Position numbers and translations under genes: made by a program
The notes under the pieces: generated by a model
The model's input: only the letters and a program-made list of their open reading frames with translations
Databases searched by the model: none
Told to the model about the DNA's origin: nothing
Part shown: positions 1 through 64,000 of the stretch, one piece after another
How the letters are laid out: each line of letters begins with the position of its first letter
Numbering within the stretch: the first letter of the stretch is position 1
NCBI GenBank assembly: GCA_030068145.1
Contig: JAPJBO010000779.1
Coordinates: 43,928-107,927, forward strand
DNA from: Diplonema papillatum
Taxonomy: Eukaryota > Euglenozoa > Diplonemea > Diplonemida > Diplonemidae
DNA: 64,000 nucleotides
Direction of reading: 5' to 3'

Positions 1-70
1 ACATAGGAGGAAGAAGCCCAACAGAAAAACAGTGACAGAATGCGTATTGCAAGCTCCCATCCTCCCGTAT

Positions 71-1115
71 ATGGGTCGATGCCAAAACCCCCCCCCCCCC
101 CCCCCCCCCCCTTTGCACTTATTCAGCTCAAAAAAATCCTAAGTCAAACCCGGGTATTTCTGGGCCCAGGATCACCCCAAAAACAACTTCTGAGTGTTAT
201 TTCCCACCAGATGGGCCCCGTGCCATGCATAGGAGCTCACAAACCCACCCAGATGGGGGGTATGGTACCCCCACCCCCCCCTCCCGCATGATCCGAAATA
301 GGGCCAAAAACAGGCATTTTTTTCAGACTTTCCACTGTGGTCTGGGAATGGGCGGCAAGGGTCAGCACCTGGAGAAAGAAATGTGTATTCCGCTCCGGGT
401 AACCATGCGCGCACCAAATTAGCCTCGGAGACTCCTGTTTTTACGTGCAGATTCCGCATTGCCAACCCCCAAGACTCCTGCCTGTTCACCGCACCAGCCA
501 CTGTCTGTCCGGTGTGCTAATAAGGGGGTTTGGGACGCATTTGGGGGCTTGACCACTAGTTTATGGTGTTTATTTTCGGAATTTCTGGGCCAAAATACAA
601 GCTGCAGAAAAAAAACGACACATACCGCCTTAAACTGGTGGTCAAGCCCCTAAATGCGTCTCAAACCCCCTTATTAGCACACCGGACAGACAGTGTCTGG
701 TGCGGTGAACAGGCAGGAGTCTTGGGGGCTGGCAATGAGGAATCTGCACGTAAAAACAGGAGTCTCCGAGGCTAATTTGGTGCGCGCATGGTTACCCGGA
801 GCGGAATACACATTTCTTTCTCCAGGTGCTGACCCTTGCCGCCCATTCCCAGACCACAGTGGAAAGTCTGAAAAAAATGCCTGTTTTTGGCCCTATTTCG
901 GATCATGCGGGAGGGGGGGGTGGGGGTACCATACCCCCCATCTGGGTGGGTTTGTGAGCTCCTATGCATGGCACGGGGCCCATCTGGTGGGAAATAACAC
1001 TCAGAAGTTGTTTTTGGGGTGATCCTGGGCCCAGAAATACCCGGGTTTGACTTAGAATTTTTTTGAGCTGAATAAGTGCAAAGGGGGGGGGGGGGGTTTG
1101 GCATCGACCCATATG
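71..1115. mobile_element. Foldback element 1: long palindrome with G/C homopolymer termini
   Basis: Two inverted arms of roughly 490 bases (about 71-561 and 630-1115) flank a 68-base spacer. Both arms, read inward, encode the same 109-residue translation, which shows near-identity; I think these ORFs are only a by-product. Each end has GTCGATGCCA followed by a long C run (left) or the complementary G run (right). The same terminus recurs at 24.4-26.0 kb, so this is a family rather than an isolated inversion. No transposase is visible inside. It resembles foldback transposons in form only. Confidence 0.75.
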
Positions 1116-1130
1116 ATGCTCTCTTTGTGG

Positions 1131-1330
1131 AAGGATTAGAAAGACCCGACACGCTCCCCTCTGCGGGGGAGCCCTTTTCGGAGGATGGGAAAACACGTGA
1201 ATCGGCCCGGCTGGACGCTGTGTGCTGAGGTAACGCCGCCCCCGTTTACCAGCGTTTCTATACCAAGTGTATAGAGTACAGTAATATATATACAACGATT
1301 TAAAGCTGCAGTTTCTGTGTTTTATTTTTT
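1131..1330 (+). ncRNA. Spliced-leader-like sequence, copy 1, with conserved upstream block
   Basis: Positions 1292-1330 read ACAACGATTTAAAG, continue through CAGTTTCTGTGTTTTATTT, and align over nearly the whole length with the diplonemid spliced-leader exon as I remember it. About 160 bases upstream, including the run AAGTGTATAGAGTACAG, are shared with copy 2 at 2.9-3.15 kb; similarity stops at the end of the leader. No clear GT donor follows, so this may be a degenerate SL RNA gene or a leader-bearing retroposed sequence rather than a working SL gene. Match to the leader: seen; identity of the donor organism: inferred. Confidence 0.55.
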
Positions 1331-1685
1331 GACGTTTTTTTGTGGTAACAGAACGACTTTTTTAAACCCGGCGGAGGTCAACTGACCGGAGCTACCGGGG
1401 AGAGTGTGCGTACGTTGTATGGTAACCTGATTCGTTCGTGTGGTACGCGTCGATTGTCTAATGAGCTTGAAGCGCCGCAGCGGGCGCTTAGTTCCGTGCT
1501 GTGGGCGCCGCCCGATGCACGCGGTGATTCGTTTGCGACAATAAAACCTGAGGGAAAAAGACTGCGTGTTTATCCCTCTCAAGAAAAAACGGGGGCCCAA
1601 CCCAGCAAAAGGAAAGAAAGCGGGCCCCACCGCCACTGGCTGTACCGAACGCCCAGCTGGAAAGGGTAGGTTCTCGAACGCGCTG

Positions 1686-2180
1686 CCGGCCAGGGGTTCA
1701 CGCTGAAGAACGTGGCCCCTCTCTCGGGAAGGTCAAGTTCGGGGGCGGTACGTTGCGGTCTCTCGGGTCAGGTCGCCGGAGAGCATGTACCTCCTCCGAA
1801 AGCGAAGAGGAATCAGCCCTCCGCAACCACAGAAGAATGAAGGGGGCAAAACTCGTGCCCCAACGTGGATCTGTATCACCTGCGGGTGGCACAGCACCTG
1901 CGGCAAGCGGCACACGTCGTGCGCCCTGCCCGAGGGAGTCCACTCCCTCATTTTTATTGGGGGTTCGCGCCTCCACGACGAGCAAGTGAAAAAAGCACTT
2001 GAATGAAGCCACCCGCACGCGGCACAAAGCCGCGTGGGCTCAACTTTATTTTGCGTCTTGTGGAACGCGCGGATGGTTAGAACCGGGACGAACCGCGGCT
2101 TCGTTTGACCACCTCCAGTCCATGGAGTCGGCAGTGTTCGGCTTCTGGACGGGGGCTCTGTTCGCTGTGTCGCTCGCTCG
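1686..2180 (+). pseudogene. Decayed cysteine-rich gene fragment, copy 1
   Basis: The best open stretch (1785-2006) contains a CITCGWHSTCGKRHTSC zinc-ribbon-like cluster followed by GVHSLIFIGG and a basic end. Segments of it recur at 3740-3960, at 6070-6190 (shorter and degenerate) and at 8569-8870, so it belongs to a repeated gene family. It lies about 360 bases downstream of the first spliced-leader-like motif. No intact reading frame joins the conserved blocks, hence pseudogene. Function not recognised. At 1961-1980 it preserves the uninterrupted version of the site into which the 2.35-kb TIR element inserted at 6221. Confidence 0.4.
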
Positions 2181-2886
2181 TTGCTCGCCTTATCGGCCGC
2201 TCGTGCAGGCCTTCCGCGTTCAGCGATCTTACCGGGTTTCGCGGTGCCTCCCTTCGTGTTCGCTCCTTCTGCGGAGATCCTCAAGCTTTTGTGATCTCGC
2301 CCGGCCGGCACGGGCTGGCAACCATTCTATGGGGTATACCTCCTCTGGTTGGTACGTTGCGGTCCATCCTAGGTGCTGCGGGTAGAGCGGTGTCTCCTCC
2401 GTCGAAGAAGGGCGGCTCTCAGGATGACGTCCTCGGCAGCTTGCGAAATCTGCACCCCGCACAATATTCCCCGCACAACCGTTCCGCCACACAGCAGGTG
2501 CATGTGGTACTGTTGCTGGTACTCCGTAGGTGCAGGTGATACCACACACAGCAGGTGAGCGATGTTAGCACCGTCGTTGGCGGTGTCGTTGTCTCTGGGC
2601 CCTCTAGCAGCAACGGACCTCGCTTCGTGGTGCCAACACACGAGTGGAGAACTTGGAGAGACTTCATCGTTTTGGTGGAAAACAGATAATCGGATGGAGA
2701 AGACCGCAGGCGTGCGTCGGGGCCCGTGAGGCAGCACCGGCCACCTTGCAAGACGAGAACACCTGCCCTGGAAAGAAGCACCCTTTCACTCGCGGGGGTA
2801 AGCACCCTTGCAGGGGAGCTCTTCCGTGTGTTTCCATGCTGGAGGACACTGGGCAGGTTCAAGGCAACGACTTTTTCCGCGCCGCG
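2181..2886. other. Stretch without recognised genes
   Basis: Several overlapping ORFs exist on both strands but none shows a domain, consistent codon bias or a paralogue elsewhere in the window. I see no repeat edges here. Confidence 0.4.
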
Positions 2887-3151
2887 ACATAGGAGGAAAG
2901 AAGGGCCCCAATAGAAAGACCCGGCACGCTCCCCTCTGCGGGGGAGAAGCCATATGCAGTGTTCTTCTTTGTTACGGAGCCCTCTTCGCTGAGGGGAAAA
3001 ACACGTGAATCGGCCAGGTTGGACGCCTAGCGAGGCTGTGTGCTGAGGGCTCTATCATACGCCACCCCCGTTTACCAGCGTTTACCAAGTGTATAGAGTA
3101 CAGTAATAGGTATACAACGATTTAAAGCTGCAGTTTCTGTGTTTTATTTTG
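2887..3151 (+). ncRNA. Spliced-leader-like sequence, copy 2, with conserved upstream block
   Basis: Positions 3114-3151 repeat the leader-like motif of copy 1 and end TTTTATTTTG, closer to the expected leader 3' end. The upstream 200 bases align with copy 1 apart from short indels, and carry the same AAGTGTATAGAGTACAG run about 25 bases before the motif. The sequence that follows (CGATAACC) is not a GT donor. An ATG at 3272 opens a possible protein about 120 bases downstream, so the leader could mark the 5' end of a captured mRNA copy. Confidence 0.55.
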
Positions 3152-3271
3152 CGATAACCAATTTCTGCTTCCCTGGAGACAGTATTTGTTACAGCTAAAA
3201 AGAACGTTGGCAGCGGTTTAACCAAATCACATACAGGTAAAATCGCTCGAAAAAGGTATTGCTCGTGCAGA

Positions 3272-3457
3272 ATGGTTGACCTGAAGGCCTACGACTGGTA
3301 CCCCATCAAGGTGGTCCTCGCTCCCGAGGGATGGAACGCCGCCGACGAAGACCTGGTTGCTGCTTTGATTGCGGGAAGACCCACATCAAGGGCTCTTTCT
3401 GCGCCATTTGCGGGAAGCGCGGCTGCCCGGGAAAACGGGGACCCCACCCAGCAAAAG

Positions 3458-3508
<51 letters not shown>

Positions 3509-3590
3509 GAGTTAGAGTGCAGGGACCATCTCTCCGAGGAGTATCCGGTCGCCCCACTACGTCACGTACTACTACGGCGGGCGTAAGTCG
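3272..3590 (+). pseudogene. Cysteine-rich protein fragment with frameshift and GA expansion, copy 2
   Basis: The ATG at 3272 begins MVDLKAYDWYPIKVVLAPEG and reads well for about 30 codons; the next frame continues with CCFDCGKTHIKGSFCAICG, a CxxC...CxxC zinc-ribbon-like cluster. A +1 shift near 3355 therefore breaks the gene. A purine tract of GAGAGA repeats (3459-3512) interrupts the segment that is contiguous in copy 1 near 1590-1610. Family and function not recognised; small zinc-binding protein is an inference from the cysteine spacing. Confidence 0.4.
3459..3512 (+). repeat. GA microsatellite
   Basis: Uninterrupted purine tract of GA dinucleotides with two AAAGAG variants. It is absent from the paralogous block around 1600, so it expanded in this copy. 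Confidence 0.9.
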
Positions 3591-3940
3591 TTGCGCCGTG
3601 GGCGCGGAGCGAGCCGCGGCCCAGTCAAAATTGATTGTTGCACCGATGGTGGCGCACAGCCGGGGGGCGTCTGACTGACGGACGAGACCGCCTGGCAGGC
3701 GTGTGTTGACACGTTGTTTCACGGGCTCTCCTCCTTTTTGGCAACATCGGAAAGATAGCGGGCCCGAAAGCTGCACCGCCCCCACCGCTGGAAAGGGTTC
3801 TCGAATGTGCAGCCGGCCAGGGGTTCACGCTGAAGAACGTGGCCATTGACCTCAATAGGCGCCCTCCCTCCCTCGGCAAGGTCGCGTTCGATGCGGTGTA
3901 AGTTGCGGTCTCTCGGGTCAGGTCGCCGGAGCGCACGGGG

Positions 3941-4360
3941 AGAGGGACAAAGGCCGACACCCAGACCAGCTGGGCGTCGGGCCCAGACTCGGCACGGTCG
4001 GTCGTCGGGACATGGTACCTTGCGTCAGGTTGCGCCTCCAACTCTTGGAGCAACTAGGCGCAACTCCCAGAGAGGGACAAAGGCCAACACCCAGACCAGC
4101 TGGGGGTCGGGCCCAGACTCGGCACGATCGGTCGTCGGGACATGGTACCTTGCGTCAGGTTGTGCCTCCAACTCTTGGAGCAACTAGGCGCAACTCCCAG
4201 AGAGGGACAAAGACCGACACCCAGACCAGCTGGGGGTCGGGCCCAGACTCGGCACGATCGGTCGTCGGGAAATGGTACCTTGCGTCAGGTTGTGCCTCCA
4301 CTCTTGGAGCAACTAGGCGCAACTCCCAGAGAGGGACAAAGGCCGGCAGGAGTCCGAATG
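3941..4360 (+). repeat. 130-bp tandem repeat, three full units plus a partial
   Basis: Units begin AGAGGGACAAAGGCC at 3941, 4071, 4201 and 4330. They differ by a few substitutions and one 1-base deletion. The long ORF across the array is open because the repeat lacks stops, not because it looks like a protein. Confidence 0.9.
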
Positions 4361-5094
4361 ATCAACATGCGCTGGTAAAGACCGGTGCACGTGACCAGTG
4401 TGGGGGCTGGCACCGGTGCCTGAGCACCAGCACCGGGCACCGCGGTGCTAAGCCGCGGCGGAACGACGCCACCTACACCGAAACCTGGGCTTCTAGGCGT
4501 GTGAACGTGAACCACTGTGCTCTTCAATATGCCTGGTACCTACGCCTCTAGACCTACCGTATACGGGTTAATATGAAACGTGTACAGTACGAAACGGTTT
4601 TAATACGAAACGTGTTAATTAAGAAACACCCCGGGTCTGAAGCTATGAAATATTAACACGTTTCGTATTAAAAACTGCACTTCCATAGGGGTTTTGAGGG
4701 GCTTTGTACGTAGAGTAAACTGGGGCTCGACAGTAAAAGAAGGACGCAGGAAAATTGACAGAAAATCTGAACCCGTCAAAAAAGAAATATGCACCGATTT
4801 CTTCCCCCGCGTCAGCCCTTCACCCCATGCGAAGCAGATTCGACAATCCGGGCGAGTTTCGTGGAGGCGCACGTACGCGTGTAGGCGCACGACGCGCGCC
4901 GCGGTGCACCAATGCAGGGCAGAAACCCCGGGGCCGGCTTCGCTATGAAGTGGGACGGCGAAGCGAGAAGACGGGCGCGAAGGACCGACAGCGGTCAACC
5001 GCGGGTCATCCCGCTTTTGACCCTCACCACAGAAGAAGTGCGTAGTTTTGTTTTAGTCTTTTACTTGTTAGTTGTCGACAACTTTTTTTGTATT

Positions 5095-5148
5095 GAGGTG
5101 TCATTCAGATGTAAATCTAAAGCCGCCCACGTCAAATTTTGTTAAGCA
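5095..5148 (+). ncRNA. Three-way-junction element, J subfamily, left half
   Basis: Contains the outer-stem strand GGTGTCA (5097-5103), a short hairpin AGAT-GTAA-ATCT, the constant GCCGCCCACG, and the 5' strand AAATTTTG of the apical stem; then the loop octamer GTTAAGCA at 5141, where a LINE has inserted. The 3' half now found across the insertion (5906-5935) is of the T type and does not pair well with AAATTTTG, so the two halves probably come from different elements. Confidence 0.5.
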
Positions 5149-5844
5149 TTGAGTTCTTTTAAGTACATGAACCGCATGGATTAGCATGCACTGCCTTGAA
5201 AGTCAGGTTATCGGATGACGTCGTCACCTGCCATTGCGTCGTCAAGGTCGAGCATTTGTGGAGCTAGCGGGGTTTGGCTTTCTTGCGATTCCAGAGACTG
5301 AGTCGGCGAGTACGAGGGCGGGCACGTGTGCCCGTTTTCCACTTTCGAGGGCATTGGCGTGCCCCTGGTCCCCGGTCGTTTCTGAGAGCTGCTTGCCCTC
5401 GGTACCTTCTTCTTCCTTCGATGCACCCCTGAGTCGGGTGTGGTCGCCTTCGTCTTCTTCCGCTTGCGGCCGGCGATCGGGCCTTCCTTCGGGGTGCCGA
5501 GCACCCTCTTCTTCAGCGCTGGTCGTTCGCTGGTTCCTGGCGTTGGTGGCGGCCTCTTGGTCGCCCGTCCGGTCGTCGCCGTCTCCTTTTTCGTTGCCGC
5601 GAGCGGCGCTCGCGCCGCTCGCTTTCCTACTGGCGTTTCCCGTTGTACGCCCACCTGGGTGGGTGAGGAGGGCCTCTTCTTCTTGTTGCGTCCGGGGGTT
5701 GACTGGACGTTCGGCTTGTTGGACTGGTGGCGGCCGCGGCTGCAACATGCCGCCGGTCGCCTCTGCGTCAGCGTAGGGAGCCTTTTGCACTCTTGGCCAT
5801 GCGTGCGGCAGGCATGATGCCCGCTGCGGCAACACGCCGCCGCC
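5141..5844 (-). mobile_element. LINE copy L1, 5'-truncated, 3' end only
   Basis: Minus-strand fragment encoding the last about 210 residues of the LINE polyprotein (stop at 5208), ending in the family signature DDAMAGDDVIR. It keeps the final Cys/His cluster but has a 12-base in-frame deletion relative to L4. The 3' tail ends in the about 45-bp sequence that terminates with TGCTTAAC. GTTAAGCA occurs at both borders (5141 and 5845), consistent with an 8-bp target duplication. Confidence 0.85.
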
Positions 5845-5935
5845 GTTAAGCATTGAGTTCTTTTGTAAGTACATGAACCACATGGATTAGCATGCACTAT
5901 ATGCCGTTAAGCAGCGGCTGCCGGCTTATCCCGTG
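5845..5935. mobile_element. Minimal LINE tail followed by right half of target hairpin (T type)
   Basis: 5845-5905 is only the 3'-terminal tail of the LINE, a severely truncated insertion. The next GTTAAGCA (5906) resumes the target: GCGGCTGC, stem strand CGGCTTATC, then CCGTGACACC. Two insertions are therefore stacked in the same octamer. Confidence 0.7.
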
Positions 5936-6220
5936 ACACCTTTTATATGTACGTTATTGACAGAGTAGCGTTGGCACTCTTACAGGTTCGTTCCCTCGTA
6001 GCTCGCCGGGAACGGGCACTCCAGTGAAATTGGGTATGTTACCGTTTCAGGTTTGGATTTTGGGAGCATTGCCTCATGTGAATTCGAACGAAGGGGGGGC
6101 AAACTTCGTACCCCAACGTGGATCTGTATCACCCGCGGGTGGCACCGCGCCCTACCCATGGGAGTCCACTCCCTCATTTTTAGAGTTGAAGTTCGCTTGA
6201 AATTATTGTAGGGGGTTCTC

Positions 6221-8568
6221 CCACCTGGTCCAGACGAAAATATCGGGGAGTATCGGGGAGTTTCGGGGAGTTTCGGGGAATTTCGGGCAGTTTCGGGGAG
6301 TTTCGGGGAAATTCGGGGAGCTTCGGGGTCTTTCCTTTGTGGCGACCACTTTCCCTGCAGCCGGCCTTGGCGAAGGCGGGGAGGGGGCTACGCTATTATG
6401 GCCCTACCTTGCGCAGAGGTCCCGTGTTTGGCTATGCCCCGAAGACGAAGATAGAGGCTGAGAAGGAAGGACAGACTGGGAGGTACAGGTTGGCACGGTT
6501 TGACACAGGTAGCGACAGGATCCGCTGCGGCAAGGAGAGCAGGAACCGTTCCACCAGAGGTCGTGCGGGTACAGAGACAATGCTCGTGCTCGAGTCGCAG
6601 CTGGGGACGAACAGGCACGCCTTCAATGATGAGGTCTGGGGGATGGACGTATTTTCCACGTATGGGCGGACGTGCTGGTGGGACGCCTTCGAAGACGGCA
6701 CCTCCGGCAAGAAGGGGCAGAAGAGGGTAAATTTAGTGGGCGGCGGAGACCCAGTGCATGGAGGTAGGCGTGCCCAGGCCACCACCAAGGACGAGAGAGT
6801 GTGTACGAGACATCACAAAGCGAAATGCGAAGAGTGCAAGCATCGGCAAGCGTCGGTAGCGCGCTGCTGCCGAGGCACACCACGCGACAGGGGACGGCCT
6901 CGCCGTGAAGTATTGCGAGAAGCACAGGATGACGCAGTGCGGGACGTGCAAGACGATCGCGGAATGCTGCAGGAACTCACACCGCGGATGCCTGCCTGCA
7001 GCACGATATGCCGATGTGCGGAGTCGGCGGCAAAGAGACGGAAGCGCGGGCCTTCGCCCCTGGGGACGCCCGAAGCGACACCGAAGTCGAGACGCAGGCT
7101 GCGACCATCGGCCCAAAGCGCCACAAGGGAAGCGGCGGATGCCGGCGCCAACACCGCCATCGAGAACGCCGAAGACAAGGCGACGACACTAGGACGGCCG
7201 CTGCAACGAAGCGGCGGCGTAAGGACTCGCCATCATCGAAGACAGAGACGTGCACTCCGCGGCGGGCAGAGGTCAAGATAAGGTACCAGTGACGAAGAGA
7301 GGTAGCACGAAGAGGTAGTCACGAAAGAGAGCAGATGCAGATTATCGCCACAGGCTCTTTGCATGCTAACCCTAACCACCAGGACCAGGGGCAGCTACGG
7401 TCGAAGACGGCAATTCGAGCGAGGAGTAAGGTTGATAACCAAAATGAGAGGCACGATGGCCATCCGAAAGCAGGGTTGCAGGATGATGCTTGGCCAGGAT
7501 ACGGTTGCTATGGCGACTGGGACAGAGAGATAACGCAAGATAGAGAGTCCTCCTTATGGGGTGGTCACACCTTCGCAGTCCCAGGGCCTCCACCCACCTG
7601 CATACGGTCGTCGACTGACCATTCCCGAGACGAGTTGGAATGCGGGTACCATCTTTCCGGAGATTTCCGGTTCCTCCCGTACTCTACAACTCCCCACATA
7701 AGTGAACGTGGACTCCGAAGTGGACACTCCTTTCAACCGGGTGCACGAATTCAGAATTCCGGGATGGGTTGACCCACTGTTTCCGATGCGGCTTCCAATC
7801 ATCGAAGGCTAAACTCGGGTGCAGGAGCGGTGCTCGTCGTTCGGGACCAGATGGGGGACGACTGGGTCTGCCCGGTTTACACGTGACTGCTGCAGCGTGG
7901 TCAGAAGTGGGAAGGTCATCGGGAGATGGCGGGCGCGAATACTTTTTGCCCAAACCAAAACCCAAGAGGGGATTGGAGAGTTTGACATAAGAATGGCAAA
8001 CTCGTGGTACCGAAGGTTGCAACCGCAAACAGAAGAGTCAGATGATGGTTGAACCTGCGCACATGCACACGACGCGTCCTGTTCAGACTCCTCCCTGTGT
8101 CCAAGGACTCAAAGGCAGGTCCTGCAGGTTTTCCAGCAACTGCTGGTTCGCCTTGAGGCCCTCCGAATCCGCAGGCTGAAGGGTGTGCCTCAACAACTGC
8201 GCAGGAGTCCAAGCTACAGTTGGTAGATGCATCCGGTTAGTAGAGGAAGAGGATCGGAGGAGGAGGAACACGGACGGCTCAAGAGAGCCGCGTCCGAAGC
8301 ACACTAGCACACCTACCTGCACACCTCACCCACTTGCCCGCACCCGTCTACCCAACTACCCACCTGTTCACCCATCCACCGACCTGCCCACCACCATCCA
8401 CCCATCTGTCCCTTCAACTACCAACCTGTACACCTGCCCACCCACCGGCAGCCCCACTTTTTCCCACAAAAATCGGGCTGAGTATCGGGGAGTTGCGGGG
8501 AGTTTCGGGGAGTTTCGGGGAAGTGTCGGGGAGTTTCGGGGAACTTTCCAGGAGCCCGGACCAGGTGG
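6221..8568. mobile_element. 2.35-kb TIR element, copy 1
   Basis: Ends are CCACCTGGTCC and its exact complement GGACCAGGTGG, flanked by the duplication GTTCTC (6215-6220 and 8569-8574). Joining the flanks recreates the unoccupied sequence seen at 1961-1980, which independently supports transposition. Both subterminal regions consist of a repeated 10-mer, TTTCGGGGAG. A second copy lies at 59786-62124 and is nearly identical. The interior has a LINE-related Cys/His fragment and no recognisable transposase, so it is probably non-autonomous. Superfamily not assigned. Confidence 0.85.
6337..7281 (+). pseudogene. LINE-like Cys/His domain relic inside the TIR element
   Basis: The ORF includes DPVHGG...CTRHHKAKCEECKHRQ...ARCCRG, which aligns with DPVHMPG...CATHHKGKCEACRAL...EMCCRH near the C-terminus of the LINE protein. 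The match then jumps to another frame (starting 6905, KYCEKHRMTQCGTCKTIAECCRNSHRGC), so a frameshift has broken it. The remaining C-terminal part is basic and low complexity. It is a diverged cousin of the LINE C-terminal domain captured between TIRs, not a functional gene as it stands. Confidence 0.6.
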
Positions 8569-8870
8569 GTTCTCGCCTCCACGACGAGCAAGTGAAAAAA
8601 AACACTTGAATCGTCGTAGAGGCCCGAAGCCCCACACGAGAAAGAGGAAGTGTACGCCCTTGGGTAAGGCGCACGACTTGTGCTGCGTGTTGCGGGTGCT
8701 GTACCGGACCACCCGCACGTGGCACAAAACCCCGTGGTGGTTAGAAGCGGGACGAACCGCGCTTTCGTTTGACCATCTCGGTGCTGCCCCAGTGCACGGG
8801 GTCGGCAGTGTTCGGCTTCTGGACGCGCGGGCTCCGTTCGCTGCGTCGAACGCGATATAGGAGGAAAGAA
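8569..8870 (+). pseudogene. Decayed cysteine-rich gene fragment, copy 3
   Basis: Shares TCCACGACGAGCAAGTG and the block ending GGCAGTGTTCGGCTTCTGGAC with 1966-2160. Translation keeps WLEAGRTALSFDHL (versus WLEPGRTAASFDHL), showing protein-level relatedness, but the frame is not intact end to end. Confidence 0.45.
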
Positions 8871-8871
8871 G

Positions 8872-9030
8872 TGTGAAAACGGGGTTTTGCCTAGAGGCTT
8901 TTCGTGTTATTCTGCAGATGCTTGAGCTATCTTTGTGGCTATGCTTTCAGTCGTCTTCTTAACCATGGTTAAGTGCGCAAATGTTGTCAGCCGAAGCTGG
9001 TAAAGCTTCGGCGCCGCCCACGTTATGTTT
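8872..9030 (+). ncRNA. S-family repeat with left half of a three-way-junction element
   Basis: About 155 bases nearly identical to 21980-22140. It includes a hairpin CTTAACCATGGTTAAG and the stem GCCGAAGCT/AGCTTCGGC followed by GCCGCCCACG and ATGTTTG. The copy breaks off after GTTTAG, so its 3' half is missing. A diverged relative is at 23447-23570. Confidence 0.6.
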
Positions 9031-9324
9031 GTTTAGCCCAACAGAAACCCAGTGACGGAAATGCGTATTGCACGCTCCCATAGTCCCGCACATGACGCTC
9101 TCTTTGTGGAAAGATGAGAAAGACCCGACACGCATCAAAGTAGTGTCTGGGCTTGGACTGTGTAGTCCTCTTCCGAATTATTTTCACATGTCCGTTCATG
9201 CCCACCCACACCGAACTGGTTGGCGAACGGGTTGTCAGACCTTGTTGTTGTTACGCCACAATCAAGGCAATTCCTAGGCAATTTCTTGAGGGAAAACATC
9301 AAAACCCCAACCCGCAGCCACAAG

Positions 9325-9547
9325 AAATACTCGAGGGACTGCCTTGTGCTCATTTCGAAGGAGGCTAGAGGGGGGAGAAAACAATACAACTACAAAGTGG
9401 GTCTTTTTTGTTGAACGCTTACGCCCGCCACTAAACCCAGATTTACCTGTGTTTCGTGTGGGCTACAGCACATTTACCTCCTTTGATCTATCGCAACTGG
9501 CAGTCTCCTCAAGCATTTCCTACAAAGCAGGTGCTTATACAAAAAAA
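9325..9547 (+). mobile_element. SINE-like element F, copy 1
   Basis: About 223 bases starting AAATACTCGAGGGACTGCC and ending GTGCTTATAC followed by an A run. Other copies: 31829-32069 (minus), 52670-52896, 56069-56279, and a 3' part at 50046-50127. The constant ends and A-rich 3' terminus suggest a short retroposon. It lies within an about 420-base insertion that splits a sequence still contiguous at 16500-16700. Confidence 0.65.
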
Positions 9548-9786
9548 CAGCCCGACCAGGACACAACCACACAGGAAACCCAAAAACATTCGGAACCCCG
9601 AGGAAAGTTTGAATCCACACCGGTGTAGGTTCATAAAACGCCCGCAAAACGTGTCGCCAAACCGCCGGGACCCTCCCCCAATGGGCGGCATTGGAGAACT
9701 ATTTCGTTTTGGAAAGCTGCGTTCTCGTGTTCGTGGAATGCTTGCTGGTAGGCACTTTGAAAAGAGGGTTAAAAGTCGGAACATAC

Positions 9787-10747
9787 TTGTCAGGTAGTAT
9801 GCGTATTGGTCGTAGGTCACCGCCTGGACGAGGTTGCCGGCCGTTCGGTAGGCATCGGCGATCCAGCTGTTCGCAACGCAGGAGAAGACGCGGACGTCTG
9901 TGCCGGTCTGCGTCGCGACGTCGGCGACGATACCTTCGATGGTCGCCGAAAGATGCTTGAGGCTGTAGATCACGAGGAAGTTCGTGTTGCGGCCGCTTCC
10001 CGGCTCGACGTGGCGGCCGGCGACGATTTGGACGAGCGAGCCCATGTGAAGCATCGGGTGCATGAACTTCGTTTCGCCGTCGAGGAGGACCAGGTCGTCA
10101 CGGGCCAGGCCCTGGGCCACCTCCAGCAGCGGAGCCGCACCTGGCACGCCGTTGTCAGGGAGACCGTTCGCAGAGCAAACTCCGACGTCTGTTTGCGCGG
10201 CGCTAGTGGTCAGGTATGACGTGCACGTGTCGTTCATCCACTCGACGCTCACCGCCGCGTCTTCCGCGTATACACCGAGTCCCGCGACTACCGAACCTTT
10301 TCTCGCCAGAACCTGCATGCGCATGTAGGAAGACGAAGCCTGCACCCAAGCAGGATCAGCGGTCTGGACGCCCAACAGATAAGCCTTGAGGTTACGCAGT
10401 TTCTGCGCTTCGATCAGCGCTCCCGTGAAGCTGTCCAGGAGCAGCGTTTCGATGGACGTTGAGGTCAAGTGCAGGAGGTCGGTCGTCGTCTGCTGGACGG
10501 AAGTCACGCCCAAGTCGACGCAGGCTGTGATCGCATCCTTCCCGCCGTCCTGCGTGTCGTCGACGATGTCCCGGCACGACTTCGATGCGACGCCGCCGGT
10601 GCAGGCGGCCGTCACCACGATGGACACGATGCACAGGCCCACGATGACCGCTTGCAGGTTCAGCGCGCGCTCCCAGCAACTGTCCGGCAGCTTCTCCGGC
10701 TCCGCTGCGGAGGCCACGCGCGAGACTTGGTACGTGCTGCTTTGCAT
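9787..10747 (-). CDS. Receptor-type cyclase paralogue, exon 1 (N-terminal sensor)
   Basis: The exon encodes about 320 residues: a short cytoplasmic N-terminus, a transmembrane helix (around residues 30-52, NLQAVIVGLCIVSIVVTAAC) and a large presumably extracellular sensor domain with paired cysteines. I chose ATG 10747 because the upstream in-frame extension is lysine-rich low complexity next to a poly-T tract. The exon ends ACA-A before a strong GTATGT donor (9786), phase 1, the same phase as the matching junction of the 30.8-38.5 kb gene. No later exons are recognised in the 9.8 kb downstream, so the gene may be truncated or have a very long intron. The cyclase assignment is by architecture only. 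Confidence 0.6.
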
Positions 10748-10822
10748 GGCTTCCGAATTGTTTTGGTGTCGGTTTCTACTTGGTTTGCTTCTTTTTTTTT
10801 TTTTCCGAGTTGGCCTGTTGTA

Positions 10823-12428
10823 AAGGGGGGGGTCGAATAATAACATTTATTTGACACACGCCTGGCTGTCAATCTTTTTTTTATTATTTGACACACGGCA
10901 GTCTGGATGCAGTTCAGAGCGAAACGTTGTCGCCTTTCCAGTGTGGGCAAACTTTGGTGTGAGGAATCCAGGTTCTCTGTTGTCCAGCGGTGAATTTGCA
11001 TAGTGCAACACAACTGTACTTCCTGCTCGAGCTGTGGAACTGCGATTGTGGCACGTTGACCTCTTCCTCAGGATCCTCTTCGCCTCCAGCTCCGGCGTTC
11101 ACGTCAGCCTATGACTGGGCATCTTGTGAAGGCTGTGGTGCTTGGCACGGCGCCGAGCCAGAGCCGTCACATTGGCTGATGTGTTCGTCAAGGAAGGAGG
11201 TAACGACATAGAGGTTGCACCTTGGACAGCAGTTCAGTTCAGAAACGGGTTTCGGAGCTGCGGTAGAGCACACGTTCATCCCCGTAGTTGAGTGCTTGCC
11301 TATCTGTGGTGTCCACACGTAGTCTGGCAACTTAGGTGTTTGACATCATTTTTTGCCGAACTCCCCGGGCACCCAAGGGAGTAGCCCAGTTTCTTGAAGC
11401 TAACATGCACATTAATCCTGTCGAGGGTTTTCGCAGTTGCCTGGGCCACCCACTCCGTCATTCTCACTCTTCGAGTGGCACTGTTCATCTTGGCCATTGC
11501 TTTGTCGAAGAAGTACTTAGATGAACAGGCATCGTAGTGTTTGAGGAAGAAGAATACGTCCAGGTCACAAAACTGGACGTCTTGAGTGCAGCCAGATGGA
11601 ATGATGATAACGGAAATTCCACGGTCGGCATAAGACTGTGCAGCAGCTTCGGTGACGTGAGGAGTAGCAGTCAACTATCAGTAACACCCGCTGTCCCATA
11701 TATTCCTTGGCCAGGTATTCTCCGTACTCCAAGATAAAAATTTGCTCGTGGTGACACCGCACTTCGTGAATGCTACGTTCACGTCTTTGCTGTAGGCACT
11801 GGACTCTGCAGCTTTCTGACGGTGCCAGCACCAGAGAAAATCAAGAAGGGGTTCGGTTGTTTCACGGAAGAGCCGTCTGGTTTGGAAGCCACACCAAAGA
11901 GCAGTGCTGCAAAGTGCTTTCAACACGAAGTACACTTCTGTCACGCGTTGCAGCGCGATCGTGAAAACACCATTGACAACAGTCAATGACTGGCACTCTT
12001 CAAACAAGGAAAGCACTGCTTCAGCACCGGACTCGAGTGGATACTCATGGTAGCTTTCTGCCACAACACCGACGGGGCGCAGGCATTTCGCTACGGCATT
12101 TGTATTCGTATACCCCGGTCATCACACCAAAGGCCTCTTTCGCGGGCAAGCCAGTACTGGTATGTTGCAAAGGCGATATGGTGCCCTAGCCTTTCTGACG
12201 TAGTTGCCGCAGGATGGCCACACGACGGATTGTACAGCGCAACGTGAGCTCCCTGTGCGTCCTCTGGATGTAGCTCGGAACTGAGATGCGCTTGAAGCCA
12301 CTGTCTCCATCCCATTTTTTTTTATTATTTGACACTGTTATTATTCGACACATCATGCCTCCCCAATTTTTTTTTTATTATTCGACAAATCGAATAATAA
12401 CACAGTGTTATTATTCGACCCCCCCCTT
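10823..12428 (-). mobile_element. Pogo/Tc1-mariner-like DNA transposon
   Basis: TIRs read AAGGGGGGGGTCGAATAATA inward from each end and are flanked by TA on both sides (10821-10822, 12429-12430), the hallmark of the Tc1/mariner superfamily. A decayed transposase runs on the minus strand. The element sits about 75 bases upstream of the receptor start codon at 10747. Further ATTATTCGAC inverted repeats lie just inside the right TIR. Confidence 0.75.
11100..12315 (-). pseudogene. Broken DDE transposase of the pogo-like element
   Basis: Across three frames one can read VLLIVDCYSS, then GISVIIIPSGCTQDVQFCDLD, then VFFFLKHY and TEWVAQATAKTLDRI. This order (a catalytic D in hhhhDxxxx, a P-x-x-T-x-x-x-Q-x-x-D motif, then a helical tail) matches the DDE_1 catalytic domain of pogo/Tigger transposases. 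A CPRC...HISQC finger lies near the C-terminus at about 11230. At least two frameshifts separate the blocks, so no active protein is made. Confidence 0.6.
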
Positions 12429-12487
12429 TAAGGGGGGGACAAACTTAGTTTAATGTTTAGGCAGAACACTGCCTCGCATGCATGTTT

Positions 12488-12715
12488 GATGCTAGCATCA
12501 AGTCTTCTCCGAGTTTTTTTGTTTACGTTTCCAGTTTTGTCTTTTCGTTGTCGACTACTTCTCACTTTACCAGCAGCGTTTCGATAGACGTTGAGGCCAA
12601 CTGCTTTTTATGCGCGGTGGATGCTAGCATCAAGTCTTCTCCGAGTTTTTTTTTGTTTACGTTTCCAGTTTTGTCTTTTCGTTGTCGACGACTTCTCACT
12701 TTACCAGCATCGTTT
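12488..12715 (+). repeat. 130-bp tandem duplication
   Basis: The segment beginning GATGCTAGCATCAAGTCTTC is repeated 130 bases later with very few changes. The same GATGCTAGCATCAAGTC start occurs again in the inverted block at 29.6-30.2 kb. Confidence 0.8.
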
Positions 12716-13004
12716 ACTCTCTTTGGTGCTAGCCAAAAAAGACTCCTGCCGACACCACGAACACATTCGCACGTCGTCCCGGGGGAAAATCTTAGTTTCG
12801 TGTTCAGGCGCTACTTGCCTCGGGGGAGGGTTCCCGGCCGTGCGCCAGGAGCATCCGGCGGGTGTCCCTCCATGCGTTGCGGTCCGGCCGCGCACCGTCG
12901 ACGTTGATGGTCTGGCTGGCCGTCGGTCGTTGCGGCTCCCACCCCCTGGATATGTCAACACCTTGAGCTCCTTGCGCCGGTGATCCCTCGCCCGCTAAAA
13001 TGCC

Positions 13005-13072
13005 CCCTCTCAGGCCCTCACCCCCTCTCAGGCCCCCACCCCCTCTCAGGCCCTCACCCCCTCGCCATTTCT
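13005..13072 (+). repeat. Short CCCTCTCAGGCCCTCA tandem repeat
   Basis: About three and a half near-identical 20-base units of a pyrimidine-rich sequence. Confidence 0.85.
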
Positions 13073-13074
13073 TA

Positions 13075-13244
13075 TAGACTGTTTCTTGTAGTAAGCGGTC
13101 GGTTTTTTGAAGTCTCCGTTTGACTTGTGAGGCGGGGGGGAAAGGGGGGGCCTTCCTTTTGTGCCGTTAGAGCAGGGCCTGGGCAGTGTGGTTTCATTCC
13201 TTTTCGTACTTTGTGTCGCTTTTACTTTACTGTTTACTGTCACA
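13075..13244 (+). repeat. Repeat N, copy 1 (uninterrupted)
   Basis: About 170 bases matching 33952-34082 plus 35494-35525, where the second copy is split by a 1.4-kb TIR element. This copy therefore shows the pre-insertion sequence. Confidence 0.75.
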
Positions 13245-13388
13245 TGTGGCTGCGCATCCGTGTAACTTCGTTTTTAGCGTATTAGTGTGACCGACACCAA
13301 TCCACTGCGTTGTGCAAGTGGTCCTGGGCCCCCCACAGCTGTAACAATGTATGCTCACTAAGGTGGTTACTGGATATCGCAAAAAAGG

Positions 13389-13715
13389 TTGAGCTCTGGG
13401 CCGGTGCGGGAGCTTCCCGGCGCGGAGAAGAATGGAGATGGAGGTGTTGCACTCGGGAGCAGGGGTATCGGCGGGCCCGTTGTTGCCGCAGTCCTCGAGG
13501 ATCCCGTCGGCCCGCTGCCTCCCGAGCAGGATCTCGACGCACGTCAGCTGCATCCCGGCCGCCAGCTCCCTGCATTCGTCGAAGTCGAGACCCATCACGT
13601 CCTTGGGCATGACGCCGCATAGAGCCTTGCACGACTTCATCTCGGGCCGCTGAGCGGGCGCATTCGGATACGCGCCACGCACATCGCTCCACTTCACGCA
13701 GTCCCACCACATGTG
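13389..13715 (-). CDS. Cysteine-rich exon of an unrecognised protein
   Basis: The frame reads HMWWDCVKWSDVRGAYPNAP, then KSCKALCGVMPKDVMGLD, and continues with regularly spaced cysteines to a CGNNGPADTPAPECN segment. Third codon positions are strongly G/C, as in the cyclase exons. A CACAG acceptor precedes 13715. There is no stop and no obvious GT donor where the coding-like sequence fades (about 13389); the downstream sequence is a truncated D repeat, so the exon may be cut by an insertion. Secreted or extracellular domain is a guess from the cysteines; no family recognised. Confidence 0.4.
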
Positions 13716-13744
13716 CTGTGCGGCCTTGCTTTAGAGTTGGTGTG

Positions 13745-14062
13745 AAAAAGCCCCGGCCGACTTCATTTCTTCCACACATGTGCCCTGAGTAACTCACGCA
13801 TTCCTCTAGACTGGGTTCTGGCTTAGAGGCGTTCAGCCATAATCCATCCAGTGGTAACATCACGGCACTGTCCGATCGAACAACCAGGGACTAGAAACGG
13901 GAGTTCCTCTCGTACTACCCCGTATTGCTGTCGTGAGTGCCTTTTCGTTCTGCATTCTCGCACGCCAGCAACTATCACAGTTTCACTGAGGGAGTTGATG
14001 CACCACGAAAAGTCGATTAGGGAACTTCACACAGCCTTCAGGATGTGGTTGGTTCAAAGAAA
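13745..14062 (-). rRNA. Partial large-subunit rRNA, 3' region with sarcin-ricin loop
   Basis: On the minus strand the sarcin-ricin sequence AGTACGAGAGGAAC is followed about 60 bases later by GGATTATGGCTGAACGCCTC, the universal 3'-terminal LSU signature. The best-conserved part is 13796-13925; flanking positions diverge from what I remember of other eukaryotes. No other rRNA helices are contiguous, so it is a fragment, either a separate LSU piece (LSU rRNA is naturally fragmented in Euglenozoa) or a dispersed pseudogene. It abuts the 3' end of LINE L2. Confidence 0.75.
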
Positions 14063-14070
14063 TGCGTATG

Positions 14071-16356
14071 TTAAGCATTGAGTTCTTTTAAGTACATGAA
14101 CCACACGGATCAACATGCACTGCCTTGAAAGTCAGGTTATCGGATGACGTCGTCACCTGCCATTGCGTCGTCAAGGTCGAGCATTTGTGGAGCTAGCGGG
14201 GTTTGGCTTTCTTGCGATTCCAAAGACTGAGTCGGCGAGTACGATGGCGGGCAGGAGTGCCCGTTTTCCACTTTCGAGGGCATTGGTGTGCCCGTGGTCC
14301 CCGGTCGTTTCTGAGAGCTGCTTGCCCTCGGTACCTTCTTCTTCCTTCGATGCACCCCTGAGTCGGGTGTGGTCGCCTTCGTCTTCTTCCGCTTGCGGCC
14401 GGCGATCGGGCCTTCCTTCGGGGTGCCGAGCACCCTCTTCTTCAGCGCTGGTCGTTCGCTGGTTCCTGGCGTTGGTGGCGGCCTCTTGGTTGCCCGTCCG
14501 GTCGACGCTGTTTCCTTTTTCGTTGCCGCGAGCGGCGCTCGCGCCGCTCGCTTTCCTACTGGCGTTTCCCGCTGTACACTCACCTGGGTGGGTGAGGAGG
14601 GCCTCTTCTTCTTGCTGCGTCCGGGGGTTGACTGGACGTTCGTCTTGTTGGACTGGTGGTGGCCGCGGCTGCAACATGCCGCCGGTCGCCTCTGCGTCAG
14701 CGTAGGGAGCCTTCTGCACTCTTGGCAGGTGGCTCTGCCATGCGTGCGGCAGGCATGATGCCCGCTGCGGCAACACGCCGCCGCCGTCTTGCACTCGCCG
14801 CACTTCGTCGTGCTGTGCTCTGTGCACACCGCGATCGGCTGCCCATCGTTCGCGTGGTGATGGTGCCGGCAGCACATCTCTACCGTGGGAACGTCCCTTC
14901 GGACGAGTGCTTTGCACGCCTCACACTTCCCTTTGTGATGGGTCGCGCATGTGACGAGTGCCTTCTCTTTTCCGACTCCCGGCATATGCACGGGGTCTGG
15001 GTGTAGTTGTGGTGGGGCAGGCAGGGCCCACCTCGCCGCTCTCCCGATCGTCCAGTCAGGGTACGTCGGGCACTGCGTCCCTACATCGCTTCCTTTCACT
15101 TGTTCCTCAAGTATCGTCCCCGTGTGTGCCTCGCGAAAGCGTGGCCTGGGCCGTACACCCGATATCCCCGAGATGCCCATGAACGACAGCGACGTCGTCG
15201 GGCACACCCTCTCTCCTCTCATGCAGCTTCCCAGCCCTTGCTGTGCCGCCAGCTTGTCCAACGCGCTCATCATGCAGCGCAGGACGTTTCCCCGTTCTCT
15301 CACCCCCTTCGGCGCATTCCCGTGCAGCGGCATGCTGAGGCCCGAGAAGAGTTCAAAGTCGATCGCAAGCTCCAGCATTGACGCCTGCCCGTTCTCGGTC
15401 CATTGCATGTCCGACAGCCACGCTACCAACGCATAAAACGTCGGTAGTCCCCAGGTCTTGTTCCGCTCCCACGGCCGGGGCAATCCGCGCGAAGGGGTGG
15501 TCAAATTTCTCGGCAGGCATCGCATTCGCTCTCGACCAGGGGGTCGTGGGGTTCCTGGCCACCCAGCCACGTGCTTCGAGCCCAGCCCGTTCCGCAAGGA
15601 TTTCAGCCATCATCTCCTGGAGCCGCCTCGAGAATTGGGCATTCTCGGGTACTACCACACCGTGTTCCAGCGTGCATCTGGGCCAGTCGGCCCGGTTGGC
15701 TGCCATCAGCTCGGCATGTGCCTCTCGTCGCCGTATGTGCGAGTACGCTCCGCAGTCCCAGAATACGTGTTTCTCGTCCTCGGTGTCGCCGCTTCCACAG
15801 TGCTTGCAGCTGGGCGTCTGCGGCTCAGCTCCGGCCTGCCTCATCCGCGACGTGTACTCAGCCGTGTTCACCCCCCCCGCCAACGCTACACGTATAAGCC
15901 TCGCGGTGTGCGCGGGACATTCACGCATCCTCCAGAAGGTGTTCGTCCGCTCCAGGTCGGCTCTCTGTATGCCCTCAAATCCCGGCCGCCTCGCCACCAG
16001 TCGGGACCACGTCTTCGCCCTCAAGTCCGCCCTAACTTCATGTCCCCTCTTCGAAGGTGCCGAGGCTAACGGGTCATATGTTGCACCATTCCTCGTGCGA
16101 GACAGGGGCCCGGGTCCCCATACGTATCCACACTCCTCCATGCTCCTCATCGCCAGTCCGACTGGCCCCAGGGGTAGGTCCCCCTCGGCGTATCTTCCCC
16201 GGATGCTCTCCATCAGAGGCAGCAGTCGTGGCAACCTCTCGCACGCCGCGTAAAACGCTGTCGTCACCCTATATGCTAGGCATGTACCGGGATCCGTCAG
16301 GTGGCCCTTCTCCTGAAAGTTTAGGACCATCTCCCTCGCGCGCTTCGGGTTGGATT
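14071..16356 (-). mobile_element. LINE copy L2, 5'-truncated and frameshifted
   Basis: Runs from just after the reverse-transcriptase domain (16330) to the stop at 14137. It contains the CKHCGSGDTEDEKHVFWDC finger and the C-terminal Cys/His region. Relative to L4 it lacks 5 bases near 15478, which splits the frame, and 3 bases near 16100. Its tail begins with GTTAAGCA at 14071, and the right border meets GTTAAGCAGCGGCTGCC at 16357. The left flank is rRNA-like sequence instead of the left half of the target hairpin. Confidence 0.85.
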
Positions 16357-16720
16357 GTTAAGCAGCGGCTGCCAAAACTTGCCGTGACACCTATGCTCAA
16401 AGTAAAGGAGGAAAGGAGAAAATGTTTCTAAAAAAGAAAAGGAGCAGGTTGTATTTTTGGACCCTCGTAGCTCGCTGGGTCAGGCGCGCAGGTAGATGCT
16501 GGGCTAGTTTCTGTCTGGACTTGGACTGTGTAGTCCTTCTGAATTCTTTTCACAGGTCTGTTCATGCACACCCACACCGAACTGGTTGGCAAACGGGTTG
16601 CCAGACCTTGTTGTTGTTACGCCACAATGGCAGCATTGAAGAACCATTTCGTTTTGGAAGCTGCGTTCTTGTGTTCGTGGGATGTTTGCTGGTGGGCTTG
16701 CGTGCCGGGTTTGTGTTTGT
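16357..16720 (+). repeat. Right half of target hairpin (J type) followed by repeat R
   Basis: Starts GTTAAGCAGCGGCTGCC, then CAAAACTT and GCCGTGACACC. It leads through CCCTCGTAGCTCGCTGGG into about 200 bases shared with 9145-9258 and 9684-9745, where the same sequence is split by the insertion carrying SINE F. Confidence 0.65.
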
Positions 16721-17125
16721 GACGGCGTCGATAGTCCTTGCGATAGTTCCGGTGTTTGCGGCTGATCCGGCGTTTGCGATCGACTTTCTCGCCGGGCGGG
16801 AAAAATTCAAGTTTTCCCACCCTCCCTAACCCCCCGGTGACCTCGCCCAAGCTCGTTTCCCCGGGATAAGGCAGTGCTATCAGTTACAAAGACTTGTTCT
16901 TACTTCTCCCTTTCTTCCAGGCAGTTCTCGTCAGACCATACGAAGAGCAAAAACTCCAGTGGAAAAAGTCACTTCTGGCGACAACCGCAGAAACTTCTGT
17001 CCGCTTCATGCCTGTCCCGACACGTGCAAAAAGGCGCGATTCTGGCGGTAGTCGATTCTGGCGCTGCTTCTCATGATCCGCCCAAGAAGGAAAGCGACCC
17101 GCCTCCTCCGTGCCTCGCAGCTTGC

Positions 17126-18421
17126 TCCTGCACCGCAGTCCTGCACCGCAGTCCTGCACCGCAGTCCTGCAACGCAGTCCTGCAACGCAGTCCTGCAACG
17201 CAGTCCTGCAGTGCAGTCCTGCACCGCAGTCCTGCAACGCAGTCCTGCAATGCAGTGCACCGCAGTCCTGCACCGCAGTCCTGCACCGCAGTCCTGCAAC
17301 GCAGTCCTGCAACGCAGTCCTGCACCGCAGTCCTGCACCGCAGTCCTGCAACGCAGTCCTGCAACGCAGTCCTGCAACGCAGTCCTGCAACGCAGTCCTG
17401 CAACGCAGTCCTGCAACGCAGTCCTGCAACGCAGTCCTGCAACGCAGTCCTGCAACGCAGTCCTGCACCGCAGTCCTGCACCGCAGTCCTGCACCGCAGT
17501 CCTGCACCGCAGTCCTGCACCGCAGTCCTGCACCGCAGTCCTGCACCGCAGTCCTGCACCGCAGTCCTGCACCGCAGTCCTGCACCGCAGTCCTGCACCG
17601 CAGTCCTGCACCGCAGTCCTGCACCGCAGTCCTGCACCGCAGTCCTGCACCGCAGTCCTGCACCGCAGTCCTGCACCGCAGTCCTGCACCGCAGTCCTGC
17701 ACCGCAGTCCTGCACCGCAGTCCTGCACCGCAGTCCTGCACCGCAGTCCTGCACCGCAGTCCTGCACCGCAGTCCTGCACCGCAGTCCTGCACCGCAGTC
17801 CTGCACCGCAGTCCTGCAACGCAGTCCTGCAACGCAGTCCTGCAACGCAGTCCTGCAACGCAGTCCTGCAACGCAGTCCTGCAACGCAGTCCTGCAACGC
17901 AGTCCTGCAACGCAGTCCTGCAACGCAGTCCTGCAACGCAGTCCTGCAACGCAGTCCTGCAACGCAGTCCTGCAACGCAGTCCTGCAACGCAGTCCTGCA
18001 ACGCAGTCCTGCAACGCAGTCCTGCAACGCAGTCCTGCAACGCAGTCCTGCAACGCAGTCCTGCAACGCAGTCCTGCAAAGCAGTCCTGCAACGCAGTCC
18101 TGCAACGCAGTCCTGCAACGCAGTCCTGCAACGCAGTCCTGCAACGCAGTCCTGCAACGCAGTCCTGCAACGCAGTCCTGCAACGCAGTCCTGCAACGCA
18201 GTCCTGCAACGCAGTCCTGCAACGCAGTCCTGCAACGCAGTCCTGCAACGCAGTCCTGCAACGCAGTCCTGCAACGCAGTCCTGCAACGCAGTCCTGCAA
18301 CGCAGTCCTGCAAAGCAGTCCTGCAAAGCAGTCCTGCAACGCAGTCCTGCAACGCAGTCCTGCAACGCAGTCCTGCAACGCAGTCCTGCAACGCAGTCCT
18401 GCAACGCAGTCCTGCGCCGCA
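17126..18421 (+). repeat. 13-bp minisatellite, about 100 units
   Basis: The unit is TCCTGCAMCGCAG with M = C or A. The variant with CACC dominates 17460-17815 and the variant with CAAC dominates before and after, giving a segmental structure. Because 13 is not a multiple of 3 and the unit has no stop in any frame, all three plus frames and the minus frames stay open for over 430 codons; these ORFs are not evidence of a gene. Confidence 0.95.
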
Positions 18422-19180
18422 GTCCAGTTCGGCTGAAGGGCGGTGTTCTCGCTCTGCAGGCTGCGCTTCGCAACGACATTCTAATGCACTAAACTGGCAA
18501 AGGTGATACACCCCGTGCACCCATCATGGTACTGGACCCTACAACAACATGTTTTGAGGCCGTTGCGCTACTCAAAATTCGGAAACACTTCGATGACTCG
18601 CATTTGCCGTAAAACTCTTCAAAAACGTCGACCAAATCAAACATATAACCAGGTTGCAGAGACTACCGACCAAGGCCTCATTGCTGAGTCACCGACAGTT
18701 GCTGCACTGGTGGCATCCTCTGCAACTCAGATACTTGCTGTATGCAACACAACCAGTTGCTGCATCGGCCGCATTCTCTGCACTCAGACACTCGAGAGAA
18801 GAAGGATAAAAGGAGAGAGAACCGACGAAGAGCTGCGTTTTGCCGCAAAAGGTCGCTAATCAAGGGGGCCCTTTCCCGGGAATTCGAGGAGGGGAGGGGG
18901 AAGACTTTTTCTCCGTCACCACGGGGCGCTCTTGGAAAAGAACAGTTCGCGTATGCGTAGTGCAGGAAAAAGTCCTGGAAGTCTTGCGAGAGGGGGGGGC
19001 TGGCAGGACTCCCTTTTTAGCGATAGTCGGTGTCAGATTTCTTTCGTTTGTATGTCAGTACTTGCTTTGCATTCTATGCCTTCGGTATACAATACTACGC
19101 CACTAGTACGCGTAACTATTAAAAAACTAGAAGTGCCGCTTGCACTCATTTCAAAGGAGGCTGTATACACGGTGGAGTCC
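18422..19180. other. Stretch without recognised genes
   Basis: No domain, repeat edge or conserved ORF seen. A purine-rich segment occurs at 18880-18915. Confidence 0.4.
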
Positions 19181-19204
19181 AGCCTCAGTCCCGATGGGGC
19201 AGGA

Positions 19205-19470
19205 CACCGCCGTAAGTCCGTTTGGCAGGCAACAAACTACCGTAAGTCCCAATGGGGCAGGACCCGCCGTAAGTCCGTTGGGCAGGCAACAAACTACCGT
19301 AAGTCCCAATGGGGCAGGACTCGCCGTAAGTCCGTTGGGCAGGCAACAAACTACCGTAAGTCCCAATGGGGCAGGAAGTCCGTTACCGTAAGTCCCAATG
19401 GGGCAGGAAGTCCGTTACCGTAAGTCCCAATGGGGCAGGACACCGCCGTAAGTCCGTTGGGCAGGCACCA
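19205..19470 (+). repeat. CCGTAAGTCC tandem array
   Basis: Alternating units of CCGTAAGTCCGTTGGGCAGG and CCGTAAGTCCCAATGGGGCA form a 57-base higher-order repeat that decays toward 19470. Confidence 0.9.
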
Positions 19471-19654
19471 GTCTTCCGTACAGGACACCGCTTGGAGTTA
19501 AAACGCGGGTGTCACACGGCTTTTTCGGGTGCGCATCTACAACGCGTTTTTGGCTGAGATACGCTCGCTTTTCGGGTGTGACACTTGGCACACCCACTGT
19601 AACTCTAGCTTCTGAGGCGGACTCCACTGTGTTGGGAAGAGAGAGGGGGGGCAG

Positions 19655-19830
19655 AACGTGCTTGGAATGGATATGCGCTCAACACCGCACTGGTCCCGTT
19701 TGCGCCGTGTTTCGGTCTCTTTAAGCCGCGGATACAGAAGGCGGACCATCATCAGCGCGGAACCTGAGTGCCTGCAGACAGGACAGCGGTGCGAGTCTGG
19801 TTGGTCAGGCGGCTGTTCGTAGCTCGTCAC
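19655..19830 (+). repeat. Repeat K, copy 1
   Basis: About 150-175 bases with GTGCTCAACACCGCACTGGT... GGCGGACCATCATCAGCGCG. Other copies: 37186-37318, 37391-37535, 50653-50783 and 58852-58955, all in the same orientation. No coding potential recognised. Confidence 0.75.
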
Positions 19831-19894
19831 AGCCAGGACCACCCGTGCTTGGAGGAGGGGAGGGTGGGCAAGGACACACGACGCACAAGATATG

Positions 19895-20062
19895 AGGGTT
19901 CACTAGTTTTAACTAGCTCAAGGACTAGTACCGAAATTTATGACTAGCTCGGCCATAACATAAGTGCCAGTTTTATAACTAGCTCGTGCTAGTTTTACAA
20001 CTAGCTTGTGCTAGTTACAAGTTATCAAACATAACTAGTTATAAAATAACTAGTTATTTTCA
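19895..20062. repeat. ACTAGT/AACTAGCT-rich block
   Basis: Many self-complementary ACTAGT and TAACTAGTTA motifs within 170 bases give multiple small hairpins. A similar ACTAGT-rich block is at 26805-26945. Confidence 0.7.
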
Positions 20063-20370
20063 CAAGTATGTACCTTACTACAGTGCGTCGTGCAACAACA
20101 ACACTGCATGGTGTGCTTCAGCACCAGGTGGGAGTCTTTCTGTGCAGTCCATTTTGCGGTGTGCAGTGTGAAATCCAGCGCGATCACCTGCAATAATTCG
20201 GGTGTCCGCTGGAGTTCGCACTTTTATTGGGAGAAATGCGTCCCTACGGTTGGAAATGCCTCACGATAGCGTGGTGTCGGTCTTCGTTCCACGGAAGGCC
20301 CCCAGGGGAGTTTGCAACGTGGCTCGGGACACCTCGGCAACATAGCTTAACTGGACCGAATCAAAGCTTA

Positions 20371-20883
20371 CCGTAATTGGATTAATGTTGAGCCGGGTAA
20401 AACCTGGGACACGCCCCCCAAAAAAATGGGGCTGCAGCCATGGGTGTCCCAGGTTTTACCCGGTTCGGCATTTTTTTTTCGGGGTTTGCGACTTTGTATA
20501 CCTTGCAGAACATCGCGACATGGGGTTCTCAATACTCAGCTCGACCCCTAGATGCCGCTGTCATAGGAGGCTGCAGGACCACCACTGGTGCAGTCACCCA
20601 GGCACACGCCGCTATGTGGTTGAGGAGTATGCGGTCGATCCTCGTGCCTGACGTCCGGGCGCCGGTAAAGGTCGGTGGCGGTGGCGTGTTTCCGGTGCGC
20701 GCATGGTGCAGTTCCGCTGCGTCGGACCATCCGTTCCTAAGTGCCTTCCGCAGAACAGGGGACCGATCTTCTTCCGTGTTGAGGTCTCCCATCACGAGAC
20801 TCTCTGTCCCAGGCTTTACCCGGTCTGTCCTTTACCCGATCCAGCTTTAGTCCAGTTCCACATTATTATTATTCCAATTACGG
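20371..20883. mobile_element. 0.5-kb TA-flanked TIR element carrying a LINE endonuclease fragment
   Basis: Ends CCGTAATTGGA and TCCAATTACGG with TA on each side. The inverted similarity continues inward to CCGGGTAAAACCTGGGAC. Positions 20612-20802 (minus strand) encode NTEEDRSPVLRKALRNGW and RTSGTRIDRILLN, almost identical to the endonuclease domain of LINE L4. It is therefore a short non-autonomous DNA element that has captured LINE sequence. Confidence 0.7.
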
Positions 20884-20889
20884 TAATCC

Positions 20890-21975
20890 CTTACGGACGG
20901 AGGGTGGAAGGTTGTCCTATACGCGCAGGAACCTTTCTGGATAACCTAAAGTCAAACTCGAGAGTCTTACGACTCCAAAATGGGAACCCTGGCGCTCCTT
21001 GGAAAGTTTCGCAACACATCTCCACATCGGCAAACATTTATTCATCTTCTGACGTGTCTTTACTCTGGAGCCCCAATGCCCGACCACCAGCCTTTTTTTG
21101 ACAGACATACGTGCCGCTCGTCCGTAAAGGGTTAAATCCACGGGTGCGACACTTTGACCGCACAGTTTCCTGGCACCTGGTGCTGAAGCGCACAGTGTTC
21201 GAGAGGAGGGAATAGAGAGAGCCGAGTGACATATCCAGGGCAACATAGGAAGTGCGAAGACTCGACCTGCCTTCTGACCCGGCCAGTTGCCAGCCAGACG
21301 GAGAAGCTTCCAGCTGCCCAACGGCATACGTTATCCAGCCCTGACAGTCCGGTAGCGCAAGTATATGGAAAGATGCCAGAAGGGGGGTTAGAGTATGGAT
21401 AAAAACGTAGCTCCGTGGAAGCACCCGTTGCGTTTGCCGACTTGTACCGTGGCACCTTTATAGATAGGATGTACTCTTCCTGTTGAGAAGAATGGCCTTT
21501 CCACCTGCCAGACGACTCTGAGACACTTATGGCTTGGAAGTGCCTGAATTGGTGCGGAAGACCAAAGTGTCTACAGTGAAGAAACGTACGTCTACAATGA
21601 AGAAAAGCATCCAACGAGCAGTGTAGAAAAAAGTCGGCGAACAGGTGGAAATTGCTAATTTATTCTCGGGAGAAAAGTGGTTTTCTGGCACGAGCAGCTT
21701 TCCGGTGTGCCACGAGTGGCCGTGCCTCTCCGCAGTTTCTCTGGGTACAGAGGCCCCTGTTGGCCACAGAGGTCGCGTATCCCACACGCACAGCATCGAG
21801 TACCGTTTTGGTCATACCCCCTCCCCCTTTTGGCATCGTCTCACAAATACTGTATAGACTAGAACCCCTTTTTAACTATTCTTGCTCACCGTTTACCCGC
21901 AGGATCAACGTTGGAGTCGGGGCTTGCACTGATACACGAAAACATTTACTACGCAAGTTTTCAAAAACTGAAGAA
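20890..21975. other. Stretch without recognised genes
   Basis: Several ORFs on both strands, none recognised. At 21808-21840 there is a short sequence CCCCCTTTTGGCATCGTC resembling a single terminus of the foldback family. Confidence 0.4.
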
Positions 21976-21979
21976 GAGA

Positions 21980-22217
21980 TGTGAAAACGGGGTTTTGCCT
22001 GGAGGCTTTTCGTGTTATTCTGCAGATGCTTTGAGCTATCTTTGTGTCTATGCTTTCAGTCGTCTTCTTAACCACGGTTAAGTGCGCAAATGGTGTCAGC
22101 CGAAGCTGGTAAAGCTTCGGCGCCGCCCCACGTTATGTTTGTTTAGCATTGAGTTCTTTTACATGGATTTGCATGCACCGCATGTTTAGCAGCGGCTGCC
22201 AAACATCCCGTGACACC
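21980..22217 (+). ncRNA. Three-way-junction element, S subfamily, with a minimal LINE tail in its loop
   Basis: Outer strand GGTGTCA (22092-22098); hairpin GCCGAAGCT/AGCTTCGGC (22099-22107, 22113-22121); constant GCC...CCCACG; apical strand ATGTTTG (22135-22141). The loop octamer GTTTAGCA is followed by about 40 bases of LINE tail, then a second GTTTAGCA (22184), GCGGCTGC, the perfectly complementary CAAACAT (22200-22206), CCCGTG and ACACC. Removing the tail restores a complete fold. The sequence continues with AAGGTGGTAAAACGC, as at 32350. Confidence 0.65.
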
Positions 22218-22571
22218 GCACAAGGTGGTAAAACGCTCTTTTGTTTTCTTTTCGATTGCTTTTGATGGGGCATGCAGGCCTCATATGCAAGAATGGAAAA
22301 GAGACGGGGGGGAAAAAGGAGGAAACAGCCAACAACAGGAGAAAAGAAAAGAAGACCAGAATGACCGCACTACTCCGAACCAGGCCCTGGACGTGGTTTC
22401 TGGTGGCAATCGATCACAGTCAGGTCCCACCCACAACGCGTTCCCGCGCTTACTGCACGCGGCATTACAACAAGTTTTCAAAGTTGATTTGACCCTTGAA
22501 CGGTCCTGGGGAAGAAGTGCGTAGTTTTGTGTTATTATTTCACTTGTTCGTTGTCGACAAATTGTTTGTGT

Positions 22572-22950
22572 TGAGGTGTCATGCAAATGTAAATCTAAAG
22601 CCGCCCACGTTTAATTTTGTTAAGCATTGAGTTCTTTTAAGTACATGAACCACATGGATTAGCATGCACTGCCTTGAAAGTCAGGTTATCGGATGACGTC
22701 GTCACCTGCCATTGCGTCGTCAAGGTCGAGCATTTGTGGCGCTAGCGGGATTTGGCTTTCTTGCGATTCCAAAGACTGAGTCGGCGAGTACGAGGGCGGG
22801 CAGGAGTGCCCGTTTTCCACTTTCGAGGGCATTGGTGTGCCCGTGGTCCCGGTCGTTGTTAAGCATTGAGTTCTTTTTAAGTACATTGAACCACATGGAT
22901 TAGCATGCACATTGTTACGCAGCGGCTGCCAAAACTTGCCGTGACACCTG
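22572..22950. mobile_element. LINE copy L3 (240 bp) plus a minimal tail nested in a J-type hairpin
   Basis: Left half of a J element (GGTGTCA to TTAATTTTG) ends at 22619. LINE 3' fragment 22619-22857 encodes only the last about 50 residues, ending DDAMAGDDVIR. A second bare tail follows from GTTAAGCA at 22858, then the right half (GTTACGCAGCGGCTGCC, CAAAACTT, GCCGTGACACC) at 22914-22950. Left and right stem strands still pair with one mismatch. Confidence 0.8.
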
Positions 22951-23902
22951 TGATCAAGGTAAGTAGGAAAGGAGAAAAGTTGTTTAAAAGAGAATGGGGG
23001 TAGGTGATTTTTGTTCGACCCTCGTAGCTCGCTGGGGCAGGGTCACTCGCACAACCACGGATGATGAGAAAGTAATGTTTTCGTTGAACGCATTGCCCGA
23101 TCGATATTGCATGAGCGCTGGATTCGGGATGCAGGTGAAAACGCGGCGGTTTGCGGCCACAAATTCGACGCTTATTCGGTCCCAAAATTTGGAGGACCCC
23201 GCAAAATTCGCACAGTGCATTTCCCTGGCCACGGTAGCCCGTTCCCCGTTGGAGCACATTTCCCACAGGGATCCGTCCCCTGAGGCGCAATACCCTTCCT
23301 GTGTTTGATGCTTGCGCACTCCCGAGGCACTTAAGCCCAGTTTTACTTGTGTTTCGTGTGGGAGTGCAAGCATTCGCATCGTAGTGCATTGTTAACCCGA
23401 AAGAAATGGAAGACCGGAACGCCGCGAGAATAGGAGAAATGAAATGTTGGACGGGGGATTGTCTACAGGCTTTTCGCGATATGCCGGAGATGCCACTGCC
23501 GTGTCGTTGCTTTCGTACGTCTGATCCATGTTCAGTGCGTAAAGGTGATCCATCCCCTTTTGATAGACCGTGACAGCCCGAAGAATACAGCACCGGGCAA
23601 TTCGATGCAGCTCTAGGGACTAGGAATGGACCTGGTAAACCGTGGTGGACCGTGATTCACTGTGACAAAGAGGCAGGCACTTCGATGCAGTTTAAAGAGG
23701 TAGGGACGGACCGGCTCAGTAAAGGTGCCAGTCGAAGCAGGCAAAAAACGGAAGACGAGAGTTTTTCGGCGACCGCAGCAGAACCCAAATCCTGGACTCG
23801 AATCCTGGGTGTGGTTCGTCGCTGTCGTCGCTGTTGGACCCACTCGGCCGGCGTAGTTTCCTCGCACATGTGCATGACAGCCATGTGGCTGAAAATGGCC
23901 AG

Positions 23903-24030
23903 TTTACAGCGGGCATAGCGCACTTACAGCGGGCATAGCGCACATACAGCGGGCATAGCGCACTTACAGCGGGCATAGCGCACTTACAGCGGGCATAGCG
24001 CACTTACAGCGGGCATAGCGCACATACCAA
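23903..24030 (+). repeat. 20-bp tandem repeat
   Basis: Six units of TACAGCGGGCATAGCGCACT with single-base variants. Confidence 0.95.
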
Positions 24031-24082
24031 GCCACCCCAGAACCAAGTGGTTGGCGGGGGGGCTGGGTCTGGATAAAGGTTG

Positions 24083-24178
24083 AAAGATTGTGGGGATGTC
24101 GTTGGATTGTGGGGATGTCATTGGATTGTGGGGATGTCATTGGATTGTGGGGATGTCATTGGATTGTGGGGATGTCGT
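24083..24178 (+). repeat. 19-bp tandem repeat
   Basis: Five units of TTGGATTGTGGGGATGTCR (R = G or A). Confidence 0.95.
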
Positions 24179-24397
24179 TCGACGGGGAAGCAAAGTGAGC
24201 GCGCTGGACGGGTACTTCATCTTGCCGGCATGAGATGTAGTGTTTCCCTGGATTGGTTTCATGGGGATGCTTGCGCATTTCTAGCTGACGCTAGTAGTTC
24301 TGGAGTCTTGCACACTGCTCGTTGCAAGACTCCAGAATATTGCCCACGAGGACACCCGATCGCATTATGCATGGATCCATATTTTCTAGCGCAAATA

Positions 24398-26008
24398 TAT
24401 GGTACGATGCCAAAAGGGGGGGGGGGGGGTTTGGGCGGAAAAATCCCCGCATAGTTCACCAGGGTCTGACGGGTACTGAGGCCCCATACCCTTCCTAAAA
24501 CATCATTCTGCGTTCAAATACGCCCTCAGAAGCCTCCGGAGAGCCTTCTATGATGTCCCAAATGCGATTTTGTGGGTTTTTAGGGGGTCCCCCCGCCTGC
24601 TGGCCGTAAACCACCATAGAAGACACATACGCAACCTGATGCTGGGTCGCTTCTCTGTGCAAGATCCCAGCCCAAACACACGTTTTCGGCGTTCTCTAGC
24701 ACTCTCCAGGTGCATTCGACCCTCGGGCTTCGTGGTTTCTTTCACTCACAGGTGTTCCGGGACGTGCAAAGATAAGGAGAATGGCCCCCTGCATTGGGGA
24801 CAGACCGAACTACGCCCTGCCTGTCTATACAGGCTTTGGGGTCAAATTGCACCGGCTTTGGCGCCACATCCACCGTTTCGGGCTTCGTTTGTGCTGCTTT
24901 GGAGTCCATTAAGAACTCTGGTCTGATTTGCGGGACGCTTTCCTCGGTTTTGGCGCCCACTTTCACTGTTCTAAGGCCTGTTCAGGCTTCTACCTGCATC
25001 ATGTTATGCTATTCTGGTGATTCTGCAAGGCTTGGTGAACGAAGTAGGACAAGCGTTAAGTAACAGGCGATCATCAGCCGTTCTCAAGCGGTTGACTACG
25101 ACGCGTTCACTTCATGATTTTGAAGCAGGCTTCACCGCTTTCAGGGCAGGCTTTCAGAGCTTTCCTGGCAATGTCTTCCCTTCTGGCATCTTTCTCACCC
25201 ATGGCTGCAAAGTGCTTCTCGCTGGATGTCTTTGCACAGGCGGCACATGACCCGAGGGATGTGTGGCAAGCTCCTGTGCAGTGAGCTTGGTCAGACAAAC
25301 TGTGTGGCGCACACACCTGCCATGGTCGGCAGTATCACCTGGGCCACAGTTTGAGTCCTGTTCCGAGACCCGCTCACGGTGAAGTGGCGCCTACTGGGTC
25401 GCTTCCTCTCCAGCTTCGGCGCAAAGTCTTCACCACTGGATGCACTTTGAACGGTGAAGTGGGCACCAAAACCGAGCAAAGCGTCCCGCAAATCAGACTA
25501 GAGTTCTTAGTGGATCCCAAAGCAGCACAAACGAGACCAAAACGGTGCACATGGCGCCAAGGCGGCGCAATTCGACCCCAAAGCCTGTATAGACAGGCAG
25601 GGCGTGGTACGGTCTGTAGGGTCCATTCGCCTTGTTTTTGCACACCCCGGAACACCTGTAAGCGAGATAATTTATGAAGTCCGAGGGTCGAATGCACCTG
25701 GAGAATGATAGAGAACGCCGAAAACGTGTGTTTAGGCCGAGATTTTGCTCCGAGGAGCGACCCAGCATCAGGTTGCATATGTGTCTTCTATGGCGGTTTA
25801 CGGCCAGCAGACGGGGGGACCCCCTAAAAACCCACAAAAATTGCATTTGGGACATCATAGAAGGCTCTCCGGAGGCTTCTGAGGGCGTATTTGAACGCAG
25901 AATGATGTTTTAGGAAGGGTATGGGGCCTCAGTACCCGTCAGACCCTGGTGAACTATGCGGGGATTTTTCCGCCCAAACCCCCCCCCCCCCCCTGGCATC
26001 GACTCATA
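24398..26008. mobile_element. Foldback element 2
   Basis: Inverted arms of about 560-590 bases (24398-24985 and 25450-26008), roughly 85-90 percent alike by eye, with about 460 bases between them. Termini read CGATGCCA next to a G or C homopolymer, as in the element at 71-1115. The spacer holds a 69-codon minus-strand ORF (25107-25316) with several cysteines and no recognised family. The lower arm identity than in element 1 suggests an older copy. Confidence 0.7.
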
Positions 26009-26960
26009 TGTTGCTGCGGTTCGGATGACCGGCGGGTTTAAGGTCTCCGAATGACCGTAGAGACTCGAGGTGTGGTGGGATACGGAGAAGTGAGAGAAGT
26101 CGGGAGACAGCGCCCGCACTGTGTCATCTGGGTCTCGCTTAATCAAACCACCCACCGCTGACCCCCTTGTAGTTACGTCGGTCCATCCCCTTCTGATAGA
26201 TCGTGACATCGTTGTCCTGGGGTCCTAGGAGGGCAAATGAGAAACAACATCAGGAGAACAAAGTAGGCTGATTGTGGGAAGACCGTCCGAAATCCTGGGT
26301 GTATTATCCATCTTGGGCAACACAGGGAGTAGTGTTTAAGAGAGATCTGTATTCTCGGCTGTTATCCATCTTCATCAAGTCCAGTCTCGGACGCTGGAGT
26401 TGAAGAGGGCGTGCCCGCGCGAAAAGCGCCCAAACAATTCTATGCGGCGCCTGGTGCTGACATGCCTGTGGTGCAACGTGATGCACCGTAACAGACAGCA
26501 GCAGTTTGGGTTGGCATGCAAATACTCTGTGGCGATAATAAAGCATCGCCGGCGTTGCGGTTATCCCTTCACACGTGATGTGTGATGCGCCTTGCTTCGC
26601 CTATTCAGCTCGTCTTGTTCAGGCGCGCGCTTGGTCCTTTGCGTCTCTTTCATGATAGACAGCAGCAGACCATGCGCTGCAGATCTAGGGTATAGGGACG
26701 GACCGGTCCCATGACCTGTAGCATCCCGTAACAGGTGGGTCGCGTACACAGTGCGAGATTGTCAGCCACACATTGTTACCACTACGGGAAGTCCTTGACT
26801 ACACGGTGCACTAGTCATGCCATTTACGAGTCACTTACTACTACTTACTAGTGACTACTACTCTTACTAGTGACTACTACTCTTACAGTAGTCACTAGTA
26901 AGAATATTTGACCACTAGTAAGAATGACTGTTCATTATGACTAGTCACGCTAATTCGCTT
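26009..26960. other. Stretch without recognised genes
   Basis: Only the ACTAGT-rich block at 26805-26945 stands out. Short segments near 26030-26090 and 26165-26210 echo D and S repeats. Confidence 0.4.
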
Positions 26961-27845
26961 CGCGGTATGACACGGTGCAATGTGCAGAGGAATGCGCAAA
27001 GCTCCCGCGTTGATCTTTGCGCGCACGAAATTGACTCCGTCCGGGCTGCCGACGGACACGCGCACACGCGTTGCAGCCAGAAGTGGGTGCGATGCTCCTC
27101 TCGGCTCAACACTCCGCCAACGACTTGTGGTCGGTCTGTTTCAGGCAAGTGCTGAGCGAACAATTCGCATCGCGGTATGACACTGTGCGATGTGCAGAGG
27201 AAGACTCAAAGCTCCCGCGTTGATCTTTGCGCGCACGAAATTGACTTCGTCCGGTCTGCCGACGGACACGCGCACACGCGTTGCGGCCAGGAGTGGGTGC
27301 GATGCTCCTCCTGGCTCAACACTCCGCCAACGACTTGTGGTCAGTCTGTTTCAGGCAAGTGCTGAGCGAACAATTCGCATCGCGGTATGACACTGTGCGA
27401 TGTGCAGAGGAAGACTCAAAGCTCCCGCGTTGATCATTGCGCCGGCGCACAACACTGACTTCGTCCGTCGGCTGCCGACGGACACGCGCACACGCGTTGC
27501 GGCCAGAAGTGGGTCCGATGCTCCTCTCGGCTCAACACTCCGCCATGACACTGTGCAATGTGCAGAGGAAGCTCAAAGCTCCCGCGTTGATCATTGCGTC
27601 GGCGCACGTCGTCCGTTGGCTGCCGGCGGACGCGCGCACACGCGTTGCGGCCAGGAGTGGGTCCGATGCTCCTCTCGGCTCAACACTCCGCCAACACTGT
27701 GCAATGTGCAGAGGAAGCTCAAAGCTCCCGCGTTGATCATTGCGTCGGCGCACGTCGTCCGTTGGCTGCCGGCGGACGCGCGCACACGCGTTGCGGCCAG
27801 GAGTGGGTCCGATGCTCCTCTCGGCTCAACACTCCGCCAACGACT
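26961..27845 (+). repeat. About 210-bp tandem repeat with progressively shortened units
   Basis: Units start at 26961, 27171, 27381, 27545 and 27692, each with TGACACTGTGCAATGTGCAG and ending CTCAACACTCCGCCA. The first two are 210 bases; later units are shorter by internal deletions. Predicted ORFs in several frames repeat with the array and are not convincing genes. Confidence 0.9.
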
Positions 27846-28208
27846 TGTCGGTGCCCTCGAACAGGAGCCGCTCTGGCAATTCCGGTATGCGCGCAGCTTC
27901 GGGCAAGTTGCTGAGCGATACTTCGCACCGCGCGCCGTCGAAGATCACATCGCGGAAAACACGGACGAATTGCTGTGTGGGGGGAATAGTTGAGTTGCAG
28001 CTCTTGTCAAAGATAGAGGGAAAAAAGAAGGTGTTTTTATTCTTCGCACGAACGGGGGGGTCGGTCCTGCTTTTGGCTTTGTAGGTTCTCCCGACTCCCC
28101 AATTCGTGGTTCGCACAAACTCAAGAGGTATAGTCAACTATTCCCTGCAGTATTGGCATACTTTCAAGAAAATAGTAGTTTCGTGTTGAGGTACGTTTGA
28201 GGGAGTTC

Positions 28209-28348
28209 AAGTACCAGGGAAAGCCTGCTACACGGGAGCAAGCTTCACGCGTTCGGCGGTACTGCAGAGCCACGGGCCTACGGGTCAAGTGGCTACCGAT
28301 TTTACAAACTAAAGCATCAAGGCGTGGCGCACCTTGGGGCTTGGCGCT
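28209..28348 (+). repeat. Repeat M, copy 1
   Basis: About 140 bases shared with 33291-33438 (GTACCAGGGAAAGCC to TTGGGGCTTGGCGCT). Copy 2 lies in the second intron of the cyclase gene, next to its acceptor. Confidence 0.75.
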
Positions 28349-29566
28349 TGCGCTGCACACAAGCTCGTCGAGACGGTCAGCCGCAGGGCAGAGCGGACGG
28401 GGTTGTGGCACTGTGCTGCCTCTGACTCAAGCTTTGCAAGCTGTGGTTGACCGTCACGTTCCTGGACCAGGAGCGGCCTTTTTTCTTTTTATGTTTCCAA
28501 CGATCCCGAATGGACGTACAGATTGGTGTCTTCTCCGTTCTTCACTTCGTGTTGAGGCGCTACTTGTCTCCCATGTATAGGCAGGATGCGTCTTTACTGG
28601 AAGCAAGGATACTGCGTTGCTCCGGTGTGTGCGATGCCTTCCAACTTTTATCCGACTCGCCACCCTTCGACAAGGTGGGCGGTAATCCCGACTGTGGCTG
28701 ACTAACCAACAAGTACGTGGTAGACTTTCAAACATGTGAGTGCCAAGTGTAATACATGCCGAAGCACATGCGTGCGGAAACACGTACAGAATTCCGCACA
28801 TATGGAAATTCACAAGTCTTCTTTTGCGCGGGAATGCAGAGTCTTGGTGTATTTTCTTTTCAAGCCACATGCAATGTGTGAGGAAACTGAACCGCCCAAG
28901 TAGGACCTTCTGAACATGATCATTTGCCAAATTTGCCACCTGAAACCACGTCCAGGATTTCGGCTCAGGGTAGTGCGGTCAACGAAAAACTTTTTCAAAG
29001 TTTTTTTTTGTTCAGAAAATCCATGGTGAAGAAAGAAAACCAAAAATACCGTCGCTAAAAGGCATGAAAAGACGCTGAAAGAAAATAATGTTGTCGACAA
29101 CAAAAAGTAGTAGTAGTAGTATGTGTCGTCTGCCGAAGCAGCCGGAGACAGCAGGCGCAGGGGGCAGGTCTTGCTTTACAATTCTCTTCTTCATGGAGAC
29201 CCGCCCCCGGCAATCCCGACTGTCCAATCACTGTCAAGAAAGGTTTGTGCCCTATAGTGATGAGGTGGTTGACCAGGCCCCCACGAAGCCTTATACACAA
29301 CACGGCTACAACACGAGGATGCAGCCCTGCTTAGGTGTGCACTCAGCCATCACAGGGCCCCAGATCTCGCTACTTGACCTGACACAGCTGCCACCCAGAA
29401 GGCCGTAGCAGTAACCTTCGCAATGAAGGCACGCGCGGCTGAGTGTATGTAGGCGATCCATACAACAGCTGCATCAGACGCAGCTTGATCCGAGAGCTCG
29501 CTAGGGGAGGTGACGCTGCTCACCTGCCAGTCTCACGACAACGAAAAGCAAAATAATAAACCAAAA
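28349..29566. other. Stretch without recognised genes
   Basis: ORFs on both strands show no recognised motif. Isolated fragments of the TTTCGTGTTGAGGCGCTACTTG repeat occur at about 28550. Confidence 0.4.
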
Positions 29567-29567
29567 C

Positions 29568-30512
29568 TACGCATTTCTTTCGTTGTCGACAAATTCTTTC
29601 TTTACCATGGGGGGGAAATATTAGTTTCGTGTTCAGGCGCTACTTGCCTCTCATGAATGTTTGATGCTAGCATCAAGTCTTCTTCGCGGGAATGCAGAGT
29701 CTTGGTTTCTTTTCTTTCTGTTCATAGTCTGTTCCACTTTTTCTTCTTTCTATCTAGACTGTTTCTTGTCGACAACTTCGTTCTTAACCATGGGGGGAAT
29801 GTGCACGTGTGTGTTAATTCCATGGGCTTCAAGTGGGCAACGGCTGAATCGAAGAATAGTACGCGAGGGGTGAAGTTACGATGGTTTCGGGATAGCGACG
29901 GGGTTAACAACCTTTTTACAAGTGTTTAGATATTCGTCGGATGAATTAACGTTCTGCGATCGTATACGACGGAGAAAAAATGCTTCCGGCAACCCTTCTG
30001 CGCTGAGGTGGGGGGGAAGTTGTCGACAAGAAACAGTCTAGATAGAAAGAAGAAAAAGTGGAACAGACTATGAACAGAAAGAAAAGAAACCAAGACTCTG
30101 CATTCCCGCGAAGAAGACTTGATGCTAGCATCAAACATTCATGAGAGAGGCAAGTAGCGCCTGAACACGAAACTAAGATTTCCCCCCCATGGTAAAGAAA
30201 GAACTTGTCGACGAACGAAAGAAATGCGTAGTTTTGGTTTATTATTTTGCTTTTCGTTGTCGACAACTTCGTTCTTAACCATGGGGGGAGTGTGCACGTG
30301 TGTGTTAATTCCATGGGCTTCAAGTGGGCAACGGCTGAATCGAAGAATAGTACGCGAGGGGTGAAGTTACGATGGTTTCGGGATAGCGACGGGGTTAATA
30401 ACCTTTTACAAGTGTTTAGATATTCGTCGGATGAATTAGCGTTCTGCGATCTTATACGACGGAGAAAAAAATGCTTCCGGCAACCCTTCTGCGCTGAGGT
30501 GGGCGCGCGGTT
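29568..30512. repeat. Compound inverted and direct duplication bounded by TTGTCGACAA
   Basis: Arm 29568-29790 is repeated inverted at 30017-30225. Between and after them, a 250-base block (29768-30020) recurs in direct orientation at 30250-30510. Junctions fall on the palindrome TTGTCGAC(A)A. GATGCTAGCATCAAG occurs in both arms. The pattern looks like two copies of one element inserted head to head, or a failed inverted duplication. Plus- and minus-strand ORFs mirror each other and are not recognised. Confidence 0.7.
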
Positions 30513-30774
30513 TGTCGACATCCCACTGTCACTGCTGCCACTTACGACAGCATAAATGTATCTTGTGTGACCCTGGTGACCAAAAATACGCGTGGTGTGC
30601 TCCCGTGCCCCCTTCAAGAATGCGCATGTCTTCCCACGTGACAAACGGTGGCGTTTTGACAAACGGTGGCACCAAACGGGCACGTTTTTTTTATTTGTGC
30701 TCGAGCACAGCTTTGAAGCCCTGCGGAGACCATCTGGGGGTCGTTTTCTACCGATGGAGACAAAAAGAGCACAC

Positions 30775-31223
30775 CTGGAGGACGCTGTCGTTGGGTCTCA
30801 CCTTGGCGTGCTTCGTCAGAGTTCTGAAGCTCGTGGGGGTTGGCTCTTCGAAGTACGCCGCCAGGAGGTCGGTCGTGCGCTGGTCAAGCTGCAGCTTGTC
30901 CACGGTAGACTGGGACGGCGGGTCGAAAGTGTCGAAGTTCTGCAGTAGGGAGTCCAAGCGGTGCAGCTGCGGGTGGTACATGCGGACCAGCGCGCCGCCG
31001 TCGACGTTCCGCCAGCAGTCGACGATCCGCGCGAAGCGGCTGGCCGTCTGGTCGCCCGCAACGGCGCCGTACGTGGTGCAGTCCGCCAGCAAGCAGAACA
31101 CCCCCCAGGCGCGCGCGTGCTCCGCCGCTGCAGACGCAAAATGCACGGGCGGACCGAACGTGCTCTGGAACCGCTGTCGCGAGGTCCCGATGTTCCCACT
31201 AGACATAGAGCCGATGGCGACAC
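30775..31223 (-). CDS. Adenylyl cyclase exon 4: C-terminal half of the degenerate cyclase-like domain
   Basis: Acceptor CCGACAG precedes 31223. Joined to exon 3 it reads ...TVGVAIGSMSSGNIGTSRQRF, which fits the I-G-x-x-x-G-x-x-x-x-G-N-x-G-s pattern of class III cyclases, then AEHARAWGVFCLLADC. Closest relative in the window is 57984-58435. Ends at CTCCAG/GTGTGC, phase 0; the following exon was not found. The domain probably serves regulation or dimerisation, not catalysis (inference). Confidence 0.75.
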
Positions 31224-34200
31224 CTGTCGGCGGAGTTTTTAGCGTTATTTGTGGATTAGAAGGTCGGTATCTTAAAGTCTCCGGTTGACCGTAGAGGCTT
31301 GAGTATGGCGGGGGGTTGAGAAAAGTGAGAGGGTGCACCTCGTTTCGGGTGTTGTGTCACTCCGTTGTGAAACCTTGTGAAGTCCCCTAACGCGTTTAGG
31401 GGGTGCTTTTTAGAGTAAAGTTCGCTTGAAATTCCGGGGTTTTACGGTCTCCGTGCGACCGTTCATGAATGGGTTCTCTTAGAGCAAGAAAGGGCTATGT
31501 GGTTACGGGTTGTATATTTAGTGCACGCTTTCGTTATGGGTTATGGCTAGCCATGTCCGGGACTGTTTGTGACCGACACCAAGTACATTCCTTCGTGGAG
31601 TGTAGTCTTGGGCCCCCCACGTTCTACAAGTTGAGCAGGGGTTGCCTTGTAGCTCGTACCGGTCTGTTGTCCGCGTTTATATGTATTTTCTCGCAGTGTG
31701 GTGTTTGGGTTTCGCGGCACTTGCGGTGCTTCACGTGGTGCGGGTTGGTTCCGCCCTAAAATAAGGTTTCTTTTGGAGTTTGGGGTTCGGGCAAAAAGAA
31801 AAGGTCAGCGCTACCGCGCTGACCTTTTCTTTTTGTATAAGCACCTGCTTTGTAGGAAATGCTTGAGGAGAGACTGCCAGTTGCGATAGATCAAAGGAGG
31901 TAAACGTGCTGTAGCCCACACGAAACACAGGTAAATCTGGGTTTAGTGGCGGGCGTAAGCGTTCAACGAAAAAGACCCACTTTGTAGTTGTATTGTTTTC
32001 TCCCCTTTTTTTTTTTCCCCCCCTCTAGCCTCCTTCGAAATGAGCACAAGGCAGTCCCTCGAGTATTTTTGAGGGTATCCGGGTGACCTTTGATAAATAC
32101 AATACAAACACAATCTGAGTTGTTCTTCGCTTACACCACCGTGTGTTGTTTTCTCACTCAGGACTTTGACCTGTTGTGTTTGTGTGATTTGTCGTGTTGG
32201 GGTATGTTTGTTTAGCATTGAGTTCTTTTGAGTACATGAACCACAATGTTTAGCATAGAGTTCTTTAAACTTGTTTAGCAGTGTGAACTTGAAATGCAGG
32301 TACCACAGGGGGCAAGCTTGCATTGTTTAGCAGCGGCTGCCAAACATCCCGTGCCACCGCGCAAGGTGGTAAAACGCTCTTTTGTTTTCTTTTCGATTGC
32401 TTTTGATGGGGCATGCAGACCTGATATGCAGGAATGGAAAAGAGACGGGGGGGGAAAGGAAAAGGTTTGTGCCCTCGTAGCTCGCCGGGCGAGCGCTAGG
32501 CCGCCAACACATACCGACAGTGCAGCTCTTTTCGAAGCGGGCTTCGAGTTGGTGAGCGAAGCGGATGGCGGCCATCATGTGGCGGGGGGTGCGCTTGGTG
32601 GTGTTCCAAAAGACAGTGATCGTGCCGCCGACGACGGAGCTGACCATGCCGTCCGTGCTAGACGCGGCGTCGATGACCGCCGGGATGACGAGGCAGATCT
32701 GCTCGTCGTCGCTGGAGAAGTCGGTTAAGATGGCGACGGTTGCTTCGACGGTGCTGAGTTGCAGGCCGGTCTTCTTGTTCACCTGCACCCTGTCCCCATC
32801 GGAACTGCAGGTGGACGGCAAAGCGAGGATGATGGGCGTCGAACTCGCCATTCCGACTCTGTAGGCCAGCTGCTGAGGGCAGAACGTGGTTAGCTTGTAC
32901 CCGGATCCAAGCCCTTTGATGTCTTGCTCCCCCATTTCTATGACAATCGGGTTGCCCAAGTCCGACAGCGCGCCTTTGACGCGGTCCGCCAGCTCTTCCG
33001 TCAAGCACAGGGTCCCGCCGGTCGCCTTGCCTTCTACCCTCGACGCGAGGTTGACCACGGTCCCACGGTAGTCGACCCGCCCAGTCAGCGGGTTGTGCTC
33101 TGCCACAGCCTGCCCGCAGTGAATGCCGATCCGCACTATCAGCCCGTCCTCCAGCTCCAGCCCCGCCGGCCAGTCTTGCCTCGCAAGCTCGAGCTGTATC
33201 TCAAGCCCGGCTTTCACCGCATCCTGCACGTCTTGGAAAGATATCATGAACGAGTCGCCTGTGGTTTTTTTTTTTCTCTTTTGGAATGAAGGTACCAGGG
33301 AAAGCCAGCTACACGGGAGCCACGCCTTTACGTGTTCGGCGGTACTGCAGAGCCACGGGCTTACAGGTCAAGTGGCTACCGATTTCCCAAACTAAAAACT
33401 AAAGCATCAAGGCTTGGCGCACCTTGGGGCTTGGCGCTCCCCGGCTCTACTTTTCACGGTTCTCTTCATCGGAGCTCGTCGCGATCAGAAAGCCTTCAGA
33501 AAAGGTCTGCTAGCGGACCAAGAAAAAAATCAACTCTTTTCCAGATTTCCAAAATGCCTCTTCTATTCAAGGTACCTCGTGTATTCGACCCTCCCTAGTA
33601 AGTCATTGGAAGCACAAAAGTGTGAGAGGGGTTGGTCCCTCCCAGAAGCCCCCCGGAAACAGTGAAACCAGTACAAAACCGAGGTGCGACCAGAACTGCC
33701 GAACTTGCTCTGGGCTTGAAGCAGTGCGTAGGTCAACGTTCTCGATCAACTCTGGAGGCATTTGGAAGATTGGGCGTCAATATTTCGGTTTGAGCCACTT
33801 GTGGCACACAAGAATATGAGGGTGGTCTCAGCCGTTCCCCGAGATTTTTAGTGCGGCGCTTTTCTTTGTTCGTGCGCTAGCGGAACTCACCTGCTTTGGT
33901 AACATGTAGTACGCTGCCAACTACCAATTATTAGTACCAACAATGCATTGTTAGACTGTTTCTTGCAGTAAGTGGTCGGTTTTTTGAAGTCTCCGTTTGA
34001 CTTGTGAGGCGGGGGAGGGGGGGTTTTCCTTTTGTGCTGTTAGAGCAGGGTCTGGGCAGTGTGTTTTCATTCCTTTACGTATACATAGTTGGCAAGCAAA
34101 GCTGACTTTGCTTACATTTGCTTAGGAGATTTGCTTCGGATTACGAGCAAATAAAAGCAAATTTAGGAAAAGAAAAACAAATTTAAGCAAATTTAAGCAA

Positions 34201-37200
34201 AGTAGGCATCATGCACTAGGGGTTTTGACAACTGAGGAAGCGTGCAACGAAGGCAGGAAAAGGCCTGCGGAAACGGAGCCGGGACTGTGTTGCACGATAG
34301 CCGTGCAGGGCGACAATAATGGTGCCGTTGAAGAAAAGCCTCGCAATGCTCAACCATTCGTACCGTGTTCCCGGAACAGAAGGAGAAGGACGATCGAAAC
34401 CCCCAACATGACACCAGAAAAGCTGAGGAACGACTCCATGTGATCAAGGTTCTGACTCTCGCAGACCTTGCGTCTATGAGGGCAGGGGGCGTTTGACACG
34501 AACAAGGGCACTCGTTCCTCGACAGTCCGGTGGGTCATGTTCAAGGAACAGGGGCAGCAGATGCATAACAACGAGGTGGGAACATGGCCGGTCTCAACAA
34601 GAGGCCACACCAAACCAGCAGGCGTTCGAAGTCGATGTGCACGCCATACAAGAGCAGACGGCACGTAAGGCCAGCAACAAGGTGCGAGCCGTACCGCAGG
34701 CAGGGCTCCGCAAAGCTGCGACACTGAACGGCAGGCAGGTTTCGTCCTACCCGTAGGCCCGGTGGAAGCAAGGAGTCAGGCAAGAGAGAAGAACCGCAGA
34801 ATGAGCGCAGGGACGCTGGGCCGTGCTGTTGAAAGAAATAGTTCACACCGACACGGGCAACCCAAGGACAGCCGAACAGCCCTTCAGGCAGGGAACAGCC
34901 TACGGCGGTGAAGTAACGAACCTCATCCGAGTGTCGGATGAAACCCCTTGCTACCACGACTGAAACACACATGTACAATGCCGGACGCTAGCGTCTGTCA
35001 AGAGCATGCGTGACACAGCCGTGTCTTGAAGGTGAGATGGGACCACAAAGAGACCAAGGGAAATTAAAATACCGACCTTCTAATCCACGAATAGAGTTGG
35101 AAAGAGCAGAGAGAGCAACCGGAGACTGCGGCGAACCGGGAGGTAAGGCAAACGGTTCGAAAAACGACGCTGGGGACGAAACAGCATAGATGACGCATTG
35201 GTGGTTGTTCGTGGTTTGCGCGACAATATGACTCTACTCAAGGGACTTAAGGTACAAAGGGAATGGGATTGTGGTCCACTATTTCGACCACGCGCTGAAC
35301 ATTGGACGAAAGGGGTACTTCCCTGCTTGTTTCTTCTTAAATCGGCAGGAATGGTGAATCCAGCGTTGCATGCGGGCACTGTTCTTCATAACGAATGGGA
35401 CATTCTGAAGCAAATCTGAAGCAAATCGACTTTGCTTTTTCGGGGGTCACCAACTTTGCTTAAATTTGCTTTGCTTGCCAACGGTATGGTATAGTGTCGC
35501 TTTTACTTTACTGTTTACTGTCACATTGTTAACTCTAAGAAACAGTGAACCCGGTGAAGCGCCAAGGCACGAACCTTGATCGTGTGGTATCAATGATGTC
35601 ATGAACGTTGCAAATGCACACCGATCGTCTTGACTTCGTACCCGCGGAACTTGGAGTACGCCTCGCGGATGGCGTCGTTGTGCAGGTCCATTGCTGCGTT
35701 CATGTCTGTAGCGGATTTGTCCCACAGCTTCGTCGATCCCTTGATGTCGCTGAACAAGATCGCGATGTCGCCCGTCGGCGGCTCCTGAATGTGGCCGTCG
35801 TGCAGCAGGCCGGCGGGCACGTACGCCTTGTACTCCCCCAAGCGGGCGACCATCTCGTTGAAGTTGTACTGCATGCAGCGGATTTCGTACAGGTAGCTCT
35901 TGGTCTGCACGATCCCACCGGCGAGGTCCATGGTCGCGCCGTACTCTTCCATCTGTCCCTGGATGCGCAGAAGGGGGGTGACGATGTACGTGGCGGCGGC
36001 GTAGGCGACGAGGATGATGATGACAACGAGGCCACATTGGATCCCGTAGGAGACGTTGCGCGCCTCCTTGTCTCGCGCGTCGTTATCCGCCACGATCACG
36101 TCGACTCCAGCCATCGTCGCAGCTCGCTTCCCGGCGACATGTGCGAGGATCGGCTCGTACTGCAGGGAGACGACGACCCACCAGTCAAGGCCGCTGTCCA
36201 TCGAAATCCGCTTCACGACCGCGAGGTCGGTCGCGAACACGTCGCCGTGGCTGTGCTCCAAGACGACAAACGGCTGCGCAGCGGCCACCGCGTAGCCGCC
36301 CAAATCGTGGATCCCCATTGCGATCATGCTGATGCTGGGATTCGACGCGTTAACATCAGCCACGAGCTTCAGGTCGGCGCCGGCGCCTTCGTAAACGCCT
36401 CCGATCGAGACGCCTGCGTTCAGTTGGGGGCAAAATGGTACACCTGAGCGCAGCGTGAGTTCCGACCAGTAGTAGGAGTTTTACATAAGCGCCAGCTTGA
36501 CAGGAAACGCTCGACGATGCTGCCCGACAAAGAACAGAAGGGATCCCAAGTGCTGTTCCTACCGAACTACGTGTTGAACGGACGTGAGGTCATGCGGGTC
36601 TACCCCTACACGACAAATCACACAAACACAACAGATCAAAGTCCTGAGTGAGAAAGCAACACACGGTGGTGTAAGCGAAGAACAAATCAGATTGTGTTTG
36701 TAATGTATTTGCCCCTTACCCCTTTATTTCCTCCCTTCCATTCGGAGTCGAAGCAGCTACGTCGAGTATTTTCAGCTTAGTGTGAGTTTGATCAAAGTAA
36801 CATCAAGGCAGCCCTTGCAAAGACCCGCCACAGTCACCGCCGCGTGTTTTGATATTAATCATCATGTTTCAAACCCCCGATTGCGCGTAACCTGGAAGCA
36901 CCCAGAGGGTGTCGGTGGTACAAAGGTGCAGTTGCCCGCATCCATGCGGCAGTCAGGCTCGCATCGGGGAGGTGACGCTACCCACCTGGACAAGGTGTCG
37001 TGCTGCCCCTAGTAGTTTGAACTTGATACGCAGCAACAATCTGTGACGACAGACTGCACAAGTGCTAGTAGTTTTTCAGCTTTGTGCGAACGTATCAGGT
37101 AGACTTTGGCGGACACTTGCCGGCATAGCGGAGAACCCCCCCTCCCCCACCTTTATATTTTTTGACGGACAGATGACGGCATAATATGTGTTCAACACCG

Positions 37201-38476
37201 CACTGGTCCCGGCTGCGCCGCGTTTCGGTCCTTTAAGCCACGGACACAAAAGGCGGACCATCATCACGCGCGGCACCTGAGTGTCTGCAGATAGGACAGC
37301 GGTGTGTCTGGTTGGTGGGATTGCAAGAACGTGCTTGGGATAGATATGTGCTCAGGTGTGAGTCTGGTTGGTGGGATTGCAGAAGAACGTGCTTGGAATG
37401 GGTATGTGCTCAACACCGCACTAGTCCCGTCTGCGCCGTGTTTCGGTCCTGTAAGCCACGGACACATAAGGCGGACCATCATCAGCGCGGAACCTGAGTG
37501 TCTGCAGACAGGACTGCGGTGTGAGTCTGGTTGGTGGGACGGGAGAATTTTTGCCAGGGGAGGTGAACAGGAATAAGAGCGTACCGGTGAGGATGCCGAC
37601 CTGCGAGAAGTCTTGCCAGTCGGACCTGTTGAGCTCGCGGAGGTGGTCGGCTTGCCAACTGGATGCGACGCACGTGTATATGTGCACCGTCAAGTCGTCG
37701 TGGGCGTAAGTGTCGGCCAGTCTTCTGAACAACTCCGACACGGAATCAAGTTCTATCCCAACCCCCGAGTTCCGTAGGACCCCCTGCCCGTCGTACTCCA
37801 ACCCAGTCGTGCTGTAGCCCACGGATCTCGGCGCGTCGCGCAAGTGGATAGACGGCCACCGCTTCGTGCTGTTCAGCGCCGCCGACGGCGGGGGCTGCGT
37901 GGTTCGTGGGACCGACACTGTTTCCCCTGCGGGCCAGCCGTCGCCCGGGCGACACGTCTGCGCCGAAGTCCCGTTGGGTAGCATGACGAAGGCGGTGCAT
38001 TCGTTGGCGACGGGGATCGACACGGCGTACCCCGAATCTCCGATGTAAAGGTGTCCCCCGCGGATAAACGAAGAACGGTAGTCGCCGTGCGCGCGTATGG
38101 TAAGGTGCACTGTGCCGGCTGCAGGCTTCAGCCAATCGATGGGATCCCCGGAGCTAGCATCCACGGCAGCAGCGATTGATCGCAACGCCTCGGATTCGTG
38201 CAGGGTGGCCGTGAGTTGTTCCGCGATGGCCTCCGACACGGTGCGGGCCATGAAGTCGAAAATGTTGCCGGTTTCTTCGAGAAGCTGCGTCTCCTGCATC
38301 GCGTAGCAGAGGGCGAAGCCGTGCCGGAGGGCGTCCAAGTAGTCTTCCCGCAGGGCAACGCACTGGGTCGTGGAGACGCTGAACATGGTGACCGACAGCG
38401 CTACGACCATACAACCGCAGCCGAGTGCTATCAACGCGCGAAGTGGTATCGCGACCTTTGTTGCTTCATTTTCCAT
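30775..38476 (-). CDS. Receptor-type adenylyl cyclase gene, four exons (incomplete 3' end)
   Basis: Exons 38476-37585, 36413-35622, 33258-32515 and 31223-30775 join in frame to 959 codons; the last donor (phase 0) implies at least one more exon not found here. Predicted order: cytoplasmic N-terminus, TM helix near residue 14-36, extracellular sensor, second TM near 420-445 with a HAMP-like linker, a full class III cyclase domain (about 513-690) and a second, degenerate cyclase-homology domain. It would make cAMP at a membrane in response to an external ligand. All junctions are GT-AG. Trypanosomatid receptor cyclases have one TM and one catalytic domain, so this layout differs. Introns hold SINE F, repeats D, K, M and N, LINE tails and a 1.4-kb TIR element. 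Confidence 0.75.
31405..31768 (+). ncRNA. D-family repeat with complete three-way-junction element (unoccupied target)
   Basis: Begins TTTTTAGAGTAAAGTTCGC. Core at 31571-31664: outer stem GACCG/CGGTC; first hairpin CCAAG...CTTGG with inner TACATTCC/GGAGTGTA (one mismatch); constant GCCCCCCACG; apical stem CTACAAG (31624-31630) and CTTGTAG (31646-31652) around the loop TTGAGCAGGGGTTGC. No LINE occupies GTTGAGCA here, so this is the reference intact site. It lies inside intron 3 of the cyclase gene, antisense to it. Confidence 0.65.
31792..31835. other. Perfect 20-bp hairpin
   Basis: CAAAAAGAAAAGGTCAGCGC is followed by a 4-base loop TACC and its exact complement. It abuts the A-rich end of the reversed SINE F copy. 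Could be a chance foldback formed at the insertion, or a processing or pausing signal. Confidence 0.8.
31829..32069 (-). mobile_element. SINE-like element F, copy 2
   Basis: Reverse-oriented full-length relative of 9325-9547, with a T-rich start (its A tail) and AAATACTCGAGGGACTGCC at the other end. Sits in intron 3 of the cyclase gene, in the same transcriptional sense as the gene. Confidence 0.65.
32211..32345 (+). mobile_element. Stack of minimal LINE tails in an S-type hairpin loop
   Basis: GTTTAGCA occurs at 32211, 32248, 32273 and 32325. Between them are short pieces: LINE tail ATTGAGTTCTTTTGAGTACA, a shorter tail, and a different unit GTGTGAACTTGAAATGCAGG, also seen at 50337. The outermost strands ATGTTTG and CAAACAT remain complementary. 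This is the clearest case of repeated insertion in one octamer. Confidence 0.7.
32515..33258 (-). CDS. Adenylyl cyclase exon 3: rest of catalytic domain and start of second cyclase-like domain
   Basis: Begins after a poly-pyrimidine CCACAG acceptor with GDSFMISF, giving the second metal-binding Asp. Then RIGIHCG, the VDYRG segment whose Asp fits adenine specificity, and VVNLASR with transition-state Asn and Arg. All key residues of an active adenylyl cyclase are present. The last 80 residues start a second unit (VAILTDFSS ... SSVVGGTITVFW) that has Gly-Gly where a metal-binding Asp is expected. Donor GTATGT at 32514, phase 1. Confidence 0.85.
33952..35525. repeat. Repeat N, copy 2, split by a TIR element
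   Basis: 33952-34082 and 35494-35525 together match the uninterrupted copy at 13075-13244; the intervening 1.4 kb is the inserted element listed next. Confidence 0.7.
34089..35481. mobile_element. 1.4-kb TIR element in cyclase intron 2
   Basis: Ends TTGGCAAGCAAAG and CTTTGCTTGCCAA, with AAATTTGCTT/AAGCAAATTT motifs repeated just inside both ends. Flanks GTATACATA and GTATGGTATA may be an imperfect 8-10-base duplication. The interior has minus-strand ORFs, one with a plausible TM helix (VMLGVSIVLLLLF, near 34390), but no transposase I recognise. Confidence 0.6.
35622..36413 (-). CDS. Adenylyl cyclase exon 2: end of sensor, TM2, start of catalytic domain
   Basis: Acceptor AACGCAG just before 36413. 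The exon codes for the end of the sensor, TM2 (CGLVVIIILVAYAAATYIV), a HAMP-like helix pair, and the start of the class III fold: GDIAILFSDIKGSTKLW, with the first metal-binding Asp, then YEVKTIG, where the Lys of EVKT is the adenine-recognition position of adenylyl cyclases. It ends ATC-G before GTGTGC (35621). Confidence 0.8.
36415..37580. other. Cyclase intron 1: repeats only
   Basis: Contains an about 105-base segment (36610-36715) found inverted at 32090-32205, and two K repeats (37186-37318, 37391-37535). No gene recognised. Confidence 0.6.
37585..38476 (-). CDS. Adenylyl cyclase exon 1: TM1 and sensor domain
   Basis: ATG at 38476 (MENEATKVAIPLRALIALG); the longer upstream frame is just a TG-repeat, so I reject it. 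A hydrophobic helix (about residues 14-36) leads into an extracellular domain with few cysteines and several NxT/S sites. The exon ends ...DFSQVGILT plus one base before GTACGC (donor 37584). Joining phase 1 to the next exon gives ...GILTGVSIGGVYEG, a smooth reading. The homologous exon at 9787-10747 ends in the same phase. Confidence 0.75.
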
Positions 38477-38635
38477 AACACGTACACACACACACGCACA
38501 CACACACCTCCCCACCACCGCCTTCCAGCCAGTTCCCAGAAGAGTTCCTTCGGCACAATTAACACAGGTTTCAAGGTACGGTGCCTCGAGAGTTTCGGTT
38601 GACCGTTGAGGCTTGGAGTCGGGCAGTGAAAGGGA

Positions 38636-39022
38636 TGCGTAGTTTTAGGGTTAAAGTTCGCTTGAAACTCCGGGGTTTTAGGGTCTCCGTGTGACCGTTC
38701 ATGAATGGGTTCGCATAGAGCAAGAAAGGGCTATATGATTACGGTTTTGTTTTATTCTAGCGTTTATTGTGGTTTAGAGGTTCGGTGTTTTAGGGTCTCC
38801 GGTTGACCATTGAGGCTGTGAGGCGGGTGGTATGAGGGTAGTAGGTATGCTTATAAGTAGTAGGTATGCTTATACACTTTAACTACGGCTAGCCATGTTT
38901 GTAAGTGTTGCGACCGACACCAAGAAGAAATTCGCTTTGAATTTAGCCTTGGGCCCCCCACGCGCATGCATGTTGAGCAGGGGTTGCCATGCAGCTCGTA
39001 TCGGTCTGTAATATGCGTTCTT
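38636..39022 (+). ncRNA. D-family repeat, second intact three-way-junction element
   Basis: Same outer stem (GACCG/CGGTC) and CCAAG/CTTGG as 31405-31768, but the inner stem is AAATTC/GAATTT and the apical stem TGCATG/CATGCA, so several base pairs differ on both strands while pairing is retained. Loop TTGAGCAGGGGTTGC is identical. Unoccupied. Confidence 0.65.
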
Positions 39023-39270
39023 ACTTCCTTTAGGTTGAGGAGGACGTGCGGTGGGGAGGGTCGGGTAGTAGAAAGAGAAGGTTTGACAACAGGTGTAGTA
39101 GTAGTGGTGAAAACTCAGCAACTGGTTGTAGACCTAGCTGTAGTTCATGTGTGAACTGTTTGCTGCTAAAAAAAAAAATTCTTTTTGCGTAAGTGGCGAC
39201 TGCTTGTTGTCCTCCGCCGTTAAGGTACTCTGAATGCACTCGTTAGTTGTCGAGAACTTGTTTTGTGTTG

Positions 39271-39334
39271 ACTCACTGTTGAGGTGGCATTCAGATGTAA
39301 ATCTAAAGCCGCCCACGTCAAATTTTGTTAAGCA
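39271..39334 (+). ncRNA. Three-way-junction element, J subfamily, left half, occupied by LINE L4
   Basis: GGTGGCA, then TTCAGAT-GTAA-ATCTAAA, GCCGCCCACG and AAATTTTG up to GTTAAGCA (39327). The matching right half, CAAAACTT and GCCGTGACACC, lies about 4.9 kb away at 44221-44240. Confidence 0.6.
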
Positions 39335-42300
39335 TTGAGTTCTTTGAAGTACATGAACCACGTGGATTAACATGCACTGCCTTGAAAGTCAGGTTATCGG
39401 ATGACGTCGTCACCTGCCATTGCGTCGTCAAGGTCGAGCATTTGTGGAGCTAGCGGGGTTTGGCTTTCTTGCGATTCCAGAGACTGAGTCGGCGAGTACG
39501 AGGGCGGGCACGTGTGCCCGTTTTTCACTTTCGAGGGCATTGGCGTGCCCGTGGTCCCCGGTCGTTTCTGAGAGCTGCTTGCCCTCGGAACCTTCTTCTT
39601 CCTTCGATGCACCCCTGAGTCGGGGGTGGTCGCCTTCGTCTTCTTCCGCTTGCGGCCGGCGATCGGGCCTTCCTTCGGGGTGCCAAGCACCCTCTTCTTC
39701 AGCGCTGGTCGTTCGCTGGTTCCTGGCGTTGGTGGCGGCCTCTTGGTCGCCCGTCCGGTCGTCGCCGTCTCCTTTTTCGTTGCCGCGAGCGGCGCTCGCG
39801 CCGCTCGCTTTCCTACTGGCGTCTCCCGTTGTACGCCCACCTGGGTGGGTGAGGAGGGCCTCTTCTTCTTGTTGCGTCCGGGGGTTGACTGGACGTTCGG
39901 CTTGTTGGACTGGTGGTGGCCGCGGCTGCAACATGCCGCCGGTCGCCTCTGCGTCAGCGTAGGGAGCCTTTTGCACTCTTGGCAGGTTCCTCTGCCATGC
40001 GTGCGGCAGGCATGATGCCCGCTGCGGCAACACGCCGCCGCCGTCTTGCACTCGCCGCACTTCGTCGTGCTGTGCTCTGTGCACACCGCGATCGGCTGCC
40101 CATCGTTCGCGTGGTGATGGTGCCGGCAGCACATCTCTACCGTGGGAACGTCCCTTCGGACGAGTGCTCTGCACGCCTCACACTTCCCTTTGTGATGGGT
40201 CGCGCACGTGACGAGTGCCTTCTCTATACCGACACCCGGCATATGCACGGGGTCTGGGTGCAGTTGTGGTGGGGCAGGCAGGGCCCACCTCGCCGCTCTC
40301 CCGATCGTCCAGTCAGGGTACGTCGGGCACTGCGTCCCTACATCGCTTCCTTTCACTTGTTCCTCAAGTATCGTCCCCGTGTGTGCCTCGCGAAAGCGTG
40401 GCCTGGGCCGTATACCCGATATCCCCGTGATGCCCATGAACGACAGCGACGTCGTCGGGCACACCCTCTCTCCTCTCATGCAGCTTCCCAGCCCTTGCTG
40501 TGCCGCCAGCTTGTCCAACGCGCTCATCATGCAGCGCAGGACGTTTCCCCGTTCTCTCACCCCCTTCGGCGCATTCCCGTGCAGCGGCATGCTGAGGCCC
40601 GAGAAGAGTTCAAAGTCGATCGCAAGCTCCAGCATTGACGCCTGCCCGTTCTCGGTCCATTGCATGTCCGACAGCCACGCTACCAACGCATAAAACGTCG
40701 GTAGTCCCCAGGTCTTGTTCCGCTCCCACGTCCATGCCGGGGCAATCCGCGCGAAGGGGTGGTCAAATTTCTCGGCAGGCATCGCATTCGCTCTCGACCA
40801 GGGGGTCGTGGGGTTCCTGGCCACCCAGCCACGTGCTTCGAGCCCAGCCCGTTCCGCAAGGATTTCAGCCATCATCTCCTGGAGCCGCCTCGAGAATTGG
40901 GCATTCTCGGGTACTACCACACCGTGTTCCAGCGTGCATCTGGGCCAGTCGGCCCGGTTGGCTGCCATCAGCTCGGCATGTGCCTCTCGTCGCCGTATGT
41001 GCGAGTACGCTCCGCAGTCCCAGAATACGTGTTTCTCGTCCTCGGTGTCGCCGCTTCCACAGTGCTTGCAGCTGGGCGCCTGCGGCTCAGCTCCGGCCTG
41101 CCTCATCCGCGACGTGTACTCAGCCGTGTTCACCCCCCCCGCCAACGCTACACGTATAAGCCTCGCGGTGTGCGCGGGACATTCACGCATCCTCCAGAAG
41201 GTGTTCGTCCGCTCCAGGTCGGCTCTCTGTATGCCCTCAAATCCCGGCCGCCTCGCCACCAGTCGGGACCACGTCTTCGCCCTCAAGTCCGCCCTAACTT
41301 CATGTCCCCTCTTCGAAGGTGCCGAGGCTAACGGGTCATATGTTGCACCATTCCTCAGCGTGCGAGACAGGGGCCCGGGTCCCCATACGTGTCCACACTC
41401 CTCCATGCTCCTCATCGCCAGTCCAACTGGCCCCAGGGGTAGGTCCCCCTCGGCGTATCTTCCCCGGATGCTCTCCATCAGAGGCAGCAGTCGTGGCAAC
41501 CTCTCGCACGCCGCGTAAAACGCTGTCGTCACCCTATATGCTAGGCATGTACCGGGATCCGTCAGGTGGCCCTTCTCCTGAAAGTTTAGGACCATCTCCC
41601 TCGCGCGCTTCGGGTTGGATCCACCCCAGATCAGTCCCATCACCGACGTCGTCAGCCGTTTCATCGCCACCTTCGATACCGGCGCGAAAGAGCAGCCTGA
41701 CAGCGCCGCCGGTAGCACATTCGACTGCACAATCCGGACCCGCTTTTCGTACCGGAACGGCGCATGGCGGAGGCCTTCCGCCAGGGCAGCCGCCTTCTCC
41801 ACCCTCTCCGAGTCGGACCTTTCCGTCCTATTCTTCGCCGTCGAGACTAGGACCCCGAGGCACTTGACGGATTTGCTAAACCGCAGCAGCGCATCCACGC
41901 TGCGGAGTTTGAGAGTCGACTGATGCCTACGTCTCGTCGAGAACGCGACCGTCTTCTGGAGGTTTAGCTCCATCCCGGTGAGTGTGCAGAACTCGTCTAC
42001 TACGTCCACTCCCTTTTGCAGGGCGGCCTCCGACAGCCTGGACAGCAGTGTGGCGTCGTCCGCGTATGACTTTGGACTCACACCCTCCGCTTCTTTCTTG
42101 ACCGCTTTCATCACTACCGACAGCAGGGCATTGATGAGTATGACGGATACAGGGCACCCTTGAAGGATACCGTTGGTCACACTGAACTCCCTGCCCACCC
42201 CTAATGGTAGCTTGAAGCGTCTCGCGAGCAGTCTGTAGATAGCCCTCAGCGGCTTGAGAACCCGATTGTGCAATCCTAAGTCCTCGGCTAAGCGCAGTAC

Positions 42301-44114
42301 TATCTCTCGTGGGACCATGTCGAAGCATTTCCGGAAGTCCAGCGCCACACCGTAGAGCGGCTCCCCGTCTAACAAGGCGTCCTCCATCTCGAGCCCAATT
42401 TCCATCAAGACGTCCTCGATCCGGTGACCTGGTCGAAAGCCTTTCTGTCCTTCTTCGATCCATTCCTCTTGCCACAGTACTATGTCCGCCAGCCTGCGGC
42501 AGGCCCATAGGCGGTACACGGCGGATGTGACGGTTATCGGTCTTGTGTGCAGCGGGTCTTGACTCTCATCCTTCGGCACCATCGACACCAGCGCAGTTGT
42601 CATGCTTGCCGGCCAGTCTCCAGTTGCTTCGACCAGGTTCATGACGTCCGCAAGTGCATTCAGCAGGGGGAGCGGCAACTCCCGCAGTTCAGCCATACGC
42701 CAGCCATCCACCCCTGACGCGCTTTTCTTCGGCTTCTTCCTCAGCAGAATTCGTAGCTCCTCCCCCGTGATTGTTCCGGCTTCCATCATATGTGGGCCGA
42801 TGTGATCCCGGAACCGATCCCGAAACGGCTCGTACTCCGGCTCTGGCCCGTCCTTGTACTTACGCAGGATAGGGTCCCACGCAGTGTTCAGCACCTCGTC
42901 CATCTCGTCAACATTTGCAGTCACTCCCGCCCCCTTTCGCAACACCCCCGACGGCTCAGCGCGTCCGGCGCAGATGGTTGTCAGACATCGTCTGCTCGCA
43001 TCGGCCCTCTCGTTCAGCTTGTCTCGGTATTTCGTAAACCTGGCCGCCGATCCTTCCTTTCCGAGCCTGCTCGTCTCTTCCCGCAATGCCGTGAGAAGCT
43101 GCTTCGCCTCCTCATGATCCGGGAATCCTTCTGTCCCTTGGCCATCTTTCATGCACGCCTGTGCCAGCCGCCTGCTGTTCTGCCAGCAACGGGATACCTC
43201 ATGCGGAACTGCCTCCGGCCCGCGCCGTTGCGCAAGGTAGCTGCAGATGCGTTCCATCCTGTGGATGGCCTTCCGGAGCCGTAGCTGTCTGCTGTTCGCC
43301 GCCCCCGACCCGTCGCTCGCAGTGCTTGCCGTGATGCAGACTCTTTTAGGTGACGTCTTTATCCCCCGGCCGGTACTTCTTCCCCTTTCTTCCGCAGGGA
43401 TTCCGAAGGCATCCTGCAAGTACTGCTCACTGACTCGTGACCACTCGAGCCAGGCCTCTTCCACTCGCTGTGCTGCCAGCCGTTCTGCGAAATCGGAGTT
43501 GGCCAGTCTCTGTACGGCTTCCCTGTAAGCTTCTGTGTCCGAGAGGCCCCACTTGGGTCCCCCCTCCGTAGAGATTTCCCGCGGTACTTTAAATCGCCAC
43601 ACGATTTGGCGCAGCGCCGCAATGTCCAGGGTCATTGTCACGAGCCGGTGTCCCGGCACGTTCACCGCGGTGGTGACGCATTGGCGGAAAGCTCCCGTCG
43701 TTATTCGGTTGAGGAGTATGCGGTCGATCCTCGTGCCCGATGTCCGGGCGCTGGTAAAGGTCGGTGGTGGTGGTGTGTCACCGGTACGCGCATGGTGCAG
43801 TTCCGCTGCGTCGGACCACCCATTCCTTAGTGCCTTCCGCAGTACAGGGGACCGGTCTTCTTCTGTGTTCAGGTCACCCACCACCATTATGGGGACGTCA
43901 CCGAGGCTATCCGCCGCTGCGAAGAGGATCTTCTCCAGCATGTCCTCACGCTCCTCGCTCTCCGCCCTCCCGTTTCCGGAAGGGCAGTAGACATTGAACA
44001 CGTGCACGAACGTGTTGCCGGCCCCTGTTGCTACTACCGTATGGCTCACTCGGTCCAGGGACCGTATTGCTGCGTGCGAGAGCGCCGTCATCGTATCGTA
44101 CGCCGGTATCGGTT
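39327..44114 (-). mobile_element. LINE copy L4, longest copy (4.8 kb)
   Basis: Non-LTR retrotransposon inserted at GTTAAGCA. The 3' tail carries no poly(A); it ends in the about 45-bp sequence that terminates TGCTTAAC. The 5' border (44114) falls inside the endonuclease domain and is followed by two further minimal tails (44115, 44159), so even this copy is 5'-truncated. All eight LINE fragments in the window share this strand. Confidence 0.9.
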
Positions 44115-44116
44115 TT
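39394..44116 (-). CDS. LINE polyprotein: endonuclease (partial), reverse transcriptase, zinc fingers
   Basis: One open frame of about 1570 codons. Residues 1-180: C-terminal part of an apurinic-like endonuclease (VVGDLN, TRIDRILLN, GHRLV); the N-terminal catalytic Glu region is missing. Reverse transcriptase about 500-720 with GFRPGHR, ALDFRKCFD, GILQGCPVS and SYADD. A CCHC-type finger CKHCG...HVFWDC near 1020. C-terminus (about 1300-1400): repeated CxxC, CC and HH clusters such as CTEHSTTKCGECKTAAACC, then a basic, proline-rich tail ending DDVIR. The first ATG lies in the flanking tail sequence, so the true start is lost. It acts by nicking target DNA and copying its RNA there. No RNase H domain seen. 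Confidence 0.9.
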
Positions 44117-44240
44117 TTAAGCATTGAGTTATTTTAAGCACATGAACCACATGGATTTGTTAAGCAGTGAGTTCTTTTGAGTACATGCATACTATACAAA
44201 TATTGTTAAGCAGCGGCTGCCAAAACTTGCCGTGACACCT
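44115..44240. mobile_element. Two minimal LINE tails and right half of J-type hairpin
   Basis: TTTTTAAGCA (44111-44120) and GTTAAGCA (44159) each start a bare LINE tail; GTTAAGCAGCGGCTGCC at 44205 resumes the target. With L4 this makes three insertions in one loop. Confidence 0.75.
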
Positions 44241-44473
44241 ATGATCAAAGTAAGTAGGAAAGGCGAAAGGTTGTTTAAAAAGAAATGGGGTAGGTGATAT
44301 GTTTTCGACCCTCGTAGCTCGCTAGGTAGGTGCTGGGCTAATTTCGGTCTGGGCTTGGGGTTTGCTTTGGGATGTAGACAGTACATACTTTTGCACACTT
44401 TTAACTTTGCTGGCCAGGTTTGTAATCCGGCCAACACCAACCAAGAATGTTGTAGTATGGCTAAAGATAAAGT

Positions 44474-44527
44474 GGTGTCACCTGAGGGGGTAATCTCAGG
44501 GCTGCCCACGTGATAAGCCGTTAAGCA
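44474..44527 (+). ncRNA. Three-way-junction element, T subfamily, left half, occupied by LINE L5
   Basis: GGTGTCA (44474-44480), hairpin CCTGAG/CTCAGG (44481-44486, 44495-44500), GCTGCC, CACG, then GATAAGCCG (44512-44520). The right half at 48297-48315 (CGGCTTATC, CCGTGACACC) is the exact complement of the apical and outer strands although 3.7 kb of LINE separates them. Confidence 0.65.
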
Positions 44528-47500
44528 TTGAGTTCTTTTAAGTACATGAACCACATGGATTAGCATGCACTGTGTCGCCGCTTAAGGTTACTTTATGACG
44601 TCGTCACCTGTCATTGCGTCGTCAAGGTCGAGTACTTGTGGCGCCAGGGGCGCTGGGCTTTCTTGCGGTTCTGGAGATTGCGCGGAGGGGCACAGGTGCG
44701 GACAATCTTGCACGTTTTTCACTCTCGAGGGCACTGGAGTGCTTGGGGACGTCGAACGTTTCTGGTAGCTGTTTGCTTTAAGGGCCATCCTCTTCCTTCG
44801 TTGCACCCCTGACTCGGGTGTGGTCGCCTTCGCCTTCTTCCGCTTGCGGCCGGCGATCGGGCTCTCCTTCGGGGTGCCGAGCACCCTCTTTTTCAACGCT
44901 GGTCGTTCGCCGGTGCCTGGCGTTGGTGGCGGCCTCTTGGCTGCCCGTCCGGTCGTCGCCGTCTTCTGCTTCGCTACGGCGGGCGGCGCCTGCGCCGCGC
45001 GCTTTCCCGCCGGCGTTTCACGTTGTACGCCCCCCTGGGTGGGTGAGAGGGGTCTCTTCTTTTTGCTGTGTCCGGGGGTTGCCGGGGCGTTAGGTTCGTT
45101 TGGTTGGTGGTGGCCGCGGCGGCAGCACGCTGCCGGTCTCCTCTGCGTCAACGTAGGGAGCCTCCTGCATTCTTGGCAGGTTCCTCTGCCATGCGTGCGG
45201 CAGGCATGATGCCCGCTGCGGCAGCACGCCGCCGCCGTCTTGCACTCGCCGCACTTCGTCGTGCTGTGCTCCACGCACACGGCGATCGGCTGCCCATCGT
45301 CAGCGTGGTGATGGTGCCGACAGCACATCTCTACCGTGGGTACGTCCCTTCGGACGAGTGCTCGGCACGCCTCACACTTCCCCTTGTGGTGGGTCGCGCA
45401 GGTGACGAGTGCTTTCTCTACTCCGACACCCGGCATATGCACGGGGTCGGGGTGCAGCTGTGGTGGGACAGGCAGGGCCCACCTCGCCGCTCTCTCGGCC
45501 GTCCAGTCCGGGTACGTCGGGCACTGCGTCCCTATATCGCTTCCCTTCACCTGCTCTTCGAGGATCGTCCCCGTGTGTGCCTCGCGAAAGCGGGGCCTGG
45601 GCCGCACCCCCGATATCCCCGTGATGCCCATGAACGACAGCGACGTCGTCGGGCATACTCTCTCGCCTCTCTCGCAACTCCCCAGCCCTTGCTGTGTCGC
45701 CAGCTTGTCCAACGCGCTGATCATGCAGCGCAGGACGTTTCCTCGCTCCCTCACCCCCTTCGGTGTATTCTCGTGCAGCGGTATGCTGAGGCCTGAAAAG
45801 AGTTCAAAGTCGATGGCAAGCTCTAGCATTGACGCCTGCCCGTTCTCGGTCCACTCCATGTCTGATAGCCACGCTACCAACGCATAAAACGTCGGTAGTC
45901 CCCAGGCCTTGTTCCGCTCCCACGCCCATGCCGGGGCAATCCGCGCAAAGGGGTGGTCGAGCTTCTTGGCAGGCATCGCATCCGCTCTCGACCAGGGGGT
46001 CGTGGGGTTCCTGGCTACCCAGCCTCGTGCTTCGAGCCCTGCCCGTTCCGCTAGGATTTCAGCCATCATCTCCTGGAGCCGCCTTGAGAAGTGGGCATTC
46101 TCGGGTACTACCACTCCGTGTTCCAGCGTGCATCTGGGCCAGTCGGCGCGGTTGGCCGCCATCAGCCCGGCATGTGCCTCTCGTCGCCGTATGTGCGAGT
46201 ACGCTCCGCAGTCCCAAAATACGTGTTTCTCGTCCTCGGTATCGCCGCTTCCACAGTGCTTGCAGCTGGGCGCCTGCGGCTCAGCTCCGGCCTGCCTCAT
46301 CCGCGACGTGAACTCAGCCGTGTTCACTCCTCCCGCCAACGCTACACGTATAAGCCTCGCGGTGTGCGCGGGACATTCTCGCATCTTCCAGAAGGAGTTC
46401 GTCCGCTCCAGGTCAGCCCTCTGCACACCCTCGAATCCCGGCCGCCTCGCTACTAGACGGGACCACGTCTTCGCCCTCAAATCCGCCCTCACCTCATGCC
46501 CCCTCTTCGAGGGTGTCGAGGCTATCGGGTCAAACATTGTACCATTCCTCAGCGTGCGAGACAGGGGCCCTGGTCCCCATACGTGTCCACACTCCTCCAT
46601 GCTCCTCATCGCCAGCCCAACTGGCCCCAGGGGTAGGTCCCCCTCGGCGTACCTTCCCCGGATGCTCTCCATCAGAGGCAGAAGTCGTGGCAACCTCTCG
46701 CACGCCGCGTAGAACGCCGTCGTCACCCTATATGCTAGGCATGTACTGGGGTCCGTCAGGTGGCCCTTCTCCTGAAAATTTAGGACCATCTCCCTCGAGC
46801 GCTTTGGGTTGGACCCACCCCAGATCAGTCCCATCACCGACGTCGTCAGCCGTTTCATTGCCACCTTCGACACCGGCGCGAAAGAGCAGCCTGACAGCGC
46901 CGCCGGTAGCACATTCGACTGTACAATTCGGACCCGCTTCTCGTACCGGAACGGCGCATGGCGGAGGCCTTCCGCCAGGGCAGCCGCCTTCTCCACCCTC
47001 TCCGAGTCGGACCTTTCTGTCCTATTCTTCGCCGTCGAGACTAGGACCCCCAGGCACGTGACAGATTTGCCAAACCGCAGCAGCGCATCCACGCTGCGGA
47101 GTCTGAGCGTCGACTGATGCCTACGTCTCGTCGAGAAGGCGACCGTTTTCTGGAGGTTTAGCTCCATTCCGGTGAGCGTGCAGAACTCGTCTACTACGTC
47201 CACCCCCTTTTGCAGGGCGGCCTCCGACAGCCTGGATAGCAGCGTGGCATCGTCTGCGTACGACTTTGGGCTCACCCCCTCCGCTTCTTTCTTGACCGCC
47301 TTCATCACTACCGACAGCAGGGCATTGATGAGGATGACGGACACAGGGCACCCTTGAAGGATACCATTGGTCACACTAAACTCCCTGCCCACCCCTAGAG
47401 GCAGCTTGAAGCGTCTCGCGAGCAGTCTGTAGATCGCCCTCAGCGGCTTGAGAACCCGATTGTGCAACCCTAAGTCACCGGCCAGGCGCAGCACTATCTC

Positions 47501-48238
47501 TCGCGGGACCATGTCGAAACATTTCCGGAAGTCCAGCGCCACCCCGTAGAGCGGCTCTCCATCTAGCAAGGCGTCCTCCATCTCGAGCCCTATCTCCATC
47601 AGGACGTCCTCGATACGGTGACCCGGTCGAAAGCCCTTCTGTCCTTCTTCGATCCACTTCTCCTGCCACAGGACTATGTCCGCAAGCCTGCGGCACGCCC
47701 ATAGGCGGTACACAGCGGACGTGACGGTTATTGGCCTCGTGTGCAGCGGGTTTTGGCTCTCATCCTTCGGCACCATCGACACCAGGGCAGTTGTCATGCT
47801 CGCCGGCCAAACCCCAGTCACTTCGACCAGGTTCATGACATCCGCTAGCGCATTCAGCAGGGGAAGCGGCAACTCCCGCAGTTCAGCCATGCGCCAGCCA
47901 TCCACGCCTGACGCGCTTCTCTTCGGCTTCTTCCTTAGCAGAGTCCGCAGCTCCTCCCCCGTGATCGTTCCGGGTTCCATCAAGTGTGTGTCGATGTGCT
48001 CCTGGAACCGATCCCGAAACGGACCGTACTCCGGCTCTGGCCGGTCCTTGTACTTACGCAGGATAGCGTCCCACGCAGTGTGCAACACCTCGTCCATCTC
48101 GTCCACATTTGCAGTCATCTTCGCTCCGGTGCGCAACATTCCCGACGGCTCAGCGCGACCGGCGCAGACGGTCGCTAGACATCGTCTGCTCGCGTCAGCC
48201 CTCTCGTTCAGCTTGTCTCGGTACTTCGTAAACCTACC
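44520..48238 (-). mobile_element. LINE copy L5 (3.7 kb)
   Basis: Second long copy of the same family. GTTAAGCA at both borders (44520 and 48239). The 5' border lies in the linker before the reverse transcriptase. It differs from L4 by scattered substitutions, mostly at third positions in the catalytic region, and more freely in the C-terminal basic tail. Confidence 0.9.
44588..48238 (-). CDS. LINE polyprotein, endonuclease missing: reverse transcriptase and zinc fingers
   Basis: Open for about 1215 codons without a stop, from a linker segment (RFTKYRDKLNERADASRRC) through the reverse transcriptase (LDFRKCFDMVPRE, YADD near 47256) and the CKHCGSGD finger to DDAMTGDDVIK. Intact despite 5' truncation, so the insertion is probably young. 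It could not mobilise itself without the endonuclease. The Cys/His block near the C-terminus is as well kept as in L4. Confidence 0.9.
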   Translation of the reverse strand, partial: GRFTKYRDKLNERADASRRCLATVCAGRAEPSGMLRTGAKMTANVDEMDEVLHTAWDAILRKYKDRPEPEYGPFRDRFQEHIDTHLMEPGTITGEELRTLLRKKPKRSASGVDGWRMAELRELPLPLLNALADVMNLVEVTGVWPASMTTALVSMVPKDESQNPLHTRPITVTSAVYRLWACRRLADIVLWQEKWIEEGQKGFRPGHRIEDVLMEIGLEMEDALLDGEPLYGVALDFRKCFDMVPREIVLRLAGDLGLHNRVLKPLRAIYRLLARRFKLPLGVGREFSVTNGILQGCPVSVILINALLSVVMKAVKKEAEGVSPKSYADDATLLSRLSEAALQKGVDVVDEFCTLTGMELNLQKTVAFSTRRRHQSTLRLRSVDALLRFGKSVTCLGVLVSTAKNRTERSDSERVEKAAALAEGLRHAPFRYEKRVRIVQSNVLPAALSGCSFAPVSKVAMKRLTTSVMGLIWGGSNPKRSREMVLNFQEKGHLTDPSTCLAYRVTTAFYAACERLPRLLPLMESIRGRYAEGDLPLGPVGLAMRSMEECGHVWGPGPLSRTLRNGTMFDPIASTPSKRGHEVRADLRAKTWSRLVARRPGFEGVQRADLERTNSFWKMRECPAHTARLIRVALAGGVNTAEFTSRMRQAGAEPQAPSCKHCGSGDTEDEKHVFWDCGAYSHIRRREAHAGLMAANRADWPRCTLEHGVVVPENAHFSRRLQEMMAEILAERAGLEARGWVARNPTTPWSRADAMPAKKLDHPFARIAPAWAWERNKAWGLPTFYALVAWLSDMEWTENGQASMLELAIDFELFSGLSIPLHENTPKGVRERGNVLRCMISALDKLATQQGLGSCERGERVCPTTSLSFMGITGISGVRPRPRFREAHTGTILEEQVKGSDIGTQCPTYPDWTAERAARWALPVPPQLHPDPVHMPGVGVEKALVTCATHHKGKCEACRALVRRDVPTVEMCCRHHHHADDGQPIAVCVEHSTTKCGECKTAAACCRSGHHACRTHGRGTCQECRRLPTLTQRRPAACCRRGHHQPNEPNAPATPGHSKKKRPLSPTQGGVQRETPAGKRAAQAPPAVAKQKTATTGRAAKRPPPTPGTGERPALKKRVLGTPKESPIAGRKRKKAKATTPESGVQRRKRMALKANSYQKRSTSPSTPVPSRVKNVQDCPHLCPSAQSPEPQESPAPLAPQVLDLDDAMTGDDVIK

Positions 48239-48320
48239 GTTAAGCATTGAGTTCTTTTAAGTACATGAACCACGTGGATTAGCATGCACCGGCTGCCGGC
48301 TTATCCCGTGACACCTTTTA
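48239..48320. mobile_element. Minimal LINE tail and right half of T-type hairpin
   Basis: Bare tail 48239-48290 ends GCATGCAC and runs directly into CGGCTGC, CGGCTTATC and CCGTGACACC; here the octamer between tail and target is not duplicated, unlike other sites. Confidence 0.7.
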
Positions 48321-48469
48321 TATGCACGTTATTGAAAGAGTAGCGTTGGCACTCTTACAGGTAACAAAATAGCCCACACGCACACATTTAAAGTGGAAGT
48401 TCGCTTGTCGAAATTCGCTATACCAGCCAGTCATGACTCGGATGAAGCGAGAGTCGAACGTCCGAGAAA

Positions 48470-48668
48470 TTATATTTCTGAGCGGCTCTCCCCCACGTGT
48501 TGACGGCGGTGTCCTTTTTCTTTTGCATCTTGGAGAGGGCAAACGGCGTAAGTCGCGAGATCAGTTTCCGTTCAAGGATCTCGACTTTGGGGGTGAAGAA
48601 CTCCCCGATAAGATACTTACGCACGAACTCGAGGACTTTGACAACTCGACGGTTCTCGAGGTCGTGTG
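48470..48668 (-). CDS. Possible coding exon of an unrecognised protein
   Basis: Minus-strand frame ENRRVVKVLEFVRKYLIGEF, then a TPKVEILERKL segment, KMQKKKDTAVNTWGRAAQ. Codon third positions favour G/C as in the cyclase exons. It is flanked on both sides by D-type sequence (AGTTCGCTTG motifs). No clean GT donor follows GCCGCTCAG and the acceptor side is unclear. Could be an exon with unconventional introns or a gene relic. Confidence 0.35.
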
Positions 48669-48894
48669 CATTTTCAGAGTTCTAGTTCGCTTGAGAATCC
48701 GGGATTTTAGAGTCACCGGGTGACCTTCGTCGAATGGGTTCTTTTAAAGCTGGAGGGCATGCATGGCTTCTTTCGTGTACACTTTACTTGCCTTTGCTTT
48801 GGCAAGTCAGGTTCGAAACAATTTGTGACCGAACGCCACACTCCACTAATAAAATATCTTCAGGTTTTTAGAGTGAAAGTTCGGCCCAGATGAA

Positions 48895-49757
48895 TGTGTC
48901 GAGGCCGCCCAGTGCTTTTTAGAGTTATAGTTCGCTTGAAATTCCGGGGTTTTAGGGTCTCCGTGTGACCGTTCATGAATGGGTTAGAGCAAGAAAGGGC
49001 TATGTGGTTACGGGTTGTATATTTAGTGCACGCTTTCGTTATGGGTTATGGCTAGCCATGTCCGGGACTGTTTGTGACCGACACCAAGTGCATTCCTTCG
49101 TGGAGTGTAGTCTTGGGCCCCCCACGTTCTACAAGTTGAGCATTGAGTTCTTTAAGGTGCAAGTGCCATCAAGGCAGGCGAGCACTGTTCACGGGCTAGT
49201 GTTACTTTATGACGTCGTCCGTCGGGAGAGTCAACGATGATGAGGATGTGGTCAAACTAGTCATTTCCAAGTCAAGTTCAATTCCCGCTCGCTTTCGCGG
49301 TGCGGACTTTCCGGGCCGGTTTGGCTGTTTCCGGGTCGACGATGGGGAAGAAGTCAGGCATTCCATTTCGTGATCGAGCGTAGAGTTGTTCACGGCCTGC
49401 CGCGATCGCTTCGATCTTCGTGGCTTCCCTGAGCTTCGAGGACTCCTGCAGGGGTCGCTTCCGCCTCCTTCTGGGAGGCGCGTCTTTGGGCTCGCCGGTT
49501 GGCGTGCGCGGAAAGGGTTGTTTGTATGGGGATGATGTTCCCCGTTGATGACGTCTTGGGCGACGGTGATGATGACGGTGATGAAGGCGGGGAGGTTGGT
49601 GAGCTGGTGAGGTAGTTGAGCAGGGGTTGCCTTGTAGCCCGTACCGGTCTGTTGTCCGCGTTTATATGTATTTCATCGCAGAGTGGTGCTTGGGTTTCGC
49701 GACACTTGCGGTGCTTCACGTGGTGCGGGTTGTTTCCGCCCTAATATAAGGTTTTTT
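48895..49757 (+). repeat. D-family repeat split by LINE L6
   Basis: 48895-49134 and 49615-49757 join to the same sequence as 31405-31768. The join restores stem CTACAAG/CTTGTAG and loop TTGAGCAGGGGTTGC, giving direct before/after evidence of insertion in the loop. Confidence 0.85.
49135..49614 (-). mobile_element. LINE copy L6 (480 bp, diverged family member)
   Basis: Flanked by AGTTGAGCA at 49134-49142 and 49614-49622. Encodes, with one break, a serine/proline-rich, acidic C-terminal tail (49202-49612) ending LTLPTDDVIK, the same terminal signature as L5 with a different body. The 3' tail keeps only AAAGAACTCAATGC. It is therefore a related LINE family using the same target. Confidence 0.8.
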
Positions 49758-50261
49758 TTGGGTAGATTTGCAGGGTAATACTGTTCGTTGCTCGCCACAG
49801 TTAAGGCACTCTGGGCACACTGGTTGCACTTTTTGTGTCCTTTCTCTCGTTCCTGAGTGCTGCCAGCATAGGTGTGGACTTTGCGCAATGGAGATACCGT
49901 TGAGGACCCGCTGGATGTCCCGCCTGTGGTGTATTGAAATCGCGCGCCTCCATTCCAGCTCCCGTGAGGCTGTTGGCACGATTGCCATTCAAAGGCCGAG
50001 GCGAAGCCGAAAAAGCAGGGGTCACACGAATACAAGAAGGAACACAGCACATTTACCTCGTTTCATCTTTCGCAGCTGGCAGTCTCCTCAAACCTTTCCT
50101 ACGAAGCAGGTGCTTATACAAAAAAGGGAAGGGTGTTCGAGACTTTCAAGCGGTAGAAGATAAAGCAAGAGCACCTCAGGGAGACCCATGGCAATGAGCG
50201 TTACTCCGGTGCAAAGGAATGCGTGTAACAGAAGAAAAGAGCGCAAGGGAGTTGAAGTATG

Positions 50262-50475
50262 GCTAAATATAAAGTGGTGTCACCTGAGGGGGTGATCTCA
50301 GGACCGCCCACGTGAAAAGCCGTTAAGCATTCCGCTAAGCAGTGTGAACTTGAAATGCAGGTACCACAGAGGGTAAATTGCATGCCGTTAAGCATTGAGT
50401 TGTTTTGAGTACATGAACCACATGGATTAGCATGCACTCGTTAAGCAGCGGCTGCCGGCTTATCCCGTGACACCT
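50262..50475. ncRNA. Three-way-junction element, T subfamily, with three stacked insertions
   Basis: GGTGTCA, CCTGAG/CTCAGG, accGCC, CACG and GAAAAGCCG lead to GTTAAGCA (50322). Then GCTAAGCAGTGTGAAC, a LINE tail at 50387, and the right half at 50440 (GTTAAGCAGCGGCTGC, CGGCTTATC, CCGTGACACC). Apical strands pair with one mismatch. Confidence 0.65.
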
Positions 50476-50799
50476 TTTATATGTTGTTCGTTATCACGAA
50501 TAGACTACGTTGTAGAAAGAGTACTCTTACAGGTTCGTTCCCTCGTAGCTCGCCGGGAACGGGCACTCCAGTGAAACTGGGTATGTTACCGTTTCAGGTT
50601 TGGGAGAACTCGGGCTTTCAACAGCAACTAGCGGAGGGGAGGAATGGAAGAACGAGCTTGGAATGGATATGTGCTCAACACCGCAGCTGGTCCCGTCTAC
50701 GCCGTGTTTCGGTCTCTTTAAGCCACGGACACAGAAGGCGGACCATCATCAGCGCGAAACCTGAGTGTCTACAGCAGGGTGATTCGGGCTCATCAGGCG

Positions 50800-52665
50800 G
50801 CTGTTCGCAGCTCGTCATAGCCAGGACCCACCCATGCACCCCGGACTCCCACTCCGGATTGCGGTCGTTTGCGGTCGGCCTCAGTGGGACCCCCCCAATG
50901 CGGCACTCCCGCACTTTTTCACTCCCGCATTGACTTAGTATAATATATTCTGGCTGCTGAAGGGGTGTGCTACACGGGCAAGTCGGTCTCGGGAGAAAGG
51001 CCCTCGCAACCGTGTTTTCAGGCACCGGTTAAAAAAGCCAGGGCCCCCCGCCCGGATTGTGACTGCGACTCGCCAGACCGCGCTGACTTGTCTTCTGTGT
51101 TACGGCGGCAATCTGCGAAGTAAACTCCGCAGATGGCTATAAGATATGGCCTGACAACGTTTCGGGAATTGGAGCTTACCGGTAGAAAAACGCAGCGGAC
51201 AAGCAGCATCAACTTACCAAAAGGTGGTGAAAATGAGAAGAAGACAAAACTTTCTTGTTCTTAGCGCGTACGGGGATTACTCCTCTCTGAGGGGAGTTTC
51301 CTGTATTACTAGCACTTGCTGTCGTTGGCTTCGTCTTCTTCCTGCATCACCTCGTCTCCACTCCCTGCCTCACGGGCTTCGCGCCCCGTATATATATTGC
51401 GTAGTTCCTGCGTATAAGTCGATCTTTGAGTGCGTGAGCCCCTCCGAAGAAAGGTCCATCACACTAGTTCCAAGCTACTTAGCCCGGGTCTCTGGGTCGC
51501 GTCCCCCTCCTTCTTTTGGTCGCCTGGTCCTGCGTCTTGTTGATCCGTCCGGGCTGGGGGCTTCGCGCTTCCCCTTCGTCTTGCACCACCTCGTCTCCAC
51601 TCCCTGCCGCACGGGCTCCTACGTTTTGTGCCACCTGCGACGCGGGTCGCTTTACTGCTCTTCTGCGCGACGGCTGCTCTGTACTCGTTGCCTTGCGTAG
51701 TTCGTGCGGGGTTTGTGAAACGACGACGAGGGCTACATTGTATAAGTGTGCTGGACTTTTCGCCGCAGTGGCAAGCTTCGACGGTGGTACTGCACGGCTA
51801 CTTTCGCGTCGCAGATGTTTTGTGTATAATACTATGAGTATAAAAAAGGTAGCCCTACCCCGTATTGCGGGATTCTTGCGTACTTCGTTGCTTCGGTTTT
51901 CGGGTGGGTACCAACTTAGAAAGAAAAAGACGGGACAGCTCATCGAAAGGAGAGGAATTCGCTTTTTTCCCACCGGCTGACGGACTTTTCTTCCTTTTTG
52001 GAGTTAAAGTTCGCTTGAATTTTTTAGAGTTAAAGAATTTTTTGTGAGTCAAAGTCAGACTCTGGAGTTGCATGAGTATCCCAGTTCTCCTTGGGGAGCC
52101 GAGGATGAACCCGTGATGCTTTTGTGTTACCGTCGATACCGAGGGACGATCAGTTCGGTGCCTTTTTTTTTTTGCGTATACTTTTTTTCGTAATAATAAT
52201 TAGTTGTAAACACGAAAGAGAACACTGGCAGCGCGTTTGGGAGAAGACTAGCCTACCGATCATATTCACTCACTATCACTCACTAACAGGCTAATCCTCC
52301 CCCGGCGCGTACAAACAAAAACGGGGATTTATACGGCAGCAACCACGGTATAGTGCTACCTGATGTATGCTTGCCACCAATGCATCAGCAGAGCACAGCA
52401 AGCTGAAAAGCCGAGGTCAACTGACACGTTCCCACAGAGTGCCACAGACGGTATCTTTCTTCTTTTTCCAACATCTTTCTTCTTTTTCCAACCCCCGCGA
52501 GATCAAAACGTCGCGGGAGCACTGTTACGCACGCACATTTGCCCAGCCAAGTAATATTAGCCAGCATCCGGTTTTTCTTCATGCACGAACGGTCGCGCGC
52601 GGGTTCCATTGTATCGTGAATGGGCTCAAAAAACGCAAGCAGCGCGTTTTGGTTCTCCGCTGACC
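50800..52665. other. Stretch without recognised genes
   Basis: A segment CACCTCGTCTCCACTCCCTGCC is present twice (51345 and 51588) as part of a short duplication. D-like starts occur at 51995-52050. Long ORFs near 51500-51970 overlap on both strands and match nothing I know. Confidence 0.4.
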
Positions 52666-52669
52666 GAAG

Positions 52670-52896
52670 AAATACTCGAGGGACTGCCTTGTGCTCATTT
52701 CGAAGGAGGCTAGAGGGGGAGAAAACAATACAACGAACTACAAAGTGGGTCTTTTGTCGTTGAACGACAACGCCCGCCACTAAACCCAGATTCACCTGTG
52801 TTTCGTCTGGGCTACAGCACATTTACCTCCTTTGATCTATCGCAACTGGCAGTCTCCTCAAGCATTTCCTACAAAGCAGGTGCGTATACAAAAAAA
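52670..52896 (+). mobile_element. SINE-like element F, copy 3
   Basis: Full length, from AAATACTCGAGGG to GTGCGTATAC and an A run. Nearly identical to copy 1. Confidence 0.7.
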
Positions 52897-53061
52897 GACA
52901 CCCAGGTGGAATGGGGGAGAATCCTGCTCAAGACGAAAAGACGACTGGTGTCGACGGACTGGCACTGAAGTACACTACGCCGACAACGCACGGGAACCAA
53001 GCCGAAGTGCTACAAGACTTTGACGTTCAGTGCGTCGCTCAGACTGCCTGGAGGCCGCTAC

Positions 53062-53585
53062 TTCTTCAGGCCATCATCTTAGTTTGCCGCGAAGCTTCGA
53101 CTTCTTCAGGCCATCATCTTAGTTTGCCGCGAAGCTTCGACTTCTTCAGGCCATCATCTTAGTTTGCCGCGAAGCTTCGACTTCTTCAGGCCATCTTCCT
53201 GACAGCACAGTCGGTCGGATTCAGACTGCCTGGAGGCCGCTACTTCTTTGGCTATCATCTCAAATTGACTTCTTCAGGCCATCATCGTAGTTTGCCGCGA
53301 AGCTCGACTTCTTTAGGCCATCGTCGTATTCAGAATGCCGGGAAGCTACTTCTTCAGGCTATCAAATTGCCTGCTAATCGCTACTTCTTCAGGTCGTCGT
53401 CTTAGTTTGCCGCGAAGCTTCGACTTCTTCAGGCCATCATCTTAGTTTGCCGCGAAGCTTCGACTTCTTCAGGCCATCATCTTAGTTTGCTGCGAAGCTT
53501 CGACTTCTTCAGGCCATCATCTTAGTTTGCCGCGAAGCTTCGACTTCTTCAGGCCATCATCTTAGTTTGCCGCGAAGCTTCGACT
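53062..53585 (+). repeat. 40-bp tandem repeat
   Basis: Unit CGACTTCTTCAGGCCATCAT plus CTTAGTTTGCCGCGAAGCTT, about nine fairly complete copies in two runs (53062-53185 and 53380-53585), separated by degenerate units. Confidence 0.9.
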
Positions 53586-54061
53586 GTCTGCACGCACGCG
53601 ACTGCTTGAGGTCATCATCTTGCCTGCACGGTCGGAATCAGATTGCCGAGAAGTCGCTTCTTCTTCAGGCCATCGGCTAGTCGGCCTCTTTACCGAGAAG
53701 CCGTGGCGCCGAAATGCCTTCTCTACGCGAAGCAGCGGAGGGGTGCTGCCGGAACGGTCCACGAGCCCGTTGCGTCGCTTCGTCTCCAGGCCATCGTCTT
53801 GTCGGCCTCTTTACCCAGAAGCCATCCGCTGAAACGCCTTCTACGCGACGCCGCAGAGGGGTGCTGTCGGGACGGTCCACGCGCCCGTTGCGCGTCACTT
53901 TTCACAAGGTTCTTCTGCCGGCAGCGGGATCACGGCCTCCGCAGGAAGCGCCGAAAACAAGAACTGGCACCGGGCCCCGCTCACGCCGAGCTTCTTCCCC
54001 TTGAACGCGCGAATAAAACTCTGTCGGGTCGGTTGGGCACGGGTGAGTTAAAGCAACGAGG

Positions 54062-54556
54062 GTTTGATGCATGGGCAAAAGTAAAACAGAGTCGTTTGCA
54101 GCAGGTGGGCTACGATGGTGCCTGATCATCTTGGATGGCCAAAAGTAAATCAGAGTCGTTTGCAGCAGTGGACTACGATGGTACCTGATCGTCTTGGATG
54201 GTATCAGAGTCGTTTTCAGCAGAGGACTACGGTGGTTCGGCTGAACTACGCTAGGCAGGGGAAGACGATTGCAGCGCGAACATCGGGGGGCAAGATGATC
54301 AGGTCCGGTGTCCGCTCTTGGTTAACAACTGCCGTCTCGGCTGCACTACGCTAGGCAGGGGCAGGGCGAATGCAGCAAGAGCTTCGGGATCGAAGACGAC
54401 TAGATCCGTCGCATTCTACTGCCATACCTGATCATCTTGGATGGTCAAAAGTAAAACAGAGTCGTTTACAGCAGGCGGGCTACGATGATACCTGATCATC
54501 TTGGATGGTATCAGAGTCGTTTGCAGCAGAGGACTACGATGGTACCTGATCATCTT
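54062..54556 (+). repeat. CAGAGTCGTTTGCAGCAG repeat, interrupted by a TIR element
   Basis: About 60-base units with AGTCGTTTGCAGCAG...GGTACCTGATCATCTTGGAT occur at 54080-54240 and 54430-54556 and resume at 55869-55937 beyond the inserted element. Confidence 0.8.
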
Positions 54557-54557
54557 G

Positions 54558-55865
54558 CATACATGTAACCCCCGACAAATTTGTCGGGGGAAATCGGGGA
54601 AAATCGGGGGTCTGATGGCTCAGCAGAAAATGGGTGGAAAATCGGGGGAAATCGGGGAAAATCGGGGGTATTTATAGTTGGACTCTACCTGTCTGCAAGG
54701 CAAAGAGATGGGAAACCAAGTACATACATCGCATTAAATAACTATGTCGACGTGTTTCGAAACTGGGATACTCTCAGAATAATATTTCTCCGGCTATTTC
54801 TCACGGGCCATGACACCTACTCACCAAGTCCGACTCCTCTGAAGATACTCAACCATCTTCGCGAATCCCGCCTGCGACATCGCATCAGTGCCGCGCATTG
54901 CGATGATCACCGGCTTCAACCGGCGGCGTCTTTTCTTCTCTCCGAGTATGTTCAGTGTACTGAAGGCCGAAAAATCCACGTATGTGTCAGTCGGTGAGCT
55001 TGAGACACATATTAGCGAAGCACTGCAGTGCCGGATGCTCCCCCGTGTAGGATGCACAATAGTCGTGGACTCTACCGCGGGTGCTTGTCAGTGGAGCACT
55101 GACCGGCGAAGCTCGCGGCAAACAGGGCACACATTGCCTCCATAGAGGCACCGTCTGGTTCGCTCAAGGAGGACCATTGCTGGGTAAAGGAACCGAAGAC
55201 TGGTGAAGATGCCGTAATTCGGGTGCTCTGTATAGGCCCTCTGTAGGCTTCTTCTGGGTATGCTTGGCTGACCAGTGCGCCGAAGTCGAACTTCGATCGG
55301 ACAGCTGTGCACTAACTGTCGAAGATAACAACATCTTCATCGTAGCCGCCGCCTGTTTAGCCCGTCCCGGATTTCCTTGTTCCTCAGCAGAAAGCCGTTG
55401 GCTGAACTAAACTCCGCATGCTGCTTCACCACCTCGGAAGGCAGCAGGACGGCCCCGCAGAAATAAGAGTGCTAAAAAGAAGAAGCTGGTGCCTATCGAA
55501 GACACGACAAGGAAGCAGCGCAGCGTCGAACCGAAAGCCCGCGCCGGCAGTTGTCAAGGAAGCGCGGGCGTTGAGCGAAATACTCGCAAAGCAGCCGCAA
55601 AAGCTGACCGGGTCGCACAAGACGTGCCTCGGCTAACATTTCTTTTTTTCCGTTCGTTCGCCATTTCTCAAAAATTCTATTTTCTTTCTCAGCCTTTCAA
55701 TTGGTAGTCGTGCCAATGGGCCGAAAACCCCTTTTCCCAGCCGGTGCACTACAGTGAAACCCCCCCGATTTCCCCCGATTTTGAAAATCGGGGGGGTTTT
55801 AGCCCCCGATTCCCCCCGATTTCCCCCGATTTCCCCCGACAAATTTGTCGGGGGTTACATGTATG
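54558..55865. mobile_element. 1.3-kb TIR element with CCCCGATTT subterminal repeats
   Basis: Ends CATACATGTAACCCCCGAC and its complement, each followed by the palindrome CAAATTTG and runs of GGGGGAAATC. Flanks ATCTTG and ATATTG may be a 6-base duplication with one mismatch; the surrounding tandem repeat shows the uninterrupted site. The interior ORFs (for example 54888-55145) are unrecognised. The CGGGGAAAT subterminal repeats recall those of the 2.35-kb element. Confidence 0.75.
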
Positions 55866-56068
55866 ATATTGGATGGTCAAAAGTAAATCAGAGTCGTTTG
55901 CAGCAGTGGACTACGAAGGTACCTGATCATCTTGGATCCCCACGCTTGCTCTTGTAATAATGGAGACTTGTCGGATGCTTTCGCAGAAGTTCGTCTTCGT
56001 GCGATCTGCGAATTTCACCTGAGTCTAGCACGCTGACGTAGGAGTTGAAAGCATAAACGTATAAGCAT

Positions 56069-56279
56069 AAAATACTCGCGGGACTGCCTTGTGCTTACTT
56101 CGAAGGAGGCTAGAGGTGGAGAAAACAATACAACTACAAAGTGGGTCTTTTTTGTTGAACGCTTACGCCCCAGATTCACCTGTGTTTCGTGTGGGCTACA
56201 GCACATTTACCTCCTTTGATCTTTTGCAGCTGGCAGCCTCCTCAAGTATTTCCTACAAAGCAGCTGCTTATACAAAAAA
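56069..56279 (+). mobile_element. SINE-like element F, copy 4
   Basis: As the other copies but with a 15-base internal deletion after CGCTTACGCCC. Confidence 0.7.
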
Positions 56280-56294
56280 GGCAGATTTCTTCTT

Positions 56295-56505
56295 TAGCCC
56301 TAAGGTATTTTCGACTTTCTCTTATAGCCCTAGCTATTTTCCCTTTTATCCCTAACGAGGGATATAAGGGAAAATAGCTAGGGATATAAGAGAAAACAAC
56401 TAGGGATGTAAGAGAACCTATTAGGGATATAAGAGAAAACATTAGGGATATATAAGAGAACACATTAGGGATATAAGAGAAAACATTAGGGACATAAGAG
56501 AATGT
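56295..56505 (+). repeat. TAGGGATATAAGAGAAAACA tandem repeat with an initial inverted unit
   Basis: About seven 21-base direct units preceded by a reversed segment, so 56300-56395 can form a long hairpin (TAGCTATTTTCCC / GGGAAAATAGCTA). Confidence 0.85.
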
Positions 56506-56559
56506 TTTGTCTCACTGTTCTGCCCACGTGTCCTTCGTGTTTTTTTTTGTCCATTTTTT

Positions 56560-56948
56560 TCGAAACTGCAGGAAGGCGGCTGCGAATGGGAAGAAGCCAT
56601 ACTGCACCCCTGGCATCGTCAAGTACCGCCGACATGACTCCGGTCGTCAGCTTCTCAACGGATTCCTTGGTCGTTGGGGCGAAGGGTACTCTCGCCAGCA
56701 CGGCTGGGAGGATCGCGGATTGTACTAAGAGCACTCTGCTCGGTTGCGGAATCGGGACGTGACGTAGGTTGTGGGCGGTGCTGGTGGCGGTCTCGAGCCT
56801 GGCCGTGTCGTTGTGGTCGCGCCCCTTCCGTGAGGTGCTCGGTTTGGCCCCAAGGCATTTTAGCGCTGTCGCCTGGGGAAACCTCCTCCCCGTGCTCCGG
56901 AGCTGAAGTCGCGACACGTAATCACGGACGGTCGTGAACACCGCTCGT
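56560..56948 (-). mobile_element. LINE fragment L7, distinct family
   Basis: Encodes the segment just after the reverse-transcriptase core: NLRHVPIPQPSRVLLVQSAI, LPAVLARVPFAP, VEKLTTGVMSAV, homologous but not close to LRHAPFRYEKRVRIVQSNVL and LTTSVMGLIW of L4. Its 5' border meets GTTGAGCAGGGGTTGCC (56949), the right half of a D-type hairpin, so a second LINE family may use the same octamer. The 3' end is not defined. Confidence 0.65.
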
Positions 56949-57313
56949 GTTGAGCAGGGGTTGCCATGTAGCCCGTACCGGTCTAAGCCTTCATTGTAGC
57001 TTCCATAAGTACCCGGGTCCGACGGTCCGTTAGTCATCAGCGACACCGGGCGGGAAAAAGTAAATAAAAAGAAAGGGGAAAAATGGGGGTGTGGGTGGAT
57101 AAGCTCGTGGTAGGTTGTTCGGAAATAAGTACAACCTCAAACTACGCCTAGCACAGGGCCAGGCGGCATATACGTGCCTTCATCCTCTCATGTTAGTGTG
57201 CGTTCACTCGTACAGACACTTCGAGTTTTTCCCGTTAGTCAGGGTAAACGGGTGCGGAGTGAAACATAGACCAGCCAGCAATCAAGAACCCGATGAGGCT
57301 CAAACGACGTGGA

Positions 57314-57905
57314 TCAGAATCTCACACCCGCGAGGTGGCAACGTCTCTCATGCGCGCGGAGTCCCCTCAGACCTTGGAACCTCTGGCCATCCCTCGTGCA
57401 CTCGATGGAGCAGTGTTGGCATCGCAGCACCGGGGAACCCGTTAACTGCTGTTCAAACAACTGACCATGCGGTGTCAGACATTGGGAGTCCGGCAAGGGC
57501 GGGCAGGGTGGCGAATTACCAAAGGGGCAGAAGGAGTCAGGTGATCCTTCCGACTGCCGGCTCATCAAATTACCGGCTGAACCTGGGGGTGCAGGCAAGT
57601 CGGGTAGTCGATCCTGAGTAGGAAGCACCATGGAGGGTGACGGGGCACGGACAGTCATGTCGTGGGCATTCCGGGGGATCCGGACAAAGGCCGCGAGGTA
57701 AACGTCACCCCACGGAATGTCGTCGACGGAGGTGACGTGCAGGTCGTCGAAGAGGATCCACCCCGTGTCTTGCGCAACGTACGTGACGTAGTGTCCGCTA
57801 GCCGTATCCTCCCCCATGTGCACCACGACGGCTGCGAGGCGTAGCAGAGGTCCGGCGGTCCGAAGAAGGGGGGCAATTTCACGTCATTCTGCATCAGAAC
57901 ACATT
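57314..57905 (-). pseudogene. Ubiquitin-specific-protease-like C-terminus fused to a C2H2 zinc finger
   Basis: Reading RLAAVVVHMGEDTASGHYVTYV, WILFDDLHVTSVDDI, then VYLAAFVRIP. This is the His-box of USP/UCH peptidases (H-x-G...GHY...W-x-x-FDD-x-x-V) with the catalytic His and the following Asp. About 100 residues later comes CQHCSIECTRDG...LRAHERRCH, a C2H2 finger of the kind found near the N-termini of LINE proteins. The catalytic Cys half is absent and the frame closes upstream with a stop, so it is a truncated relic. Either a fragment of a retroelement polyprotein with a deubiquitinase-like domain, or two relics joined by chance. Confidence 0.5.
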
Positions 57906-57983
57906 CAGCTGTCAGACGTGTGGGGGGGAATCTTAGTTTAATGTTTAGGCAGAGCACTGCCTTTCAAGAAACGACGAACATAC

Positions 57984-58435
57984 CGCAAGACCGGTGTCGT
58001 CTGGTTCTCGCTGGGCGGCCTCTTCCAGCTGTTTGAACTTCGAAGAGGACGCGTTGAGGAAGTAGTCGTTGAGCATCACCGAGATGTTGTCGAAGTCGGC
58101 TTTGCCGCCGGTGGGCGACTCCGGCGCCGCGAAGCCCATGTCGCCGAAGCTCTGCATCAGCTCCTCGAGGCGGTGCAGGAGGGGCTGGTAGATGCGGACG
58201 ACCTGGCGGGAACTCGCCTCGCTCCAGCAGTCGACGATCCGGGTGAAGCTCCTGACCATGTGATCGCTGCCGACGGCGTCGAAGGCCGAGCAGTCGGCCA
58301 GCAAGCAGAAGGCACCCCACGAGGCTGCGTGGTCAGCCATCGCCTGGGCGTACTCCAGCGGCTGGCCGAACGACACTTGGAACCGCTTCCGCGCCGTGCC
58401 CACGTTCCCGCTGAGCAGCGTGCCGGTGGCTAAAC
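57984..58435 (-). CDS. Second cyclase-like gene, exon homologous to exon 4
   Basis: Acceptor ATTATTCAG before 58435, donor GTATGT at 57983; 452 bases against 449 in the first gene, same phases. Reads GLATGTLLSGNVGTARKRFQ ... DHAASWGAFCLLADC ... FTRIVDCWSEASSRQVVRIY. It is the C-terminal half of the degenerate cyclase-homology domain. D-family sequence (TTTTTTAGAGTTAAAGTTCG) lies immediately upstream in the intron. The next exon is not found. Confidence 0.75.
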
Positions 58436-59111
58436 CTGAATAATGCGTGGTTTTTTAGAGTTAAAGTTCGCTTGAAATGCCGGGGTTTTAGGGTCTCCGT
58501 GTGACCGTTGTTAAAATGGGTTCTCTTCGACGCAAGAGAAAAGGGCTATAATATTATGCCTTTTCTTTGTATTTCACCATCGTGTCTTCCCGATTACCTT
58601 GACCACTTGATCGAGACTAGTAGTACTAACTCGGATCTGGAACGAGTCCATGGGAGAGGAACGGTCTTGACTTTTGCATTTTCATTGGCACATGACCGAT
58701 TCATTTGCATTCCCTCCATGTCTTTCGAGCATGTGGTATGTCATTCATACGCATTCTAATCGGCATCGCTCTTCTTGAATCGCGAATGATCCATGGGTTA
58801 CGGTTTCGTTGCGAAGTAGTAAAGGGGGTCTTTGCAAGAAACGGGTTTCGAATGGATGTGTGCTCAACACCGCACCGGTCCCGTCGTCTGCGCCGTATTT
58901 TCGGTCCTTTAAGCTGCGGACACATGAGGCGGACCATCGTCAGCGCGGAACCTTGGCGCTCCAGGAGGACGGAAGGATCACTACCTCTGCTGTTGGTAAT
59001 ATGGAAAGGGGGTCCCCTCCTGGAAGCCTTGGCGCTCCAGGAGCGGAAGGATCACTACCTCCTGTTGTAAATATGATGGTCAACCCCACGCATAAAATGA
59101 AATCAAAGACT

Positions 59112-59735
59112 GGCAGATGAAAGAGACTGGTGTTCACTGGAAAGTGGTCGTAGCTTCGTCTCGAGCTGCAAGCGAACCGCGTCGAGGAGACGATGTGGCT
59201 TAGCGGAGTTCCACAAGGCTGTGACCGTGCTGCCGACGACGGAGCTGATGCTGCCCTCGGTGGTCGCGGCGCCGTCCATTGCGACGGCGAGGATGAAGCT
59301 CACAGTCTCGACCGCCCACGACGTGTACTGCGGGTGCTCCTTCACGACCGCCACCAAGAACGTGTACTGCGGGTGCTCCTTCACGACCGCCACCAAGAGC
59401 GTGTACTGCGGGTACTCCTTCACGACCGCCACCAAGAACGTGTACTGCGGGTACTCCTTCACGACCGCCACCAAGAACGTGTACTGCGGGTACTCCTTCA
59501 CGACCGCCACCAAGAACGTGTACTGCGGGTACTCCTTCACGACCGCCACCAAGAACGTGTACTGCGGGTGCTCCTTCACGACCGCCACCAAGAACGTGTA
59601 CTGCGGGTGCTCCTTCACGACCGCCACCAAGAACGTGTACTGCGGGTGCTCCTTCACGACCGCCACCAAGACAGCTGTGCCGTTGGACCTCCAGAACGGT
59701 GGGTTTCCACGAGAACACGAGCCATTTTTACTCAG
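59112..59735 (-). CDS. Second cyclase-like gene, exon homologous to the end of exon 3, with coding minisatellite
   Basis: The C-terminal part TTEGSISSVVGSTVTALWNS matches STDGMVSSVVGGTITVFWNT of the first gene. Upstream the beta-strand segment VAVVKEHPQYTFL is repeated nine times in frame by a 39-base repeat (59322-59672), four or five units carrying Tyr in place of His. The 5' side is cut by the TA-flanked transposon at 59748, and no catalytic domain is found upstream, so this copy is probably inactive. Donor position uncertain, perhaps TTTCCA/GTGAAC near 59132. Confidence 0.6.
59322..59672 (+). repeat. 39-bp in-frame minisatellite, nine units
   Basis: Units start CGTGTACTGCGGGTGCTCC every 39 bases exactly. 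Length is a multiple of three, so copy-number change does not break the frame. Confidence 0.95.
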
Positions 59736-59785
59736 TAAAAATGACTAAAGGGGGGGTAGACCGACTATCCAGGGGGACCTATTAT

Positions 59786-62124
59786 CCACCTGGTCCAGAC
59801 GAAAATATCGGGGAGTATCGGGGAGTTTCGGGGAGTTTCGGGCAGTTTCGGGGAGTTTCGGGGAGTTTCGGGGAAATTCGGGGAGTTTCGGGGTATTTCC
59901 TTTGTGGCGACCACTTTCCCTGCAGCCGGCCTTGGCGAAGGCGGGGAGGGGGCTACGCTATTATGGCCCTACCTTGCGCAGAGCGGAGCCGTGTTTGGCT
60001 ATGCCCCGAAGACGAAGATAGAGGCTGAGAAGGAAGGACAGACTGGGAGGTACAGGTTGGCACGGTTTGACACAGGTAGCGACAGGATCCGCTGCGGCAA
60101 GGAGAGCAGGAACTGTTCCACCAGAGGTCGTGCGGGTACAGAAACAATGCTCGTGCTCGAGTCGCAGCTGGGGACGAACAGGCACGCCTTCAATGATGAG
60201 GTCTGGGGGATGGACGTATTTTCCACGTATGGGCGGACGTACGCCTTCGAAGACGGCACCTCCGGCAAGAAGGGGCAGAAGAGGGTAAATTTAGTGGGCG
60301 GCGGAGACCCAGTGCATGGAGGTCGGCGTGCCCAGACCACCAAGGACGAGAGAGTGTGTACGAGACATCACAAAGCGAAATGCGAAGAGTGCAAGCATCG
60401 GCAAGCGTCGGTAGCGCGCTGCTGCCGAGGCACACCACGCGACAGGGGACGGCCTCGCCGTGAAGTATTGCGAGAAGCACAGGATGACGCAGTGCGGGAC
60501 GTGCAAGACGATCGCGGAATGCTGCAGGAACTCACACCGCGGATGCCTGCCTGCAGCACGATATGCCGATGTGCGGAGTCGGCGGCAAAGAGACGGAAGC
60601 GCGGGCCTTCGCCCCTGGGGACGCCCGAAGCGACACCGAAGTCGAGACGCAGGCTGCGACCATCGGCCCAAAGCGCCACAAGGGAAGCGGCGGATGCCGG
60701 CGCCAACACCGCCATCGAGAACGCCGAAGACAAGGCGACGACACTAGGACGGCCGCTGCAACGAAGCGGCGGCGTAAGGACTCGCCATCATCGAAGACAG
60801 AGACGTGCACTCCGCGGCGGGCAGAGGTCAAGATAAGGTACCAGTGACGAAGAGAGGTAGCACGAAGAGGTAGTCACGAAAGAGAGCAGATGCAGATTAT
60901 CGCCACAGGCTCTTTGCATGCTAACCCTAACCACCAGGACCAGGGGCAGCTACGGTCGAAGACGGCAATTCGAGCGAGGAGTAAGGTTGATAACCAAAAT
61001 GAGAGGCACGATGGCCATCCGAAAGCAGGGTTGCAGGATGATGCTTGGCCAAGGATACGGTTGCTATGGCGACTGGGACAGAGAGATAACGCAAGATAGA
61101 GAGTCCTCCTTATGGGGTGGTCACACCTTCGCAGTCCCAGGGCCTCCACCCACCTGCATACGGTCGTCGACTGACCATTCCCGAGACGAGTTGGAATGCG
61201 GGTACCATCTTTCCGGAGATTTCCGGTTCCTCCCGTACTCTACAACTCCCCACATAAGTGAACGTGGACTCCGAAGTGGACACTCCTTTCAACCGGGTGC
61301 ACGAATTCAGAATTCCGGGATGGGTTGACCCACTGTTTCCGATGCGGCTTCCAATCATCGAAGGCTAAACTCGGGTGCAGGAGCGGTGCTCGTCGTTCGG
61401 GACCAGATGGGGGACGACTGGGTCTGCCCGGTTTACACGTGACTGCTGCAGCGTGGTCAGAAGTGGGAAGGTCATCGGGAGATGGCGGGCGCGAATACTT
61501 TTTGCCCAAACCAAAACCCAAGAGGGGATTGGAGAGTTTGACATAAGAATGGCAAACTCGTGGTACCGAAGGTTGCAACCGCAAACAGAAGAGTCAGATG
61601 ATGGTTGAACCTGCGCACATGCACACGACGCGTCCTGTTCAGACTCCTCCCTGTGTCCAAGGACTCAAAGGCAGGTCCTGCAGGTTTTCCAGCAACTGCT
61701 GGTTCGCCTTGAGGCCCTCCGAATCCGCAGGCTGAAGGGTGTGCCTCAACAACTGCCCAGGAGTCCAAGCAACAGTTGGTAGATGCATCCGGTTAGTAGA
61801 GGAAGAGGATCGGAGGAGGAGGAACACGGACGGCTCAAGAGAGCCGCGTCCGAAGCACACTAGCACACCTACCTGCACACCTCACCCACTTGCCCGCACC
61901 CGTCTACCCAACTACCCACCTGTTCACCCATCCACCGACCTGCCCACTACCATCCACCCATCTGTCCCTTCAACTACCAACCTGTACACCTGCCCACCCA
62001 CCGGCAGCCCCACTTTTTCCCACAAAAATCGGGCTGAGTATCGGGGAGTTTCGGGGAGTTTCGGGGAGTTTCGGGGAAGTGTCGGGGAGTTTCGGGGAAC
62101 TTACCAGGAGCCCGGACCAGGTGG
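59786..62124. mobile_element. 2.35-kb TIR element, copy 2
   Basis: Same ends and interior as 6221-8568, with ATTAT repeated at both borders (59781-59785, 62125-62129). Differences from copy 1 are a few substitutions and short indels (for example a 12-base deletion near 60240), implying recent spread. Confidence 0.85.
59904..60836 (+). pseudogene. LINE-like Cys/His domain relic, copy 2
   Basis: Same broken domain as at 6337-7281, with the frameshift after CCRGTPRD shared. The fault predates the duplication of the element. Confidence 0.6.
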
Positions 62125-62374
62125 ATTATCCTAGGATAATAGGTCGATTGGTTTTGGGGATAAATTTAACTTAATTTTTCAGCGGCGAGTAAATTTTTTA
62201 TGGAAGTGGGCCTATCAGGGCACTAGCTTGGTCTCCGTCCATTTTCCAAATTTGGACCGATAACAGCTTTTTTTTTGTGTTTCCACTGGGTTGTTCGGTG
62301 GCACTTCTTCCTTGACTTCTACCGCATCCAGTGCAGGGAACGTCGGCCAGGCGGCAAAAGAACGGTCGTGGGAG

Positions 62375-62590
62375 TGCCTTGTGATATCGAAATCCCTGAG
62401 TTATGTTAGGGATGAAGCCAGAGGTGACAGAAAATTTTGCCACAGGGAAGGGGGCTTGTGGCAGCCAAGCGTTCATAGCAATGTTGCTTTTCAATCCTTC
62501 GATGTTGACTCTTCCTATCCTAGACAAGCAGAATTGTTTAAGGGCACCCACCAACACTCGACCGGACAGGTTGGTTTTACCAAACAACAA
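62375..62590 (+). rRNA. Degenerate LSU rRNA domain V fragment
   Basis: Recognisable peptidyl-transferase-region sequences in order: GAGGTGACAGAAAA, TTTGCCACAGGGA, TGTGGCAGCCAAGCGTTCAT, CTTCGATGTTGACTCTTCCT, AAGCAGAATT, GACAGGTTGGTTTTACC. The invariant GGGATAACTGG is damaged to GGGAAGGGGG and a later helix is deleted, so it is a pseudogene. It is carried inside the TA-flanked transposon. Confidence 0.75.
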
Positions 62591-62979
62591 TCAATATCGC
62601 GCCGAAGGCGTGAAGGAAAAAAACACCACCCTGCAACAAACCCTGGATAGCCCTTGGATAAGCATTGGATAAAGCCTGGATAATAGCAATTTTTAACCCC
62701 CGCCACTAGTTTTAATGTTCATGGAATTTCCGGAAGAAAATCGGGTGGATAATAGGTCTACCCCCCCTTTACTGCACAAGTAAAAACACCAGTCAACCTT
62801 TTTTACATCAGTAAAATGACTTGTCAAACACCTTTTTTTCACTTTTACTAGTGCACCGTGTGGTTAAAAAAAAGAACTTCTGGCCAATTTGCAGATTCTT
62901 TGTTCTCCGGTATTTTATTGGAACTTTCAGGGGTTGGAACAGCCGCCGCGGGTGCGGGTAAAAGTGCGATAAGGTGGAA

Positions 62980-63895
62980 AGTGGTCGGCGGGAAACCCAG
63001 ACTTCAAAACGACAAGATCGGCTGTGTTCAGCCGTAGATAGCCACCAGCGGGTCCTCTTGAAGCCGAAGAATGCTCTCGGGGGTCACAGTTAGCCCCATG
63101 TGTGCAGCGCCAGCGGTGGGCAGGCACACGCTCAGAATGTGTGGTATGCAAGTGCACCCTGCCAAGAATCCGGCTTCACCCGCTTTTGAGAACACAGTGC
63201 TTACAAGGAAAACGCAGAATATAGGGTGGAAAAATTCAAAAGAACCAAGATGAGGACTGTGGGCCCCCCGCCAACGCCAATCTCGGCAGCCTTTCCCCGG
63301 TTCTTTCAGAGATTGTCACCCACGACCCCTGTACCGGGCACGTGCCCAGTCCAAACCGCTCACGATGCGTCGCCGGCTCGCCTCGTCGTCAAGGCTGTTG
63401 AAGGCTTCTGAAAGCCTACCAGAAAGGCGCTTCCAGATGTCAACGTTCTCCTCCTCTGTCATTAGGGCGAGAAAGAAACCGATCAGGTCCTCACCAGAGA
63501 CCTTTTCGCAAAAGGTCCTGCTGGCTACGAGTCGTCTCTGCATGGACTGACCACGTCTCGTTTCCTCATGAAACGGCGACAACTTCTGCATTGACTCAAC
63601 GAACTCCAGACCCGTGATCTTTGGCATTTTCCTTCTCTTAGTTTCCGTTTTCCTGGGTCAACCTGTATTCTTAATTCGTATTGCTGGTAAAGCCGGATTC
63701 TAGGCAGGGTGCACCTGCTGCACCCACTCTATTTACAAGGTGTGCCTGCCCACCGCAGGCGCTGCAGGCGGGGTGGCCAAGTAGGGCTATCTGAGACCCC
63801 TGAGAACATTCTTCGGCTTCAAGAGGACCCGCTGGTGGCTATCTACAGCGGAACACAGCCGATCTTGTCGTTGTGTAGTCTGGGTTTCCCGCTGG
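62980..63895. mobile_element. Inverted-repeat element enclosing a small ORF
   Basis: Arms of about 205 bases (62980-63183 and 63688-63895) are inverted copies with indels, centred on a 500-base unique region that holds the ORF below. Arms include GTGCACCCTGCC, GGGCAGGCACAC and GACAAGATCGGCTGTGTTC on one side and their complements on the other. No target duplication identified. Confidence 0.65.
63316..63627 (-). CDS. Hypothetical 103-residue protein inside the inverted repeat
   Basis: MPKITGLEFVESMQKLSPFH continues as a charged, helix-rich sequence (EENVDIWKRLSGRLSEAFN, then DDEASRRRIVSGLDWARAR) ending RGRG. No TM segment or cysteine pattern. It is preceded by a plausible AG acceptor (AGAATACAG) about 35 bases upstream, as expected for trans-splicing. 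No family recognised; its position between inverted arms suggests cargo or an element-encoded protein. Confidence 0.5.
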   Translation of the reverse strand: MPKITGLEFVESMQKLSPFHEETRRGQSMQRRLVASRTFCEKVSGEDLIGFFLALMTEEENVDIWKRLSGRLSEAFNSLDDEASRRRIVSGLDWARARYRGRG

Positions 63896-64000
63896 AGGCC
63901 AGAAGGTGTTTGACTAGCTTGAGAAGTGGCGAGGCTTTGAAAATGACCCCATTTTGGGGGCACCCCCCCTCGCACTGAGTGCCCGCTCCGGGGCCCACCA

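Follow-up and report, generated by a model that had tools for sequence, protein, structure and literature searches.

A conserved pseudoknotted RNA fold near the 3' end of several non-LTR retrotransposon families in Diplonema papillatum

What is the structured element that lies dispersed over this region of the Diplonema papillatum genome, and to what does it belong? In the 64,000-nt stretch analysed here (referred to as the window) the initial annotation described four repeat subfamilies sharing one architecture, composed of an outer stem, hairpin A, CCCACG, an apical stem, the loop TTNAGCAGNGGNTGC, CGTG or CGTA and the outer-stem partner, and proposed that they represent a new structured RNA family. 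All four places are present in the window, the second copy starting one base later (38912-39006) than the 38911 given originally, and the architecture was correctly described. The proposal was right in that the element is a structured RNA; it forms a module within retrotransposon RNA, however, and is not an RNA gene in its own right. Similarly, the subfamilies are distinct groups, but what distinguishes them is that they are different retrotransposon families; further families carrying the fold were found in the genome outside the window. The 'tail' that had been removed from 22092-22217 and the gap between 44520 and 48291 are retrotransposon insertions in the loop after TTNAGCA. The copies and associated features in the window are as follows.

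31571..31664, minus strand: E1, family A1, complete three-way junction with pseudoknot
31613..31658, minus strand: core of E1 as used in alignment A3 (P2, P3, loop GCARCCSCTGCTNAA, P2', pseudoknot partner)
31543..31554, strand-neutral: perfect palindrome ATGGCTAGCCAT on the sense 3' side of E1, 16 nt from P1
31407..31415, minus strand: constant sense 3' terminus of the family A1 copy, TTTTTAGAG in plus-strand letters
38912..39006, minus strand: E2, family A2, complete
22092..22217, minus strand: E5, family D, with a short retrotransposon tail breaking up its loop and TTTAGCA present at both 22142 and 22185
22149-22191: the tail in the E5 loop, second TTTAGCA included
44474..44527, minus strand: E7, family B, first half, loop interrupted after TTAAGCA
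48290..48315, minus strand: second half of E7, beyond the inserted LINE
44588..48256, minus strand: ORF of the LINE in the E7 loop, RVT_1
50276..50474, minus strand: E8, family B, loop interrupted by two kinds of short tail
39283..39334, minus strand: E11, family C, first half, to TTAAGCA
44206..44239, minus strand: second half of E11, beyond the inserted LINE
39394..44133, minus strand: ORF (1579 aa) of the LINE in the E11 loop, Exo_endo_phos and RVT_1
22575..22626, minus strand: E10, family C, first half
22915..22948, minus strand: second half of E10
49076..49142, minus strand: another family A1 element, first half, interrupted after TTGAGCA
49616..49649, minus strand: second half of the same family A1 element
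56950..56983, minus strand: E4, family A with A4-like flank, second half only, abutted by a third LINE fragment (56624-56941)

Read in sense direction, i.e. on the minus strand of the window, the order of the parts is P1, P2 (YACG/CGUG), P3, the loop GCARCCSCUGCUNAA, P2', GSGG, hairpin A and P1', with a P1-P2 linker of 0-1 nt. P1' is followed by a spacer of 2-16 nt, in most families by a palindromic stem, and then by the 3' end. Hairpin A is of variable length and was assessed by eye alone. The initial annotation overlooked a pseudoknot, formed by CCCC or GCCGC just 5' of CCACG and, in the loop, by GGGG or GCGGC, the partners in the sense RNA being the loop CCSC and the GSGG located after P2'. 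This CCSC/GSGG pairing covaries, too.

The eukaryotic assembly that we searched (271.4 Mb, 2910 contigs) contains 2,089 exact matches to the core pattern (1091 and 998 on the two strands), while the reversed-pattern control gave 0 and 0; the loop alone matched 5,472 times (2744 and 2728; control 12, i.e. 4 and 8). When the 94 bases of E1 were used as query in the first search, 40 of 1679 candidates were scored, one at 100% and 39 at 99% identity. Because the 20 copies fetched for comparison were picked for differing cores, they are not a random sample. Eleven of them, together with E1 and E2, make up the 13 rows of alignment A2; six were left out as near-copies of rows already used (L036, L037, L039, L040, L047 and L048) and three because part of the fold is deleted (L043, L045 and L046). 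The core alignment (A3) has twelve sequences covering seven lettered families, L030 (family A5) being omitted because it has no P2 strand.

In the core alignment 88.6% of 193 cells were paired, compared with 35.9-53.3% when the partners were slid, a control that allows for relatedness but is biased towards a structure which, like this one, was derived from the very sequences tested. Two-sided changes were found in 37 cells vs. 14.5 in shuffles, and the covariation score was 0.430 against a shuffled mean of 0.154, a value matched by none of 500 shuffles, which ignore the relatedness of the sequences. The number of pairs with two-sided change (8) and the number of further pair types (17) did not rise above the shuffles, 218 and 276 of 500 reaching them, respectively. 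Some P3 cells of families F, G, G2 and H were scored as broken because a bulge puts them out of register. The pseudoknot was 100% paired; one of its four pairs varies, being G-C in seven rows and C-G in five. In the outer stem (13 sequences) all 63 cells were paired, four of five pairs had changed on both sides, and the covariation score of 0.810 (shuffled 0.295) was not reached in any of 500 shuffles, with two-sided-change pairs and further pair types again not above the shuffles (336 and 479 of 500). It must be noted that the constancy of the loop and of CCCACG is partly imposed, since the search pattern fixed both; P1, P3 and the varying pseudoknot pair were unconstrained by it. These 12- and 13-sequence alignments bear out the covariation between subfamilies that had been seen in the window, and covariation with pairing kept supports selection on RNA structure. 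Simple shared ancestry of inverted repeats, named at the outset as a possible refutation, is insufficient because the stems differ between families and the pairing is retained.

The functional RNA strand is the minus strand of the window. Allowing bulges in P3, the minus-strand reading gives 242 Watson-Crick pairs, 10 G-U pairs and no A-C pair, whereas a plus-strand reading turns all ten non-Watson-Crick pairs into A-C. The bulge step in P3 favours pairs, thus a cleaner count comes from the helices kept in fixed register (P1, P2 and the pseudoknot), where seven G-U pairs but no A-C pair were found. There is one counter-case, the split copy E7, in which one pair (GCTGC facing GCGGC) favours the plus strand. 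With the E limit set at 10, a covariance model gave 15 matches in the window, all of them on the minus strand and several being weak or incomplete; the E1 core scored 59.8 bits, E1 being one of the model's own sequences.

What carries the fold became clear from alignments of the families. In A1, A3, B, F, G and H the left end (sense 3') is constant and the right end varies from copy to copy, which, read on the minus strand, corresponds to a fixed 3' end with 5' truncation. The constant left ends are TTTTTAGAG in A1, GAAATGGTAATCG in F, GGGGGGAAAAT in G and H, and a G-run followed by CGTTGT in A3 and A4. Target-site duplications of variable length were counted in four of 28 copies, where words of the left end recur downstream over 38, 32, 15 and 14 nt (L002, L057, L058 and L068, respectively; shuffled maxima 8-11). 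None was counted in the other 24, which include L006 and L054, whose left end was misplaced by the script. Words of 9 nt in L053 and L066, one above the shuffled maximum, were not counted, nor were longer words in L056, L062 and L063, where the left end itself simply occurs again; for L066 the alignment shows, by eye, a duplication of about 13 nt. With their constant 3' end, variable 5' truncation and, in 4 of 28, long duplications, the copies look like products of target-primed reverse transcription. The fold lies about 25-240 nt from the 3' end across families. Since family B ends about 25 nt past it, the fold falls within the minimal 3' region there.

Two full-length family A1 copies were found.

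C28:505300-507500: full-length A1 copy L076
C36:499300-500900: full-length A1 copy L077

They share a common 5' end about 1.8-2.0 kb upstream and showed no target-site duplication. Both encode a UCH/USP-type protease domain (PF00443, E 2.9e-12 and 2.6e-9), followed in L076 by CxxC motifs. No reverse transcriptase (RT) was seen in these two copies, the only full-length ones among those examined, and no RT ORF was found upstream of the fold; conversely, no fold was seen by eye after the ORFs of the window LINE and the L011 LINE, where these were read. A protease of UCH type and no RT in the full-length copies mean that A1 is best read as non-autonomous, in which case another RT would have to recognise its RNA. 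LINEs with Ulp1-type proteases are already in print and OTU-type proteases also occur in LINEs; we know of no LINE with a protease of USP type.

Covariation, strand and the retrotransposon-like copies together identify the fold as a conserved module, a three-way junction with a pseudoknot, which several non-LTR retrotransposon families carry close to the 3' end of their RNA. The dispersed copies are insertion footprints, which need have no function in place. A free-standing RNA gene, a Pol III SINE head (A- and B-box look-alikes were noticed by eye) and an intron structure had also been considered, and were dropped because the family alignments show retrotransposon ends. The non-canonical introns of diplonemids were rejected on the strength of the D. 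papillatum genome paper, in whose account introns are mostly GT-AG and Euglena-like ones were not detected (PMC10161547). Five exact pattern matches in viral contigs were taken as chance, as the covariance model gives only loop fragments of 9.5-17.5 bits there, and window positions 31400-31790 had no match in plasmids. A literature search by title or abstract, with supplements and most subscription papers outside its scope, returned no published description of the fold.

The sense 3' side of the fold has a further feature. A palindrome with arms of 5-8 lies 2-16 nt beyond P1 in seven of eight representatives (A1 and A3 counted apart; A2, A4 and A5 excluded from the count). Family B is the one without it, and the palindrome of A4 is imperfect. 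The summed arms on the 3' side were 49 vs. a shuffled mean of 25.4 and a maximum of 33 in 2000 shuffles, those on the 5' side 28, which is not significant (p 0.21). The order pseudoknot, linker and stem near the 3' end is that of R2 elements. The descriptions of A-clade R2 3' UTRs of birds and turtles report a pseudoknot-hinge-stem that is kept despite sequence divergence and needed for target-primed reverse transcription (PMC12222951, PMC12180492); insertion fell markedly when the pseudoknot was broken and recovered with compensatory changes (PMC12180492). The likeness, as far as these accounts describe the R2 signal, is one of arrangement and extends to the keeping of structure through sequence divergence. 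Unlike R2, the diplonemid fold has an added three-way junction with hairpin A and a palindromic stem; and, unlike the terminal R2 signal, it lies at some distance from the 3' end, and no RT was found with it. Stringent-type LINEs and their SINEs also share 3'-end stem-loops, which are hairpins in the cases described (PMC3747384). Compensatory stem changes and a conserved loop are common to these and to the diplonemid fold, which differs from the described hairpins in being a pseudoknotted junction.

The loop is also a target. Two different retrotransposon tails insert exactly in it, and, besides the LINE with Exo_endo_phos and RVT_1 domains in the family C element E11, a family B element houses another LINE. 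An exact search with 25 nt from the 3' end of the loop LINE gave 2629 copies in the genome, 2174 (83%) of which directly follow TTNAGCA; a shorter LINE-junction pattern gave 3951 matches (control 0). The second tail, GTGTGAACTTGAAATGC, was found 351 times after TTNAGCA (control 0), only cases preceded by this motif being counted; its copy at 32274 in the window has TTTAGCA on both sides. Among the matches listed, 54 of 56 LINE junctions on contigs C1-C5 were on the same strand as the nearest loop. SLACS is one of the LINEs with a specific target. Others described as such belong to the R1 and Tx1 clades, with APE endonuclease, or are NeSL and Utopia elements with restriction-like endonuclease (PMC4640811). 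The window LINE, with its Exo_endo_phos domain, is of the APE type found in R1 and Tx1. As with the target-specific LINEs, one sequence of a multicopy family is hit, and transposons are among the targets listed for them (PMC4640811). The target differs from the known ones in that it is the loop of a conserved RNA fold common to several retrotransposon families.

What does the fold do? We consider it probable, with about two chances in three, that it is a docking structure for reverse transcriptase: by binding the fold the RT would choose its template and begin cDNA synthesis, in the way described for the R2 pseudoknot-hinge-stem. Several observations weigh against this role: no RT ORF was found upstream of the fold, its distance from the 3' end contrasts with the terminal R2 signal, no duplication was counted in 24 of 28 copies or seen in the two full-length A1 copies, and the palindrome is missing in family B and imperfect in A4. 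The fold might instead serve another step in the life of the retrotransposon RNA, such as stability, export, translation or the pairing of two RNA copies. The variable distance to the 3' end and the family-specific palindromes, which could pair two RNAs, would fit such a role, but family B keeps only about 25 nt between fold and 3' end and the order of pseudoknot, spacer and stem matches the R2 template signal, so we regard this as rather unlikely. A more elaborate version of the docking idea is that a common RT-docking knot combined with a palindrome of each family's own (CTAG, TCGA, CATG and CCGG centres) leads to homotypic RNA dimers before insertion, while second-tier LINEs parasitise the docking loop, where they could live because the loop sequence cannot drift. 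We offer this as a speculation that is a little less probable still.

The remaining explanations are much weaker. Compact pseudoknotted folds recall self-cleaving ribozymes, and retrotransposons do carry these: HDV-like ribozymes sit at the 5' ends of R2 and L1Tc. By our own comparison, the minus-strand helix order, with its one pseudoknot, would be that of a P1-type twister (P1-P2-P4, with a pseudoknot from the end loop) with an extra hairpin. In twister the cleavage site lies in the linker between P1 and P2, and the diplonemid fold, with its linker of 0-1 nt, has no such cleavage-site linker; it also lies near the 3' end. The remark in the initial annotation that the element matches no known RNA class agreed with a comparison with Rfam 15, which showed no family for the fold, no hit in it being at or near a gathering threshold. 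No ribozyme family, twister included, was matched in the region of E1 (E limit 10) or in five further loci (E limit 5), in which three weak hits fell elsewhere than in the fold. A ribozyme is therefore very improbable. The same low probability applies to a DNA-level feature, a cruciform or a protein site; adjoining perfect palindromes and a LINE target in the loop would suit it, but the G-U pairs, which are seen on one strand only, speak against it. A multicopy small RNA gene family invaded by site-specific LINEs, as happens in SL RNA, U2 or rRNA genes, seems to us the least likely of all: such genes are frequent targets and there are many near-identical copies here, but they form part of longer retrotransposon copies truncated at the 5' end, and flanking sequence differs from one lettered family to another.

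Among the first 100 loop places listed, 82 of 94 neighbouring pairs were on the same strand (binomial p 2.8e-14 if strands were independent). The element sense agreed with the strand of host genes on 10 of 10 contigs on which both were known, i.e. where a host ORF gave a clear Pfam match and the direction of the elements was established; on C2 below 606 kb, one of the 13 loops listed was on the other strand. The direction was taken from the fold itself on C1, C2, C4, C8, C9, C14 and the window's contig (C779), and from LINE junctions in the loop on C10, C12 and C13; distances between element and gene ranged from less than 1 kb (window) to about 85 kb (C10). Weak Pfam hits (TPR, EF-hand, ATG17 and three spurious ones in L026), the UCH hit of L025, which may be element-encoded, transposon ORFs in L011, L014, L070 and L072, and L024 and L028, which had no established element direction, were left out.

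Several other features of the region were recorded. The genome paper puts the size at about 280 Mb and the repeat content at 52%, and describes about 3600 pieces of 28S scattered over the genome as well as many genes of retrotransposons (PMC10161547); the window contains one 28S rRNA fragment (62453-62579; Rfam LSU_rRNA_eukarya, 64.7 bits). It also has a 13-base repeat array (17012-18500, 97 overlapping 300-nt copies) that is open in several frames on both strands, and a 39-base tandem repeat (59234-59749) open on both strands. Exons of a guanylate/adenylate cyclase were found on the minus strand (32327-33367 and 35599-36480). Judged by eye, the end of a family D copy is located some 25 nt within a putative 5' splice site of one intron; L001:2404 goes with this observation. 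A second hairpin, in which the loop TCGTAGCTCGC is constant and the stem varies, occurs on the sense 5' side of the knot in several families, in the window at 5995, 16464, 23021, 44311 and 50542. Its sequence CCCTCGTAGCTCGCNGGG has 1116 exact copies in the genome (control 0), and among the matches listed on C1-C5, 12 of 21 were accompanied, at no more than 200 nt, by a knot loop on the expected side and the same strand, and none by one on the wrong side or opposite strand. A 23-nt piece of the Diplonema spliced leader has 604 exact copies (323 and 281 by strand; control 0). This is more than the 110 SL genes given in the genome paper (PMC10161547). Three of the copies (C1:52853, C7:503434 and C8:578645) lie 14-35 nt from a LINE junction, suggesting that these are retrocopies of trans-spliced RNAs.

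If the docking interpretation is true, many retrotransposon families of this diplonemid would have in common a covariation-supported template signal, in which the stems changed freely while pseudoknot and loop stayed. The fold provides a defined RNA for tests of RT recognition outside animals and helps to sort the repeat half of the genome. The agreement between element sense and gene strand could be used to examine whether polycistronic transcription is linked to insertion or to selection. In this organism a conserved RNA signal doubles as the DNA address of other mobile elements.
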